Part shown: piece by piece, positions 1-51,330 of the stretch
How positions within the stretch are numbered: the stretch's first letter is position 1
How the letters are laid out: the number at the start of each line of letters is the position of its first letter
Origin: an uncultured Nitrospiraceae bacterium
GTDB taxonomy: Bacteria; Nitrospirota; Thermodesulfovibrionia; Thermodesulfovibrionales; Thermodesulfovibrionaceae
Direction: 5' to 3'
DNA length: 51,330 nucleotides
Assembly (NCBI GenBank): GCA_937139565.1
Contig: CAKZQH010000010.1
Location: 1 to 51,330, forward strand
Position numbers and translations under genes: made by a program
The notes under the pieces: model-generated
The model's database searches: none
Told to the model about the DNA's origin: nothing
Seen by the model: the letters and a program-made list of their open reading frames with translations, nothing else

Positions 1-1678
1 TTATAGAAGGAATGATAGTTTGAGCATCATTTACTTGGACGCTTTTAATGTTCCTTTGAATCCTTTCAGCAACTTTATTTGCAACTTCGATATTGCCTTT
101 AACAATAATTGCAAACTCGTCTCCTCCCCATCTGGCAGCAATGTCACCTTCTCTAATGCTACGCTTGATTATCTCTGCAAATGACTTTAAAAGCATATCT
201 CCTGCAATATGTCCGAATCTGTCATTTACTAATTTAAGATCGTCCAGATCCATAAAAATCAATGAATAAACCTCTTCTTCTTGTTTATCCATTACCCTTT
301 TAAGGTTGTCCTCAAAAAATCTTCTATTGTACAGAGATGTAAGTGCATCCTTTGAAGCCATTTCTAATAATTTTTGTCTTTCCTTTATTAAAGAGGTTAC
401 ATTGTGAGCTACGAAAATAAGGTAATTTTGCTTTATTCCAACTGGCAAAATCCAGCCATTAACTATTAAATTCTCTCTTAATTCGAATTCTTTAAAATAT
501 GTTTTTTCCCAATTATTCATCTCAACTATCTCTTTTAATAAATGCCACAAGTTTTTGAAATATTCTCCTTCTGGTTTTAAAACTTCATAGGCTTTTGAAT
601 TAGCAAATATAACCTCGCCCATGTTGTCAAAGATAATTATTAAAGCTTCAGATTCTTCTGCAATTTTTTCATAAAACTCCCGATTCTGCTCAATATTCTC
701 AATGTATCTATTAATTTCTTGACCAAGAAAGCTTATCTCATCACTGCCACTTATTTTAAGTGATTCACCTTTAGATTCTTTAATCCCCCTTAATCCTTCA
801 ACTATGTAACCAATTCGCTTTATCACGAGCTTATTAATATATCTATAAAATATAATTCCAAATATTAGAAACACTGAGAAATAAGAAATACTCAAATTGA
901 TAAAGTTATTTTTAACTATCTTCCAAATAGATTTATCTCTTTCAATATTGATAATTATATTAGGATTGCCAAAAACATCTTTCTCTAAAGATTTTAGTGC
1001 ATATTTTTCCGAATCTTCTTCTACTGTAAAAGCATCCTTAAGCTTGTTTTTCTCTGATTTTACCATCCTAAATGCTTTCAATCCTAAGAAATCCTTGATG
1101 AAATTTAATTTTTCCTCTGTTATCGCTCTGCTCATAATAAGATAACCCTGTGAAGGACCGGTAAAATCAGTTTTCAATACAGGGAAAACCGAAACAAAAT
1201 AGGGAGTCTCTTCTATAAAAGTTATGCCAGTTAAACCTTTATCTTCAAATTTTTTAGATATGTAATAATCTATATAATTTTTCCATAAATTTATCTCTAC
1301 TGGCTTTATCTTATTTGCAGTGGAATCATACTCTGCTCCATTTTTTAAATTACCATTTAAATCAAAATAAGCTATAAGGTTAACTTTATTGTTGATAAAT
1401 GTTTCGGAAGTTATGTTGTTCTTTGAAAAAGATGGATTTTTATCCTGCATAATGAGCCATGCTTCAGTGCAGGCAGCCCAGTCTTTTGTCAGAGAAAGTA
1501 AATTTTCATACTCCATCTTTAGAAAAGATTTTACTTTAACAGAGTCTTCAGACAATATCCTCTTTTCAATATCAGATATAATGGTTATTGCAAAAAATTC
1601 ATAGAAAGAAAAAGTCAAGACAATTAGAGAAAAAATAAGAATAAAATATAAAGATAAAAACTTAGTTTTCAGCTTCAT
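1..1678 (-). CDS. Membrane diguanylate cyclase, CHASE4-PAS-GGDEF (3' end outside window)
   Basis: This gene makes cyclic di-GMP from two GTP at the inner membrane. Its start is an ATG at 1678 and the C-terminus runs off the left edge; about 559 residues are visible. In order there is a first membrane helix (about residues 7-30), an extracytoplasmic region with the CHASE4-like motif DWAACTEAW near residue 66, a second helix (about 259-277), a linker of HAMP type, a PAS-like segment (about 330-435) and a GGDEF domain from about 440. The catalytic motif is intact as RWGGDEF, and the product-inhibition site RxxD (REGD) lies five residues before it, so an active, feedback-controlled cyclase is likely. 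It begins 27 nt after the stop of the outer membrane efflux gene on the same strand and may be read from that operon. No clear ribosome binding site is visible. The CHASE4 call rests on pattern only. Confidence 0.85.
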   Translation of the reverse strand, partial: MKLKTKFLSLYFILIFSLIVLTFSFYEFFAITIISDIEKRILSEDSVKVKSFLKMEYENLLSLTKDWAACTEAWLIMQDKNPSFSKNNITSETFINNKVNLIAYFDLNGNLKNGAEYDSTANKIKPVEINLWKNYIDYYISKKFEDKGLTGITFIEETPYFVSVFPVLKTDFTGPSQGYLIMSRAITEEKLNFIKDFLGLKAFRMVKSEKNKLKDAFTVEEDSEKYALKSLEKDVFGNPNIIINIERDKSIWKIVKNNFINLSISYFSVFLIFGIIFYRYINKLVIKRIGYIVEGLRGIKESKGESLKISGSDEISFLGQEINRYIENIEQNREFYEKIAEESEALIIIFDNMGEVIFANSKAYEVLKPEGEYFKNLWHLLKEIVEMNNWEKTYFKEFELRENLIVNGWILPVGIKQNYLIFVAHNVTSLIKERQKLLEMASKDALTSLYNRRFFEDNLKRVMDKQEEEVYSLIFMDLDDLKLVNDRFGHIAGDMLLKSFAEIIKRSIREGDIAARWGGDEFAIIVKGNIEVANKVAERIQRNIKSVQVNDAQTIIPSI

Positions 1679-1705
1679 AATTTTTTGATTTTAACATATT
1701 TCTTA

Positions 1706-3109
1706 CTATTTGGTTACTTCACCCCCTAATACTTTATAGAGATTAACCAGGTTTACAACCTTTGAAAGCCTGATGTTGTTGAGCTGTTGCTGAGCTTGAA
1801 ATAGGGCTCTCTGAGCATCGAGCACGCTTAAATAATTATCTATGCCATTTTCATATCTAATCTTTGCTAGTCTGTAGGTTTCTGAAAGAGCTTTCACAAG
1901 CGATTGGATTGCTTGTAGCTGTTCATCTATTGTGCCTTTTACTGCAAGGGTATCAGAAACCTCTTTAAAGGCTGTCTGAATGGTTCTTTCATAACGAACA
2001 AGAGCGATTTCTCTTTCTACTTTTGCAGCTTCATGGGCTGTCCAAACTCTTGCATCGAATATGGGCATTAAAGCCTGAGGCTGGAATGTCCATGCCTTAC
2101 TACCACCTTGAAATAGTCCGGACAATTCTCTGGATGCTGTTCCAAACACAGTGGTAAGTGAAATTCTCGGGAAAAAAGCTGCTCTTGCAGCACCTATCTG
2201 CGCATTGTATGCCTTTAGTGTGTGCTCAGCTGCTATTATATCAGGCCTGCTGAGAAGTATTTCAGAGGAAAGACCTGCTGAAATGTCTTTGGGAGGTATA
2301 AGTGAATTTTCCAAATCCTCTGGCAAAAGTTCCTCTGAAATTATTTCTCCAGCAAGAAGGTCGAGAGTATTTTTATCCTGAGCAAGACTCTGGGTATATC
2401 TTGCTACCGCTTCTCTTGCAGTTTCAACCTGTGTTTTTGCCCTGTGAAGGTCTATCTCAGATATGGCTCCAACCTGGTATTTCTTTTCCATTAGCTCATA
2501 CATCTCCTGCTGACTTTTAAGGGTTTCCTTTGCCAATTTTAGATTTTCCTTGTCTGTTGCATAGGTATAGTAAGCAGTGGCAACAGCACAGATAAGGGAA
2601 AGTTTTGCTGCTCTATGGGTTTGTTCCTCAGCAAGGTACTGTTCAAGTGCCATCTCCTTTAAACTGCGAATTCTTCCGAATAAATCAATCTCCCACGAAA
2701 TAATTCCTAAGCTTACATTGTATTTTGAGGATATATTTGACTTTCCTGTTGAAGAAAGGTCTGCTGGTAATCTTTCTCTGTAAACAGAGCCACTTAAGTC
2801 AACAGAAGGCAGTAGTTCTGCCCTTTGGATACCATAATAGGCTGCAGCTCTTTCAACATTTAAGGCAGAAAGCCTTAAGTCTCTGTTGTTAGATAGAGCT
2901 ATTTCAACAATTTTTTGTAGATTCTTATCTACAAGAAATTCATTCCATTTAAGTTCTGTTGCCTTAGGTGCTTTATCATAATCTATTGAATTGTAGGCTT
3001 CACCAGAGGGCCATTGTTTTGGTATAGGTGCATCTGGTCTTTTATACTCAGGAATCATTGTACAACCACAAAAGATTAATACAATTAGGGAAAGAACTAA
3101 TTTTTTCAT
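1706..3109 (-). CDS. Outer membrane efflux lipoprotein, TolC/OprM (NodT) family
   Basis: This is the outer membrane channel of a tripartite RND efflux system, forming the exit duct for substrates taken up by the pump encoded just upstream. The 467-residue protein begins with a lipoprotein signal whose lipobox ends at Cys16 (LIFCGC). It then shows the two repeated alpha-helical/beta segments typical of the family, including the 'LLSRPDI' motif near the middle and 'VLDAQRALFQAQ' near the C-terminus. Its ATG overlaps the stop of the RND gene by 4 nt (ATGA), with AGGA eight bases upstream. It is therefore translationally coupled as the last efflux gene of the operon. Length and motifs match OprM-type lipoproteins rather than plain TolC. 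The substrate cannot be read from sequence. Confidence 0.9.
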   Translation of the reverse strand: MKKLVLSLIVLIFCGCTMIPEYKRPDAPIPKQWPSGEAYNSIDYDKAPKATELKWNEFLVDKNLQKIVEIALSNNRDLRLSALNVERAAAYYGIQRAELLPSVDLSGSVYRERLPADLSSTGKSNISSKYNVSLGIISWEIDLFGRIRSLKEMALEQYLAEEQTHRAAKLSLICAVATAYYTYATDKENLKLAKETLKSQQEMYELMEKKYQVGAISEIDLHRAKTQVETAREAVARYTQSLAQDKNTLDLLAGEIISEELLPEDLENSLIPPKDISAGLSSEILLSRPDIIAAEHTLKAYNAQIGAARAAFFPRISLTTVFGTASRELSGLFQGGSKAWTFQPQALMPIFDARVWTAHEAAKVEREIALVRYERTIQTAFKEVSDTLAVKGTIDEQLQAIQSLVKALSETYRLAKIRYENGIDNYLSVLDAQRALFQAQQQLNNIRLSKVVNLVNLYKVLGGEVTK

Positions 3110-6100
3110 TTAACTGTCCTTACTCTAAAGAGTTTTAAAATGAGAACAAAGAAAAGAGGCACAAAGACAATGCTTATAAAGGTTCCTGCAATTACTCCAC
3201 CTTCAATGGCTACACCAATAGCATTCATTGCACCTGAGCCAGCACCTCTTGCTATGGCAAGGGGTAGAATTCCGAAGAAAAGTGCAAGAGAGGTCATTAT
3301 AACAGGTCTGTATCTTATTGTTGCTGCCTCAATAGTTGCTCTATGGAATTCTTCGCCTTGTTTTATTCTATCTCTTGCAAATTGGATTATAAGAATGGCA
3401 TTCTTTGAGGAAAGTCCCATGGTAACAAGGAATCCGATCTGAAAGTAAACATCATTGTGTAGTCCCATAATCCATGTTGCCACCGCTGAACCAAAGATAC
3501 CAATAGGAAGCAGTATAAGGTTTGTGATAGGAATTGTCCAGGATTCGTAAAGAGCTGCAAGACATAGGAATATGACAAAAACAGAAAACGCATAAAGAAT
3601 CGGAGCCTGACCTGTTGCAAGTCTTTCCTGATAGGAAGATCCAGTCCAGGCATGACCTACTCCTTTTGGAAGTTTTGCTATTATCTCCTCAACAGCCTTC
3701 ATAGCCTCTCCAGAGCTATGTCCTTTTCCAGGCTCTCCCCAAATATTCAGAGAAGGAAAACCATTGTATCTTTCAAGTCTTGGAGAGCCATAAATCCATC
3801 TTCCAGAAGCAAAGGATGAAAAAGGAACCATTTTCCCTTCATTATTACGAACATATAGACGATTTAAATCTTCAGGCAACATTCTATAGGGTGCATCAGC
3901 CTGCACATAAACTCTCTTTACCCTTCCTCCTTTTATAAAATCATTAACATAACTGCTACCAAAGGCTGCTGAAATAGTGTTGTTAATTGAAGCAATAGGC
4001 ACACCTAAAGCACCTGCCTTTTGCCAATCCACATCAACTTTATATTCGGGAATATCGTCCATGCCATTTGGTCTTACGCTCTTCAGGCGTGGATCTTGAT
4101 TTGCTAGATAAAGAAATTGATTCCTTATCTCCATCATCTTTTGATGACCCAAACCACCCATATCCATTAGTTGCAGGTCAAATCCTGTTGCATTTCCAAG
4201 CTCTATAATTGAAGGAGGAGGAAATACGAATATCATGGCTTTTTTATTTGCTGCAAAATTCATCATTGCCCTTTGTTGAATTGCCTTTACTCTCAAGCTT
4301 GCTTTGTCTCTTAAATGCCAGTCCTTGAGCTTAATAAAAGCCATTCCAGAAGATTGAGCCCGTCCAGAGAAACTCATTCCTGCGATGGTGATTATAGAGT
4401 CAACTGCATCTTTTTCTTTTTGTAAAAAATATTCCTTTACTTCATTTAACACCTGCTGTGTTTGCTCAAGAGTAGAACCAGAAGGCAAAATTACCTGCGC
4501 AAGCATCATTCCTTGGTCCTCATCAGGAAGATAGGAAGTGGGAAGCTTTAAAACAATAAGCCCAAGAATTGCAACTATCAATATATAGACAAAAATGTAA
4601 ACTGGAACCCTTCTAAAAGAATTTTCAACAACCTTAGTATAGAAAAATCGAGACTTAAAAAAGAAACTGTAAAATTTTTCATAAATAATATGGAAGTAAT
4701 AGAGCAGATTTTTTCTTTGAGGACGACCTTCTGCATGGGATTTTAAAAAAGTAACACAAAGAACAGGCGCCAGAGTAAGGGCAACAAAAACAGAAAGGAG
4801 CATTGCAGATATTATTGTTATGGCAAACTGCCTGTATATTACTCCTGTAGAACCTTTGAAAAAAGCCATTGGAGCAAAAACAGCAGAAAGCACAACTCCA
4901 ATTCCAATCAATGCACTGGTAATCTGGTGCATAGACTTTATAACAGCTTCCCTAACAGAAAGCTTTTCTTCTCTCATTATTCTCTCTACATTTTCAACAA
5001 CCACAATCGCATCATCCACTAAAAGTCCTATTGCAAGAACCATTGCAAACATGGTGAGCATATTTATTGAATAGCCAGCCATACCAAGTACAGCAAAAGT
5101 ACCAAGAAGAACTACAGGAACAGTAATTGTTGGTATCATTGTGGCTCTGAGACTTCCAAGAAACAGCCACATTATTAAAAAAACAAGCACAATGGCTTCA
5201 ATAAGGGTTTTTACAACTTCTTTTATTGCAACCTTTGTAAATGGAGTAGTATCGTAGGGATAGACAACTTTAACTCCAGAAGGGAAATTTCTGCTTAATT
5301 CTTCTAACTTTTTCTTTACTTTTTCTGCCACATCAAGGGCATTTGCTCCAGGAAGGGGTCTCACTGCAAGTGCAGCCGCAGGCTTGCCATTGTAGAATGC
5401 TTCTATGTCGTAATAGTCAGTTCCGAGTTCTACCCTTGCTACATCTTTTATTTTTACCGTTGAACCATCAGGATTTACTCTCACTGGAATATCTGCAAAT
5501 TCATCGGGTTGTTTAAGCATGCTTTGAACGATTATTGGCGCATTTAGTCGTTGTCCCTCCTTTGCAGGAACTCCTCCAATCTGACCACCAGAAACCTCCA
5601 CATTGTATGCCTTTATCGCAGATATAACATCGCTAATAGTCAATCCATAGCTTACAAGTTTGTGAGGCTCTATCCATATACGCATTGCATAGGGAAAACC
5701 AAAGGTTTCAACCTCACCAACTCCTTCAATTCGTGCAAGCACCTTTTCCACATTAGATTTCAAATAATCTCTGAGGTCATAGGCATCAAGTCTTCCATCT
5801 TCTGAGATGAGAGAAACTATTAAAAGATAGTTTCTAGTTGCCTTTCCTACACTTATTCCTGTTTTCTGTACAGACTCAGGAAGACTTGGCATGGCAAGCT
5901 GAAGCTTATTTTGAACCTTAGCCCAAGCAAGATCAGGATCTGTTCCTGGTTCAAAGGTAAGTTCAATTCGACAACTACCAGATGAATCACTTACTGCAGA
6001 CATATAAAGTAGTCTGTCTAATCCTGTCATCTTTTCTTCAATAATCTGGGTCACGCTATTTTCAACAGTTTCAGCAGAAGCACCAGGATAGGTTGCTTGA

Positions 6101-6240
6101 ATGTAAATTGATGGTGGAGCAATGGATGGATACTGAGCAACTGGAAGATTGTATATGGCAAGACAGCCTGCTCCCATTATGGCAATGGCAATAACCCATG
6201 CAAAAACTGGCCTTTCAAGAAAAAATTCGCTTATTTTCAC
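3106..6240 (-). CDS. RND efflux pump, HAE1 family (AcrB/MexB-like)
   Basis: This is the proton-driven inner membrane pump of the tripartite efflux system. At 1044 residues it has the usual AcrB length, with two halves that each consist of a transmembrane bundle and a large periplasmic porter/docking region. The proton-relay aspartate pair of TM4 is visible in 'GLLVDDAIVVVEN'. The N-terminus (FFLERPVFAWVIAI) and the C-terminal helix bundle are also typical. The start is a GTG at 6240 that overlaps the stop of the membrane fusion gene (GTGA), with GGAG about eight bases upstream. The HAE1 subfamily normally exports hydrophobic and amphiphilic compounds such as drugs, dyes and bile salts. The actual substrates here are unknown. 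Expression is probably controlled by the TetR-type repressor encoded first in the operon. Confidence 0.95.
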   Translation of the reverse strand: MKISEFFLERPVFAWVIAIAIMGAGCLAIYNLPVAQYPSIAPPSIYIQATYPGASAETVENSVTQIIEEKMTGLDRLLYMSAVSDSSGSCRIELTFEPGTDPDLAWAKVQNKLQLAMPSLPESVQKTGISVGKATRNYLLIVSLISEDGRLDAYDLRDYLKSNVEKVLARIEGVGEVETFGFPYAMRIWIEPHKLVSYGLTISDVISAIKAYNVEVSGGQIGGVPAKEGQRLNAPIIVQSMLKQPDEFADIPVRVNPDGSTVKIKDVARVELGTDYYDIEAFYNGKPAAALAVRPLPGANALDVAEKVKKKLEELSRNFPSGVKVVYPYDTTPFTKVAIKEVVKTLIEAIVLVFLIMWLFLGSLRATMIPTITVPVVLLGTFAVLGMAGYSINMLTMFAMVLAIGLLVDDAIVVVENVERIMREEKLSVREAVIKSMHQITSALIGIGVVLSAVFAPMAFFKGSTGVIYRQFAITIISAMLLSVFVALTLAPVLCVTFLKSHAEGRPQRKNLLYYFHIIYEKFYSFFFKSRFFYTKVVENSFRRVPVYIFVYILIVAILGLIVLKLPTSYLPDEDQGMMLAQVILPSGSTLEQTQQVLNEVKEYFLQKEKDAVDSIITIAGMSFSGRAQSSGMAFIKLKDWHLRDKASLRVKAIQQRAMMNFAANKKAMIFVFPPPSIIELGNATGFDLQLMDMGGLGHQKMMEIRNQFLYLANQDPRLKSVRPNGMDDIPEYKVDVDWQKAGALGVPIASINNTISAAFGSSYVNDFIKGGRVKRVYVQADAPYRMLPEDLNRLYVRNNEGKMVPFSSFASGRWIYGSPRLERYNGFPSLNIWGEPGKGHSSGEAMKAVEEIIAKLPKGVGHAWTGSSYQERLATGQAPILYAFSVFVIFLCLAALYESWTIPITNLILLPIGIFGSAVATWIMGLHNDVYFQIGFLVTMGLSSKNAILIIQFARDRIKQGEEFHRATIEAATIRYRPVIMTSLALFFGILPLAIARGAGSGAMNAIGVAIEGGVIAGTFISIVFVPLFFVLILKLFRVRTVK

Positions 6241-7370
6241 TGAGCGGTCTCCTGTTTTTTCATATAGGAAGAGGCCTTTACCACACCTCCTGGCATTATC
6301 TTCTGAACGCCTTCTATGATAACCTTTTCACCTTCCTTAAGACCCTCTGCAATAAGCCATTTATCACCTATTGCACGGTCAATCTTTACAGGTCTTATCT
6401 GTACTTTGCTCTCTGCATCCACTATGTATGCGAAGGGATTTCCCTTAGGATCCCTAAAAATACACTGCTGGGGGAGTAAAATCGCATCTTTTTTTATCCC
6501 TTCTTTTACAATCGCCCTTACAAACATTCCAGGAAGTAAAATTCCCTTTGGATTAGGAAAAAGTGCCCTGAGAATAACCGAACCTGTTGTTGGATCAACA
6601 GTTACATCCTTAAACTGGAGTGTGCCTTCAAGAGGATATAATGTTCCATCTTCAAGTAATAACTTTACTTTATTTTGCTCTTTTCCAGCATATTTGAGCC
6701 TTCCTTCCTCAAGCCTCTTTTCCAGCTCTCTTAGCTCCTTTGTTGACTGAGGAATATCAACATAAATGGGATCAAGTTGTTGAATTCTCGTAAGCTCCTG
6801 AACCTGATGGGCAGTTACAAGTGCTCCTTCTGTGACATTTGACTTACCAATTCTTCCTGAAATTGGAGCCCTAATTTTAGTATACCCGAGATTTATCTCA
6901 GCAGCTCTTACTTGAGCTTTTAATGCCTCTATTTCCGCCATGGTTTGGTAATACTGGGCCTTTACATCGTCATACTCCTGTCGGCTTATGGCATTTACCT
7001 TAATAAGCTCTTCATAACGCTCATATCTTGCCTTTATTGAATTTAAACTTGCCTCAGCTCTTGCAAGAGCAGCCTTTGCACTATCATAAGCTGCACGATA
7101 GGTTGATGGATCAATTAGATATAAAACATCTCCTGCCTTAACATCTCCTCCTTCAGTAAAATACCTCTTAAGAATAATGCCACTTACCTGTGGTCTTATT
7201 TCTGCTATCCTATATGGTGTTGTCCGCCCCGGCAATTCGGTTGTGAGGGTGACTTCTTCAGCTTTAATTTCTATAATCGAGACTTCAGGTACTTGAGCCA
7301 CAGATTTTTTCTTTTCGCAGGCAGAAAGAATAAAAAATAGGATAAACAAAAATATTAGACCTTTTTTCAT
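6237..7370 (-). CDS. RND efflux membrane fusion lipoprotein (AcrA/MexA-like)
   Basis: This periplasmic adaptor links the RND pump to the outer membrane channel. The N-terminus is a lipoprotein signal with lipobox LSAC, placing the lipidated Cys at residue 18 of the ATG-started form. After it come a beta-barrel/lipoyl half ('TTPYRIAEIRPQVSGII'), a long alpha hairpin (about residues 90-160) and the second lipoyl half ('IRAPISGRIG'), which is the standard adaptor order. An alternative TTG start lies two codons upstream at 7376 and would overlap the tetR stop. I prefer the ATG at 7370, just after that stop and downstream of an AGGTG sequence. The gene sits between tetR and the pump gene and overlaps the pump gene by 4 nt. 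Confidence 0.92.
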   Translation of the reverse strand: MKKGLIFLFILFFILSACEKKKSVAQVPEVSIIEIKAEEVTLTTELPGRTTPYRIAEIRPQVSGIILKRYFTEGGDVKAGDVLYLIDPSTYRAAYDSAKAALARAEASLNSIKARYERYEELIKVNAISRQEYDDVKAQYYQTMAEIEALKAQVRAAEINLGYTKIRAPISGRIGKSNVTEGALVTAHQVQELTRIQQLDPIYVDIPQSTKELRELEKRLEEGRLKYAGKEQNKVKLLLEDGTLYPLEGTLQFKDVTVDPTTGSVILRALFPNPKGILLPGMFVRAIVKEGIKKDAILLPQQCIFRDPKGNPFAYIVDAESKVQIRPVKIDRAIGDKWLIAEGLKEGEKVIIEGVQKIMPGGVVKASSYMKKQETAQ

Positions 7371-7372
7371 CG

Positions 7373-7960
7373 TCAATCTTTCACCTCTTTTTTCTTTAAA
7401 ATTCCATTAAAAATAAAATCTATAGTAGCGTCGGTTTCAATCAGATTTTCCTGATCAACAACTACTGAGAGGACATATCCCCGGATTATGTTCATTATTA
7501 ATTTTGATAACTCCTCAGAATTACAACTTCTGAAAATTCCTGAATTAATGCCTTCATTTATTACTCCTGTTAGAAAAGCTTTTTCTTTCATGAAAAACTC
7601 CCTTTTTATTTCAATACCAAAGGTAAACCCCTGTTCTTTACTTTGCATAATTATAAGTTCTCTATTTTCTCTAGCAAATTGAAGGGCAACAGTCAAATAT
7701 TTTTTAATAATTTCATCGGGAGATTTTAAATTTTTAAGATTATTTCGGATTCTCTCCTGAAGTTCTTTCATTTTCTCCCGCAGAAGATAAAGGGAGAGTT
7801 CTTCTTTGTTTTTAAAATAAAGATAAACACAGCCAACACTTAATTTAGCCTCTTTTGCTATCATTCTAATTGTAGCTCCGTTGTAGCCATACTCGGAAAA
7901 GACTTTGATGGCTGCTTCAATAATCCTTTTCTTAGTTTCATGTCCTGAACGCTTGTTCAT
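7373..7960 (-). CDS. TetR/AcrR family transcriptional repressor of the efflux operon
   Basis: This 195-residue one-component regulator has an N-terminal helix-turn-helix (about residues 10-55; 'GATIRMIAKEAKLSVGCVYLYFKNKEELS'-type core) and a variable all-helical ligand-binding C-terminal half. It is the first gene of the efflux operon on the minus strand, and its stop is next to the start of the membrane fusion gene. A pair of palindromes, TGAAC-N4-GTTCA, covers its own start codon (7946-7975) directly downstream of a promoter with a perfect TTGACA. That arrangement points to autoregulation and to repression of the whole operon. No Shine-Dalgarno sequence precedes the ATG. The inducer is unknown but is likely one of the pump's substrates. 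Confidence 0.92.
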   Translation of the reverse strand: MNKRSGHETKKRIIEAAIKVFSEYGYNGATIRMIAKEAKLSVGCVYLYFKNKEELSLYLLREKMKELQERIRNNLKNLKSPDEIIKKYLTVALQFARENRELIIMQSKEQGFTFGIEIKREFFMKEKAFLTGVINEGINSGIFRSCNSEELSKLIMNIIRGYVLSVVVDQENLIETDATIDFIFNGILKKKEVKD

Positions 7961-7975
7961 ATGAACTGTTGTTCA
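7946..7975. promoter_or_regulatory. Double palindromic operator over the tetR start
   Basis: Two copies of TGAAC-N4-GTTCA lie at 7946-7959 and 7962-7975, separated by 2 nt. Their inner arms form a perfect 12-bp palindrome GTTCATATGAAC (7955-7966) that contains the tetR ATG. Symmetric half-sites of this size are typical for TetR-family dimers, and two adjacent sites would fit two dimers. The position immediately downstream of the predicted -10 element is ideal for blocking transcription initiation. Binding is inferred. Confidence 0.6.
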
Positions 7976-7976
7976 G

Positions 7977-8004
7977 TTTATCATAAATATGTTTCTGATG
8001 TCAA
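7977..8004 (-). promoter_or_regulatory. Predicted sigma-70 promoter of the tetR-efflux operon
   Basis: On the minus strand a perfect -35 TTGACA (7999-8004) is followed by a 16-nt spacer and a -10-like GATAAA (7977-7982). Transcription would begin near 7970, only about 10 nt before the tetR ATG and inside the double operator. This leaves no room for a ribosome binding site, so the mRNA may be almost leaderless. Confidence 0.5.
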
Positions 8005-8017
8005 AATGAAAATTAAG

Positions 8018-8036
8018 ACAAGCATATTTCGCTTGT
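8018..8036. repeat. Inverted repeat, possible operator
   Basis: ACAAGC (8018-8023) and GCTTGT (8031-8036) are perfect complements separated by 7 nt. The site lies in the 191-nt divergent region between tetR and the bd-like operon, about 115 bases before the plus-strand start codon and just upstream of the tetR -35. It could bind a regulator of either operon; only the symmetry is seen. Confidence 0.3.
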
Positions 8037-8115
8037 TGTTTGATTTAAAAATATATTGATATTTAAATGTTTTTTTCATGAATAGTATTTATTTTAAAAA
8101 AATGAAATTCAGGAG

Positions 8116-8144
8116 TTGTAATTTTAAAAAAAATTTGATACACT
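8116..8144 (+). promoter_or_regulatory. Weak candidate promoter of the bd-like/diiron operon
   Basis: TTGTAA (8116-8121), a 17-nt spacer and TACACT (8139-8144) resemble a sigma-70 promoter, with four of six matches in each box. The start point would fall at about 8151, so the ATG at 8152 or 8155 would be leaderless. That agrees with the lack of any Shine-Dalgarno sequence before it. The boxes are weak, so this is tentative. Confidence 0.25.
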
Positions 8145-8151
8145 TTTTTCA

Positions 8152-9204
8152 ATGATGGACGCCATATCTTTAATACCATATGCTGAAGCAGTTCCCGTTC
8201 CTCCGTTGATTCTCATTTTTCTTGAACAGCTGTTTTTCCTTATACACATAATTCTTGTGAATTCCATACTTGGTGTTGGGTTAATTCTTCTATACAAATG
8301 GAAAAGAACCGTGGATTTCTTTGATATTAACAGGCCTCTTGCGAGAAGGATTCCAATTTTCTTTGCCCTTGCAATAAACATGGCAATTCCTGCCCTTTTG
8401 TTCCTGCAGGTTGTTTTTGGTCATTTATTTTATTCAAGCTCTGTTCTCATGGGAACCTTCTGGATTTTGATAATTCCCATTCTCATTATTGCCTACTACA
8501 GCTCCTATTTTCACTATAAAAAATTTGGAGTTTCTCAATATGCAAAATACTCTTTGATTTTGATGATTTCCCTTGTTCTCTATGTGGCATTCATACTTGT
8601 AAACAATCTATCAATGATGGAGATGCCTGAGAAGTGGAGCCTTTATTTTTCAGAAAGGGGAGGAACCATTCTTCTGTGGAGCGTTTCAAGCATATATCCG
8701 AGATTTCTCCACTTTATTGTGGCCTCCCTTGCAGTGGGAGGTATTGTTTATGCCTTTTATTTCAGTAAAAAGTCAAATTCTGAGAAGAATGCTATGGATG
8801 GCATCAGGATTTTTGCCTATGCAACCATGGTTCAAATGGCTGTTGGAGTGTGGTTTCTTGTGAGCTTGCCAGAAAGTATTATGCTTAAGTTCATGGGCAG
8901 AGACAGTGTCGCTACCCTTGTGCTCGTCGCAGGTATAGGAACAGCAGTTTTATCAGTCATATTAGCCTTTAAAAATAATCTAAAAGGCACATTAATATTT
9001 CTCCTTATAACATTGATTGCTATGGTGATAAATAGATACAATTTGAGAATTTTCTCTCTTGAGGATAAATTTAGCCCTACAAGTCTGGAAATTTCTCCGC
9101 AGTGGGATGTTTTTGTGCTTTTTGTGGTCATTTTGCTCATAGGGGTAGGAGTACTCTTTTATATGGTAAAAATCTCATTTAAAGGCAAAGAGGAAGCTAA
9201 ATGA
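8152..9204 (+). CDS. Cytochrome bd oxidase-like (CydA-type) integral membrane protein
   Basis: This 350-residue protein is almost entirely hydrophobic, with about nine predicted transmembrane helices, and recalls the N-terminal half of cytochrome bd subunit CydA. His32 sits in an early helix ('FFLIHIILVNS'), where CydA has the heme ligand of 'MYHFLF'. His187 lies in 'FLHFIVASLAVGG', which closely parallels the CydA segment around its heme b558 ligand His186. Its stop overlaps the start of the next gene by 4 nt (ATGA), so the two proteins are probably made together and form one complex. The CydA 'Q-loop' and a CydB partner are absent, so it is not a canonical bd oxidase. Electron transfer between the quinone pool and the fused cytochrome is an inference. 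The start could be either of two consecutive ATGs. Confidence 0.7.
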   Translation: MMDAISLIPYAEAVPVPPLILIFLEQLFFLIHIILVNSILGVGLILLYKWKRTVDFFDINRPLARRIPIFFALAINMAIPALLFLQVVFGHLFYSSSVLMGTFWILIIPILIIAYYSSYFHYKKFGVSQYAKYSLILMISLVLYVAFILVNNLSMMEMPEKWSLYFSERGGTILLWSVSSIYPRFLHFIVASLAVGGIVYAFYFSKKSNSEKNAMDGIRIFAYATMVQMAVGVWFLVSLPESIMLKFMGRDSVATLVLVAGIGTAVLSVILAFKNNLKGTLIFLLITLIAMVINRYNLRIFSLEDKFSPTSLEISPQWDVFVLFVVILLIGVGVLFYMVKISFKGKEEAK

Positions 9205-11852
9205 ATTATCCTGTTTGGGAACTTTACTATCTCAATTCAGGAACTGTTGTAGCCATAATTGCAATTCTACATGTATTTATTTCTCATTTCGCAGTGGGTG
9301 GAGGAATATTTCTGTGGCTTACTGATCTTAAAAGTGTTCGGGAAAACAATCTCCCTCTTCGAGAATATGTTCGAAGGCATCTGTGGTTTTTCCTTCTTGT
9401 TACAATGGTGTTTGGTGGTGTATCTGGTGTTGGAATATGGTTTTCCATTGCTCTTTCAAATCCTGCAGCAACTTCCTTACTTATTCACACCTTTGTATTT
9501 GCTTGGGCAATAGAGTGGGTTTTCTTTATAGTTGAGATAGTTTCTCTTCTTATCTATCACTACAGATTTGAGGTTCTCTCCAACAAGCAAAGACTTACAA
9601 TAGCATTTATATATGCTCTTTCGGCTTGGTTAAGCCTTTTTGTAATAAATGGAATCCTGACCTTTATGCTAACTCCTGGAGAGTGGCTTAATACAAGGAA
9701 TTTCTGGGATGGATTCTTTAATCCAACCCATTTGCCAGGCCTCTTTTTTAGAACCTCAATTTGTATTATGTTTGCAGGGCTTTTTGGATTTGTAACAGCC
9801 CTGTATCAAAAGGATGAAAAGCTTAAAGTTACACTGCTTCGTTACTGTGCAAAATGGCTTTACATTCCGCTTCCTTTTCTCTTCTTATCAGCTGTATGGT
9901 ATTTCTCCTCTTTGCCTGAAAGTGCAAGGTTTACAAATTTTGTGCTCAACAAGCAGACTCAAAATCCTTTGAATGTGTTTCTCTTTTCATCGGTGCTTAT
10001 CTATATTGTGGCCATCCTCTTTGTCCTTAAAACAAATAAAATCATCCAGAAGGTTGCTTTAATTCCACTCTTACTTATAGGACTCTTCTGGATAGGCTCT
10101 TTTGAGTATTTGCGGGAGTATGCGAGAAAGCCTTACATAATATATGGTTACATGTATTCTCCGTCGATTATCGTTACCGATGCGGAGAAATTAAACAAAG
10201 AAGGATTCCTCAAACATGCAAAATGGACAAAAATCAAGGAAATAAGCGAGGAAAATAAGATACAGGCAGGAAGAGAGCTTTTCAACTTACAATGCCTGAG
10301 TTGCCATACAATAGGTGGAGTAAAAAATGACATTATCAAAAAAACCGAAGGACTTACCTATCTTGGAATTGTCTCTCAGATATATGGTCAGGGTAAAGTT
10401 CTTGACTATATGCCTAAATTTGTTGGAACTGAAAGGGAGATCGAAGCCCTTGCATCATTCATAGTGAGCTTAAGAGGAAAGAAGGAAGAACCACATGCAG
10501 AATTCACTCCTAAGGAAGAGCCAGTCTTTATACCATCCTTTGATCCAAAAAAGGATGAATATGTGCTTCTTGTTTGGAGTGTGCTTGGAGAAAAATGTAT
10601 TACCGATTCAGATAGATGGTTTTCCTTTCTTTATGCTGGAAGCACCCTTCAGGCTTTGTTGATTAAGAGGGGAGTAAAACCAGAAATAATCACAGAGGGA
10701 GTAGAGATCCATTACATACCTCCAAGAGGACATGAAAATCCCTCAAAATATCTCGATTTCTGGAAATACTCGGAGTCATTGAGAGGAAAGAAAATTCCTG
10801 GAAACGTAGGTGTCAGCGGAAAGACAGTGCGAGGAGTATTTGACTTTGACAAGGATAGAAAAATCTTCATTGCCGATGCAGTTCCTGTTTCTCCATATAG
10901 TGATGACGGTGCTTTTAATCCTTATCCAATTTTTGATGCAAAGGCAATTGAAAAAAGCACTGGTAAGGTTTTACAGCAAACACGCTTCGTTGTTCCTGTA
11001 TCTACAGAGCTTAGATGCTTTGTATGTCACGGTGGAAAACCTCGTTTTAACGGTATTTCAGGCATCTCTGATGAGACTGCTATAAATATTCTTAAAATAC
11101 ACGATAGAAATCACGGTACAAAGCTATATGAAAATGCCTTGAAGGGCAAGCCTATGATGTGCCAGAAATGCCATGAAGACTTTATTGTTAAGTCTGAGGG
11201 AATAAAGGGACACAACAGTTTCTCTGCATCTATGCACGGCTGGCATGCCAACTATGTACCATACAAGGATGAAAGAGCTTGTAACTTCTGCCATCCAAAT
11301 GATGCTAAAGGAAATACGAGATGTAACAGAGACATACATACAAAGCTTGGTATAGGATGTACTCGCTGTCATGGAAAACTGGATGACCATGCAGCATCTG
11401 TGCTTCTTGCCCAGAAAGACTCACGAACAGCGTCCATACTTCTAAAAAATCTCAAACCTGAGACGCCAATTGAAAAAATAAATCCACGCAAACCATGGGT
11501 AAATCAGCCAGACTGTCTTAGTTGTCACATCGGATTTACTAAGCCTTCAGCTGATGCAAATGGTTTTAACAAATGGACCTCTGATTTTGGCACCCTTTAC
11601 AGGGTAAGAATGGATAATACAGGAAAAATTCCTTGCACTGCCTGTCACAGCTCTCCACATGCAGTTTATCCCGCATTCAATGACTTTGGGAAAAACAGGG
11701 ATAATATCCAGCCAATGCAGTATCAGGGAAATCCATTTCCAATCGGTGCAGACATGAAATGTGAAGTATGCCACAAGGTTAAAATTCAAGGCACAGGGCA
11801 CCATGCAGATATTTTAAAGATGTTCAGAAATAGAAAAGCTTTACAGCAGTAA
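9201..11852 (+). CDS. CydA-like membrane domain fused to an octaheme cytochrome c
   Basis: This is an 883-residue fusion. Residues 1 to about 305 form roughly eight membrane helices similar to CydA: His24 matches the heme ligand of the first CydA helix, and Glu105 and Glu112 ('IEWVFFIVEI') match the conserved glutamates of CydA. However, the position corresponding to the b558 ligand is Arg184 ('FFRTS'). After it comes a mono-heme cytochrome c domain (Cys365 to His369), a beta-rich region without hemes (about 435-600), and a seven-heme tail with CxxCH motifs starting at Cys606, 654, 694, 720, 772, 812 and 854, eight in total. The heme part should be outside the membrane, in the periplasm. It is co-translated with the preceding bd-like gene and followed by an oxygen-binding diiron protein. 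It may be a terminal reductase or a quinol-cytochrome link; oxygen reduction is not shown by sequence. Confidence 0.8.
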   Translation: MNYPVWELYYLNSGTVVAIIAILHVFISHFAVGGGIFLWLTDLKSVRENNLPLREYVRRHLWFFLLVTMVFGGVSGVGIWFSIALSNPAATSLLIHTFVFAWAIEWVFFIVEIVSLLIYHYRFEVLSNKQRLTIAFIYALSAWLSLFVINGILTFMLTPGEWLNTRNFWDGFFNPTHLPGLFFRTSICIMFAGLFGFVTALYQKDEKLKVTLLRYCAKWLYIPLPFLFLSAVWYFSSLPESARFTNFVLNKQTQNPLNVFLFSSVLIYIVAILFVLKTNKIIQKVALIPLLLIGLFWIGSFEYLREYARKPYIIYGYMYSPSIIVTDAEKLNKEGFLKHAKWTKIKEISEENKIQAGRELFNLQCLSCHTIGGVKNDIIKKTEGLTYLGIVSQIYGQGKVLDYMPKFVGTEREIEALASFIVSLRGKKEEPHAEFTPKEEPVFIPSFDPKKDEYVLLVWSVLGEKCITDSDRWFSFLYAGSTLQALLIKRGVKPEIITEGVEIHYIPPRGHENPSKYLDFWKYSESLRGKKIPGNVGVSGKTVRGVFDFDKDRKIFIADAVPVSPYSDDGAFNPYPIFDAKAIEKSTGKVLQQTRFVVPVSTELRCFVCHGGKPRFNGISGISDETAINILKIHDRNHGTKLYENALKGKPMMCQKCHEDFIVKSEGIKGHNSFSASMHGWHANYVPYKDERACNFCHPNDAKGNTRCNRDIHTKLGIGCTRCHGKLDDHAASVLLAQKDSRTASILLKNLKPETPIEKINPRKPWVNQPDCLSCHIGFTKPSADANGFNKWTSDFGTLYRVRMDNTGKIPCTACHSSPHAVYPAFNDFGKNRDNIQPMQYQGNPFPIGADMKCEVCHKVKIQGTGHHADILKMFRNRKALQQ

Positions 11853-11902
11853 TTCTATTCAATTAAAATTATTTTAAAATCCTTTTAATCGAGGAGGAAC
11901 AA

Positions 11903-12691
11903 ATGCCACCTAAAACCAGAGAAGTTGATATTGTAAGAGGAGACACTCTTTATGACGATGGAGTCCATAAATTCATATGGCTTGGATGGGAAGAACATGA
12001 AGAAGAGGGACTTGTTCAGGTGAATCAGTATCTTATTGAAAACAGAGGAATGGGGGTTATTCTTGATCCCGGAGGAGTTCATGTGTTTCCGAGGGTTGTT
12101 GCAAATGTATCCCGTTATGTTGATCTCGACAAAATTGGGCATCTGTTCTTTTCTCATCAGGACCCTGATGTATCTTCTGGCGTTGCCCTTTGGTTAAGTG
12201 TAACAAATGCAAAGGTTTATATCTCAAAATGGTGGGTCAGATTTCTCCCTCACTATGGCATTTTCGATATGAATAAAATTGTTCCTCTTGAGGAGGGAGG
12301 AGGACGTATTGCCCTTCCAAGTGGTGATTATCTTGAAATAATACCTGCCCATTTTCTTCATTCTGTGGCAAACTTTCATGTCTATGATCCTCGTTCAAAG
12401 ATTCTATTTACAGGAGATCTGGGAGCTGCAATCTTTCCAAAAGGACAGAGATATACTTATGTGGAGGACTTTGACAGTCATTTAAAGCTCATGGAAGGGT
12501 TTCACAGAAGATATCTTGCATCAAACAATGTTATAAGAAGATATCTTGAAAGGATAAAAAACCTTGATATAAATGTGGTTGCACCTCAGCATGGAGCTAT
12601 AATGCACAAAAAAGAGCACATTCAGAGATTTTTTAACTGGCTTTCAGGGCTCAAGTGCGGTTCTGACTTAATAGATGAATTCTATCGATAG
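11903..12691 (+). CDS. Oxygen-binding diiron protein (ODP), metallo-beta-lactamase fold
   Basis: This 262-residue protein is the diiron domain of the flavodiiron (FprA) family without the flavodoxin part. The metal-binding pattern is visible as His85-x-Asp87-x-Asp89 ('SHQDPD'), a histidine at 150 or 153, Asp172 in 'FTGDLGA' and His230 in 'APQHGAI'. The HQDPD form, in place of the HxExDH of oxygen-reducing flavodiiron proteins, is characteristic of ODP. In Treponema denticola ODP is an oxygen/iron sensor that works with a cytoplasmic chemoreceptor. Here too the next gene, 10 nt downstream, encodes a soluble chemoreceptor. The start has a strong GAGGAGG upstream. Oxygen sensing is an inference from family and context; a catalytic role without a reductase domain seems less likely. 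Confidence 0.85.
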   Translation: MPPKTREVDIVRGDTLYDDGVHKFIWLGWEEHEEEGLVQVNQYLIENRGMGVILDPGGVHVFPRVVANVSRYVDLDKIGHLFFSHQDPDVSSGVALWLSVTNAKVYISKWWVRFLPHYGIFDMNKIVPLEEGGGRIALPSGDYLEIIPAHFLHSVANFHVYDPRSKILFTGDLGAAIFPKGQRYTYVEDFDSHLKLMEGFHRRYLASNNVIRRYLERIKNLDINVVAPQHGAIMHKKEHIQRFFNWLSGLKCGSDLIDEFYR

Positions 12692-12701
12692 GAGGAAGTG
12701 A

Positions 12702-13577
12702 ATGTTTTTTAGAAGAAAAAGAGTTTCGTCCAATAATAGTAAGTTGGTGGATACTAATCTTGCATTAATCAAAACTCTCTCTGCAGGAATAATAAAGTCA
12801 AATATTGTGGGTTCAACCATATCAAATACAATGGGACTTATAGAATCCAATTTTACAAGAATTAAAGATGAAGTCTCCTCAATCGCAACTGCCATGGAAG
12901 AAATTGATGTTACCATTAGGGATATGTCAAAAAGTGTTGCCTCCATAAATATGGAAGTTCAGGCAATGGTAAAGCAAAATGATTCAATGGATGAAGAACT
13001 TGAGAGAAGAGTAAATGACATAGAGTCTCACAATCGCAAAATAATTGAAGTTGTTGATAACATAAAAGACCTTGGTCATGCCACTGAAAATATCGGAAAC
13101 ATTGTAACTTCTATTTCGGATGTGGCGGATCAGACAAATCTTCTTGCTTTGAATGCATCAATAGAAGCAGCAAGGGTAGGTGAGGCAGGAAGGGGTTTTG
13201 CAGTGGTAGCCGATGAAATCAGGAAACTATCTCAGAAAACTGAGGCACTCACAAAGGACATTAGTAAAATTCTGGGAAACCTGCGAGAAAGAGTAACATC
13301 AGCGGTTGTTGAGGTTGAAAAAATAAGGGAACTCTTTTTAAGCATCGAAGAGGATATGAAAAATATTAGAAAATCCTTTGAAAAAACCAAAACTATGTCT
13401 GATACTGTTGGAGATGCAGTAAATACCCTTTCTACTGCAATTGAAGAGCAAAGTCAGGTACTCACCGATGTTTCAAAGCGAATTACAAATACTGCATCAA
13501 TGTTAAATGAGACCTATAAGGTATTCTCTACAGTAATAAAGGTAAATGACGAAATATCAAAGCTTACAAAATTTTAG
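12702..13577 (+). CDS. Cytoplasmic methyl-accepting chemotaxis protein (no sensor domain)
   Basis: This 291-residue protein has the conserved chemoreceptor signalling hairpin ('DQTNLLALNASIEAARVGEA', then 'GRGFAVVADEIRKLS') at about residues 140-185, flanked by long coiled coils. There is no signal peptide, no transmembrane helix, and no PAS, GAF or other ligand domain. It must therefore take its input from a partner protein, and the ODP gene ends 10 nt upstream. An AGGAGG sits before the ATG. Its 3' end overlaps the next gene by 32 nt. By analogy with spirochete ODP systems it would pass oxygen or iron status to CheA. No CheA or CheW is encoded in this window, and the output could instead be linked to the c-di-GMP enzyme that follows. 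Confidence 0.88.
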   Translation: MFFRRKRVSSNNSKLVDTNLALIKTLSAGIIKSNIVGSTISNTMGLIESNFTRIKDEVSSIATAMEEIDVTIRDMSKSVASINMEVQAMVKQNDSMDEELERRVNDIESHNRKIIEVVDNIKDLGHATENIGNIVTSISDVADQTNLLALNASIEAARVGEAGRGFAVVADEIRKLSQKTEALTKDISKILGNLRERVTSAVVEVEKIRELFLSIEEDMKNIRKSFEKTKTMSDTVGDAVNTLSTAIEEQSQVLTDVSKRITNTASMLNETYKVFSTVIKVNDEISKLTKF

Positions 13578-16500
13578 TTGTGACGGAGAAAATTTTAACT
13601 TTGCCCTCTGTCCTCATGTAAATGAGAATGACGTTTCTAAGTGGGAGAGTATTGCTGAACGGATTTCCTCTGTAATAAATAAAAGAGTTACACTGAATCT
13701 TTTCTCCAACAATTTTGACATTCCCTTAGCAGATAAGTGCTGTCACATGTACTATGCAAATCCTGAATTAACCCTTGAGCTTTTAAAGAGAGGCTACCTA
13801 CCAGTGGCTAAACTTAAGGACGCTCAAGAAAGCCTGTGTAGTATTTCGTTACAAAATTATGAGCCTAACAAAAAATCTGTTAGAGTTGCTTTAGTAAATC
13901 AAAGATATTTTCTACTTCCACTTCTTATGCACAAGAGAGAGTTTAAAAAATTTAAACTTGTATTCGTAAAAAACTACACAGAAGCTCTTGAACTTTTAAG
14001 AGCAAATAAGGTTGATTTAGCCTTTATTTATACACAGTTTGCAAATACCCTTAAGGAGGATAAATCTATAAATTTCGTTGAGGACTATTGTTTTCCTCTA
14101 CCTCACTACATACTAATTCATCCTTCCCTTGAGCCTTATAGGGATGCAATTGAAGGAATAGATTTTTTCAAACCTGTTAAAGAAAGTGACATAGATTATC
14201 TTAAATCGCTTTACGAAATGCTTGATAAACTTCTTGCTGATTGGGCTCATCATGATATTGCAGAAGCTGTAATAGGCTCACCAAATTTTGGGGTTATAGT
14301 TTATCAGGAAAAAATTGTATATGCAAATGAATATGCAAGGGAAATCCTCGGATACTCAGAGGAAGAGCTATTCAGAAAAAGTGTTTTAGAGATTATACAT
14401 GCAGAAGATAAAGAGATGATAGAACTTTTAAAGGATAGATACGAAAAGAGACTTAAAGGAGAGAAATTTATAGGAACCTACGAGTTACCTTGGAAAAAAA
14501 AGGATGGCACCATCGTTTATACGAGATGCTTTACCAGTACAATTCTTTTTAAGGGAAGATATTCTGGCTTTATTTTACTTACTGATATAACTGAACAAAA
14601 ATTTGCAGACAAATTTAAAAATATCCTGATGGAAATAAACAAAGTAATAACAAAAAGTCTCACTGAAGAGGAAATATATGAAGGAGTCTGCAGAGCCCTC
14701 ACAGAGAAGCTTGGAATGGTTTTTGTCTGGATATCTGAACTGGACGAATCAAAGAGCAAATTACGGATAAAATATAAATGTGGAGATGACAGAGGAATAT
14801 TCGATGTATATGATTTTAAAATATCCTCATCTGATACAGTCACATACGAATCATTAGAAAAAGGAAAAATCATTGTAAATCCAAATTCAATTGAATACGC
14901 TAAAAGGGTTTCCTGTGCAGAGGAACTTGTAAAAAGAGGGTTTCTCTCATCATGCACAATACCATTTATTAAACACGGCAAAGTGATTTCGCTTTTAAAA
15001 ATTTATTCAGCCCAGCCAAATTTTTTCAATGAATCTGTAATGGAAATTCTTGAAGAGATTCAGAACGATATATCATTTGCTCTTGAAAAAATAGAAATGA
15101 TAAGAGAAAATCTCATATTGTCCGAGTCTTTAAAAAATTCAGATACCTGGATTTTGATAACAGATATAAATGGAAGAATTACTTATGTGAATGATGCGGT
15201 AGAGAGAATAAGTGGATACAGAAGGGATGAACTTATTGGAAAAAATCCAAGAATTTTTAAATCAGGGCTTAATCCTCCTGAATTTTACAAGGAAATGTGG
15301 AACACTATCCTTTCTGGCAAAGTTTTTCGTGCTGTTACTCCTAATAGAAAAAAGGATGGTGAGATATTTCATGTGGATTTAAAAATTATACCTGTTAAAC
15401 TTCCTGGAGGAGAACTTAAGTTTGTTGCTGTTGCAGAGGATATTTCAGAGAAGATGAAACTCTCTGAGAGAGTTCAGGAATTACAGAACTTTGATGCCCT
15501 TACAGGACTGCTCAATATGAACGGATTTTCAGCAAATATATCTCAACATCTTCAGGAAACATCAAGGCTCGGGCTTTTAATCTTAATTGATATTTATGAC
15601 ATGACATATATAAACAAAATTCTTGGTATATCAAACGGTGATAGGTTATTGCAGGAATTTGCAGAGAGACTTAAAAAGACCTTTGGAGACACCGAATTTG
15701 TCGCAAGAATAGGTGCAGATACCTTTGGAATCTATTTAGTAACAGAGAGCTCTGATGATCTTTATAAAGCCTACTCTAAAATTTATGGATTAAACAATGC
15801 AGTCTTTAAAATTAATGAAAAAACAATTTCTGTGAACATAAATGCAGGAATTACCATTTTTCCAAAAGATGGGAAAAACTTTAAAATCCTCTATGAACGA
15901 GCAGATATTACTCTACAACAGTCAAAGAAAATGGGTCCTGGTCATATTCAGTTTTTTGATCCTGTGATTGAAGATGAGGCAGAAAAGCTCTGGGATGTAT
16001 TTTATCTTGTTAAGAAAGCTAAAGAGGAGAATCTCTTTAGATTTTACTATCAGCCCTATTATTATGCTGATACATTAGAGATAGCAGGTTTTGAAGCTTT
16101 GGTTAGAATAATTGATAAAGAGGGAAAGCTTTACACTCCTAATGTTTTTATAGATTATTTAGAAAACAGTCAATATCTTGAATTTTTTGAGCAGTGGGCA
16201 ATTTCAGAGGTAAAGGAAAAAATAAAGAAGTGGAATAAGAGGATATCTCTAAACATATCAGGCAGAACTTTTAGTAATCCCCTTTTTTCGGTAGTTATTT
16301 CTGAAATTAATTCACAGCTAAGAGATAAGCTTACCATCGAGATCACCGAGCGACTTTTTATAAAAAATCCAGAATATGCCATTCAAATTCTCTTAGATAT
16401 AAAACGTATGGATAGCCCACCTCAAATTGCAATGGATGACTTTGGCACAGGATATTCTTCAATTGTTTATCTCAAGGATTTGCCAATTGACATCATAAAA

Positions 16501-16731
16501 ATTGATAGAAGTTTTACTAAGGATATGATGAGTGATAAGAAAAGTTTAGTAATTGTTCAGACAATCATAAATCTTGCAAAAAGACTAAAAAAAATCGTCC
16601 TTGTTGAGGGAGTTGAGACTGAAGAACAATTCGATATTGTAAAAAATTTTGGATGTGATTTAGTTCAGGGATATCTCTTCTCAAAGCCTCTTCCAGAGGA
16701 AGAGATTGAAAAGTTGTTAATCAATAATTGA
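13546..16731 (+). CDS. PhnD-like/PAS/GAF/PAS/degenerate GGDEF/EAL c-di-GMP phosphodiesterase
   Basis: This 1061-residue cytoplasmic protein has no signal peptide or membrane helix. The domains in order are a PhnD/SBP-like solute-binding fold (about 1-235), PAS (about 240-355), GAF (about 360-515), a second PAS (about 525-640), GGDEF (about 640-790) and EAL (about 815-1055). The GGDEF motif is changed to GADTF at residue 723, so cyclase activity is unlikely, although GTP binding is possible. The EAL domain keeps EALVR (Glu850), 'EITERLF', 'DDFGTGYSS' and 'VEGVET', so hydrolysis of c-di-GMP to pGpG is likely. The ATG lies 32 nt inside the end of the chemoreceptor gene and is preceded by AAAGG. 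The N-terminal PhnD call is a pattern judgement. The protein probably ties the oxygen module to lifestyle or motility control. Confidence 0.82.
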   Translation: MTKYQSLQNFSCDGENFNFALCPHVNENDVSKWESIAERISSVINKRVTLNLFSNNFDIPLADKCCHMYYANPELTLELLKRGYLPVAKLKDAQESLCSISLQNYEPNKKSVRVALVNQRYFLLPLLMHKREFKKFKLVFVKNYTEALELLRANKVDLAFIYTQFANTLKEDKSINFVEDYCFPLPHYILIHPSLEPYRDAIEGIDFFKPVKESDIDYLKSLYEMLDKLLADWAHHDIAEAVIGSPNFGVIVYQEKIVYANEYAREILGYSEEELFRKSVLEIIHAEDKEMIELLKDRYEKRLKGEKFIGTYELPWKKKDGTIVYTRCFTSTILFKGRYSGFILLTDITEQKFADKFKNILMEINKVITKSLTEEEIYEGVCRALTEKLGMVFVWISELDESKSKLRIKYKCGDDRGIFDVYDFKISSSDTVTYESLEKGKIIVNPNSIEYAKRVSCAEELVKRGFLSSCTIPFIKHGKVISLLKIYSAQPNFFNESVMEILEEIQNDISFALEKIEMIRENLILSESLKNSDTWILITDINGRITYVNDAVERISGYRRDELIGKNPRIFKSGLNPPEFYKEMWNTILSGKVFRAVTPNRKKDGEIFHVDLKIIPVKLPGGELKFVAVAEDISEKMKLSERVQELQNFDALTGLLNMNGFSANISQHLQETSRLGLLILIDIYDMTYINKILGISNGDRLLQEFAERLKKTFGDTEFVARIGADTFGIYLVTESSDDLYKAYSKIYGLNNAVFKINEKTISVNINAGITIFPKDGKNFKILYERADITLQQSKKMGPGHIQFFDPVIEDEAEKLWDVFYLVKKAKEENLFRFYYQPYYYADTLEIAGFEALVRIIDKEGKLYTPNVFIDYLENSQYLEFFEQWAISEVKEKIKKWNKRISLNISGRTFSNPLFSVVISEINSQLRDKLTIEITERLFIKNPEYAIQILLDIKRMDSPPQIAMDDFGTGYSSIVYLKDLPIDIIKIDRSFTKDMMSDKKSLVIVQTIINLAKRLKKIVLVEGVETEEQFDIVKNFGCDLVQGYLFSKPLPEEEIEKLLINN

Positions 16732-16885
16732 AAATTTTGTTTGTACATTAGATTTATAAAACTATGGATTTTTTACGAGCGAGTTAATATTTTTAAATTT
16801 CATAAGAGTTTTTTTATTGACTTTATTAGTTTATCCAAGGTTTGAAGAAGGATAAAGACTTTCGAATTTTGCCATTATCTGTCAA

Positions 16886-17617
16886 TTACTTGACCTTGCA
16901 GTACATTAAATATTCAATATTACCCTTTTGCCCTTTTACGGGTGATTCAATAACTCCTATGACCTCGAGGTTAATCTCTTTCATAAAAGCTTCGATTTTA
17001 TTTACTGCGCGAGTTCTTTTTTCTCTATCTTTCACAATCCCTCCTTTTTCAACCTCTCCTTTTCCCACTTCGAATTGAGGCTTGATAAGTGAGACGATCT
17101 CTCCAGTTGTTTTCAAAAATTCCAAAGTCTTTGGAATAACAAGGGTGAGAGATATGAAAGAAACATCAACGACTGCAATGTCGATAGGTTCTGGTATTTT
17201 ATCCTTTTCCATGTATCTTATGTTTGTTCTTTCTATAGGAATAACTCTTGGATCGTTTCTTAACTTCCAAGCCAACTGACCATATCCTACATCAACTGCG
17301 TAAACTCTTTTTGCTCCCTGTTGAAGAAGACAGTCTGTAAATCCTCCGGTGCTTGCACCCACATCAAGAGCAACTTTATCCTTTACATTTATTCCAAATC
17401 TTTGAATTGCTGCCTGAAGTTTCAGCCCTCCACGACTTACATAGGGAAGAATTTCTCCACATAGCTTTATTTCAGAATTTTCATCTACTAAAGTTCCCGG
17501 TTTTTCAATTTTTTGTCCATTTACGATCACTTTTCCCTCAAGTATCAAAGCTCTGGCTTTTTCCCTGCTTTCTGTTAATCCCTTTTTTTGGAGAAGCTGG
17601 TCAAGACGAATTTTCAC
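16886..17617 (-). CDS. tlyA: TlyA family rRNA (cytidine-2'-O)-methyltransferase
   Basis: This 243-residue enzyme has an N-terminal S4 RNA-binding domain (residues 1-60, 'RLDQLLQKKGLTESREKARALI') and a Rossmann methyltransferase domain of the FtsJ/RrmJ class. The SAM-binding motif is 'DVGASTGGFTDCLL' near residue 85. TlyA methylates the 2'-hydroxyl of cytidines in 16S and/or 23S rRNA. Length and motif order match the family; older annotations call it hemolysin A. Its ATG lies 1 nt after the ispA stop, so it is the last gene of the guaB-guaA-ispA-tlyA operon. The 154-nt space to the convergent EAL gene (16732-16885) shows no obvious terminator. Confidence 0.92.
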   Translation of the reverse strand: MKIRLDQLLQKKGLTESREKARALILEGKVIVNGQKIEKPGTLVDENSEIKLCGEILPYVSRGGLKLQAAIQRFGINVKDKVALDVGASTGGFTDCLLQQGAKRVYAVDVGYGQLAWKLRNDPRVIPIERTNIRYMEKDKIPEPIDIAVVDVSFISLTLVIPKTLEFLKTTGEIVSLIKPQFEVGKGEVEKGGIVKDREKRTRAVNKIEAFMKEINLEVIGVIESPVKGQKGNIEYLMYCKVK

Positions 17618-17618
17618 T

Positions 17619-18512
17619 CTAAGAGGTTCTTTTAATGATGTAACTTGCTATTTCTCTTAATGGCTGTGCACTGTGATCAAAAACTTTAAGAGCATCTATG
17701 GCACAGTGTATTAGCTCTTTTGCCTTTTCCTTAGATTTCTCTATCCCGAAAACTCGTGGATATGTCATTTTCCCTCTTTCGATATCAGAGCCCTTAGGCT
17801 TTCCCATTTCCTCAGTTTTTCCTTCTATGTCAAGAATATCATCTACTATCTGAAATGCAAGTCCAATTGACTCTCCATAGGTTTCAAGGCGATTTATCAA
17901 ATCTTCAGATGCTTCTGCAAGTATCGCACCTATTTTTACAGAAGCTTTTATCAATGCAGCAGTTTTTTTTAGGTGAATAAATTGAACTATCTCAGCATCA
18001 GGCTCAGCACCCTCTGAAATAAGATCAAGTGCCTGTCCAGCTACCATTCCTCTAAGTCCAGAGGCATGAGAAATTTCTGAGATAACCTTAAGAAGAGCCT
18101 CTTTGCTTATCGAAGCGTAGTTAGGGTTTGAAAGAATAGTAAAAGCCTCAGTAAGCAGTCCATCTCCAGCAAGAATGGCTATCCCTTCTCCAAAGACTTT
18201 ATGATTAGTAGGTTTTCCACGCCTTAGGTCATCATTATCCATTGCTGGAAGGTCATCATGTATTAAAGAATAAGTATGAATAAACTCAATTGCTGCGGCA
18301 TAAGGAGTTATATCGTTCTGCCCTCCACAAGCTTCGTAGGATGCCAATGCAAGGATAGGTCTTAACCTTTTTCCTCCTGCAGTTAGGGAATATGTTACCG
18401 AATTATGGAGAATCTCTGGACGAATAGGATCATTGAAATAAGATAAGATAAAGTTTTCAATCTTATTTCTCTTTTCTTCAATGTATTTTTTTAAATCAAG
18501 CTCTATTCCCAT
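17619..18512 (-). CDS. ispA: Polyprenyl synthetase, farnesyl/geranylgeranyl diphosphate synthase
   Basis: This all-helical trans-prenyltransferase of 297 residues condenses isopentenyl diphosphate with allylic diphosphates to give C15 or C20 chains for quinones and undecaprenol. The first aspartate-rich motif is 'DDLPAMDND' near residue 84, preceded by 'YSLIH' as in bacterial FPP synthases, and the second is 'DDILD' near residue 225. The ATG lies inside the last codons of guaA (10-nt overlap). The chain length cannot be fixed from sequence, though the two-residue insertion in the first motif suits short-chain products. Confidence 0.92.
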
Positions 18513-20035
18513 TCAATAGTTCCAGGAGGTTTGGAGGTTATGTCATAGACCACTCTGTTTACGCCCTTTACTTCGTTGATTATCCGATTCGAAAGCCTTT
18601 CGAGTAAATCGTGGGGAAGCTTAACCCAATCTGCTGTCATTCCATCTAAGCTGTGAACTGCTCTTATTGCTATTACATATTCATAGGTTCTTTCATCTCC
18701 CATTACTCCCACTGTTTTAATTGGAAGCAAAACTGCAAAAGACTGCCAAAGCTTTTTATACCATCCTGACCCTTTTATCTCCTCAAGCACTATTTTATCA
18801 GCCTGTCTCAATATATCAAGCCTTTCTCTTGTAACCTCACCTATGCACCGAATTGCAAGACCAGGGCCAGGAAAGGGATGTCTATACAAAATTTCATCTG
18901 TAATGCCGAGTTCTTTGCCAAGCTTTCTTACTTCGTCCTTAAAGAGTTCACGTAAAGGTTCAATTAGCTTTAATTTCATTCTTTTCAGAAGTCCGCCCAC
19001 ATTGTGATGACTTTTTATGGTGGCGGAAGGACCTTTAAATGATATGCTTTCTATCACATCTGGATAAAGAGTACCCTGGGCGAGAAATTTAACGCTTTTA
19101 AGTTTTTTTGCCTCTTCCTCAAAAATCTTTATAAACTCTCCGCCTATTATTTTCCTCTTTCTTTCAGGGTCTTTTACTCCCTTTAGTTTTGATAAAAATC
19201 TATCTGATGCATCAATAACGCGCAAATTTATGTGGAAATTATTCCTTAGCATCTCTTCAACCCTTTCACGCTCACCTGCCCTAAGAAGTCCATTATCAAC
19301 AAAAATACAGGTAAGAGCGTCTCCAATTGCCCTATGAACAAGTACTGCTGTTACAGTGGAATCTACACCTCCACTTAATGCACAAACTACACCGTGTTTA
19401 CCTACTTTTTTTCTTATCTCCTCTGTCTCTCTCTCAATAAAGGAATGCATGTTCCAAGTTCGTTTAGAGTGGCATATTTTAAATACAAAATTTTCAAGAA
19501 TCTTTTTTCCTTCCTCAGTGTGAACCACTTCAGGATGAAATTGAAGAGCAAAAAGTTTCCTCTCTCTGTGAGCCATAGCAGCGTATGGAGAGTTTTCAGT
19601 GTGTGCAAGTCTTACAAATCCTTCTGGCATTTTGTCAATTTTATCGGCATGACTCATCCAAACAACCGTTTCTTCCTTTAAATTTGCAAATAAATCCTCA
19701 AAGTCATCAATGCGAAGAATAGCTTTTCCATACTCTCTTTTTTCTGCTTTCGAGACTTTACCTCCTAGTAAGTAGGTTATAAGCTGCATACCATAGCAAA
19801 TACCGAGAATTGGTATATTGAGATCAAATATTTTCTTATCTATCGTGGGTGCGTCTTTTTCAAAAACACTTGCAGGACCTCCTGAAAGAATAATCCCTTT
19901 TAGACTTCTCTTTTCTATCTCTGAAAAAGGAGCATTACAGGGAATTATTTCAGAGTAAACACTCATTTCCCTTATTCTTCTTGCAATTAACTGGGTGTAC
20001 TGTGAACCGAAGTCTATTACAAGTATTTCATCCAT
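18503..20035 (-). CDS. guaA: GMP synthase (glutamine-hydrolysing)
   Basis: This enzyme amidates XMP to GMP, the second step of guanine nucleotide synthesis. It contains a class I glutamine amidotransferase domain (residues 1-190; nucleophile in 'LGICYGMQ', His-Glu in 'FHPEVVHT'), the ATP pyrophosphatase domain with the 'SGGVDST' P-loop near residue 220, and a C-terminal dimerisation domain ending 'PPGTIEWE'. The open frame can be extended to a TTG at 20047. The ATG at 20035 gives the standard N-terminus '[15 protein letters not shown]' and has GAGG six bases upstream, within the end of guaB. It follows guaB by 1 nt, so the two steps from IMP to GMP are encoded together. Confidence 0.96.
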
Positions 20036-20036
20036 A

Positions 20037-21521
<1,485 letters not shown>

Positions 21522-21541
21522 TTAAAGCCTTCAACTTCTGT

Positions 21542-21547
21542 TATAAT
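21542..21547 (+). promoter_or_regulatory. -10 element of the tRNA-Arg gene
   Basis: A perfect TATAAT lies 10 nt before the mature tRNA 5' end. No good -35 sits 17 nt upstream (TTTAAA at 21521 is 15 nt away), so only the -10 is assigned. Confidence 0.5.
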
Positions 21548-21556
21548 TTCTTAGAT

Positions 21557-21629
21557 GCGCCTGTAGCTCAGGGGACAGAGCGTGGGGCTCCGGACCCCAA
21601 GGTCGGAGGTTCAAATCCTCTCAGGCGCA
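21557..21629 (+). tRNA. tRNA-Arg (anticodon CCG)
   Basis: A 73-nt cloverleaf with a 7-bp acceptor stem (GCGCCTG 21557-21563 pairs with CAGGCGC 21622-21628), discriminator A at 21629, D arm 'GCTCAGGGGACAGAGC', anticodon stem TGGGG/CCCCA enclosing the loop CTCCGGA, and T arm 'GGAGGTTCAAATCCTC'. Loop positions 34-36 read CCG, which decodes CGG arginine codons. CCA is not encoded. The gene ends exactly one base before the stop codon of the convergent ribBA gene. Confidence 0.95.
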
Positions 21630-22853
21630 TTAAACCTTTGTAAGTAGATGACCGAGCTTCTCCTTTTTAGTTTTCAGATAACACTTATTTCTATCATTAG
21701 GCTGTACCTCAATTGGAACTCGCTCCACAACCTTTAATCCATATCCCTCAAGCCCGATGATTTTCCTAGGATTATTAGTCATAAGTCTCATTTTTTTTAT
21801 ACCAAGATCTACGAGAATCTGAGCACCGATTCCATAATCTCTCAAATCAGGCTTAAAGCCTAGTTTAATATTTGCCTCAACTGTGTCACAACCCTTTTCT
21901 TGAAGTTCATATGCCTTTAATTTGTTCAAAAGCCCTATACCCCGACCTTCCTGCCTCATATAAAGAAGCACTCCCTTTCCAGCTTCGTTAATCATCTCTA
22001 AGGCTCTATGAAGCTGAGAACCGCAGTCGCATCTCTTTGAAAGAAATACATCTCCAGTCAAACACTCAGAATGAACTCTCACAAGAACTTCATCGTTTGA
22101 TGATATCTGTCCCTTTACTAACGCAAGATGAACTTTGTCATCTATTAATGTGGTGTATGCAATTGCCTTAAACTCTCCGTAGTCTGATGGCAACTGAACA
22201 GTAGCAACTCTTCTTACCAATGTTTCTGTTCTCATTCTGTATCTGATTAAATCTTTAATAGTTAAAATCTTAAGTCCGTGTTTTTTTGCAAATTCCATTA
22301 GCTGAGGCACTCTTGCCATTGTGCCATCATCGTTCATTATTTCGCATATAACTCCTGCTGGATAGAGACCTGCAAGTCTTGAAAGGTCAACAGCAGCTTC
22401 TGTATGTCCAGCTCTTTTCAATACTCCGCCTTTCTGCGCCTTTAGAGGAAAAACATGTCCTGGTTTAATGAGGTCTTCAGGTTTTGTTTTTGGGTTAATG
22501 GCAGTAAGAATTGTAACAGCTCTGTCATGGGCTGAAATTCCTGTGGTTACTCCCTTTCTCGCTTCAATAGATACGGTAAAAGCTGTTTGATGGGGCGTTT
22601 CATTTAAATCAACCATCATCGGAAGCTTGAGTTCTTCAACTCTCTCAGGAGTAAGAGACAAACAAATTAGACCTCTTGCATATTTTGCCATAAAATTTAT
22701 TGCTTCAGGAGTTACTTTTTCCGCTGCAATGAAGAGATCACCCTCATTTTCCCTGTCTTCATCGTCCACAATTATTATCATCTTGCCCTGACTTACATCT
22801 TCTAAAACTTCTTCAGTGGTATTAAATTTAAACTCATCCTTCTTAGAACTCAC
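21630..22853 (-). CDS. ribBA: Bifunctional DHBP synthase / GTP cyclohydrolase II
   Basis: This 407-residue enzyme provides both substrates of riboflavin synthesis. The N-terminal RibB domain (about 1-205) makes 3,4-dihydroxy-2-butanone 4-phosphate from ribulose 5-phosphate, with the acidic metal motif '[10 protein letters not shown]'. The C-terminal RibA domain (about 210-405) opens GTP, with zinc ligands in '[15 protein letters not shown]' and the catalytic 'RQEGRGIGL'. It is a single gene. No FMN riboswitch is recognisable in the upstream bases. The gene faces the tRNA-Arg gene tail to tail with no gap. Confidence 0.96.
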
Positions 22854-23224
22854 TTTTAACCTCCCGGGTTTAGTAAGGAAATTGCTTAATTTTTAATATA
22901 TCAAAAGATTCAGATATTTTTCCAAAAAAATATAGAGCTATCAAATTTGCCGATAGAAAATTTTAAAATCTAATGTCAGGCACGCTTAGACCCAACTTCA
23001 TCACTAAGAACTTAAAAACTACTGTAAATCAATAAGTTATCATCTACAAATTAGTCTACATGCCCTCTAAGCTATTTTTAAACCATCTGATTTTCCTCTA
23101 ACTGTCTATATTTTCCTCCTCCCTTGTTATCTCATTTGCGAATCTAATCATCTCTCTTCGTTCTGCTCTATTCTTGCAATTAGAACCTCTCCCCTTTCTT
23201 TCATTACGAGGCTTCTCTTTTTAT

Positions 23225-23310
23225 GTCATTGCGAGGAGCATAAGCGACGAAGGGATCTCATTCCGTTGGTATTTGAGACTGCCACGGCCACTTCGTGGCC
23301 TCGCAGTGAC
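23225..23310. repeat. GTCATTGCGAG hairpin unit A1
   Basis: GTCATTGCGAG at the left and CTCGCAGTGAC at the right form an interrupted palindrome of 86 bp. It encloses a second perfect hairpin, GGCCAC-TTC-GTGGCC, at 23286-23300. Units of this form are known as dispersed palindromes in many bacterial genomes. Confidence 0.6.
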
Positions 23311-23321
23311 AAAAGAAGGAT

Positions 23322-23414
23322 GTCATTGCGAGCGTCAGCGAAGCAATCTGGTCGTTGCATCTTTGTAGGCTTTACATAGAGACTGCTTCGGGACATCCAG
23401 TCCCTCGCAGTGAT
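23322..23414. repeat. GTCATTGCGAG hairpin unit A2
   Basis: GTCATTGCGAG at 23322 pairs with CTCGCAGTGAT ending at 23414. The inner arms also pair (GCGAAGCAATC-type left part against GACTGCTTCG), and the tip includes the small palindrome GGGACATCCAGTCCC. It is the second full unit in this element. Confidence 0.55.
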
Positions 23415-23419
23415 AGAAA

Positions 23420-23506
23420 GAGACCGCCACGGCCACTTCGTGGTCTCGCAGTGACATGTGGGGGGTGTCAGAGACTGCTTCGCCTCATCGAGTGACTCGC
23501 AGTGAC
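23420..23506. repeat. Two half units of the same palindromic repeat
   Basis: Two right-half units in tandem, one ending CTCGCAGTGAC at 23455 and one at 23506. The first repeats the GGCCACTTCGTGG tip of unit A1. The second matches the 'GACTGCTTCGCCTCATCGAG' tip of the unit in copy B. Their left arms are missing, which suggests unequal gain and loss of units. Confidence 0.5.
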
Positions 23507-23896
23507 AAAATGCATACGCTTAGTTTTCAGAGATCCCCTTCCTGCCTTTATTCTCTCCCTCGCAGGTCACTCAATCCTTTATCAATCTTAATAGAATCAA
23601 GATAGAATCAAGTCTTTTGTTAATCGTGATACACTTCACAGCAGAAAGAATTATAAGCAAATACAATGGATTAAGGTTATAAATCAAAGGAGAGAGTATT
23701 CATTTTTTTGATTCATGTTTTGAAAGTAAGAGATTTTTGATATTAGTTAACAAAGTAAAAGAAAATTTGGTTTGAAAAGTGTAAAAGTTATTAGACTATA
23801 TTGAGTGGGTAAGGAAGATATAAGCTTCTGAAATATTTAGTTTTTTGAATAAAAACTGATATTTAGTGCCTCAGAATATCCAGTGCGCACCCCAAA

Positions 23897-25519
23897 TTAC
23901 ATTCTCTCTGGAGCTTTGACTCCAAGCATTCTTAAACCATGCCTAAGAACAATCATAATACCTTTGCAAAGGGCAAGCCTTGTATGGGTTAGGTCTTCAT
24001 CTTCTGATATAACCCTATACTTGTGATAATAGCTGTGAAATAGGGATGCTAATTCCTGAAGATAAAAGGTTATTCTGTGGGGTTCTCTAAAATGGACAGA
24101 TAGTTCAAAAATCATCGGATATTGCAGAAGTTTTTTTATTATTTTTAATTCGTCCTCATTAAAAAGTTCGCCTATAAACTCTTTAACACTGCCTTTTTCT
24201 GCCTTTGCAAATATGCTATTAATCCTTGCATGGGCGTATTGCACATAAAAAACAGGGTTTTCGTGGGATTGCTTTTTTGTAACCTCCACATCAAACTCAA
24301 GATGGCTGTCATGCCTTCGAGTAAGAAATATAAATCTTGTTGTATCTGCTCCTATTTCATCCATTAAATCTCTAAGAGTAACAAAAGTGCCTGCCCTTTT
24401 TGACATTTGAAAAGGTTTTCCTTCTTTAAGAAGATTAACCATCTGAACTAAAAGTATTTTTATCTGGGAAGGACTCATTCCAAGTGCCTGAACTGCTGCT
24501 TTTACCCTCGGAATATATCCATGATGGTCTGCTCCCCAAATGTTTATTAATTCATCGTAACCTCTGTCAATTTTGTTTTTGTGATAGGCAATATCTGAAG
24601 CAAAATAGGTGTAAGTACCGTCACTTTTTATAACAACTCGGTCTTTGTCATCTCCAAAAGAGGTTGAACGAAACCACAATGCTCCATCCTTTTCATAAAT
24701 ATATCCAGCCTCTTTAAGATTAATAAGTGCTCGTTGAACTTCACCGGTATGATAAAGTTTCTTCTCGCTAACCCAGCTATTAAACTCTACACCGAATTCT
24801 TCAAGATCAGTTCTTATTTCCTTAAGAATTTTTTGGTAGGAAAACTCTATTAAAAAAGGTCCTATTTCTTCAAAGCTTTTATTCTTTATTCCGTCACCAT
24901 AGGTTTTATAAATTTCCTCTGCAAGGTCGAATATGTAATCACCTTTATAACAATCCTCTGGCATTTGAACTTCCTTTCCAAAAAGCCTTTCTAAGGCATA
25001 GTAAACACTCAATCCGAGGAGCTCAACCTGTCTACCCGCATCATTTATATAGTATTCGGTAGAAACTTCATATCCTGCTTCCCTTAGTATATTGGCTAAG
25101 GCTGAACCAATTGCAGCTCCTCTACCGTGTCCAAGATGTAAAGGACCTGTAGGATTAGCACTAACAAATTCAATCTGTACCTTTTGACCATTACTTAACT
25201 TTTGTCTTAAAAACTCCTCTTCTTTATGTAAGAGTTCAGAGAATTTTGAAAGTACAAACTCTCTTTTGAATTTAAAATTTATAAATCCTGGACCTGCAAC
25301 GCTTACTTCTTCAAAAAATTCTCCATCCAAAGCCAAAATTATCTCCTCTGCTACTGCTCTCGGATATTTCTTTAAATGTTTAGCCAGTTCCATTGCAATA
25401 GGAGTACTTAAATCTCCAAAGGCTTCGTTTTTTGGAATTTCCACCTCAATAGATACATCCGCGGGATAATTTAATTTTTTTAGTGCCTCGTCTATTTTTA
25501 TTATCAGATTTTTATGCAT
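23897..25519 (-). CDS. argS: Arginyl-tRNA synthetase
   Basis: This class I aminoacyl-tRNA synthetase charges tRNA-Arg. The 540-residue protein has the N-terminal Add-1 tRNA-recognition domain, the HIGH-type signature 'GPLHLGHGRG' near residue 120, a KMSK-type motif 'FQMSKRAGT' near residue 380 and the C-terminal DALR anticodon-binding domain ending 'LRMLGVKAPERM'. The ATG at 25519 lies 41 nt downstream of the purL stop on the same strand, so argS may be read with the rho-purL operon or on its own. Transcription would run on into the dispersed element downstream. Confidence 0.96.
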   Translation of the reverse strand: MHKNLIIKIDEALKKLNYPADVSIEVEIPKNEAFGDLSTPIAMELAKHLKKYPRAVAEEIILALDGEFFEEVSVAGPGFINFKFKREFVLSKFSELLHKEEEFLRQKLSNGQKVQIEFVSANPTGPLHLGHGRGAAIGSALANILREAGYEVSTEYYINDAGRQVELLGLSVYYALERLFGKEVQMPEDCYKGDYIFDLAEEIYKTYGDGIKNKSFEEIGPFLIEFSYQKILKEIRTDLEEFGVEFNSWVSEKKLYHTGEVQRALINLKEAGYIYEKDGALWFRSTSFGDDKDRVVIKSDGTYTYFASDIAYHKNKIDRGYDELINIWGADHHGYIPRVKAAVQALGMSPSQIKILLVQMVNLLKEGKPFQMSKRAGTFVTLRDLMDEIGADTTRFIFLTRRHDSHLEFDVEVTKKQSHENPVFYVQYAHARINSIFAKAEKGSVKEFIGELFNEDELKIIKKLLQYPMIFELSVHFREPHRITFYLQELASLFHSYYHKYRVISEDEDLTHTRLALCKGIMIVLRHGLRMLGVKAPERM

Positions 25520-25560
25520 AAGAATTTTAAATATATCTCATATTTTTAAGGGAAGTCAAT

Positions 25561-28500
25561 TTAAATTAAACTGTCGCACCATTCCCGTGCATTTTGAAAT
25601 AACTTTAGCCAAGGAGATGCCTTAAGCTTTCTCCATTTTTTAGGAATCCAGGGCCATTGCCACAATAGAAATGCTCTTTCTGGATGAGGCATCATGGCAA
25701 GATGACGGCCGTCTTCAGTACAAAGAGCAGTAATACCTAAAGGAGAGCCATTTGGATTAAATGGATAGATTTCTGTAGGCGTGCCTTCATCATCAACATA
25801 TCTAATTGGCGCAAGATTTTTCTGGAGAACCAATTTCATTACGTCCTCATCAGGAAAATAGGCTCTTCCCTCTCCGTGAGCTATCCATACACCAAAAGTT
25901 GAACCTTCCATTCCCTTAAGCATAATTGATGGAGATGGAAGAATCTTTACAGTTGCCCAACGAGATTCAAATCTACCTGATCTATTCCAGATAAAACGGG
26001 GTTGCCTTATGTCTTCAATTCCTGCCCACGGAATCCATCCTAAAAGCGCCATTAACTGACAACCATTGCAAACACCCAAGCTGAATGTGTCTTTTCTTAA
26101 ATAAAACTTCTCAAATTCGTTTTTTAAATGGGAAAATCTTATGCATCCAGCCCATCCTTTTGCTGAATCAAGAACATCTGCAAAACTAAATCCACCAACA
26201 AAGGCAATACCTTTGAAATCTTTTAGGCTTATTTTTTTATCTATGAGGTCCTGCATACATACATCCCAAGCCTCGAAACCAGCCAGATAAAAAGCTGCTG
26301 CCATTTCTCTGTCACCGTTACTCCCTTCTTCTCGCAGAATTGCTATTTTGGGCTTAGTATCTTTTTTAATAAAAACAGAGGGAGTTTTTTCTGGTACATA
26401 GGTAAGTCTATAGGAGGGATATGTTCTTCTGCGCAGGGTCTCTCTTTCTTCATCAACACACTCTGGATTCGCCTGTAGTCTGTCAAGCTGGTAACTAGTC
26501 TCTTCCCACAATTGAAGAAGTTTTCTTGTGCTTTCTTCATAGATTGTTTCTTTTTTGTAATTGATTAAAAATTTATCCTCACTGGTTGTTTCTGCCAGTT
26601 CATAAATGGGAACTCTATACTCCTGAGAAAGCTTTTTTACCCTTTCTAATTTTCTCTTTTCTACCTCTATTAACAGACCGGGCTCTTCACTAAAAAGCTC
26701 TGCTATAGCTCCATGTTTCGAAGGTTTAAGGAAAACATTCATACCACAAACACCTGCAAATGCCATCTCAAGAAGGGCTGTAATTAATCCTCCATCAGAT
26801 ATGTCATGACCTGCAGAGATTAAATTTTTTTCTAAAAGCGCCTGTATTAAATTAAAACTCCTTTTAAGAAGTTTCCAATCATCAAGATCAGGACATTCAT
26901 TGCCTAACTGCTCAAAGCATTGCGCAAGAGCTGTTGCACCGAGTCTCCTTTTTCCAGGAGAAAGATCAATATGAAGAATCACACTTTCTCCTGGATATTT
27001 TATATCCGGAGTTACTACCTTATTTATATCAGGGCAGGGTGCATAAGCTGAGATTACAAGAGTTCCAGGAGATTTAACAACTTCCAGTCCTTCTTTAGTT
27101 TTCACCTTTGCAGCCATGGAAAGGGAATCCTTTCCGCCGTCTATAGCAATGCCGAGTTTAATCATTAAATCAGCCATAGCCTCAGCAGCTCTATAAAGTC
27201 TCACACCTTCTCCTGGAAGTTTTGCAGCCCACATCCAATTGGCAGAGCATTTTATGTCTTCCAAAGATGTAAGTTTAGCCCAAACAATATTTGTCAAAGC
27301 CTCAGTTACCGAAAGTCGAGCCATTGCTTCTGGGCTTATCAAACCCTTTATAGGTTGCTCTCCTACTGCATGGGCAATGCCTTTTTTGTCAAAGTATCCT
27401 TGCGCCACAACACAAAGATCTGAAACTGTAAGTTGCAAAGGACCTGCACATTGCTGTCTTACAATAAGTCCTGTTACTGAACGATCAACTTTGTTTGTAA
27501 GAAATCTTTTTGACCCAACTGATAGCAACCTAAGCACTCGACTTAGAGCCTCATCTATTGTTAAATTTTTGTCCAATTGGAGAGGTTTAAGTTTTCTATC
27601 AAGGCTTTCCAGTTTAAATTCTTTCTTTGGAATTTCTCCAAGAACATCCTTAAGGTTAAAATCTACAGCCTTTGTACCATCTTTACTATCATAAACTACC
27701 AATTTGCCATCCCCTGTAACTTCTCCTATAATTGACCAAGGCAGCCGCTCTCTTTCACAAATAGAGCTAAATAAAGTGACCGATTCTTTTTTTAGAAGAA
27801 GAGCATCATTTTCCTGATATTCGGCGCCCCAAATTTCAAGCACAGAGAGAGTTTCATCACCGACAATTACCTTTCGTATGTCAATTTTTGCGCCTTCCGG
27901 ATACACTAGCTCTTTCACCACATTACAGTTTCCACCAGCGCCTTGATCATGAATGCTAACAATTGGATTTTTGTTGCCAAGCTCTACACAGGCACGCACA
28001 ACCCTGTTAAGCTTATTCTCCATTTCTGCATCGCCCCGTTGGACAGCGTTAAAATCAAGCTCTTCACTTAGTTCTCCCGAAACCACCGAGGATGCTGCAC
28101 CACCTCCCATTCCAATTCTATATGCAGGACCACCTATCTTAACTACATACATTCCCTTTCTCGGCGAATCCTTTTCAATATGCCTTGAATCTATCTGACC
28201 TATGCCACCAGTAAACATTATGGGTTTTATCCATTCAACTCTTTCATTGTCACTTAACCTCATTCCAAAGGAACGAATAAATCCAGCAATTAAGGGCTCT
28301 CCAAATTTATTCCCATAGTCTGATGCTCCGTTACTTGCTTCTATGGCTATCTGAAGGGGTTTGGCTAAGTTTTGGGGATAATTAAAGGATTTATTTTCCC
28401 AAGGAAGTTCATAATTGGGAATATAAAGATTTCCTACACAATAGGCTGCTGTTCCTGCAATGGTGAGCGCACCTTTTCCTGTGGCATGGACATCACGAAT

Positions 28501-29469
28501 TCTACCTCCTGTACCTGTTTCTGCTCCTGGAAATGGAGCAACACCTGTTGGAAAATTGTGGGTCTCTGCAGTAAAGATAATATGATTAAGCTGTCGTTTT
28601 ACCTCAAAGGAAGATGCATTGCCAGGTTCTGATGGTTTTAAATAACCTATTTTCTCTCCATAAATAGCGCTTGAATTATCCTTGAAGGCTATCACTGAAT
28701 TTTTAGTATTTCTTTTAAGTGGTTCTTTAACAATGTCAAAAAGTGACCTGGAAACTCTCTTTCCATCTATAATAAGATCTCCCCTAAAAAACCAGTGTCT
28801 TGAGTGTTCACTATTTGATTGGGCAAGGTCAAAACATTCTACATCAGTTGGATTTCTCCTCAGGTGATCTCTAAAGAGTTTCAGATAAAAATCAATGTCC
28901 CATTCATCCCATCCTAATCCTAACTCATTGTTTATTCTTTCAAGGGCAACTCGACCTTCCTCAATAACGGGAACTATCCTTACTGGCTTTGGCTCTATGG
29001 TTAAAGCAAAATCTTCAAGAGGTTTTTCATAGAAACACTCTGTCATCCTGTCGTGGATTATATTTAAAAAATCTCTCACTGGGAAATCGTCTATCTTAGG
29101 TACAAGTTTATATCTTCTTGAACGCTCAACTCTCTTAATATTCTTTATCCCAATTGAATGAAAAATAGATACAGCACAGGTTGACCAGGCTGTTGAAAAA
29201 TTAAGACGAGGACCAACTTCAAATACCATTCCATCTTCAGTTGAAAGAAAACTTTCCGATGAAAAATTATGAGGCTCAAAGGTTTCTGAAAGAAGCCATT
29301 TAATTATTCTCTCCTGTTCTTTATCAATAGAAGATGTGCTGAGTATGTTATAGCAAAATTCAGTAGCTATGTCTTTTATTCGGCTACAAATTTCCTTCTG
29401 AACCTTTTTAAGGAGCTCCTTTTTCTTATAATCAGATAAAGCACCCTTTCTGTAAAACCTAATTATCAC
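25561..29469 (-). CDS. purL: Phosphoribosylformylglycinamidine synthase, long single-chain type
   Basis: This enzyme converts FGAR to FGAM with glutamine and ATP in purine synthesis. At 1302 residues it is the large monomeric form (as in gamma-proteobacteria and eukaryotes), with an N-terminal linker/PurS-like domain, two AIRS-type halves (glycine-rich 'HNFPTGVAPFPGAETGTGG' near residue 300) and a C-terminal class I glutaminase domain (nucleophile in 'GVCNGCQ', His-Glu in 'MPHPERAF'). Many other bacteria use the split PurS/PurL/PurQ form. The start is a GTG at 29469 that overlaps the thioesterase stop by 4 nt. Confidence 0.95.
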   Translation of the reverse strand: MIIRFYRKGALSDYKKKELLKKVQKEICSRIKDIATEFCYNILSTSSIDKEQERIIKWLLSETFEPHNFSSESFLSTEDGMVFEVGPRLNFSTAWSTCAVSIFHSIGIKNIKRVERSRRYKLVPKIDDFPVRDFLNIIHDRMTECFYEKPLEDFALTIEPKPVRIVPVIEEGRVALERINNELGLGWDEWDIDFYLKLFRDHLRRNPTDVECFDLAQSNSEHSRHWFFRGDLIIDGKRVSRSLFDIVKEPLKRNTKNSVIAFKDNSSAIYGEKIGYLKPSEPGNASSFEVKRQLNHIIFTAETHNFPTGVAPFPGAETGTGGRIRDVHATGKGALTIAGTAAYCVGNLYIPNYELPWENKSFNYPQNLAKPLQIAIEASNGASDYGNKFGEPLIAGFIRSFGMRLSDNERVEWIKPIMFTGGIGQIDSRHIEKDSPRKGMYVVKIGGPAYRIGMGGGAASSVVSGELSEELDFNAVQRGDAEMENKLNRVVRACVELGNKNPIVSIHDQGAGGNCNVVKELVYPEGAKIDIRKVIVGDETLSVLEIWGAEYQENDALLLKKESVTLFSSICERERLPWSIIGEVTGDGKLVVYDSKDGTKAVDFNLKDVLGEIPKKEFKLESLDRKLKPLQLDKNLTIDEALSRVLRLLSVGSKRFLTNKVDRSVTGLIVRQQCAGPLQLTVSDLCVVAQGYFDKKGIAHAVGEQPIKGLISPEAMARLSVTEALTNIVWAKLTSLEDIKCSANWMWAAKLPGEGVRLYRAAEAMADLMIKLGIAIDGGKDSLSMAAKVKTKEGLEVVKSPGTLVISAYAPCPDINKVVTPDIKYPGESVILHIDLSPGKRRLGATALAQCFEQLGNECPDLDDWKLLKRSFNLIQALLEKNLISAGHDISDGGLITALLEMAFAGVCGMNVFLKPSKHGAIAELFSEEPGLLIEVEKRKLERVKKLSQEYRVPIYELAETTSEDKFLINYKKETIYEESTRKLLQLWEETSYQLDRLQANPECVDEERETLRRRTYPSYRLTYVPEKTPSVFIKKDTKPKIAILREEGSNGDREMAAAFYLAGFEAWDVCMQDLIDKKISLKDFKGIAFVGGFSFADVLDSAKGWAGCIRFSHLKNEFEKFYLRKDTFSLGVCNGCQLMALLGWIPWAGIEDIRQPRFIWNRSGRFESRWATVKILPSPSIMLKGMEGSTFGVWIAHGEGRAYFPDEDVMKLVLQKNLAPIRYVDDEGTPTEIYPFNPNGSPLGITALCTEDGRHLAMMPHPERAFLLWQWPWIPKKWRKLKASPWLKLFQNAREWCDSLI

Positions 29470-29864
29470 TCTCTATTTTCCTTTATTATCATTTTTCCCT
29501 CTGCCTCAGCTAATGTTTCTCCATGAGAATTAGTTATTTTTGCCCTCGATTGAATTAACTTTGATTTTAAATGAGTTGCAGTGGCTTCTACAAGTATTTT
29601 TTCTCCAGGTGAGGCTTCCTTTCTAAATCTAATCTTTAATTCAGCAGTAACCGTATTGTAACCTAAGGAATTTGCAGCATATACGCAGGCTTCATCAAGC
29701 AAGCAAGAGAGAATTCCACCGTGAATTATTCCACTCCAACCTTGATATTCATGAGAGAGTATTATCTCACATGAGGCATAGCCTTCTTTATAGTTAAATA
29801 CCGCCTTTAACCCTTTTGGATTTTCCCTTCCGCAAACAAAGCAGTAATCATCGGTTTTCATCAT
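29466..29864 (-). CDS. PaaI/YbgC-type hotdog thioesterase
   Basis: This 132-residue single-domain hotdog protein has the PaaI-family motif '[18 protein letters not shown]' near residue 43; the HGG turn forms part of the acyl-CoA thioesterase active site. The N-terminus '[12 protein letters not shown]' carries a CxxC pair seen in a subgroup of this family. The probable reaction is acyl-CoA hydrolysis in the cytoplasm, substrate unknown. It overlaps the rho stop and the purL start by 4 nt each, so it is translated as the middle gene of rho-thioesterase-purL, though no functional link to either neighbour is known. Confidence 0.85.
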
Positions 29865-31132
29865 TTGTTCATCATCTCGAGAAATTCTTTGTTTGATTTG
29901 GTTCCTTTAAGTTTACTAAGCAAAAACTCCATCGCTTCTATCGGGCTAAGGGTGCTCAGTACCTTTCTCAATATCCATACTTTATTTAAAACATCAGGCT
30001 TAACAAGAAGTTCTTCCTTTCTTGTTCCAGAGGCACCAATATCAATGCTTGGGAAGATTCTTTTATCAGCAAGTTTTCTGTCTAAATGGACTTCCATATT
30101 ACCTGTTCCCTTAAACTCTTCGAAAATCACATCATCCATTCTGCTTCCAGTTTCTACAAGAGCTGTGGCTATAACTGTGAGAGAACCACCTTCTTCAATA
30201 TTTCTTGCTGTCCCAAAAAATCTCTTTGGTCTCTGTAATGCTGTTGCTTCCAGACCACCTGAAAGAACCTTTCCAGAAGCAGGAGTAATGGCATTATAGG
30301 CCCTTGCAAGCCTTGTGAGGCTATCAAGAAGAATAACCACATCAACTCCCTCCTCTACAAGTCTTTTTGCTCGCTCAATTACCATTTCTGAGACCTGACA
30401 GTGTCTCTGTGCTGGTTCATCAAAGGTAGAACTTATAATTTCAGCTCCTGTAACCTGTCGCTTCCAGTCTGTCACTTCCTCTGGTCTTTCGTCTATTAGC
30501 AAAATTATTAGATATATTTCTTTATGGTTTTTCTTAATTGCCTTAGCAATTGACTGTAAAAGCATGGTCTTACCAGTTCGAGGTGCAGCAACAATTAACC
30601 CTCTTTGTCCCTTTCCAACAGGAGTTAGCAAATCCATTACTCGAGTTGAATAGTCAGACGGATTGTATTCAAGGTTAATCTTTTCTGTTGGATAATAGGG
30701 AGTAAGATTATCAAAAAGCGGTCTTACAATACTTTCTTCAACTTGCTTTCCGTTTATTGTTTCAACTTTAAGTAAAGCAAAGTATCTTTCATTTTCTTTT
30801 GGTGGTCTTATCTGTCCTGTGATTAAATCTCCAGTTCTAAGACCAAACTTTCTTATCTGAGAAGGAGAAACATAAATATCATCGGGACTTGGCAGATAAC
30901 TATAATCAGGACTTCTTAAAAAACCAAATCCTTCAGGAAGTATTTCAAGAACACCAGAGCCATAGACAGTTCCTATCTTTTCAATCTGACTCTGCAGAAT
31001 TGCAAAAATTAAATCCTGTTTTTTAAGGGATGTGGCATTTTCAATGTTGAGATCACTTGCCATTTCAAGAAGATCAGCTATTTTTTTCTGCTTCAACTCA
31101 GAAATAGAAATGGGGATACTATTATTTTCCAT
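29861..31132 (-). CDS. rho: Transcription termination factor Rho
   Basis: This hexameric RNA helicase terminates transcription. The 423-residue protein has the N-terminal helical Rho domain (about 8-50), the cold-shock-like RNA-binding domain (about 55-125) and the RecA-like ATPase with P-loop 'APRTGKTML' near residue 185, followed by '[12 protein letters not shown]' and the Q-loop/R-loop region. Length matches the family. The ATG at 31132 has CGAGG upstream. It heads the minus-strand operon with the thioesterase and purL and is divergent from the MFS gene across 258 nt. Confidence 0.97.
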
Positions 31133-31245
31133 AAGTTTTAACCTCGAAAATTTGGATTTTTAAAAGGATTTTTTTCACTTTATAAAGTTGAGATAATTTA
31201 ATTTTCTCCAACAAAAAAAATTCTTTACCCCTTCAGGAGGGCAAA

Positions 31246-31290
31246 CATTGACATATTTAAGATTACAAAATCTGTAAAATTTTGTCAATG
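31246..31290. repeat. Inverted repeat with face-to-face -35-like TTGACA boxes
   Basis: CATTGACA (31246-31253) and TGTCAATG (31283-31290) are perfect complements 29 nt apart in the rho/MFS divergent region. Each arm contains TTGACA, one on each strand, and could be the -35 of oppositely directed promoters. The -10 candidates are poor (TAATCT for the rho direction; TAAAAT at a long 21-nt spacing for the MFS direction). It may instead be a regulator site. Confidence 0.3.
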
Positions 31291-31353
31291 CCTTGTCCTC
31301 TTCAAAATATCAATTCGAATAAAGATGGAGTTCCTATATATTTTTTCTAAATC

Positions 31354-31382
31354 TTGACATATTTCCTAAAGTAAAGTAATAC
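31354..31382 (+). promoter_or_regulatory. Candidate promoter of the MFS transporter gene
   Basis: A perfect TTGACA (31354-31359) with a 17-nt spacer and TAATAC (31377-31382). The start point would be within a few bases of the ATG at 31391, and no Shine-Dalgarno sequence precedes that ATG, so the transcript would be leaderless. The -10 is weak. Confidence 0.35.
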
Positions 31383-31390
31383 TCTATTTC

Positions 31391-32539
31391 ATGCCACTTA
31401 AAAGTTTTTTAGCCATCATATATACCACAATTCTAACCATTTCAGCCTTGCATATGCCTCAACCGCTGCTTCCGCTCCTAAGTAACATCTTCGGAGTAGA
31501 AATGGATACAATCTCCCTTGTAATGAGTGCAACCTTTATTCCCCTTACTATAATACCTATTGTTTCAGGAATTATTTTAAATTTTCTTCCGCCTAAATGG
31601 GTAATTTTTATTGCTGCTTTGGTGCACTGCTTTGTGGTGCTTGCTATATCGATGACTGAACAGGTTCAATATGTTATTTTGCTTCGCTTTATAGAAGGCT
31701 TCATGATTTCTTTTATACTTACAGCAAATACCACATACATTGCCCTTACAGCTAAAAAAGAAAAGATTCAGTTTTACATGTCCTACTACATAGCATTTAC
31801 AACTATTGGAGGACTTCTTGGAAGAGTCATAGGAAGTACCATCGCAACCTATCTCGGATGGAAGGCCTGTTTTCAAATTATGTCAGCAAGTCTTTTGATT
31901 GTGCTTCCAGTGGTATATATGTTTCTTGAGGACATAAAAAATCCTAAGTCTGAACAATCCTATTTCCCTCTAAAAGGTCTGCTACAGATTCTTTTTGATA
32001 GAACAAACAGTAAAATTTATCTTAATGTATTTTGCCTTTTTTTCGTGTTCACTGGTATAACCAATTTCTTACCCTTCAGAATAAAAAGTCTCTTCGCAGA
32101 AAGTAGCGAGATGACCATAGGATTGCTTTACTCAGGCTACATTACAGGCATTGTCATATCATTTATTGCCACTAAGATTATTAAAATCTTGGGCAGTGAA
32201 AAAAAGACTATCATCTACGGACTTTCTGTATATGCTCTTTTTTTATGCATGTTTGTAATACCCAATATTACATTAATTTTTGTTGTAATGTTTGGTTTTT
32301 GCTCAGGAATGTTTCTTGTCCATTCTGTTTCATCGGGCTATTTAAATAAATTAGCAAAAAGGGAAAAAAGTCTTGTAAATGGTGCCTACATATCTATTTA
32401 TTATTCGGGTGGAGTTCTTGGTTCCTATTTACCAGGTATTGTTTATAAAAATTTCGGGTGGCATATGTTTATTTTCACTCTTTTAGTTGTTATTTCTATT
32501 GGCATTTTCTCAATCTTTAGACTATCAAACCGTGCTTGA
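31391..32539 (+). CDS. Major facilitator superfamily transporter
   Basis: This 382-residue protein has about 12 predicted transmembrane helices and the MFS order of two six-helix bundles ('FIEGFMISFILTANTTYIALTA' near residue 100, 'GRVIGSTIATYLGWKACF' near 142). It resembles drug/metabolite exporters of the DHA1 or YnfM type, but the substrate cannot be read. It is a single plus-strand gene. Its last 23 nt overlap the 3' end of the convergent response-regulator gene, so the two reading frames share DNA on opposite strands. Confidence 0.85.
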   Translation: MPLKSFLAIIYTTILTISALHMPQPLLPLLSNIFGVEMDTISLVMSATFIPLTIIPIVSGIILNFLPPKWVIFIAALVHCFVVLAISMTEQVQYVILLRFIEGFMISFILTANTTYIALTAKKEKIQFYMSYYIAFTTIGGLLGRVIGSTIATYLGWKACFQIMSASLLIVLPVVYMFLEDIKNPKSEQSYFPLKGLLQILFDRTNSKIYLNVFCLFFVFTGITNFLPFRIKSLFAESSEMTIGLLYSGYITGIVISFIATKIIKILGSEKKTIIYGLSVYALFLCMFVIPNITLIFVVMFGFCSGMFLVHSVSSGYLNKLAKREKSLVNGAYISIYYSGGVLGSYLPGIVYKNFGWHMFIFTLLVVISIGIFSIFRLSNRA

Positions 32540-33158
32540 TTGCATAGTTTATTATCTCTGCATTGTTCTGAAGCCCGAGTTTTTCAAGAATCCTTGCCCT
32601 ATAAGTACTCACTGTTTTAATGCTTATTGAAAGCTCTTTTGAAATTTCCATCAGGCTCTTTCCTTGGGCTATCATTAGAAAAACCTGAAACTCCCTATCT
32701 GAAAGAGATTCGTGTGGATAAAGATGTTCGGTTTTGTCAAAATAGTAAAGTATTTTCTCAGAAAAGCTCTCTGGAACATATTTACCACCTTTTACAACTG
32801 TTTCTATCGCCTTTGTAAGTTCTTCCGGATCAACAGATTTTGTAAGATAACCTGAAGCCCCGCATTTTAAAGCTCTTATAGCATATTGTTCCTCTGGATA
32901 CATGCTTAACATCAATATTTTCACGTCCTTAAAATCTGTTCTTATTTTCTTTAATGTCTCTATACCATTCATATCTGGCATTGCTATATCAAGAAATATT
33001 AGGTCAATTTTTTCCTTTGAAAGCAAATCCAGCGCCTTTATTCCACTATTTGCTTCCATACATTCTTCAATGAAGGGAATATCAAGTAAAATCTCTCTTA
33101 ATCCCTTTCTAAAAAGTGTATGGTCATCAACGATTAATACTTTAATTTTTTTGTTCAT
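32517..33158 (-). CDS. NarL/FixJ-type response regulator (REC-LuxR)
   Basis: This 213-residue protein has an N-terminal receiver domain (acidic pocket 'VDDH', phospho-acceptor Asp in 'IFLDIAMPDMNG', Lys in 'YLTKSVDP') and a C-terminal LuxR helix-turn-helix ('LSDREFQVFLMIAQG', 'ISIKTVSTYRARI'). It is the partner of the sensor kinase encoded just before it, with a 17-nt overlap. The regulated genes are unknown; the convergent MFS gene is a possible neighbour but has no visible site. Confidence 0.93.
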   Translation of the reverse strand: MNKKIKVLIVDDHTLFRKGLREILLDIPFIEECMEANSGIKALDLLSKEKIDLIFLDIAMPDMNGIETLKKIRTDFKDVKILMLSMYPEEQYAIRALKCGASGYLTKSVDPEELTKAIETVVKGGKYVPESFSEKILYYFDKTEHLYPHESLSDREFQVFLMIAQGKSLMEISKELSISIKTVSTYRARILEKLGLQNNAEIINYAIKHGLIV

Positions 33159-35310
33159 TGTTTTTTATTGGAACCGAAATTATAACCTCTGTTCCACCCT
33201 CTGATGCTCTTCTTATATCAATAGTTCCATTTATAGAATATGCTCTTTCTCTCATAGCCATTAATCCAAATGAATCAGGACTTTTGATTTTTTCTTCAGA
33301 TATACCCACCCCATTATCTTTAACACTAAGCAAAATGCTTCCATTGGACTTAAATATCTTAACATTTACCTCAGTGGCATTAGAATGTCTTGCTATGTTG
33401 GTGAGCGCTTCCTGAAATATTCTAAATAGAGCAAGTGATACTTCCTTCGATAAATCCAGAGAATCATCGGTCAAGTCCAAGTTGAATGTCAAGGATGTAT
33501 TTCGGGAGTACTCTTTTATCTGCCATTTTATTGCATCCTGAAGGTTAAGATAGTCAATAAGAGATGGTCTAAGCCTATTTGAGATATTCTGAACTTCTCT
33601 AATAAGAGCATTAACAATACTTATTGATTCGTCTAATTTAGCTTTTAGGGATTCATCGAAAATACGCTTCTTAATCCAGGAAAGAGATAGTTTTAAGGCT
33701 GTAAGTGATTGCCCTAATTCATCGTGAATTTCCTTTGCTATTTCTCTTCTTTCGTTTTCTCTTGCGTTTTGCAAATAAACCGAGAGTTTACGAAGAGCTT
33801 CCTTAGATTTTCGGAGTTCTTCCTCGATTTTTTTTCTGTAAGTTATGTCTCTTCCTATTGTTTTTGTTCTAACAAAATTACCCTTTTCATCAACCTCCAC
33901 ATATACATTTAAAGAAGCGGTAAAAACTGAACCATCTCGCCTCACAAAGTCTCTTTCAACCTGGACAAAACTGTATTTTTCTATGTTTGGAAAAAATTCT
34001 GCCTGTGCTTTCTTTGATTCCTCTGTCATAAAGTAGATTATTGGTTTTCCTATAATTTCCTCCTTTTTATATCCAAGCATTCGAGCCTCTGTTTCATTAC
34101 AATCAATTATGATACCGTTTCTATCAACAGAATGATACATATCTGGTGCATTATCATAAAGATCTCTGTATTTTTCCTCTGAAATTCTTAACTCCCTTTC
34201 AATCTTTTTTCTCTTCGATATATTTACTACAAGCACGATTATTACCGCAGAAAGAAAAATAAAACCCGCAACAATGGAAATTAATGTTTTTCTATATTTA
34301 ATAAAAAAGCTTTCTGGTAAATTAATGACTCTGCTTTCCTTAGGAATTCTTTTAAGCGATACATTAAATCTTTTCAGTTCATTGTAATCAAACATATATT
34401 CATTTGGGCTTTCCTTTACTACTGGAATTTCTGCTGGAGTTTTTCCTCTCAGTATTTGAATTCCCAATTCTCCTGCTTTTTTTCCCTGCAGAAAAGCGCT
34501 CGTGAGCTTTCCTCCTACAATACCTCTACCAAGATAAAAATCCCAAACGCTGTATATCGGACGACTTGTGTGAGGATAGAGAAGATCCAGGCTTTCTTCA
34601 TAGGCAAAAAAGTTACCTGTTTTGTCCCTGTTTACAAGTAAGAGTAAAATTATACTCTTAGGAGGAATTTTTTCAACTTCCTTTAGAAGCTCCTTCATCT
34701 CCGGATTTTCAAGCATTATAAACTGAACAGTCTTTGAAAATTTAGGTATTATGTCCATAAGTGTTTTTTTCATTGCAAGACCTGTGGTTGTAACATCGTT
34801 TATTATGTAAACCCTTTGCGTATCAGGATGTAGGCGAAGAGCTATTTCTATAGTTCCTGCTACATCAGTTTCTTCAGCAACTCCTGTGAACCACTTTCTG
34901 TGTTTCTCAATTAAGTTGTCGCTAAAATTATTAATTCCACAGAAAACAACAGGAGTGTTATTAAAAAGTTCTTCATAATATCTCATCGTAAAAAAAAGGG
35001 CATCATTGTCTGATACAAAGATTAGGTCAAAATTTTTACCCTTATATTTCTGATTAAAAAGTTTATATATTTTGTCAAAATATTTATCTCCATAAAACCT
35101 TTTTGTGTCCATATATTCGATATAAAACTCAGGCTGATTTTCAAGTTGACTGAAAGATTCTTTAATTCCTTTAATTATGTTATCTGTCCAGCTTAAGCCA
35201 TGATGATAGGAGTTAATTATAAGAACTTTCTTCTTGTTTTCCTCCTTAGCATAAGATGGGCTAAGAAATATGAAAAAACTAAGGATAAATAGAAAAAAAT
35301 ACTTAAACAT
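33142..35310 (-). CDS. Sensor histidine kinase with periplasmic ABC substrate-binding-like sensor
   Basis: The 722-residue protein starts with a signal peptide or uncleaved anchor (residues 1-20, 'MFKYFFLFILSFFIFL'). Next come a periplasmic ABC_sub_bind-like domain (about 25-330, beginning 'KVLIINSYHHGLSWTDN'), a membrane helix (about 345-368), PAS (about 385-505), HisKA_3 with the phospho-accepting histidine in 'EIHDELGQSL' (about 520-590), and a HATPase of the NarX/DegS class (about 625-715). A longer frame reaches 35376, but the ATG at 35310 gives the signal sequence, has AAGG upstream and overlaps the glgC stop by 8 nt. The ligand is unknown; this periplasmic domain family is often linked to aromatic or other small molecules. 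Confidence 0.9.
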   Translation of the reverse strand: MFKYFFLFILSFFIFLSPSYAKEENKKKVLIINSYHHGLSWTDNIIKGIKESFSQLENQPEFYIEYMDTKRFYGDKYFDKIYKLFNQKYKGKNFDLIFVSDNDALFFTMRYYEELFNNTPVVFCGINNFSDNLIEKHRKWFTGVAEETDVAGTIEIALRLHPDTQRVYIINDVTTTGLAMKKTLMDIIPKFSKTVQFIMLENPEMKELLKEVEKIPPKSIILLLLVNRDKTGNFFAYEESLDLLYPHTSRPIYSVWDFYLGRGIVGGKLTSAFLQGKKAGELGIQILRGKTPAEIPVVKESPNEYMFDYNELKRFNVSLKRIPKESRVINLPESFFIKYRKTLISIVAGFIFLSAVIIVLVVNISKRKKIERELRISEEKYRDLYDNAPDMYHSVDRNGIIIDCNETEARMLGYKKEEIIGKPIIYFMTEESKKAQAEFFPNIEKYSFVQVERDFVRRDGSVFTASLNVYVEVDEKGNFVRTKTIGRDITYRKKIEEELRKSKEALRKLSVYLQNARENERREIAKEIHDELGQSLTALKLSLSWIKKRIFDESLKAKLDESISIVNALIREVQNISNRLRPSLIDYLNLQDAIKWQIKEYSRNTSLTFNLDLTDDSLDLSKEVSLALFRIFQEALTNIARHSNATEVNVKIFKSNGSILLSVKDNGVGISEEKIKSPDSFGLMAMRERAYSINGTIDIRRASEGGTEVIISVPIKNNEQKN

Positions 35311-36544
35311 TCCCTTGTTCTTTAAACCAATCGTTGTATCTTGCTGCTCCTGGAATAATTGAGATTCCGGAAACATCTATGTGGCAACGAAAACGGTCCT
35401 TTTCAGGAAAGAAGCCTATTTCTTCCCCTTCGTAGATAACATTTTTCTTGTCCACTATGACTCTATTTAATTTGCTTTTCCTCTTGATAATTACATCATC
35501 AAGAATAATAGAGTCCTTAATGTCCACATCTTTCTCAATAATGACTCCACTTCCCACAAATGAGTTTTCAATTCTTCCACCAAAGATTATTGAACCATCT
35601 GCTATAATACTGTTTATTATTTGTCCTCCTAAAATTTTTGAAGGTGGTATATCATATCTTGAGGGATAAATGGTCCATTCCTTGTTAAAAATTTGAAACA
35701 GAGGTTTTTCACCTAACATATCCATGTGAGCCTCAAAATAGGATTTAATTGTTCCAACATCCCTCCAGTAGCCCTTTTCTTCATAAGGGCGCAAACCAGG
35801 AATTTGATTTTCAGCAAAGTTGTAAGCAAGAGCATTACAACCTCTACTAACAAGGTCAGGAATTACGTGGGCGCCAAAATCATGTTGTTTCTTTTTCTCT
35901 GCCCTTATAAGAGCATCAATGAGAACATCGGTGGTAAAGATATAATTACCCATTGAAACATAGGCCATATTGGGATTTTCAGGCATTGGAGTTGGATTTT
36001 TAGGTTTCTCCTGAAACCCTGCTATTCTATGGTCTGATTCAGTTACAATAACACCAAATGAGGAAGCACTTTCCAGAGGAACCGGTCTTGCTGCAACTGT
36101 TATATCCGCTTTTTTTTCAATATGAAAGTTTATCATCTGGCTTATCTCCATCCTGTATATGTGGTCTGCTCCGAAAATCAAAACTATATCAGGCTTTCTC
36201 TCCTTAATTAAGGCTATATTTTGGAATACGGCATCAGCAGTTCCCTGAAACCATTCCTGTCCCATTCTCATTTGAGGAGGCACTACTGTTACAAAATGAT
36301 CTCGTCCTACAGAAGAAAAAAACCAATTCTGCCTGATGTGCTCTATTAGAGATTGGGATTTATATTGCACAAGAAGATAGATAGAATAGATTTGAGAGTT
36401 AACAAGATTACTCAAGACAAAATCTACGATTCTAAAACGTCCACCAAAAGGCACAGAAGGTTTTGAACGAAATGATGTAAGAGGAAAAAGTCTTTCTCCC
36501 TTTCCTCCTGCAAGCACAATTGCCAAGACTTTTGGATTGGCCAT
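35303..36544 (-). CDS. glgC: Glucose-1-phosphate adenylyltransferase
   Basis: This enzyme makes ADP-glucose for glycogen synthesis. The 413-residue protein has the nucleotidyltransferase N-terminus ('VLAGGKGERLFPLT', then 'KPSVPFGG') and a C-terminal left-handed beta-helix with hexapeptide repeats (about 290-390). Length and motifs fit the bacterial family. It follows the C39-like gene by 15 nt with AGAGAGG upstream, and overlaps the sensor kinase gene by 8 nt. No other glycogen gene is in the window. Confidence 0.95.
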   Translation of the reverse strand: MANPKVLAIVLAGGKGERLFPLTSFRSKPSVPFGGRFRIVDFVLSNLVNSQIYSIYLLVQYKSQSLIEHIRQNWFFSSVGRDHFVTVVPPQMRMGQEWFQGTADAVFQNIALIKERKPDIVLIFGADHIYRMEISQMINFHIEKKADITVAARPVPLESASSFGVIVTESDHRIAGFQEKPKNPTPMPENPNMAYVSMGNYIFTTDVLIDALIRAEKKKQHDFGAHVIPDLVSRGCNALAYNFAENQIPGLRPYEEKGYWRDVGTIKSYFEAHMDMLGEKPLFQIFNKEWTIYPSRYDIPPSKILGGQIINSIIADGSIIFGGRIENSFVGSGVIIEKDVDIKDSIILDDVIIKRKSKLNRVIVDKKNVIYEGEEIGFFPEKDRFRCHIDVSGISIIPGAARYNDWFKEQGNV

Positions 36545-36559
36545 ATCTTTATCCTCTCT

Positions 36560-37072
36560 TTAAGTTTTCTTTTCTATTAAAAGTGTCCAATAGTCGGCTT
36601 TTTGCCATTTTTTAATAAATTTTTCCACTTCTATCTTTTTGTTTCTATCCTCACCTGAATTAACAATCACATGGGCGTCATTAAAGCCAACCACAACCAT
36701 GTAGTGATATTTTTTATAAAACCAGAATCCCTCATCAACCATAACAATAAGGGGTTTGTTCTGTTTTATTTTCTCTTTTAAGTCTTCTAAACTTCCTCTA
36801 TATTGAAAACTATTAAAATCCTTTTTTTGTGGGTATAAAATCATGTCAAAATCCACTGTTCCTCTTCCTTCTTTGCTCAGAATATCCTTTGAAATTTCCT
36901 CAACACTTATTTTAAGCCCTAAATAATTAAATACCATTGCAAGAGAGGCTGGTCCACATTGATAATCCGTAGCAGGGAAAAAAGGGATTGAATCAATCAG
37001 ATGTTCTTCAGCATTGACAAAAAAAGGATTAAAAAATAAAAAAAGAAAAATTATGATTAAAAAATGCCTCAT
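36560..37072 (-). CDS. Secreted C39 peptidase-like (papain-fold) protein
   Basis: This 170-residue protein has a signal peptide (about 1-21, ending 'FFVNA') followed by a C39-like domain. The catalytic cysteine is in 'TDYQCGPASLAMV' near residue 38, the histidine in 'YHYMVVVGF' near 124, and an Asn/Asp turn 'IVNSGED' follows. These are the Cys-His-Asn/Asp elements of the fold seen in bacteriocin-processing and PA2778-like proteins. It lies between prmC and glgC with a 4-nt overlap to prmC. The substrate is unknown. No ABC exporter domain and no bacteriocin-like gene is nearby, so a general periplasmic peptidase or a peptide-binding role is more likely than bacteriocin export. Confidence 0.75.
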   Translation of the reverse strand: MRHFLIIIFLFLFFNPFFVNAEEHLIDSIPFFPATDYQCGPASLAMVFNYLGLKISVEEISKDILSKEGRGTVDFDMILYPQKKDFNSFQYRGSLEDLKEKIKQNKPLIVMVDEGFWFYKKYHYMVVVGFNDAHVIVNSGEDRNKKIEVEKFIKKWQKADYWTLLIEKKT

Positions 37073-37919
37073 AACTCACATTTTTTTAATATCATAACTC
37101 TCTCTATTCCTGCAAGGTCTTTAATGATTTCTATAACTTTAAAGCCTTTATCAAAAGCCAACTGTTCTACCTCTGATGCTTGATTTATACCTAATTCAAA
37201 AAATAGCAAACCCGAACTGATTAGATAATCTGCTGCCTCCGTTAATATTCTTCTATAAAATAAAAGACCATCATCACCGCCATCTAATGCCTCCAGTGGC
37301 TCATAATCTCTCACTTCTGGTTCAAGAGTTGGTATTTCATTTCTTTTTACATAGGGAGGATTAGCAGTTATTGCGATAAAGGATTTTCTTCTGAATGGTT
37401 TAAACATGTCTCCTAAACAAAAGTAAACATTACTTACGCTATTTAGTCTTTTATTTGCTATAGCATAGGATAAGGCTTTTTCTGATATATCAATGCCAAG
37501 CACAGTAAATTGTGGAAAATCTTTTGCTATTGATATAGCAATACAACCAGAACCAGTGCAAAGATCAAGAATAAAACCTTTATTCGCTGGTAAAAGGGAT
37601 GTTTTTTTTTAAATTCCTCTACAATTATCTCTGTCTCAGGTCGAGGGATTAATACGCCTTGTCCAACTTTTATTTTTATATTATAGAAATCGCATTCACC
37701 TAAAATATACTCAAGAGGCTCTCTTTTGATTCTTCTGCTTACGAACGAATCAATGGTTTCTATATGGTTTTCGTCTAAGATTGGGTTCTCAGTAAAAAGT
37801 TTAATTCTGTCTATTTTTAATACATGAGATACTATTTCTTGAGCCTGTTTTTCAGCATTTAGGATGGAGTTTATCCTTAAGATACCTGCAATTTCCCTTA
37901 TTTTTTCCAGAGCTCTCAC
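37069..37919 (-). pseudogene. prmC: Release factor glutamine methyltransferase PrmC (HemK), frameshifted
   Basis: PrmC methylates the glutamine of the GGQ motif in release factors. The N-terminal helical domain and 'GVLIPRPETE' are in one frame (37527-37919, GTG start overlapping the prfA stop). The SAM motif 'DLCTGSGCIAISIA' and the catalytic 'NPPYVKR' are in another frame that ends at 37069. The switch falls in a run of nine A (T9 at 37602-37610 on the plus strand). One more A, or two fewer, would restore a protein of about 284 residues of normal length. The rest is intact and directly follows prfA, its substrate's gene. A homopolymer read error or ribosomal/polymerase slippage is more likely than true decay. 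Confidence 0.85.
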
Positions 37920-38977
37920 ATTTCTTTGAGTTTTTCAGCCTGATAGTGAGAAACCAAAGCATCTATAATCTCTTCAAGCTCTCCGTTTAATATCTGTTCG
38001 AGTTTGTAAAGAGTGAGTCCTATTCTATGGTCAGTTACTCTATTTTGAGGGAAATTATATGTTCTTATTCTCTCGCTTCGTTCTCCTGTACCAACCTGAC
38101 CTTTTCTCTCAGCAGCTCTTTCTGCCTCTTTTTTCTGCCTTTCAATCTCAAGAAGACGGGCTCTTAAAACCTTCATTGCCTTTTCTCTATTCTTAATCTG
38201 GGATCTTTCATCCTGACACTGCACAATAATTCCTGTGGGAATATGCACGATTCTAACTGCTGAATACGCAGTATTTACCGATTGCCCACCAGGACCAGAT
38301 GAACAAAAGGTATCAATTCTTAATTCCTTCTCATCTATTTTTATATCAACCTCTTCAGCCTCTGGAAGCACTGCCACTGTTGCAGTAGATGTGTGAATGC
38401 GTCCTGATGCCTCTGTAACAGGAATACGTTGAACTCTGTGCACTCCGCTTTCATATTTAAGCTTACTAAAAGCCCCTTTACCAGCAACTGTAGCGATGAT
38501 TTCTTTAAATCCACCTAAACCAGTGGGATGAGAATCTATTACTTCGACCTTCCAGCCCTTTGCCTCAGCATATTTAGAATACATGCGAAAAAGATCAGAA
38601 GCAAAAAGAGCTGCCTCATCACCACCTGTACCTGCCCTAATCTCTAAGATTACATTTTTTTCGTCTCTTGGGTCTTTTGGAAGCAATAGAAGTTTAAGCT
38701 CCTGTTCAACCTGCGGTTTTATCTTCTTTAAAGTTTGAAGTTCCTCCTCTGCAAGCTCTTTTAGCTCTCCATCTCCACTTTTAAGAATCTCTTCTGCCTC
38801 TTCTATTTGATGAATAATACTCTTGTATTCCCTTAATTTAGTTATAATTGGCTCTAATTCAGCCTGTTCCTTAGAATATCTCATAAACTCTTCTCTGTTT
38901 GAGAGAGTTTTAGGATCGGTAAGAGCCTGTGTTATTTTTTCGTATTTATTCTCTATTTCAGTAAGTTTTTCAAACAT
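37916..38977 (-). CDS. prfA: Peptide chain release factor 1
   Basis: RF1 ends translation at UAA and UAG. The 353-residue protein has the peptidyl-hydrolysis motif GGQ in '[12 protein letters not shown]' near residue 230 and the codon-recognition loop region 'HIPTGIIV...' upstream of the C-terminal domain. The recognition tripeptide appears as 'PVTEASGR', which contains the PxT type typical of RF1. Its ATG overlaps the DUF1385 stop by 8 nt, and its stop overlaps the prmC GTG by 4 nt, giving the common prfA-prmC pair. Confidence 0.96.
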
Positions 38978-39857
38978 TTACGCCATCCTCCCTTTTTGAG
39001 AGATTTAAAACTGCCTTTAGGGCTTCACAGGCAACCTCAATCTGAGAACCATCTGGTTCTCTTGTGGTTATCCTTTGAAAAAGCATACCAGGTAAAACCA
39101 ACAATTTCCCAATAAAATTTGACTGCCATTTAGCAGAAATTTTAAGAATTTCATAGGAAACTCCGGCAATAAGAGGGAGCAAAATAACCCTCGATAGAGC
39201 CTTGAGAGTAAAGCTCCATGTGTTAGGGATAAGAGAAAAAACCATAATGCTTATCACAAGTACGATAAAGATAAAACTCGTACCACATCTTGCATGTAAT
39301 CTCGAGTGTTCCTGTATTCCCTCCACAGAAAGCGGTGATCCTCCTTCATAGGCGTTAATAGTTTTATGTTCTGCTCCGTGGTATGCGAATATTCGTGCCA
39401 TTTGAGGCCAAAGACTTATAGCAAAAACATATCCAATAAATATAAAGACTCTGAGAATTCCGTCCACAAGATTAAAAGCGAGTGAATTAGTGGATACCAT
39501 TTGGAAAAAATAGCCTGATAGCTTTGTGAGATACAAAGGGAGCAAAACAAAAAGAGCTATACCTATGAAAAAAGCAAGAATCAAGGATAAAGCAAGGCTC
39601 CATGGACTTGATTTTTCTTCCTCAAATACGACTTTGCTGCTAAAATCTATTGCCTTCATACCGAGCCACAAAGTCTCAAGAAGAATGAAAAAGCCTCTTA
39701 TTATAGGTATTTTGGTTATAGCCCTTGTTTTTTTTATCTCCTCGACTTTAACCACTATATCTCCCTTAGGGTTTCTAACTGCTACAGCCCACCCCTTCGA
39801 TGACTTCATCATCACACCTTCAATTACTGCTTGTCCGCCAATTGGTTGTTCTTTCAT
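38970..39857 (-). CDS. DUF1385 (YqhQ-like) membrane protein
   Basis: This 295-residue protein of unknown function has the family's start motif '[13 protein letters not shown]' (residues 7-19), a '[15 protein letters not shown]' motif near residue 158, and about five membrane helices (about 75-115, 120-150, 190-235). The conserved His/Glu motif suggests an enzymatic or metal site near the membrane, but no activity is known to me. DUF1385 genes commonly lie between rpmE and prfA, as here. Its ATG follows an AGAGG sequence, and it lies 64 nt downstream of rpmE beyond a hairpin terminator. Confidence 0.88.
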
Positions 39858-39870
39858 ATCCTCTTTAAAT

Positions 39871-39907
39871 AAAAAAGGGTTAGAAAAATCCTGTCTAACC
39901 CTTTTTT
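39871..39907 (-). terminator. Rho-independent terminator after rpmE
   Basis: GGGTTAGA (39877-39884) pairs with TCTAACCC (39894-39901), extended by A6 on one side and T6 on the other. Read on the minus strand it ends in a U-tract. It lies between rpmE and DUF1385, so it may stop rpmE transcripts or attenuate read-through into the prfA operon. The flanking A and T runs allow it to work in both directions. Confidence 0.8.
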
Positions 39908-39921
39908 ATGAAAAAATTTGC

Positions 39922-40122
39922 CTATTTCTTTCCGTATTTTTTCATGAATTTTTCTACTCTTCCCTCTGTATCCACTATCTTTTGTTTGCCTGTGTAAAAA
40001 GGGTGGCATTTTGAACAAATGTCAACCTTTATAAGTGCCTTTGTTGAACGAGTTGTAAAAGTCTCTCCACAGGCACACACAACCTTTGCCTCTTTGTATT
40101 CTGGATGAATCTTCTCTTTCAT
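39922..40122 (-). CDS. rpmE: 50S ribosomal protein L31
   Basis: This 66-residue ribosomal protein begins '[19 protein letters not shown]', with CxC and '[13 protein letters not shown]' supplying the cysteines of the zinc-binding C+ form of L31. The C-terminus '[11 protein letters not shown]' is typical. A GGAGG precedes the ATG. The zinc form implies that a C- paralogue for zinc starvation, if present, is elsewhere. Confidence 0.97.
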
Positions 40123-40153
40123 CTTAACCTCCGTTTGTTATGATTCAAACTTA

Positions 40154-40183
40154 ATTTTATCCTTAACGACAAATTTTTAGCAA
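40154..40183 (-). promoter_or_regulatory. Candidate rpmE promoter
   Basis: On the minus strand TTGCTA (40178-40183) is followed after 18 nt by TAAAAT (40154-40159), about 30 bases before the rpmE ATG. The -10 has five of six matches and the -35 has four of six. Confidence 0.35.
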
Positions 40184-40345
40184 GTCTACGCCTTTCCTCA
40201 AAGATAATCTCTTCGAAAAAGGACCATTTCCTCATAATTGACAAAAAAGGCAACTATCTTTTAAAACCTGCTGATCTAATATCTAATTCTTCTCATAGGA
40301 GATTATCAAAATGGTTGCCTTTATATCTAAGGGATTCTGCACTAT

Positions 40346-40845
40346 GAAATCCGACCTCATCGCTATAAACTTAAAAATCTTTATAAATCAATGAATTATT
40401 TTATTCAGATTAGTCTACCCACCCTACAAGCTATACTTAAAACTATCCTATATCCATCTAACTGTCTCAATTTTTCTCCTCCCTTGTTATCTCATTTGCG
40501 AATCTGATCATCTCTCTACTTTCCGCTCTATTCTTGCAATTAGCCCCCCTTTCTGTCATTGAGAGTCCCCTCTTCTGTCATTGCGAGGAGCATAAGCGAC
40601 GAAGCAATCGTGTCGTTAAGAAGTCCTAAAGACTGCTTCGCCTCATCGAGAGGCTCGCAGTGACGGATTGAGTGAAGACTACATCAGAACTTGGAGTCCC
40701 TGTCTTTTTATTAATCGTGACACCCTTCACAGAAGGAAAATGCAGAATGCAAAGAATTAAAGGTAGAAATCAAAGGATAGAAGATTCATTTTTTGATTCA
40801 AGTTTTGCCAATAAAAGATTTTTGATATTAGTAAATTATGAAATT
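40346..40845. repeat. Dispersed composite element, copy B (short form)
   Basis: About 500 bp, homologous at both ends to 22989-23752 and in the same orientation. It has one full GTCATTGCGAG hairpin unit in the middle (40577-40664), against several in copy A. The right end ('GATTTTTGATATTAGT') stops about 25 bp before the tandem palindromes that precede the sigma-54 promoter. The open frame at 40672-40941 lies mostly inside the element and is not called. The rest of the 991-nt gap between rpmE and the transporter gene is described under separate entries; 40184-40345 holds nothing else I can support. Confidence 0.65.
40577..40664. repeat. GTCATTGCGAG hairpin unit in copy B
   Basis: GTCATTGCGAG at 40577 and CTCGCAGTGAC ending at 40664 form an 88-bp interrupted palindrome, with the inner arms GAAGCAATC and GACTGCTTC also pairing. 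A broken left arm (GTCATTGAGAG at about 40555) lies just before it. Confidence 0.6.
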
Positions 40846-40870
40846 AGACCTTCTTTTGAGTTTATAGATA

Positions 40871-40921
40871 TGTTACTAAAAGGTAACAAAACAAAATCGA
40901 AAAAGCTACGAAAAGGTAACA
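40871..40921. promoter_or_regulatory. Tandem palindromic sites, likely upstream activator sequences
   Basis: Site 1 is a perfect palindrome TGTTAC-TAAAAG-GTAACA (40871-40888). Site 2, AGCTAC-GAAAAG-GTAACA (40904-40921), shares its right half and the spacer pattern. The centres are 33 bp apart, about three helical turns, and lie about 105 and 73 bp before the predicted sigma-54 start point. This is the usual placement of enhancer sites for a bacterial enhancer-binding protein. The activator is not encoded in the window. Confidence 0.55.
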
Positions 40922-40959
40922 TGCAGAATAAAATCTGTTGATTTTGCATAACTTTTTAA

Positions 40960-40975
40960 TGGCATTCTTATTGCT
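40960..40975 (+). promoter_or_regulatory. Sigma-54 (-24/-12) promoter of the YeiH-like operon
   Basis: TGGCATTCTTATTGCT fits the sigma-54 consensus TGGCAC-N5-TTGCW, with one mismatch (T for C at the sixth base). The GG and GC are exactly 10 nt apart. Transcription should start near 40986, giving a leader of about 128 nt before the transporter ATG. Two palindromic sites lie at enhancer distance upstream. Confidence 0.65.
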
Positions 40976-41040
40976 AAAACTTTTGTGTAGCTCATGAATT
41001 ATGTACTTTCCCAATTAAATTGCAAAATTTTTCAAAAGAG

Positions 41041-41050
41041 AGGAGGTGAT
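41041..41050 (+). other. Perfect Shine-Dalgarno without a start codon
   Basis: AGGAGGTGAT is fully complementary to the 3' end of 16S rRNA. No ATG, GTG or TTG with an open frame follows at the usual distance. The transporter has its own AAGGAGG right before its ATG, 60 nt downstream. The site may be a ribosome standby or mRNA-stabilising site in the leader. Confidence 0.35.
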
Positions 41051-41113
41051 AGGAAAAAGTATAGAGACTTTTCTCATTTTTATCGAAAAAATCATTAAGA
41101 AGGAGGTTAGTTT

Positions 41114-42856
41114 ATGGAAGAAAAAAAGAAAGGAGTTAGTGAGGATTGGTTGGCGTTCTGGCTGGCTGTGATTATTTTCTTAGTCTCGCTAATTTCCTAT
41201 GCAGGGGTTGATCCTCTCGGCTGGGTTGTAAGCACAAAAGAATGGACAGACTCAAGCAAAGCAATAGCCCCTACTGGAAAAATTTATCAGAGCGTAAAGG
41301 GTGAAATTACAAAAATTGATGGCAACAAGATCACTATCAAAAAGGCTGATGGAAAAGAAGAAACCCTAACTGTTTCTGATCCAACAAAGTACAAAGTGGG
41401 CGATATTTATGAAAAGAAAGGTCTTTCCGGATTTGCTTCTTTGGTTCTTACCTACCTTTTCATGGCTGTTGTTTTCTCTATTGGTGCTGCCTTGATGAAG
41501 GCGAATCTGGTCAAGTTTAATATCGGATTCTTCTTTGTATTCTGGTTAAGTTATCTATGTTGGTTTATAGGTCATTATGCCTATTTTGCTGCCACAGATG
41601 CTCAAAAAGCTGGAGTTCCATGGTCTTTAAAGCTTACCGGGGAAGGAGGCTTTATTTTTGCCCTTTTACTTGGTCTAATTGTGGGTAATTTCTTTAGGCC
41701 CTTTGCTAAATTTATCGGCGAAGCCCTAAGGCCTGAGTTTTATATTAAAACCGCTATTGGTTTAATGGGTGCTCTTATTGGTTTAAAATCAGCAGAGGCA
41801 TTTGGCCTTGCTTCAGCAGTGCTTTTCAGAGGACTATGCGCCATTGTTGAGGCTTATCTAATATATTGGGCCCTTGTTTACTTTATTGCAAGAAAATGGT
41901 TCAAATTCAGCAAGGAATGGGCTGCTCCTCTTGCATCTGGAATTTCCATATGCGGTGTATCAGCAGCAATTGCAACAGGTGGAGCAATCAAGGCAAGACC
42001 CGTTGTGCCAATTATGGTATCTTCGCTTGTGGTTATCTTTGCTGTGATTGAGCTAATCATTCTTCCCTTCTTTGCTCAGGCTTTTCTATGGAAAGAACCA
42101 ATGGTTGCTGGTGCATGGATGGGACTTGCGGTTAAAACTGACGGAGCTGCCTTTGCATCAGGTGCAGTGGTTGATGCTCTTGTAAGAGCTAAGGCAGAGA
42201 CTGCAGCTGGAATTAAGTATGAGCCTGGATGGATGCTTATGGCAGCATCGACAACAAAGCTCTTTATTGATATATTTATCAGCATCTGGGCCTTTATACT
42301 TGCCTACATATGGTGCGCAAAGATTGAGTGCAAGCCCGGTGAAAAAGTATCTGCAAAAGAGATTTGGAGAAGATTTCCAAAATTTGTTATGGCATATGCA
42401 ATCAGTTTTATAGTAATTCTTCTTATTTCTGCTCCTCATGCTCCCAAAATACAGCCTGTTGAAGCACAGATAAATAAAATTAAAAAGGAAATTACCGCAA
42501 CAGAAAAACAACTTGCTACTGTGACTGATCCCCAGCAACAGGCAACTCTTACAGCAAAAATCGATGACAATAAGAAAAAAATTAAAGAACTTGAGGCAAG
42601 CATAAAGGATTCAAAGAATGTTGTAAATCAAACAAAGGTTGCTACTGCTGGTACAAACTCCCTGAGAGTCCTTTTCTTTCTGATTACCTTCTTTACTATC
42701 GGTGTAATGTCTGACTTTAGAAAATTATGGGAAGAAGGAATTGGAAAACTGGCGATTGTTTATCTCATATGCCTATTTGGATTCATCCTATGGATAGGAC
42801 TGTTGATTTCTTACATATTCTTCCACGGAGTAAAACCTCCGATAATAACTGGATAA
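41114..42856 (+). CDS. YeiH-type putative sulfate exporter family protein with two inserts
   Basis: This 580-residue inner membrane protein matches the conserved core of the YeiH (Cons_hypoth698) family: 'GEALRPEFYIKTAIGLMGALIGLK', 'ISICGVSAAIATGGAI' and 'VAGAWMGLAVKTDGAAFASGAV' between about residues 195 and 360. It is longer than usual (about 340-400). There is a small beta-rich insert between the first two helices (about 55-102, 'GEITKIDGNKITIKKADGK') and a coiled coil (about 448-505) before the last two helices. A role in sulfate or sulfite/related anion export has been proposed for the family from genome context and is not proven. The gene has a strong Shine-Dalgarno site and a sigma-54 promoter, and is followed 12 nt later by a 55-residue membrane protein. 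Confidence 0.8.
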   Translation: MEEKKKGVSEDWLAFWLAVIIFLVSLISYAGVDPLGWVVSTKEWTDSSKAIAPTGKIYQSVKGEITKIDGNKITIKKADGKEETLTVSDPTKYKVGDIYEKKGLSGFASLVLTYLFMAVVFSIGAALMKANLVKFNIGFFFVFWLSYLCWFIGHYAYFAATDAQKAGVPWSLKLTGEGGFIFALLLGLIVGNFFRPFAKFIGEALRPEFYIKTAIGLMGALIGLKSAEAFGLASAVLFRGLCAIVEAYLIYWALVYFIARKWFKFSKEWAAPLASGISICGVSAAIATGGAIKARPVVPIMVSSLVVIFAVIELIILPFFAQAFLWKEPMVAGAWMGLAVKTDGAAFASGAVVDALVRAKAETAAGIKYEPGWMLMAASTTKLFIDIFISIWAFILAYIWCAKIECKPGEKVSAKEIWRRFPKFVMAYAISFIVILLISAPHAPKIQPVEAQINKIKKEITATEKQLATVTDPQQQATLTAKIDDNKKKIKELEASIKDSKNVVNQTKVATAGTNSLRVLFFLITFFTIGVMSDFRKLWEEGIGKLAIVYLICLFGFILWIGLLISYIFFHGVKPPIITG

Positions 42857-42868
42857 AGGAGGGAAAAT

Positions 42869-43036
42869 ATGACAGATGAATCAAAACTTAAAGAGGAACT
42901 TCAAAAGATGGAAGCAGAGTATGAACCCCTGCTTCCTGTTGAAAAAAAGCTCATCATCTGGAGCATAGGACTCGGAATTGGGCTTCTATTTGTTCTTGTT
43001 TGGGTTAGCTATACTTTTTTCCCAGGAACACACTAA
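42869..43036 (+). CDS. Small single-span membrane protein (55 aa)
   Basis: This 55-residue open frame begins ATG at 42869 after AAAGGAGGG, 12 nt past the transporter stop. The first 27 residues are charged ('MTDESKLKEELQKM', then 'EKK'), followed by one membrane helix (about 28-50, 'LIIWSIGLGIGLLFVLVWV') and a short tail 'FFPGTH'. I do not recognise the family. Its place suggests an accessory or assembly subunit of the YeiH-like transporter. The Shine-Dalgarno site and codon use like its neighbours make it a real gene in my view. Confidence 0.75.
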   Translation: MTDESKLKEELQKMEAEYEPLLPVEKKLIIWSIGLGIGLLFVLVWVSYTFFPGTH

Positions 43037-43041
43037 GAAAA

Positions 43042-43066
43042 ATAGGAGGGGGATGCCCTCTCCTAT
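43042..43066. terminator. Hairpin after the YeiH-like operon
   Basis: ATAGGAGGGGG and CCCTCTCCTAT form an 11-bp stem with one G-U pair and a 3-nt loop, six bases after the stop of the 55-residue gene. There is no T-run on the plus strand. On the minus strand five Ts follow, but no minus-strand gene ends here. It may be an RNA-stabilising hairpin or a weak terminator of the transporter operon. Confidence 0.4.
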
Positions 43067-43162
43067 AACAACCAAGCTCTTCATGTAGTTCAAGATGTTT
43101 CATCTCAGGATTATCTTAAGCAGATGCTAAAAATAGATAATTCTCGATTTGCTTTAAAATAG
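43046..43162 (+). pseudogene. Possible C-terminal gene remnant
   Basis: A 38-codon open stretch ends at TAG 43160-43162 and reads like coding sequence ('NNQALHVVQDVSSQ', then 'DYLKQMLKIDNSRFALK'). It has no start codon: the frame is closed by TAG at 43043-43045, and the only ATG is 12 codons before the end. It may be the tail of a deleted gene. I do not recognise a family. Confidence 0.3.
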
Positions 43163-43184
43163 GCCTCTCTGGTTTAATTAATTT

Positions 43185-45611
43185 ATGAATCTACTTTATT
43201 TTGAGAAACCCACTCGATACATAAATAGTGAAATAAATGCTATAAAAAAGCCTTCAAAGGACTTAATAAAATTTGCTTTAGCCTTTCCAGATACTTATGA
43301 GATCGGCATGTCTCATGTGGGATTAAAGATTCTTTATCAAATTTTAAATAACATACCCGATGTGAGTGCTGAAAGGGTGTATTCTCCCTGGCTTGATATG
43401 TCTAATTACATGGCTCACAACAACATACCGCTCTGTTCTCTTGAGACAAAGACTCCACTTAAGGATTTTCACATTATTGGGTTTAGTCTTCAATATGAGC
43501 TTTCCTATCCTTGTGTTTTAAACATGCTCCATTTAGGTCAACTACCGATTCACACAGAAGAAAGATTGTCAAAAAAATATCCCCTAATAATAGCAGGCGG
43601 ACCTTGTGCTTCAAATCCTTTACCTATGTCTTCTTTTATAGATGCTTTTTTAATTGGTGACGCAGAGGAAGCTTTAGTAGAACTTGTAGATGTTTATAGA
43701 AATTGGATTAAAACTGGAGAAAGTAAAGAAGAACTACTTCAACAGATAGGACAGATTCCTGGCTTCTATGTTCCTCTTTTTGGTAGCAAACCAGTGAAAA
43801 GAAGATTTATAAAAAGCCTTGAAGAAGCACCTTTTCCACTTTCTCCTATTCTACCCTATATGAAAATAGTTCACGATAGAATCTCAATTGAGGTTTCGCG
43901 AGGTTGCCCTGCTGGATGCAGATTCTGTCAGGCAGGAATGATCTATAGGCCCCTTAGAATGCGTTCACCAGAAAAAGTAATCGAAATTGCCAGAAAATCA
44001 ATTCAAAGTACAGGATATGAGGAAATATCCCTTCTTTCATTTAGTATAGGTCATTATGAGCATCTCGAAGAACTAATCGAGAGATTAAATAGAGAGTTTT
44101 CAAGTAGTGGCGTTGCTATATCTCTTCCATCAATTAGAGCAGACAAGGTAACAAGAGAACTTCTTAGAAAGATTAAGTTTACGAGAAAAACGGGCTTTAC
44201 AATAGCACCCGAAGCAGCAACAGAGCGCCTAAGAAGTGTGATAAATAAAAATATTACCAATGAGCACATCGAACGGGCTTGTAGTCTTCTTTTTGAAGAG
44301 GGATGGCTTAGCGTAAAGCTTTACTTTATGATTGGACTGCCTACAGAGAGAGATGAAGATGTAGAAGAAATTGTGAATTTAACAAGATCAATTATCAAAC
44401 TTGCAAGGAAAAAAACTAAAAAATTTGTTGATTTAAATGTAACTGTGTCTCCCTTTATTCCCAAACCACACACTCCTTTTCAATGGCTTGGACAAATAGG
44501 CTTTGAGGAAATGGAAAAAAAGCTTGATTATATAAAGATGGCCTTTGAAAGGAGCAAAATTCATTATAAGGGGCATGACCCAAGGATGAGCTTTCTTGAG
44601 GCTGCTCTATCAAGAGGAGATGAGAGAATTGGGAAGGTAATTAAAGAAGTATGGAAAAGCGGTGAGACCCTGTCAGCCTGGACAGAAGGTTTTCTCTTTG
44701 AAAGATGGCTTTCTGCAATGGATAAAACAGGCATAGATCTTTATTCCTATGCTACAAGGAAATATGAATTAGATGATTCCCTCCCTTGGAATTTTATCCA
44801 TTCGAATATAAAGGATGATTTTCTTAAATTAGAGTATCAAAAAGCTTTAAATTTAGAAAGAACTGAAGAATGCACCAAAAAATGTGGAAATTGCGGAATT
44901 GATGGTTGCATTTTAAAGCTTAAAAAATCCCCTTCTTTATATGTAAACTCCATCAATAGAATTATCTCTCATCAGAAAGAACCTCCATTAGAAAATACTG
45001 TGACTTTAGTTAGATTTTGCCATCAAAAGAAAGGCTCAATGAAGTATTTGTCTCAGATTGAATTGGGAAATTTAATAACACGAGTATTAAGAATGGCTAA
45101 AATCCCCTTTGTTCTATCTAAGGGTTTTCATCCAAAACCAGAAATATCCTTTGGTCCTTCCCTTTCAGTTGGTATAGAAAGTGAAGCTGAGTACTTTGAC
45201 CTAAAAATTTATGGTGAGCTTAAAGATGAATATATTAACAGAATGAATAAAATCTTACCTGAAGGGCTGAAGATAAAGTGGGCTAAAATAATTGAACCGA
45301 AAGAGAGTTCTTTAGGTGCCTTCATTGAGCGTTATAAGTATAGGGTGAGTTTACCAGAGAATTTTAACGCGAAAAATTCTCTTGAAATGGAACATATTCA
45401 AATTATAAGGAAGGAAAAAGCCTATTCTATTAAAAATTTCATTGAGGAATTTCAGATTAATGGAACTGAAGCATGTATAATAGTTAAAGATGGAGAAATT
45501 AAGGCAAGAATCACTGAGATTGTGGAAGCCCTTTTTGGTGTCTCATGGAAGGATTTGAATATAAAAAGAATAGAAATGACAGGATATAAAGGAGGCTGGG
45601 TAGAACCTTGA
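43185..45611 (+). CDS. B12-binding-type radical SAM protein fused to DUF2344
   Basis: This 808-residue protein has an N-terminal cobalamin-binding-like domain (about 20-190) and a radical SAM domain. The [4Fe-4S] cysteines are Cys241, Cys245 and Cys248 ('CPAGCRFC'). A small cysteine-rich segment near residue 565 ('CTKKCGNCGIDGC') precedes a C-terminal DUF2344 domain (about 590-800, starting 'VTLVRFCHQKKGSMKYLSQIE'). This corresponds to the joined TIGR03960/TIGR03936 families, which typically sit next to RNase G and ribosomal protein L21/L27 genes; an RNA-related role is suspected but not established. It overlaps the RNase G start by 4 nt. No clear Shine-Dalgarno site precedes the ATG. Confidence 0.88.
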   Translation: MNLLYFEKPTRYINSEINAIKKPSKDLIKFALAFPDTYEIGMSHVGLKILYQILNNIPDVSAERVYSPWLDMSNYMAHNNIPLCSLETKTPLKDFHIIGFSLQYELSYPCVLNMLHLGQLPIHTEERLSKKYPLIIAGGPCASNPLPMSSFIDAFLIGDAEEALVELVDVYRNWIKTGESKEELLQQIGQIPGFYVPLFGSKPVKRRFIKSLEEAPFPLSPILPYMKIVHDRISIEVSRGCPAGCRFCQAGMIYRPLRMRSPEKVIEIARKSIQSTGYEEISLLSFSIGHYEHLEELIERLNREFSSSGVAISLPSIRADKVTRELLRKIKFTRKTGFTIAPEAATERLRSVINKNITNEHIERACSLLFEEGWLSVKLYFMIGLPTERDEDVEEIVNLTRSIIKLARKKTKKFVDLNVTVSPFIPKPHTPFQWLGQIGFEEMEKKLDYIKMAFERSKIHYKGHDPRMSFLEAALSRGDERIGKVIKEVWKSGETLSAWTEGFLFERWLSAMDKTGIDLYSYATRKYELDDSLPWNFIHSNIKDDFLKLEYQKALNLERTEECTKKCGNCGIDGCILKLKKSPSLYVNSINRIISHQKEPPLENTVTLVRFCHQKKGSMKYLSQIELGNLITRVLRMAKIPFVLSKGFHPKPEISFGPSLSVGIESEAEYFDLKIYGELKDEYINRMNKILPEGLKIKWAKIIEPKESSLGAFIERYKYRVSLPENFNAKNSLEMEHIQIIRKEKAYSIKNFIEEFQINGTEACIIVKDGEIKARITEIVEALFGVSWKDLNIKRIEMTGYKGGWVEP

Positions 45612-47119
45612 GTAATGAACTTTTAATTAATGTTACGAAACAGGAATGTAGAGTTGCCCTTCTTGAGGGTGGGCAGGTGGTTGAATTTTATATAGAAAGA
45701 AAAGGAGATTCCAGTTTTGTCGGGAACATTTATAAAGGTAGAGTCGTTAAAGTATTAAAGGGTATGCAGGCTTGCTTTATTGATATCGGATTAGATAAGG
45801 CAGCATTTCTCTATGTGGATGATATTAGAGGTGGTATTAAAGAACTCTACCCCTTTCTTGAAGCAGAAGAGGAGACAGAGTTCATATCCAAGCTCGACTT
45901 TAAAGATGCCTCCATAGAGGAACTCGTGCAGCAGGGACAGGAGATACTTGTTCAGGTTGCTAAGGATCCGATAGGCACAAAAGGAGCAAGAGTCACTTCT
46001 CGAATCACTCTTCCTGGAAGATATGTAGTACTTATGCCTGGAATGGAACACATAGGGATTTCAAGAAAAATTGAGAATGAAGAAAAAAGAAAGGAATTAA
46101 AGGAGATTGCTACAAAAATTAAACCAGGTGGGTTTGGGCTAATAATGAGAACAGTTAGTGAAGATGCAACAGAGGAAGAAATTCAAAGAGATATAGATTT
46201 TTTGCTTCTATTATGGGATAACATTCAGAAAAAAAAGGACAAAATACATGCTCCCTCTCTCATACACAGTGAGTTTGATCTTGTGCTCCGTAGTCTTCGT
46301 GATTTTATGAATCAGAATGTGGATCGTCTCGTAATTGATAGTTATAGCGAATGGATGAGAATTAAAGAGTTTGCCCATGTTTACTTCCCACGAATCGCCG
46401 ATAAAATAGAACTCTACGAAGGTGATGAGCCCCTATTTGAAGCTTTTGGAATAGAAGTTGACCTTGATAGGGCTCTTGAGAGAAAAGTTTGGTTAAAATC
46501 AGGTGGATATATTGTAATAGACCAGACAGAGGCAATGACAGTAATTGATGTGAATACTGGTAAATTTGTTGGCAAAGAAAATTTAGAAGACACAATTTTA
46601 AGAACCAATCTCGAAGCAGTAAAAGAAATCGCTTATCAGATAAGACTTAGAAATTTAGGGGGAATAATCCTCATTGATTTTATAGATATGGAAAAAGAAG
46701 AAAACAAACAAAAAGTTTTAAATGCCATGGTTGAGGCAATGAAGAAAGATAGAGCCAAGACGACCATATATAACATTACAGAGCTTGGAATAGTTCAGAT
46801 GACAAGAAAAAGAACAAGGGAAAGCTTGGAGCATATTCTCTGCGATAGCTGTCCTTACTGCGAAGGGAAAGGAAGGGTAAAGAGCATAAGGTCTGTTGCC
46901 TATGAGATACTAAGAAAACTTAAATGTCTTGCCTTGCAAGAAGGAACAGAGATTACGGTTGTAGCTAATCCCTATGTGGCAGATTTACTCACTGATGAAG
47001 AAAGAGATTCCCTTGAAGAACTCGAAAATACGAGAAAAATTAGAATTACCATTAAGAAAGATTCAACCATTCATCAGGAAATATATCACCTTCGCAAAAA
47101 TCTTCCAGTAACTGAATAG
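45608..47119 (+). CDS. rng: Ribonuclease G (RNase E/G family)
   Basis: This 503-residue endoribonuclease processes 16S rRNA 5' ends and decays mRNA. It has an S1 domain (about 35-125, 'GNIYKGRVVKVLKGMQACFIDIG'), the 5' sensor region and the DNase I-like catalytic core with the magnesium aspartates in 'TVIDVNTG' and 'ILIDFIDM'. The zinc-link cysteines appear as 'CDSCPYCEGKGRV'. It lacks the long C-terminal scaffold of RNase E, hence RNase G. The start is a TTG overlapping the previous stop (TTGA), with GGAGG 12 nt upstream; no better start fits. Confidence 0.93.
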   Translation: MSNELLINVTKQECRVALLEGGQVVEFYIERKGDSSFVGNIYKGRVVKVLKGMQACFIDIGLDKAAFLYVDDIRGGIKELYPFLEAEEETEFISKLDFKDASIEELVQQGQEILVQVAKDPIGTKGARVTSRITLPGRYVVLMPGMEHIGISRKIENEEKRKELKEIATKIKPGGFGLIMRTVSEDATEEEIQRDIDFLLLLWDNIQKKKDKIHAPSLIHSEFDLVLRSLRDFMNQNVDRLVIDSYSEWMRIKEFAHVYFPRIADKIELYEGDEPLFEAFGIEVDLDRALERKVWLKSGGYIVIDQTEAMTVIDVNTGKFVGKENLEDTILRTNLEAVKEIAYQIRLRNLGGIILIDFIDMEKEENKQKVLNAMVEAMKKDRAKTTIYNITELGIVQMTRKRTRESLEHILCDSCPYCEGKGRVKSIRSVAYEILRKLKCLALQEGTEITVVANPYVADLLTDEERDSLEELENTRKIRITIKKDSTIHQEIYHLRKNLPVTE

Positions 47120-47123
47120 AAAA

Positions 47124-48266
47124 ATGGATTTCTTTGAGTGCAACAGATGCGGGAAATGTAGAGAATTCTGTCCTACCTATAGACTTTTTCTCAATGAGGC
47201 ATTTTCTCCAAGAGGAAGAGCGCAGATTCTCCTTTTTTTTGAAAGGGGAAAACTTCTGGAAAGCAAAGCATTAAGAGATAGGATTTTCAGTTGCCTCTTA
47301 TGCGGAGCCTGTGTAAGTAACTGTCCTCTTCAAGTGAATGTTCCCAATTTAGTCTATGAGGGAAGACAGAGAATGACTAAAAATTTAATTCTCCTTATTT
47401 TTAAGTATTTTCCCCTTTATCCTCGATTGTTCTTTTTATTTCTTAAAGCTCTCAATAGCAGCGGTCCTCTTAAGAAGATTTTAAAAAAACAAAAATCAAT
47501 ATCCATGGTTTTTTTAGATAAAATTTCTATTTTTGAAAATAAATTGCAAGAGAAAAATTCCTTGCAAATCTTTAATAAGGTTAAGCCTAAGGGAAGAGTT
47601 GCTCTTTTTTTGGGTTGCTCAACAAATTTTTTAATGCCCTCAATTAGAGATGCTTTAATAAAAATTCTATTAAATGCCAATTTAGAAGTTATTTTACCCA
47701 GACAGAACTGTTGTGGTGCACCTCTTCTTAGTGCAGGTTTCAAAAAAGAAGGGATAGAGCTTGCAAGAAAAAATGTGAAAACATATAAATCCTTTAACAT
47801 AGATGGAGTAGTCACACCCTGTCCCACCTGCGCACATTTTATAGGTACCATTTATAAAGAGCTTTGTGGAGAAGTTATGAATGTCATAAACCTGGTAGAT
47901 TTGATCTCTCCTCTCTCATTATCAAGAGAAGATGATGGGAAGAAAAAATTTTTTCATGTTTCCTGCCATTCGTCCCATTACATAAAAGATATCGATAAAA
48001 TACTTAGCATACTTAAAACTGCAGATGACTTTGAAAAAAAAGAGGGTTGCTGTGGATTTGGAGGGCTTTTTTCCTTTTTATTTGAGCAAAGCTCTATGGA
48101 TATTCTTAGAAAAAAAGTTTTAGAATATGAAAAAGCAGACATGATAATAACTTCTTGTCCTAATTGTATTATTCAATTTAAATTTGCCATGCAGAATAAG
48201 AAAATACTGCATTACGCTGAGTTTATTAACAAAAATTTATCGAAAGGAGAAAAAAATGTCCGATGA
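47124..48266 (+). CDS. GlcF/GlpC-like (Fe-S)-binding oxidoreductase subunit
   Basis: This 380-residue protein has two ferredoxin-type [4Fe-4S] motifs near the N-terminus ('CNRCGKCREFCP' at about 5-16 and 'CLLCGACVSNCP' at about 56-67) and two cysteine-rich CCG domains ('NCCGAPLL' near 197 and 'GCCGFGG' near 311). These domains are those of the iron-sulfur subunit of glycolate oxidase, anaerobic glycerol-3-phosphate dehydrogenase and heterodisulfide reductase HdrD/B. No flavin or NAD partner (GlcD-like) is adjacent in this window, so the electron donor is unknown. It starts 4 nt after the RNase G stop and overlaps the next gene by 11 nt. Confidence 0.88.
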   Translation: MDFFECNRCGKCREFCPTYRLFLNEAFSPRGRAQILLFFERGKLLESKALRDRIFSCLLCGACVSNCPLQVNVPNLVYEGRQRMTKNLILLIFKYFPLYPRLFFLFLKALNSSGPLKKILKKQKSISMVFLDKISIFENKLQEKNSLQIFNKVKPKGRVALFLGCSTNFLMPSIRDALIKILLNANLEVILPRQNCCGAPLLSAGFKKEGIELARKNVKTYKSFNIDGVVTPCPTCAHFIGTIYKELCGEVMNVINLVDLISPLSLSREDDGKKKFFHVSCHSSHYIKDIDKILSILKTADDFEKKEGCCGFGGLFSFLFEQSSMDILRKKVLEYEKADMIITSCPNCIIQFKFAMQNKKILHYAEFINKNLSKGEKNVR

Positions 48267-49044
48267 AAGTTCTAATTTTGAAATAGTCTTGCCTGATGGA
48301 ACAGTTTACAGACCTGAAAAAAAGAAATCTCATACAGTGCAGGGATACACACCTGATGGTCAGCCTAAAAAGATGAAATTTTCACAACAAACAGAATGCA
48401 AACGCTGTGGCGAATGCTGCATGAGGGATACTCCTGTTATGCTCAAGGAAGACATTCCATTGCTTAATAAAGGAGTAATTACCGAGAAGGATGTTTACAC
48501 CATAAGGGAGGGAGAAAAGATTTTGTCCTCTATTGACAGGGAAGCCTATTTCTCTTCAATGGAACTTATTAAGATCAAACCAATTTTTGGAAGCACTACT
48601 TGCTCCTTTTATGATCCCTATGAGGGTTGTACAATATATGAAAACAGACCTACAGTTTGTAGGCAATATGAATGTTGGTCTCAGAGTATTGAAATAACAG
48701 GCCTTGAAGGAAGAAGATTAACAAGAGATAGCCTTTTTGGAAAGATTGACCTTATAAAAAGAGCTATTGAGAATCATGAAAAAAACTGCTCTCTTGAAAA
48801 ATTTGCCGAGCTTGTTGACGAATTAAAAAAACAAAAAAGTGAAAGCGTAGAAAAAATTGCAGAAATGATCCTTTATGACTCCTCTATCCGAGAGTGGTTA
48901 AAAGAAAAGTTATCAATAGAAGAGGATGTAATACCTCTGCTTTTAGGCAGATCCCTTTTAAACATAGCTCCTCTCTATGGGTTAATCATAGAAAAAGAGG
49001 GCGAGAATTTTATAATTAAAGTTACGCAGGAGGAAGAGGAATGA
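48256..49044 (+). CDS. YkgJ family cysteine cluster protein
   Basis: This 262-residue protein has the CxxCxxCC signature of the YkgJ family near residue 47 ('CKRCGECC') and the later cysteines of the same cluster ('[10 protein letters not shown]', '[11 protein letters not shown]' at about 115-143). The family is thought to bind zinc or an Fe-S cluster; the function is unknown. The N-terminal 45 residues and a C-terminal region of about 100 residues are extra. A longer frame opens at 48184, but the ATG at 48256 follows AAAGGAGA and is taken as the start. The gene lies between a GlcF-like gene and an aldolase gene with overlaps on both sides. Confidence 0.82.
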
Positions 49045-49685
49045 AATTTTTCATTGACACAGCTAACATTGACGAAATTAAGAAAGCTTGGGAGATAGGA
49101 GTTATTGATGGAGTTACAACAAATCCATCACTCCTTGCGAAGGAAGGCAAAGACCCAATCTCCCAACTAAAAGAAATCTGTGAAATAGTTAATGGACCTG
49201 TGAGCGCAGAGGCAGTGTCTGTTAAACACGAGGAGATGTTTAAGGAAGCCTTAGAATTAAGCAAAATTCATCAAAACATAGTTATTAAAATTCCAATGAC
49301 CGAAGACGGATTAAAAACAGTAAAAAAACTAAGTAAAGAAGGGATAAAGACCAATGTTACATTGGTTTTTTCTGCCACACAGGCACTTCTTGCAGCAAAA
49401 GCAGGTGCAACTTATGTTAGCCCTTTTGTGGGAAGACTTGATGATATTAGCCACTTTGGCATGGATTTGATAAGGGATATTCAGATAATTTTTGAAAATT
49501 ATGCCTTTGATACAGAAGTAATTGTAGCAAGCATTCGTAATCCTTTACATGTTTTAGAAGCTGCAAGAATAGGAGCAGACATAGCAACCATTCCCTATTC
49601 AGTGATAAAACAACTTATAAAACATCCTCTTACTGACATAGGCATAGAAAAATTTCTTAAAGATTGGGAGAAACTCAAGAAGTAA
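49041..49685 (+). CDS. fsa: Transaldolase-like fructose-6-phosphate aldolase (FSA/TalC)
   Basis: This 214-residue TIM-barrel enzyme belongs to the short transaldolase family (about 215-220 residues). The motif '[13 protein letters not shown]' near residue 26 and the Schiff-base lysine in 'IVIKIPMT' near residue 85 are visible, as is '[11 protein letters not shown]' near 131. It performs either transaldolase reactions of the pentose phosphate path or fructose-6-phosphate cleavage; sequence alone does not decide. It overlaps the YkgJ stop by 4 nt and is followed by htrA. Confidence 0.92.
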
Positions 49686-49696
49686 GGAGGTATAAA

Positions 49697-51151
49697 ATGA
49701 TAAGTCGGAAAAAATATTTAATCTCTGGTGCTTTGCTCATACTTATAGGTATAACCATAGGACTCATAATCGCTTCAAAGTTTGATTTTCAGAGTAAGGG
49801 ATTTTCAGAGGATTATCAGATCTCAAAGGAATCACAGGAGACACTTTCCAAAATAGGAAATGCTATGGCAGAGGTGGTTCAGGCAGTAAGACCATCGGTG
49901 GTGAATATTTATACAACGAAAAAGATAAAAAGAACTCCTATTCCTTTTCCCTTCAGTGATCCTTTTTTTAGAAGATTTTTTGAGGATGAGTTTGGATTTT
50001 TTGACAGACAGAGGGAGTTTACACAGACTTCTCTTGGCTCAGGAGTGATTGTTGATGGAGGAGGCTATATACTTACAAACTATCATGTCATTAAGGGAGC
50101 CGATGAAATTAAAGTAAAGCTTTATGATAAAAGAGTATTTGACGGCACAATTGTAGGATTCGATCCGAAAACAGACATTGCTGTGATTAAAATCAAAGCA
50201 GAAGGTCTCAGACCAATAAAATGGGGAGATTCTGAAAAGCTTAGAGTTGGTGAAACAGTTATTGCTATAGGAAATCCCTATGGTCTTAATCTGACTGTAA
50301 CAAGCGGAATAGTAAGTGCAACAGGAAGGGCTAATGTGGGAATATCAGATTACGAGGATTTTATTCAAACAGATGCTGCCATTAATCCGGGAAATTCTGG
50401 AGGTCCCCTTGTTAATGTAAGAGGTGAACTGGTTGGAATAAATACTGCTATATTTAGCACAACCGGTGGATATCAAGGAATAGGTTTTGCAATTCCAAGC
50501 AATATGGCAAAGGTTGTAATGGATAATCTGATTAAGCATAAGAAAGTAGTTCGCGGATGGCTTGGAGTAACTGTGCAGGATGTGGATACAGAGATGGCAA
50601 AGTCTTTAAACATGAAGGAAATAAAGGGAGCAGTAGTTACGGATGTTCATGAAGGAAGCCCCGCGGAAAAGGCAAAAATAATGATGGAGGATGTAATAGT
50701 TAGCTTTGATGGCAAAGAGGTGGAAGACTCTGCTCATCTTAGAAACCTTGTAGTAAGTACGCCTCCTGGTAAGACCGTTAAAATAGAAGTAATTCGGAAG
50801 GGAAAGCTCCATGCTCTTACAGCTACAATTGAAGAGCTTCCAACAGAGCAAAAAGTATCAGTTTCAGGCTCAGTACTCTCAGGAATTTATGTAGAAGAAC
50901 TTACGCCTAAATTGAGAAGCGAATTAAAAATAGCATCGAGAATTACAGGAGTTGTTGTCTCATCAATAGAATCAGGAGCACCAGCTGAGGGACTACTTGC
51001 AAGGGGAGATGTGATAATCAAAATTAACGATCAAAACATAAGAAGCGTTAAAGATTTTTCTAAGGTTGCAAAAGAAATAAAGAACAGGGCAAGAATTTGG
51101 TATTATAGGGACGGAATAGTTTCATATGTTACTCTCAATGTAGGACAATGA
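49697..51151 (+). CDS. htrA: HtrA/DegP-like periplasmic serine protease
   Basis: This 484-residue protein has an N-terminal hydrophobic anchor or signal (about 7-27), a trypsin-like domain with the catalytic triad His130 ('TNYHVIKG'), Asp160 ('KTDIAVIK') and Ser234 ('GNSGGPL'), and two PDZ domains (about 275-365 and 385-480; 'GWLGVTVQDV', 'GIYVEELTPK'). It degrades or refolds damaged envelope proteins as an oligomer. A longer frame begins at 49664, inside the aldolase gene, but the ATG at 49697 with AAGGAGG is the clear start. It follows the aldolase gene by 11 nt. The region after it (51152-51330) has no gene I can support. Confidence 0.95.
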   Translation: MISRKKYLISGALLILIGITIGLIIASKFDFQSKGFSEDYQISKESQETLSKIGNAMAEVVQAVRPSVVNIYTTKKIKRTPIPFPFSDPFFRRFFEDEFGFFDRQREFTQTSLGSGVIVDGGGYILTNYHVIKGADEIKVKLYDKRVFDGTIVGFDPKTDIAVIKIKAEGLRPIKWGDSEKLRVGETVIAIGNPYGLNLTVTSGIVSATGRANVGISDYEDFIQTDAAINPGNSGGPLVNVRGELVGINTAIFSTTGGYQGIGFAIPSNMAKVVMDNLIKHKKVVRGWLGVTVQDVDTEMAKSLNMKEIKGAVVTDVHEGSPAEKAKIMMEDVIVSFDGKEVEDSAHLRNLVVSTPPGKTVKIEVIRKGKLHALTATIEELPTEQKVSVSGSVLSGIYVEELTPKLRSELKIASRITGVVVSSIESGAPAEGLLARGDVIIKINDQNIRSVKDFSKVAKEIKNRARIWYYRDGIVSYVTLNVGQ

Positions 51152-51160
51152 TTGAAAAAA

Positions 51161-51245
51161 GGAGTTCAGCATCTGCATCCTTATTTGAAGCATTTTGTTA
51201 AAGGTATTTGAAAATTCTCTAAAAATTTTTGCAGGTGCTGACTCC
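51161..51245. repeat. Imperfect inverted repeat after htrA
   Basis: GGAGTTCAGCATCTGCA (51161-51177) and TGCAGGTGCTGACTCC (51230-51245) are complementary apart from one bulge and one G-T. They are separated by 52 nt. It may be a transcript-end structure or the edge of another dispersed repeat. No U-run follows directly. Confidence 0.35.
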
Positions 51246-51330
51246 ATCTCTAAAAAAAGATCTTTACATATATACCAGTTACATCTTAGTGGTCTTAAGT
51301 ATCGTGGAATCTTGCAGCCATATTCTGTAA

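Follow-up and report, generated by a model that had tools for sequence, protein, structure and literature searches.

An octahaem bd-like gene pair beside an ODP, chemoreceptor and EAL gene trio in a relative of Thermodesulfovibrio: a candidate locus for oxygen removal and sensing

Five closely spaced genes in the genome of an uncultured Nitrospiraceae bacterium raise the question whether an anaerobe joins the removal of oxygen to its sensing and to signal output in one unit. The window analysed here, a stretch of 51,330 nucleotides, is contig 10 of a 1.99-Mb genome. The named records among the closest relatives of this genome are Thermodesulfovibrio, and it was placed in this genus through those relatives; the host is a thermophilic sulfate-reducing bacterium. 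The first-pass annotation of the window had described five plus-strand genes separated by a 4-nt overlap, a 50-nt gap, a 10-nt gap and a 32-nt overlap, and the open reading frames confirm the coordinates (Table 1) and all four distances. The five genes form two modules, the bd-like pair g1-g2 and a trio that encodes an ODP, a chemoreceptor and an EAL protein. Given that g1-g2 is conserved in different phyla and that ten genomes with differing flanks share the five-gene order, a chance arrangement can be ruled out.

Table 1. Position, strand and basis of the features discussed in the text.
Feature	Position	Strand	Basis
Promoter-like site of g1: TTGTAA, 17 nt, extended -10 TGATACACT	8116..8144	+	Sequence
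g1, bd-fold membrane subunit, CydA'-like partner, 350 aa	8152..9204	+	AlphaFold2, Foldseek, hhalign
g2, octahaem bd-like subunit, 883 aa	9201..11852	+	Eight CxxCH; Foldseek
CydA-like core, g2 residues 1-330	9201..10190	+	Alignments, profile
Cytochrome c domain (CBB3 type), g2 residues 345-430	10233..10490	+	Pfam PF13442; cytochrome c6 matches
Heptahaem domain, g2 residues 450-883	10548..11849	+	Motif counts, conserved His
Promoter-like site before ODP: TTTACA, 18 nt, TAAAAT	11840..11869	+	Sequence
ODP, oxygen-binding di-iron protein homologue, 262 aa	11903..12691	+	Pfam ODP E 2e-74
Sensorless soluble chemoreceptor, 291 aa; signalling tip near 13137-13235	12702..13577	+	MCPsignal
c-di-GMP phosphodiesterase-like protein, 1061 aa	13546..16731	+	Pfam domains, motifs
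Junction between two genes found on either side of the module in relatives; the block probably once stood here	42857..43184		Flank comparison

The annotation of g1 and g2 as a bd-like pair with eight CxxCH motifs in one member held up, as the bd fold was found in both subunits and g2 contains exactly eight such motifs (residues 365, 606, 654, 694, 720, 772, 812 and 854). CydA chains ranked at the top when the model of g2 (pLDDT 88.6) was searched with Foldseek. The Pfam family Cyt_bd_oxida_I scores barely above its cut-off in this protein, and profile comparison agrees with the assignment. Alignment of the g2 core to the canonical CydA of the source genome and to 5doq shows that the oxygen-site residues H24, E105, E112 and E306 are kept, and they are invariant in 54 of 54 sequences. 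They correspond to H19, E99, E107 and E445 of E. coli, the last of these in ARKPY versus GRQPW. In E. coli bd, these residues are ligands of the oxygen-site haems, and H186 is the b558 ligand. The position of H186 is occupied by Arg (R184 in g2), and Arg is found there in all 54 aligned sequences. In the cytochrome c domain that follows the core, the haem motif is CLSCH at residue 365 and M404 is invariant. Beyond its seven haem motifs, the heptahaem domain has seven conserved His residues (634, 679, 682, 713, 730, 820 and 867/868) that seem suited as distal ligands, and this number would be enough to coordinate each haem from either side. With one additional conserved His for each haem, the domain looks more like a wire than a catalytic centre. 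Stand-alone secreted or lipoprotein cytochromes with 7-8 haems belong to the same family as the heptahaem domain and were seen at four loci in other genomes of the order, in sister families.

The partner subunit g1 has no Pfam match. Its AlphaFold2 model (pLDDT 95) matched bd oxidase subunits in Foldseek with a probability of 1.00 (best TM 0.71/0.75, 9r2g_D), and hhalign aligned g1 to g2 at 95% (E 3e-8). Judged by sequence, g1 is a paralogue of g2. The fold itself fits either bd subunit, but the CydB profile reached a probability of 1% against 95% for g2, and g1 was rejected as a CydB. Conserved residues of g1 are H32, Q86, H187, M291 and R295 (59 sequences). We do not claim M291 as the b558 Met (M393), as it apparently lies on a different helix.

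With the CydAB quinol oxidase, g1 and g2 share the fold of both subunits, and g2 keeps the oxygen site. Unlike CydAB, the pair has no b558 His, no recognised quinol-site region and no CydB at sequence level, and it combines eight fused c-haems with a paralogous partner subunit. Canonical cydAB is also encoded in the source genome, and g1-g2 would therefore be a second, different oxidase. The non-quinol bd families OR-C and OR-N and the CydAA' pairs (Murali et al., 2021, as described in PMC10839748, PMC12342949 and PMC13189123) offer a closer comparison, as far as these descriptions go. Like them, g1-g2 consists of two related CydA-type subunits with no quinol site and likely a cytochrome c donor, and the combination that marks non-quinol bd enzymes is present: the bd fold, a kept oxygen site and an absent quinol/b558 site. 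The extra heptahaem domain of g2 sets the pair apart from OR-C/OR-N, when compared by the descriptions of those families. The closest shorter relatives were found in sister families and are CydA-like proteins of about 437 aa that have one cytochrome c domain, lack the heptahaem part and come with a g1-like partner of 403 aa. In cable-bacteria genomes, CydA homologues but no complete bd oxidase were reported (PMC10030654). Neither an octahaem CydA fusion nor an ODP associated with c-di-GMP was found described in the literature searched, outside which the paper defining the non-quinol families lies, and the octahaem fusion is new within the bd superfamily as far as that literature goes.

Relatives of the pair were found by a scan of one genome per species, which gave 360, and the best 80 of these were retrieved. 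Among these best 80 of 360, g1-g2 is present in more than ten phyla; by record title, the carriers belong to Thermodesulfobacteriota, Bacteroidota, Ignavibacteria, Calditrichota, KSB1, Gemmatimonadota, Verrucomicrobia, Glassbacteria, Krumholzibacteria, Spirochaetes and others. Exactly eight CxxCH motifs were counted in every full-length g2 homologue (88/88), and g1 stands directly before g2 in nearly all loci that cover this stretch. No partner gene recurred beside g1-g2 across the loci examined outside the genus. With only two genes, an apparent haem wire of its own and a haem number that is constant across phyla, this enzyme is a clear candidate for the way in which strict anaerobes without a classical oxidase consume O2. 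The g2 of two Thermodesulfobacterium loci is nested within the Thermodesulfovibrio branch of the tree, with support of 93/91, a placement that points to horizontal transfer between these thermophilic sulfate reducers.

Both the electron donor of g1-g2 and O2 as its substrate are predicted here from the families to which the proteins belong, and NO or a different oxidant is also conceivable as substrate. Alternatively, g1-g2 might be a bd-derived gate to extracellular acceptors or reduce NO or a sulfur or nitrogen oxide, and not O2. The heptahaem domain does resemble the stand-alone multihaem cytochromes of the order that are secreted or are lipoproteins, and most carriers of the pair are anaerobes, judged by name. 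We nevertheless regard this alternative as unlikely, because every copy retains the CydA oxygen-site ligands but has lost the quinol/b558 site, which leaves an outward path with no evident quinol input. Moreover, the conserved His residues suffice for full coordination, so that no haem of the heptahaem domain is obviously catalytic.

For the third gene, the ODP with an HQDPD motif named in the first-pass annotation is confirmed by a Pfam score of 250 bits, compared to a cut-off of 27.2 for PF19583, with the motif at residues 85-89 (nt 12155-12169) and further His/Asp ligands present. The protein matches PDB entries 6qrq (E 8e-100) and 6qnm (E 5e-99) over its full length with the same HQDPD, and shares 50-56% identity with homologues from the spirochaete phylum. 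The receptor gene next to it indeed encodes a chemoreceptor with no sensor domain: the MCP signalling domain is its only domain, it has no membrane part, and in its length of about 290 aa and its position beside ODP it is of the Treponema type. Its signalling region aligns almost gap-free with that of the membrane receptors of the genome, and it could therefore enter the same arrays; the ODP-linked receptors of about 290 aa from two other phyla also align with it almost without gaps. CheW and FliG are also encoded in the source genome. In Treponema denticola, ODP is an oxygen sensor with a genetic link to a sensorless receptor that can modulate CheA (PMC7666581), and the ODP-receptor pair of this organism is a known oxygen-sensing arrangement (PMC7666581; reviewed in PMC6978683). 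Thus TDE2498/TDE2496 share with the genes described here an HQDPD protein adjoining a receptor of about 290 aa that has neither membrane nor sensor part (PMC7666581), and this pair is already known; what differs is the third gene, for the PAS/GAF/EAL protein, and relatives that pair ODP with c-di-GMP enzymes or fuse it to GGDEF. By analogy with these families, ODP is predicted to bind the receptor. In sister families, ODP was found within a chemotaxis cluster with CheA, CheB, other che genes and membrane receptors at four loci.

The fold of ODP is the beta-lactamase domain of flavodiiron proteins, and the protein could thus be read as an enzyme, a flavin-free FDP-like scavenger of O2 or NO that supports the oxidase by detoxification and does not sense. 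We consider this very unlikely. ODP has no flavodoxin domain, and an FDP-like protein (about 407 aa) is encoded separately in the genome. Furthermore, a sensorless receptor of about 290 residues is its constant partner in three phyla, and every close ODP relative in Spirochaetota and Thermodesulfobacterium stands beside one; in other relatives the neighbours are GGDEF/EAL genes, or ODP is fused to GGDEF.

The last gene encodes a protein in which the first-pass annotation had recognised PAS, GAF and EAL domains. These are present (PAS 252-333, GAF 372-514, PAS 529-635, EAL 824-1048) and the catalytic motifs of EAL are intact (EALVR, ITER, DDFGTGYSS, KIDRSF and EGVET), but a degenerate GGDEF domain (648-797), with IGADTF in place of the active-site motif, and an N-terminal region of about 230 aa of no recognised type had been overlooked. 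In domain order of the C-terminal half and in its intact EAL motifs the protein resembles the DibA-type PAS-GGDEF-EAL phosphodiesterases (NCBIfam), from which it differs by the degenerate GGDEF and the N-terminal region; its score is well below the cut-off of that family. Phosphodiesterase activity is accordingly a prediction from family membership. Several relatives have a split or shortened copy of the EAL gene, which could imply that the role of its product is dispensable, and the gene may be decaying or variable. The 32-nt overlap of the EAL gene with the receptor gene is, on the sequences compared, peculiar to the source genome: a start was possible about 1-15 nt past the receptor stop in the 12 relatives examined, and the corresponding codon in the source genome is TGT (13546-13600), leaving only an upstream ATG.

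Links between ODP and c-di-GMP enzymes are found more widely. ODP overlaps or abuts GGDEF-EAL genes in other Nitrospirota, and pairing or fusion with c-di-GMP proteins was seen at four loci of Desulfobacterota and Spirochaetota (one of them L321), so that three phyla have an ODP adjacent to GGDEF/EAL proteins or fused with them. Among 62 ODP loci, which were picked by similarity to the ODP of the source genome and are no census, 40 have an MCP gene within 1.5 kb, seven a c-di-GMP gene (one locus has both) and one is a fusion. Such neighbours or fusions would give a known oxygen sensor of chemotaxis a second output. Fusions of an ODP-like domain with GGDEF or a related output domain were noted in Nitrospirota and Spirochaetota, three of them with GGDEF (L257:1977-3746, L259:5790-7568 and L260:4899-6650) and a fourth at L321:178-2298; they are candidate one-protein oxygen sensors acting on c-di-GMP.

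Our preferred reading, which we hold to be probable, is that g1-g2 is an O2 reductase supplied via c-haems and not by quinol, and that the neighbouring trio serves as a cassette for oxygen/iron sensing. Electrons would be gathered from the periplasm by the heptahaem domain and move on through the cytochrome c domain of g2 to the CydA-like core, which, with g1 as its bd-fold partner, would reduce O2 to water with no quinol oxidation. ODP would bind iron and O2 and change how the sensorless receptor signals; this receptor would join chemoreceptor arrays and act on swimming, and the PAS/GAF/EAL protein would lower c-di-GMP on the same or a related cue. The output of the trio is most likely to chemotaxis, and less surely to c-di-GMP. 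With both modules the anaerobe could remove O2 at the membrane and also swim away from it or switch its surface lifestyle. The EAL protein may be coupled to ODP, and joint action of the two modules is a reasonable conjecture; an integrated unit of oxygen removal and signalling is plausible but supported only in part.

Whether the neighbourhood reflects such a link depends on how the five-gene order behaves across genomes. The trio lies directly after g2 in nine of the 15 genus genomes with g2 (in one across a contig break) and in one sister-family genome, hence in 10/16. The tree of g2 places this order in all basal lineages and needs at least four separations, and on this evidence the order appears ancestral to the genus plus the one sister genome. 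In the remaining six genus genomes g1-g2 has no adjoining trio. After separation, the genes for ODP, receptor and EAL protein are together elsewhere in four genomes (the EAL gene being split in one and shortened in another); no separated trio was found in G004, nor in the incomplete genome G003. The expectation that the order would extend across relatives is thus borne out for the genus and the sister genome, but not elsewhere. An ODP of similar kind is found in only 3/16 other genomes with g1-g2, plus one distant longer protein, and ODP also occurs in sister families that lack the octahaem protein. The proposal that oxygen removal is joined to sensing, chemotaxis and c-di-GMP therefore stands for the parts and for their order in the genus, and not as a fixed unit. 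A single five-gene system across anaerobes was rejected, since beyond the genus and the one sister genome the trio does not stand beside g1-g2.

These breaks bring in a further explanation, that g1-g2 and the trio were juxtaposed once in the ancestor of the genus and have remained mere neighbours, each working alone. We give this somewhat less than an even chance. It would account for the isolated occurrence of the pair, free of conserved neighbours, in more than ten phyla, for the retention of g1-g2 through at least four breaks of the order, and for the promoter-like site that the trio has of its own. It fits less well with the order in all basal lineages, with the persistence of all five genes side by side in ten genomes whose flanks differ, and with the movement of the block in the source genome. 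The outer flanks vary among many of the ten genomes. In relatives, a 580-aa gene precedes g1 (two genomes, G009 and G013) and an 808-aa gene follows the EAL gene (six genomes); in the source genome these flanking genes (41114-42856 and 43185-49685) are direct neighbours at a distance of 24 kb from the module, and the five genes therefore appear to have moved as one block. Directly upstream of g1, a TetR-regulated RND efflux operon (TetR, adaptor, pump and TolC-like protein) runs divergently at 1706-7960 on the minus strand; it showed no conservation in the loci of relatives. Going beyond our preferred reading of a c-haem-fed O2 reductase beside a sensing cassette, we propose, tentatively and with more doubt than belief, that g1-g2 represents a widespread undescribed class of 'wired' bd oxidase, fed through eight haems from periplasmic or extracellular electrons in anaerobes of more than ten phyla, and that ODP is a plug-in sensor whose chemotaxis and c-di-GMP outputs are combined in the Thermodesulfovibrio cassette and tied to the oxidase.

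The promoter-like sites bear on how the two modules are transcribed. The site of g1 ends 7 nt upstream of the start codon, and TGnTAnAAT occurs 7-12 nt upstream of g1 in 11 of 14 genomes, compared to 0.5 expected from shuffles. A Shine-Dalgarno sequence is absent before g1 in 13 of the 14 genomes, and a strong one precedes ODP. With the promoter-like site so near to the start codon, the mRNA of g1 is probably leaderless. Upstream of ODP the same motif lies at 27-35 nt in 7/14 genomes (0.9 expected). No terminator-like site was found in the gap between g2 and ODP, so that read-through from g2 into ODP is possible. In one genome (G012), g1-g2 and the trio lie about 8 kb apart in opposite orientation, as if an inversion had split g2 from ODP.

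Follow-up and report, generated by a model that had tools for sequence, protein, structure and literature searches.

A CydA-like octaheme protein and its membrane partner in an uncultured Nitrospiraceae bacterium: a probable cytochrome c-fed oxygen reductase of the bd superfamily

The window analyzed here, a stretch of 51,330 nucleotides from an uncultured Nitrospiraceae bacterium (contig CAKZQH010000010.1), carries two open reading frames on the forward strand, 8152-9204 and 9201-11852, which are present as the earlier note had claimed and overlap by 4 bp. The host of this gene pair is a heat-loving sulfate reducer. The two genes, the domains of the larger protein and two genes of the downstream context are the following:

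8152..9204, + strand: partner membrane protein, 350 aa (open reading frame; bd-subunit fold in the model, paralogue of the CydA-like domain)
9201..11852, + strand: CydA-like/octaheme fusion protein, 883 aa (open reading frame, structure model and motif count)
9201..10169, + strand: CydA-like membrane domain of eight transmembrane helices, residues 1-323 (predicted structure, VIA-align)
10236..10475, + strand: mono-heme cytochrome c domain, residues 346-425, C365-H369 (Pfam Cytochrome_CBB3, 1.6e-6)
10548..11012, + strand: beta-rich domain without CxxCH, residues ~450-604 (strands in the model)
11013..11804, + strand: heptaheme module, residues 605-868, with seven CxxCH plus seven further His that are invariant (Pfam Cytochrom_c3_2, 5.7e-8)
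11903..12691, + strand: ODP-family oxygen-sensor-type diiron protein, context, outside the complex (Pfam ODP, 2.2e-74)
12702..13577, + strand: chemoreceptor signalling protein that lacks an obvious sensor part, context (Pfam MCPsignal, 1.5e-36)

The domain order proposed earlier for the 883-aa protein, i.e. a CydA-like part, a cytochrome c domain, a heme-free beta-rich part and seven further CxxCH, is borne out by the model and the motif positions. The eight CxxCH motifs lie at residues 365, 606, 654, 694, 720, 772, 812 and 854. Their origin by chance is ruled out: 2000 shuffles of residues 346-883 yielded a mean of 0.022 CxxCH and never more than two. According to the positive-inside rule, both ends of the membrane domain (residues 1-323) are periplasmic; hence, all hemes c would sit where hemes c are made. 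The host genome encodes two cytochrome c assembly proteins. All eight heme c motifs are predicted to be periplasmic. We judge the former suggestion of electron transfer between the membrane part and periplasmic hemes to be right.

Pfam assigns the large protein to Cyt_bd_oxida_I with an E-value of 3.3e-6 and 26.4 bits against a cut-off of 26.2, a score that is marginal alone, and a single-sequence search of the PDB retrieves CydA at an E-value of only 0.19. A profile of 14 sequences matches 5doq_A, the Geobacillus CydA, at 2.5e-9. The predicted structure of the membrane domain (pLDDT 90) leads Foldseek to the same chain (E-value 8.9e-7), all of the best 19 matches listed being bd subunits, and VIA-align superimposes about 310 residues on ten CydA chains with Z 29-31, the next fold reaching Z 16. 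On the basis of this model, the large protein has the CydA-type membrane fold of the cytochrome bd superfamily. The profile search, the Foldseek match and the VIA-align scores agree with the relationship to CydA that had been read by eye; a profile search against CydA had been named as a check, and it found the relation and not the lack of one. The model of the partner (pLDDT 84.2) likewise matches bd subunits in both Foldseek and VIA-align, and a profile-profile comparison with the CydA-like family gives a probability of 97.6 and an E-value of 2.8e-12. As modeled, the partner has the bd-subunit fold, and it is paralogous to the CydA-like domain. Pfam detects no bd family in 13 out of 13 partner members, and the partner profile found no match in the PDB.

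Conservation of the membrane heme ligands was counted over 47 relatives, fused and unfused:

9270..9272, + strand: His24, counterpart of Geobacillus CydA His21, active-site heme ligand (alignment; 47/47)
9513..9515, + strand: Glu105, counterpart of Geobacillus CydA Glu101 (alignment; 47/47)
9534..9536, + strand: Glu112, counterpart of Geobacillus CydA Glu108 (alignment; 47/47)
9750..9752, + strand: Arg184, at the position of heme b558 ligand His186 (Arg in 47/47; aligned to the host's canonical CydA)
10116..10118, + strand: Glu306 in the motif REYARKPY, counterpart of Geobacillus CydA Glu378 in AEVGRQPW (alignment; 47/47)

We take His21 of the Geobacillus protein to be E. coli His19, and Glu378 to be the heme ligand Glu445; the active-site heme ligands in E. 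coli numbering are presumably His19, Glu99, Glu107 and Glu445. Judged by the alignment, the ligand set for two active-site hemes (His24, Glu105, Glu112 and Glu306) is complete in the large protein. The earlier match of His24 and the Glu105/Glu112 pair to CydA falls on His21 and Glu101/Glu108, and the arginine at the CydA His186 position is found where it had been placed. The same earlier reading overlooked Glu306. As aligned, the replacement of His by Arg is a trait of the whole group and not private to the 883-aa protein. Moreover, the loop between TM6 and TM7 comprises just 14 residues in the model (238-251), i.e. there is no Q-loop. Because Arg184 replaces the His of the third heme and the Q-loop is absent, quinol is an unlikely electron donor.

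In the cytochrome c domain, His369 and Met404 are each present in 47 of 47 proteins, and Met404 is the likely sixth ligand of the C365-H369 heme. The fold matches of the beta-rich domain (450-604) are weak (VIA-align Z 5-6). Each of the seven CxxCH of the heptaheme module is kept in all 40 fused proteins, and so is each of the extra histidines 634, 679, 682, 713, 820, 867 and 868. We presume that these seven histidines pair with seven bis-His hemes, which would make the module a wire and not a catalyst: since each heme has a matching invariant His, no open site is left in this part. For the same reason, a catalytic multiheme part, e.g. a nitrite reductase, was ruled out. Relatives of the module also occur alone, as apparently secreted, lipoprotein-like multiheme cytochromes.

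A scan of named genomes left 80 loci, 76 of which have all eight CxxCH motifs; hence, an assembly artefact or a private fusion is ruled out. The other four are contig ends (L070, L099, L115) and a split gene (L044). The partner lies immediately upstream in 71 of the 80 loci, with the 4-bp overlap in 42 of these 71; it is non-adjacent in five loci and was found elsewhere in the genome in all four of those searched. The carriers are sulfate reducers, Bacteroidales, Calditrichota and others, mostly anaerobes. Unfused relatives form pairs of this kind as well, with a single heme c, which indicates that the core consists of the CydA-c protein and its partner, and that the heptaheme module was added.

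The phylogenetic tree comprises 118 rows and was built with a quick method, the midpoint root serving for drawing only. Left out beforehand were the loci L001-L020, L029, L031-L038, L039 and L040 as well as rows matching fewer than 350 model columns. Three of its 23 one-heme rows (L133, L137, L139) are copies, cut short, of L091, L113 and L041, and the rows L070, L044, L099 and L115 are truncated or split. Cut, truncated and split rows included, the tree takes nine label changes for the eight-heme group. The set with all eight-heme rows has an SH-aLRT value of 93, and a nested one-heme branch of seven rows one of 97. This topology is compatible with a single fusion followed by a single loss of the seven-heme part, if read – not computed – with the defective rows set aside.

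The neighborhood points to oxygen in some loci. An ODP gene lies downstream in seven of the 12 fusion loci that belong to Thermodesulfovibrio or to one close relative, and it is missing in five; neighbor clustering found none outside loci of this type. A canonical CydA is encoded three to four genes away in five of the 80 loci. Furthermore, the host genome encodes a canonical CydAB, so that an oxygen role of the fusion pair would not be unique. The clustering revealed no gene common to the whole family, and the larger clusters – purF-, NnrU- and HypE-like, as named by eye – stem mostly from Desulfobulbales.

We consider it probable that the pair is a two-subunit oxygen reductase of the bd superfamily, fed by periplasmic c-type cytochromes instead of quinol. 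The substrate O2, the electron direction, the donor, the heme types and any energy conservation are inferred. According to this model, electrons would enter at the seven bis-His hemes and move on to the His/Met heme in the cytochrome c domain, which follows the last transmembrane helix; they would then reach two b/d-type hemes, bound by His24, Glu105, Glu112 and Glu306 close to the periplasmic side of the membrane, and O2 would be reduced there. The partner would correspond to CydB or to a second CydA and may carry its own b heme. For Thermodesulfovibrio, the most likely role would be O2 removal paid for with periplasmic reductant (H2, formate, the cytochrome c3 pool). Counted in favor of this model were the invariant active-site ligands, the near-constant partner, and the ODP and CydA neighbors in some loci; counted against it were the marginal Pfam score, the ODP gene missing in five of 12 loci and the presence of CydAB as a second oxidase, as well as the consideration that, in anaerobes, outward electron transfer would be an equally fitting task for a multiheme membrane protein.

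Such an outward transfer would have the pair oxidize menaquinol; the electrons would then travel via the cytochrome c domain and the heptaheme module to acceptors in the periplasm or outside the cell, and the bd-type site would no longer reduce O2. The carriers, mostly sulfate reducers and other anaerobes, and the secreted, lipoprotein-like appearance of the heptaheme relatives agree with this proposal, and the excerpted Nitrospina genome paper (PMC3578206) weighs an alternative-complex-III-like role for bd-like proteins, given quinone interaction. However, the Q-loop is absent, the b558 His is replaced by Arg in 47 of 47 proteins, and the equally invariant O2-site ligands would be unneeded in a pure quinol dehydrogenase. 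Hence, we regard outward transfer as unlikely. Less likely still is the reduction of another small molecule, NO or peroxide, at the same di-heme site via the same wire. The site is deduced from its ligands only, and canonical bd oxidases are also tied to nitric oxide detoxification (excerpts of PMC10839748), but the recognizable neighbors in some loci are oxygen-linked (ODP sensor, canonical CydA), and no NO-linked gene was recognized among the neighbor clusters as read by eye.

The partner contributes two candidate ligands, which may bind a heme of its own:

8245..8247, + strand: His32 (TM1), possible heme b ligand (32/32, partner alignment A4)
8710..8712, + strand: His187 (TM5), possible heme b ligand (31/32, partner alignment A4)

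His187 had been matched to the position of Arg184 earlier; it aligns one residue before it, opposite Phe183. The earlier idea of hemes shared by the two proteins, in which His187 of the partner would make up for the lost His, can draw on the conservation of these residues and on the paralogy of the pair, but it is very improbable: the large protein has its own complete active-site set (each residue 47/47) and needs none from the partner, and a CydA-like protein occurs with no partner found in three of three genomes with a cable-bacterium-like globin marker.

If the preferred reading, a cytochrome c-fed oxygen reductase, is true, anaerobes including sulfate reducers gain a membrane O2 reductase that draws on periplasmic cytochromes and needs no quinol. 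Periplasmic oxygen reduction in Desulfovibrio is already in print (Baumgarten 2001, cited in the reference list of PMC4383621). The same family bears on the question by which enzyme cable bacteria reduce oxygen: excerpts of PMC10030654 describe a CydA homolog as the only part of a bd oxidase they have, none being complete. In the three genomes with the globin marker, the CydA-like protein carries a single heme c at its C-terminal end and contains the motif TRERARKPY, and no partner was found in any of the three; the heme c points to a cytochrome as donor and not to quinol. Tentatively, and with rather more doubt than confidence, we propose a widespread, undescribed group of bd-type O2 reductases of anaerobes, which would bypass quinones via a seven-heme wire for periplasmic, perhaps extracellular or interspecies electrons; this wire would have been gained once and lost in one branch of Desulfobulbales, and the orphan CydA of cable bacteria would be a partnerless member of the same cytochrome c-fed branch.

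In comparison with canonical CydAB (qOR), e.g. Geobacillus 5doq, both subunits have the same fold and the active-site residues are the same, here His24, Glu105, Glu112 and Glu306. In contrast, the pair lacks the b558 His and the Q-loop, it has a fused octaheme part, and its partner is not recognized as CydB by Pfam (13/13). Canonical CydA possesses nine transmembrane helices, the domain described here eight. OR-C, reportedly defined by Murali, Gennis and Hemp in 2021, is said to comprise CydA-type proteins that lack a quinol site and carry a cytochrome c at the C-terminus; going by this description alone, the latter two features fit here, especially for the one-heme relatives, whereas the beta domain and the seven additional hemes are not known to belong to it. 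The literature searched yielded no account of a fusion between CydA and an octaheme part, and the 2021 classification by Murali, Gennis and Hemp may include it. The cable-bacterium-like CydA homolog shares 22-23% identity overall, lacks the heptaheme part, and does not conserve Glu112.

The contrast drawn earlier with canonical bd oxidases, which have no heme c, is true, but non-canonical members thought to take cytochrome c and not quinol have already been proposed (excerpts of PMC10839748 and PMC3578206). Among these, the OR-N bd-like proteins of Nitrospira and Nitrospina (CydAA'), for which cytochrome c is the presumed donor, presumably pair two CydA-type proteins (excerpts of PMC10839748 and PMC12342949), and the subunits described here are likewise paralogous. 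Three Nitrospirota bd-like proteins, taken as OR-N by inference from excerpts of PMC12342949, are not close to our protein in sequence (17-19% identity) and have no heme c of their own; beside two of the three genes, those whose next gene is complete, lies a separate gene for a mono-heme cytochrome.

The fusion pair, a CydA-like membrane protein extended by eight hemes c and a second membrane protein, is probably, as judged from sequence comparison and structure prediction, a bd-type oxygen reductase with a cytochrome donor. Its overlapping genes are read as follows:

8152-9204, + strand: partner membrane protein, 350 aa; ORF reading, overlaps the fusion gene
9201-11852, + strand: fusion protein, 883 aa, with eight CxxCH motifs; ORF reading

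As a single sequence, the fusion protein matches CydA in Pfam at 3.3e-6, barely above the cut-off, and in a phmmer search of the PDB at 0.19; such evidence for the relationship is thin. A 14-member profile matched Geobacillus CydA at 2.5e-9. The relationship of the membrane domain is settled by an AlphaFold model from 47 sequences (mean pLDDT 90.2): Foldseek rows 1-19 are all bd subunits, and VIA-align gives Z 29-31 to ten CydA chains over ~310 residues, the next fold following at Z 16. His24, Glu105, Glu112, Arg184, Glu302, Arg305, Glu306, Arg309 and Pro311 are identical in all 47 aligned relatives, fused and unfused. His24, Glu105, Glu112 and Glu306 align with Geobacillus His21, Glu101, Glu108 and Glu378, which we take to be ligands of both active-site hemes, and Arg184 stands opposite the b558 ligand His186 when the canonical CydA from the host genome is aligned. 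Because the TM6-TM7 loop has only 14 residues, the Q-loop is absent. The domain has eight helices, and with positive loops inside both its ends lie outside, so that the hemes c would be periplasmic; the cytochrome c domain begins shortly past Glu306. The remainder of the protein (+ strand) is divided into three parts:

Residues 346-425: mono-heme cytochrome c domain; Met404 invariant in 47/47 relatives
Residues 450-604: beta-rich domain without a heme motif, from the AlphaFold model
Residues 605-868: heptaheme module with seven CxxCH, by motif reading

All seven heptaheme motifs and seven extra histidines (634, 679, 682, 713, 820, 867, 868) are kept in 40/40 fused proteins, His730 in 34/40. 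Together they would provide what seven bis-His hemes require; since no open site would remain, we read the module as a wire. In the phylum draw (295 genomes searched), separate, apparently secreted proteins match fusion residues 450-734 at ~31-36%; they have 7, 8 or 10 motifs, and six of the eight inspected have 7. Stand-alone cytochromes with 7-10 hemes at loci L031-L038, apparently secreted or lipoprotein-like, are kin of the beta and heptaheme part.

The partner matches no Pfam bd family in any of the 13 members checked. Its structure model (pLDDT 84.2) matches CydA at Z 24-27 and CydB at Z 24.0 (5doq_B), and a profile alignment of partner and large protein extends across the entire membrane domain (prob 97.6, E 2.8e-12); His32 is conserved in 32/32 members, His187 in 31/32. 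A scan of named genomes yielded at least 532 relatives, of which the best 80 were kept. The partner lies directly upstream in 71 of these loci; four are contig ends and five have no partner nearby, and in all four of the latter searched genome-wide it is encoded elsewhere. Given this near-constant company, the two proteins very likely form one complex.

All eight heme motifs occur in 76 of these best 80 loci, whose carriers include Thermodesulfobacterium, Desulfobulbaceae, Desulfobacterales, Desulfovibrionaceae, Desulfuromonadaceae, Bacteroidales, Calditrichota and Spirochaetota, among others. In one draw from Desulfogranum's order, matches at 1e-20 or better were obtained in 83 of 146 genomes; some of these reach only parts of the protein or the separate heptaheme proteins. 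The host genome measures 1.99 Mb, and its close relatives carry Thermodesulfovibrio names. Within the phylum draw, the full-length protein is present in the host and 10/10 other genus members (split in G093), as well as in one genome from another family (G230), at 65-75% identity. In Thermodesulfovibrio sp. N1 (L044:946-3601) the gene reads as frames of 769 and 98 aa, from frameshift or sequencing error.

The tree, built by a quick method (support 93 and 97), fits a single fusion followed by a single loss with moderate support: the eight-heme clade excludes relatives that carry one, two or three hemes alongside a partner of the same type, and it encloses a seven-row branch with one heme. This enclosed branch, of Desulfobulbales type (L161-L165, L167, L173), has the first heme only; secondary heptaheme loss is likely. 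CydA-like variants with three or two CxxCH (L168-L170 and L166) have the partner gene downstream, not upstream. At L026-L028 and L172, the CydA-like protein has one heme c, the partner itself bears a di-heme cytochrome c tail, and a small cytochrome gene with two or three CxxCH lies just upstream.

Three Desulfobulbales-type genomes contain long ORFs with globin domains, two per ORF in two of them; the one ORF inspected for heme motifs has five CxxCH. A similar marker is described as exclusive to cable bacteria (PMC11976967), and by this likeness the three genomes could belong to cable bacteria. Each encodes a CydA-like protein of 423-435 aa:

L157:5692-6966, L158:6133-7440, L159:6048-7319: CydA-like protein carrying a single heme c

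The partner query, which matched 7/7 other genomes, matched none of these three. The protein is a candidate for the orphan CydA that cable bacteria are reported to have.

In the proposed mechanism, periplasmic donors would reduce the bis-His hemes of the heptaheme module, the His/Met heme would pass electrons to the di-heme site of the membrane domain, and O2 would be reduced there. A Thermodesulfovibrio genome paper describes a periplasmic hydrogenase, a formate dehydrogenase and a class III cytochrome c, and attributes oxygen detoxification to a cytochrome bd whose gene numbers could mean CydAB or the fusion pair (PMC5165239). Canonical CydAB is also encoded in the host genome, in which no COX1-type oxidase was matched. 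The fusion gene is adjoined by a gene for an oxygen-sensor-type diiron protein (ODP; 2.2e-74) and one for a chemoreceptor signalling protein that lacks an obvious sensor part:

11903-16731: three successive genes following the fusion gene, for ODP, the chemoreceptor signalling protein and a PAS/GAF/GGDEF/EAL protein

In Treponema denticola, ODP combined with a chemoreceptor signalling protein of this kind has been described as sensing oxygen (PMC7666581). Of 12 Thermodesulfovibrio-type loci, 7 retain the neighbourhood of these two genes; that oxygen-linked neighbours occur at some loci only speaks against an oxygen role, and anaerobic carriers and the multiheme module itself leave room for outward electron transfer. 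At L103, L105, L106, L110 and L112, a canonical CydA gene precedes the octaheme fusion at a distance of three or four genes.

Oxygen reduction remains our preferred reading, and by predicted fold and ligands the fusion protein is a member of the bd superfamily. The canonical quinol oxidase has His186 and a Q-loop; tested for both, the fusion protein has neither, and for this reason it does not count as a canonical quinol oxidase. Its home is presumably the OR-C family. OR-N proteins, another family of the superfamily, are thought to use cytochrome c (PMC10839748, PMC12342949). In the portion of the literature that was searched, no description of the fusion itself turned up; we regard the octaheme protein as a variant of the known bd superfamily.
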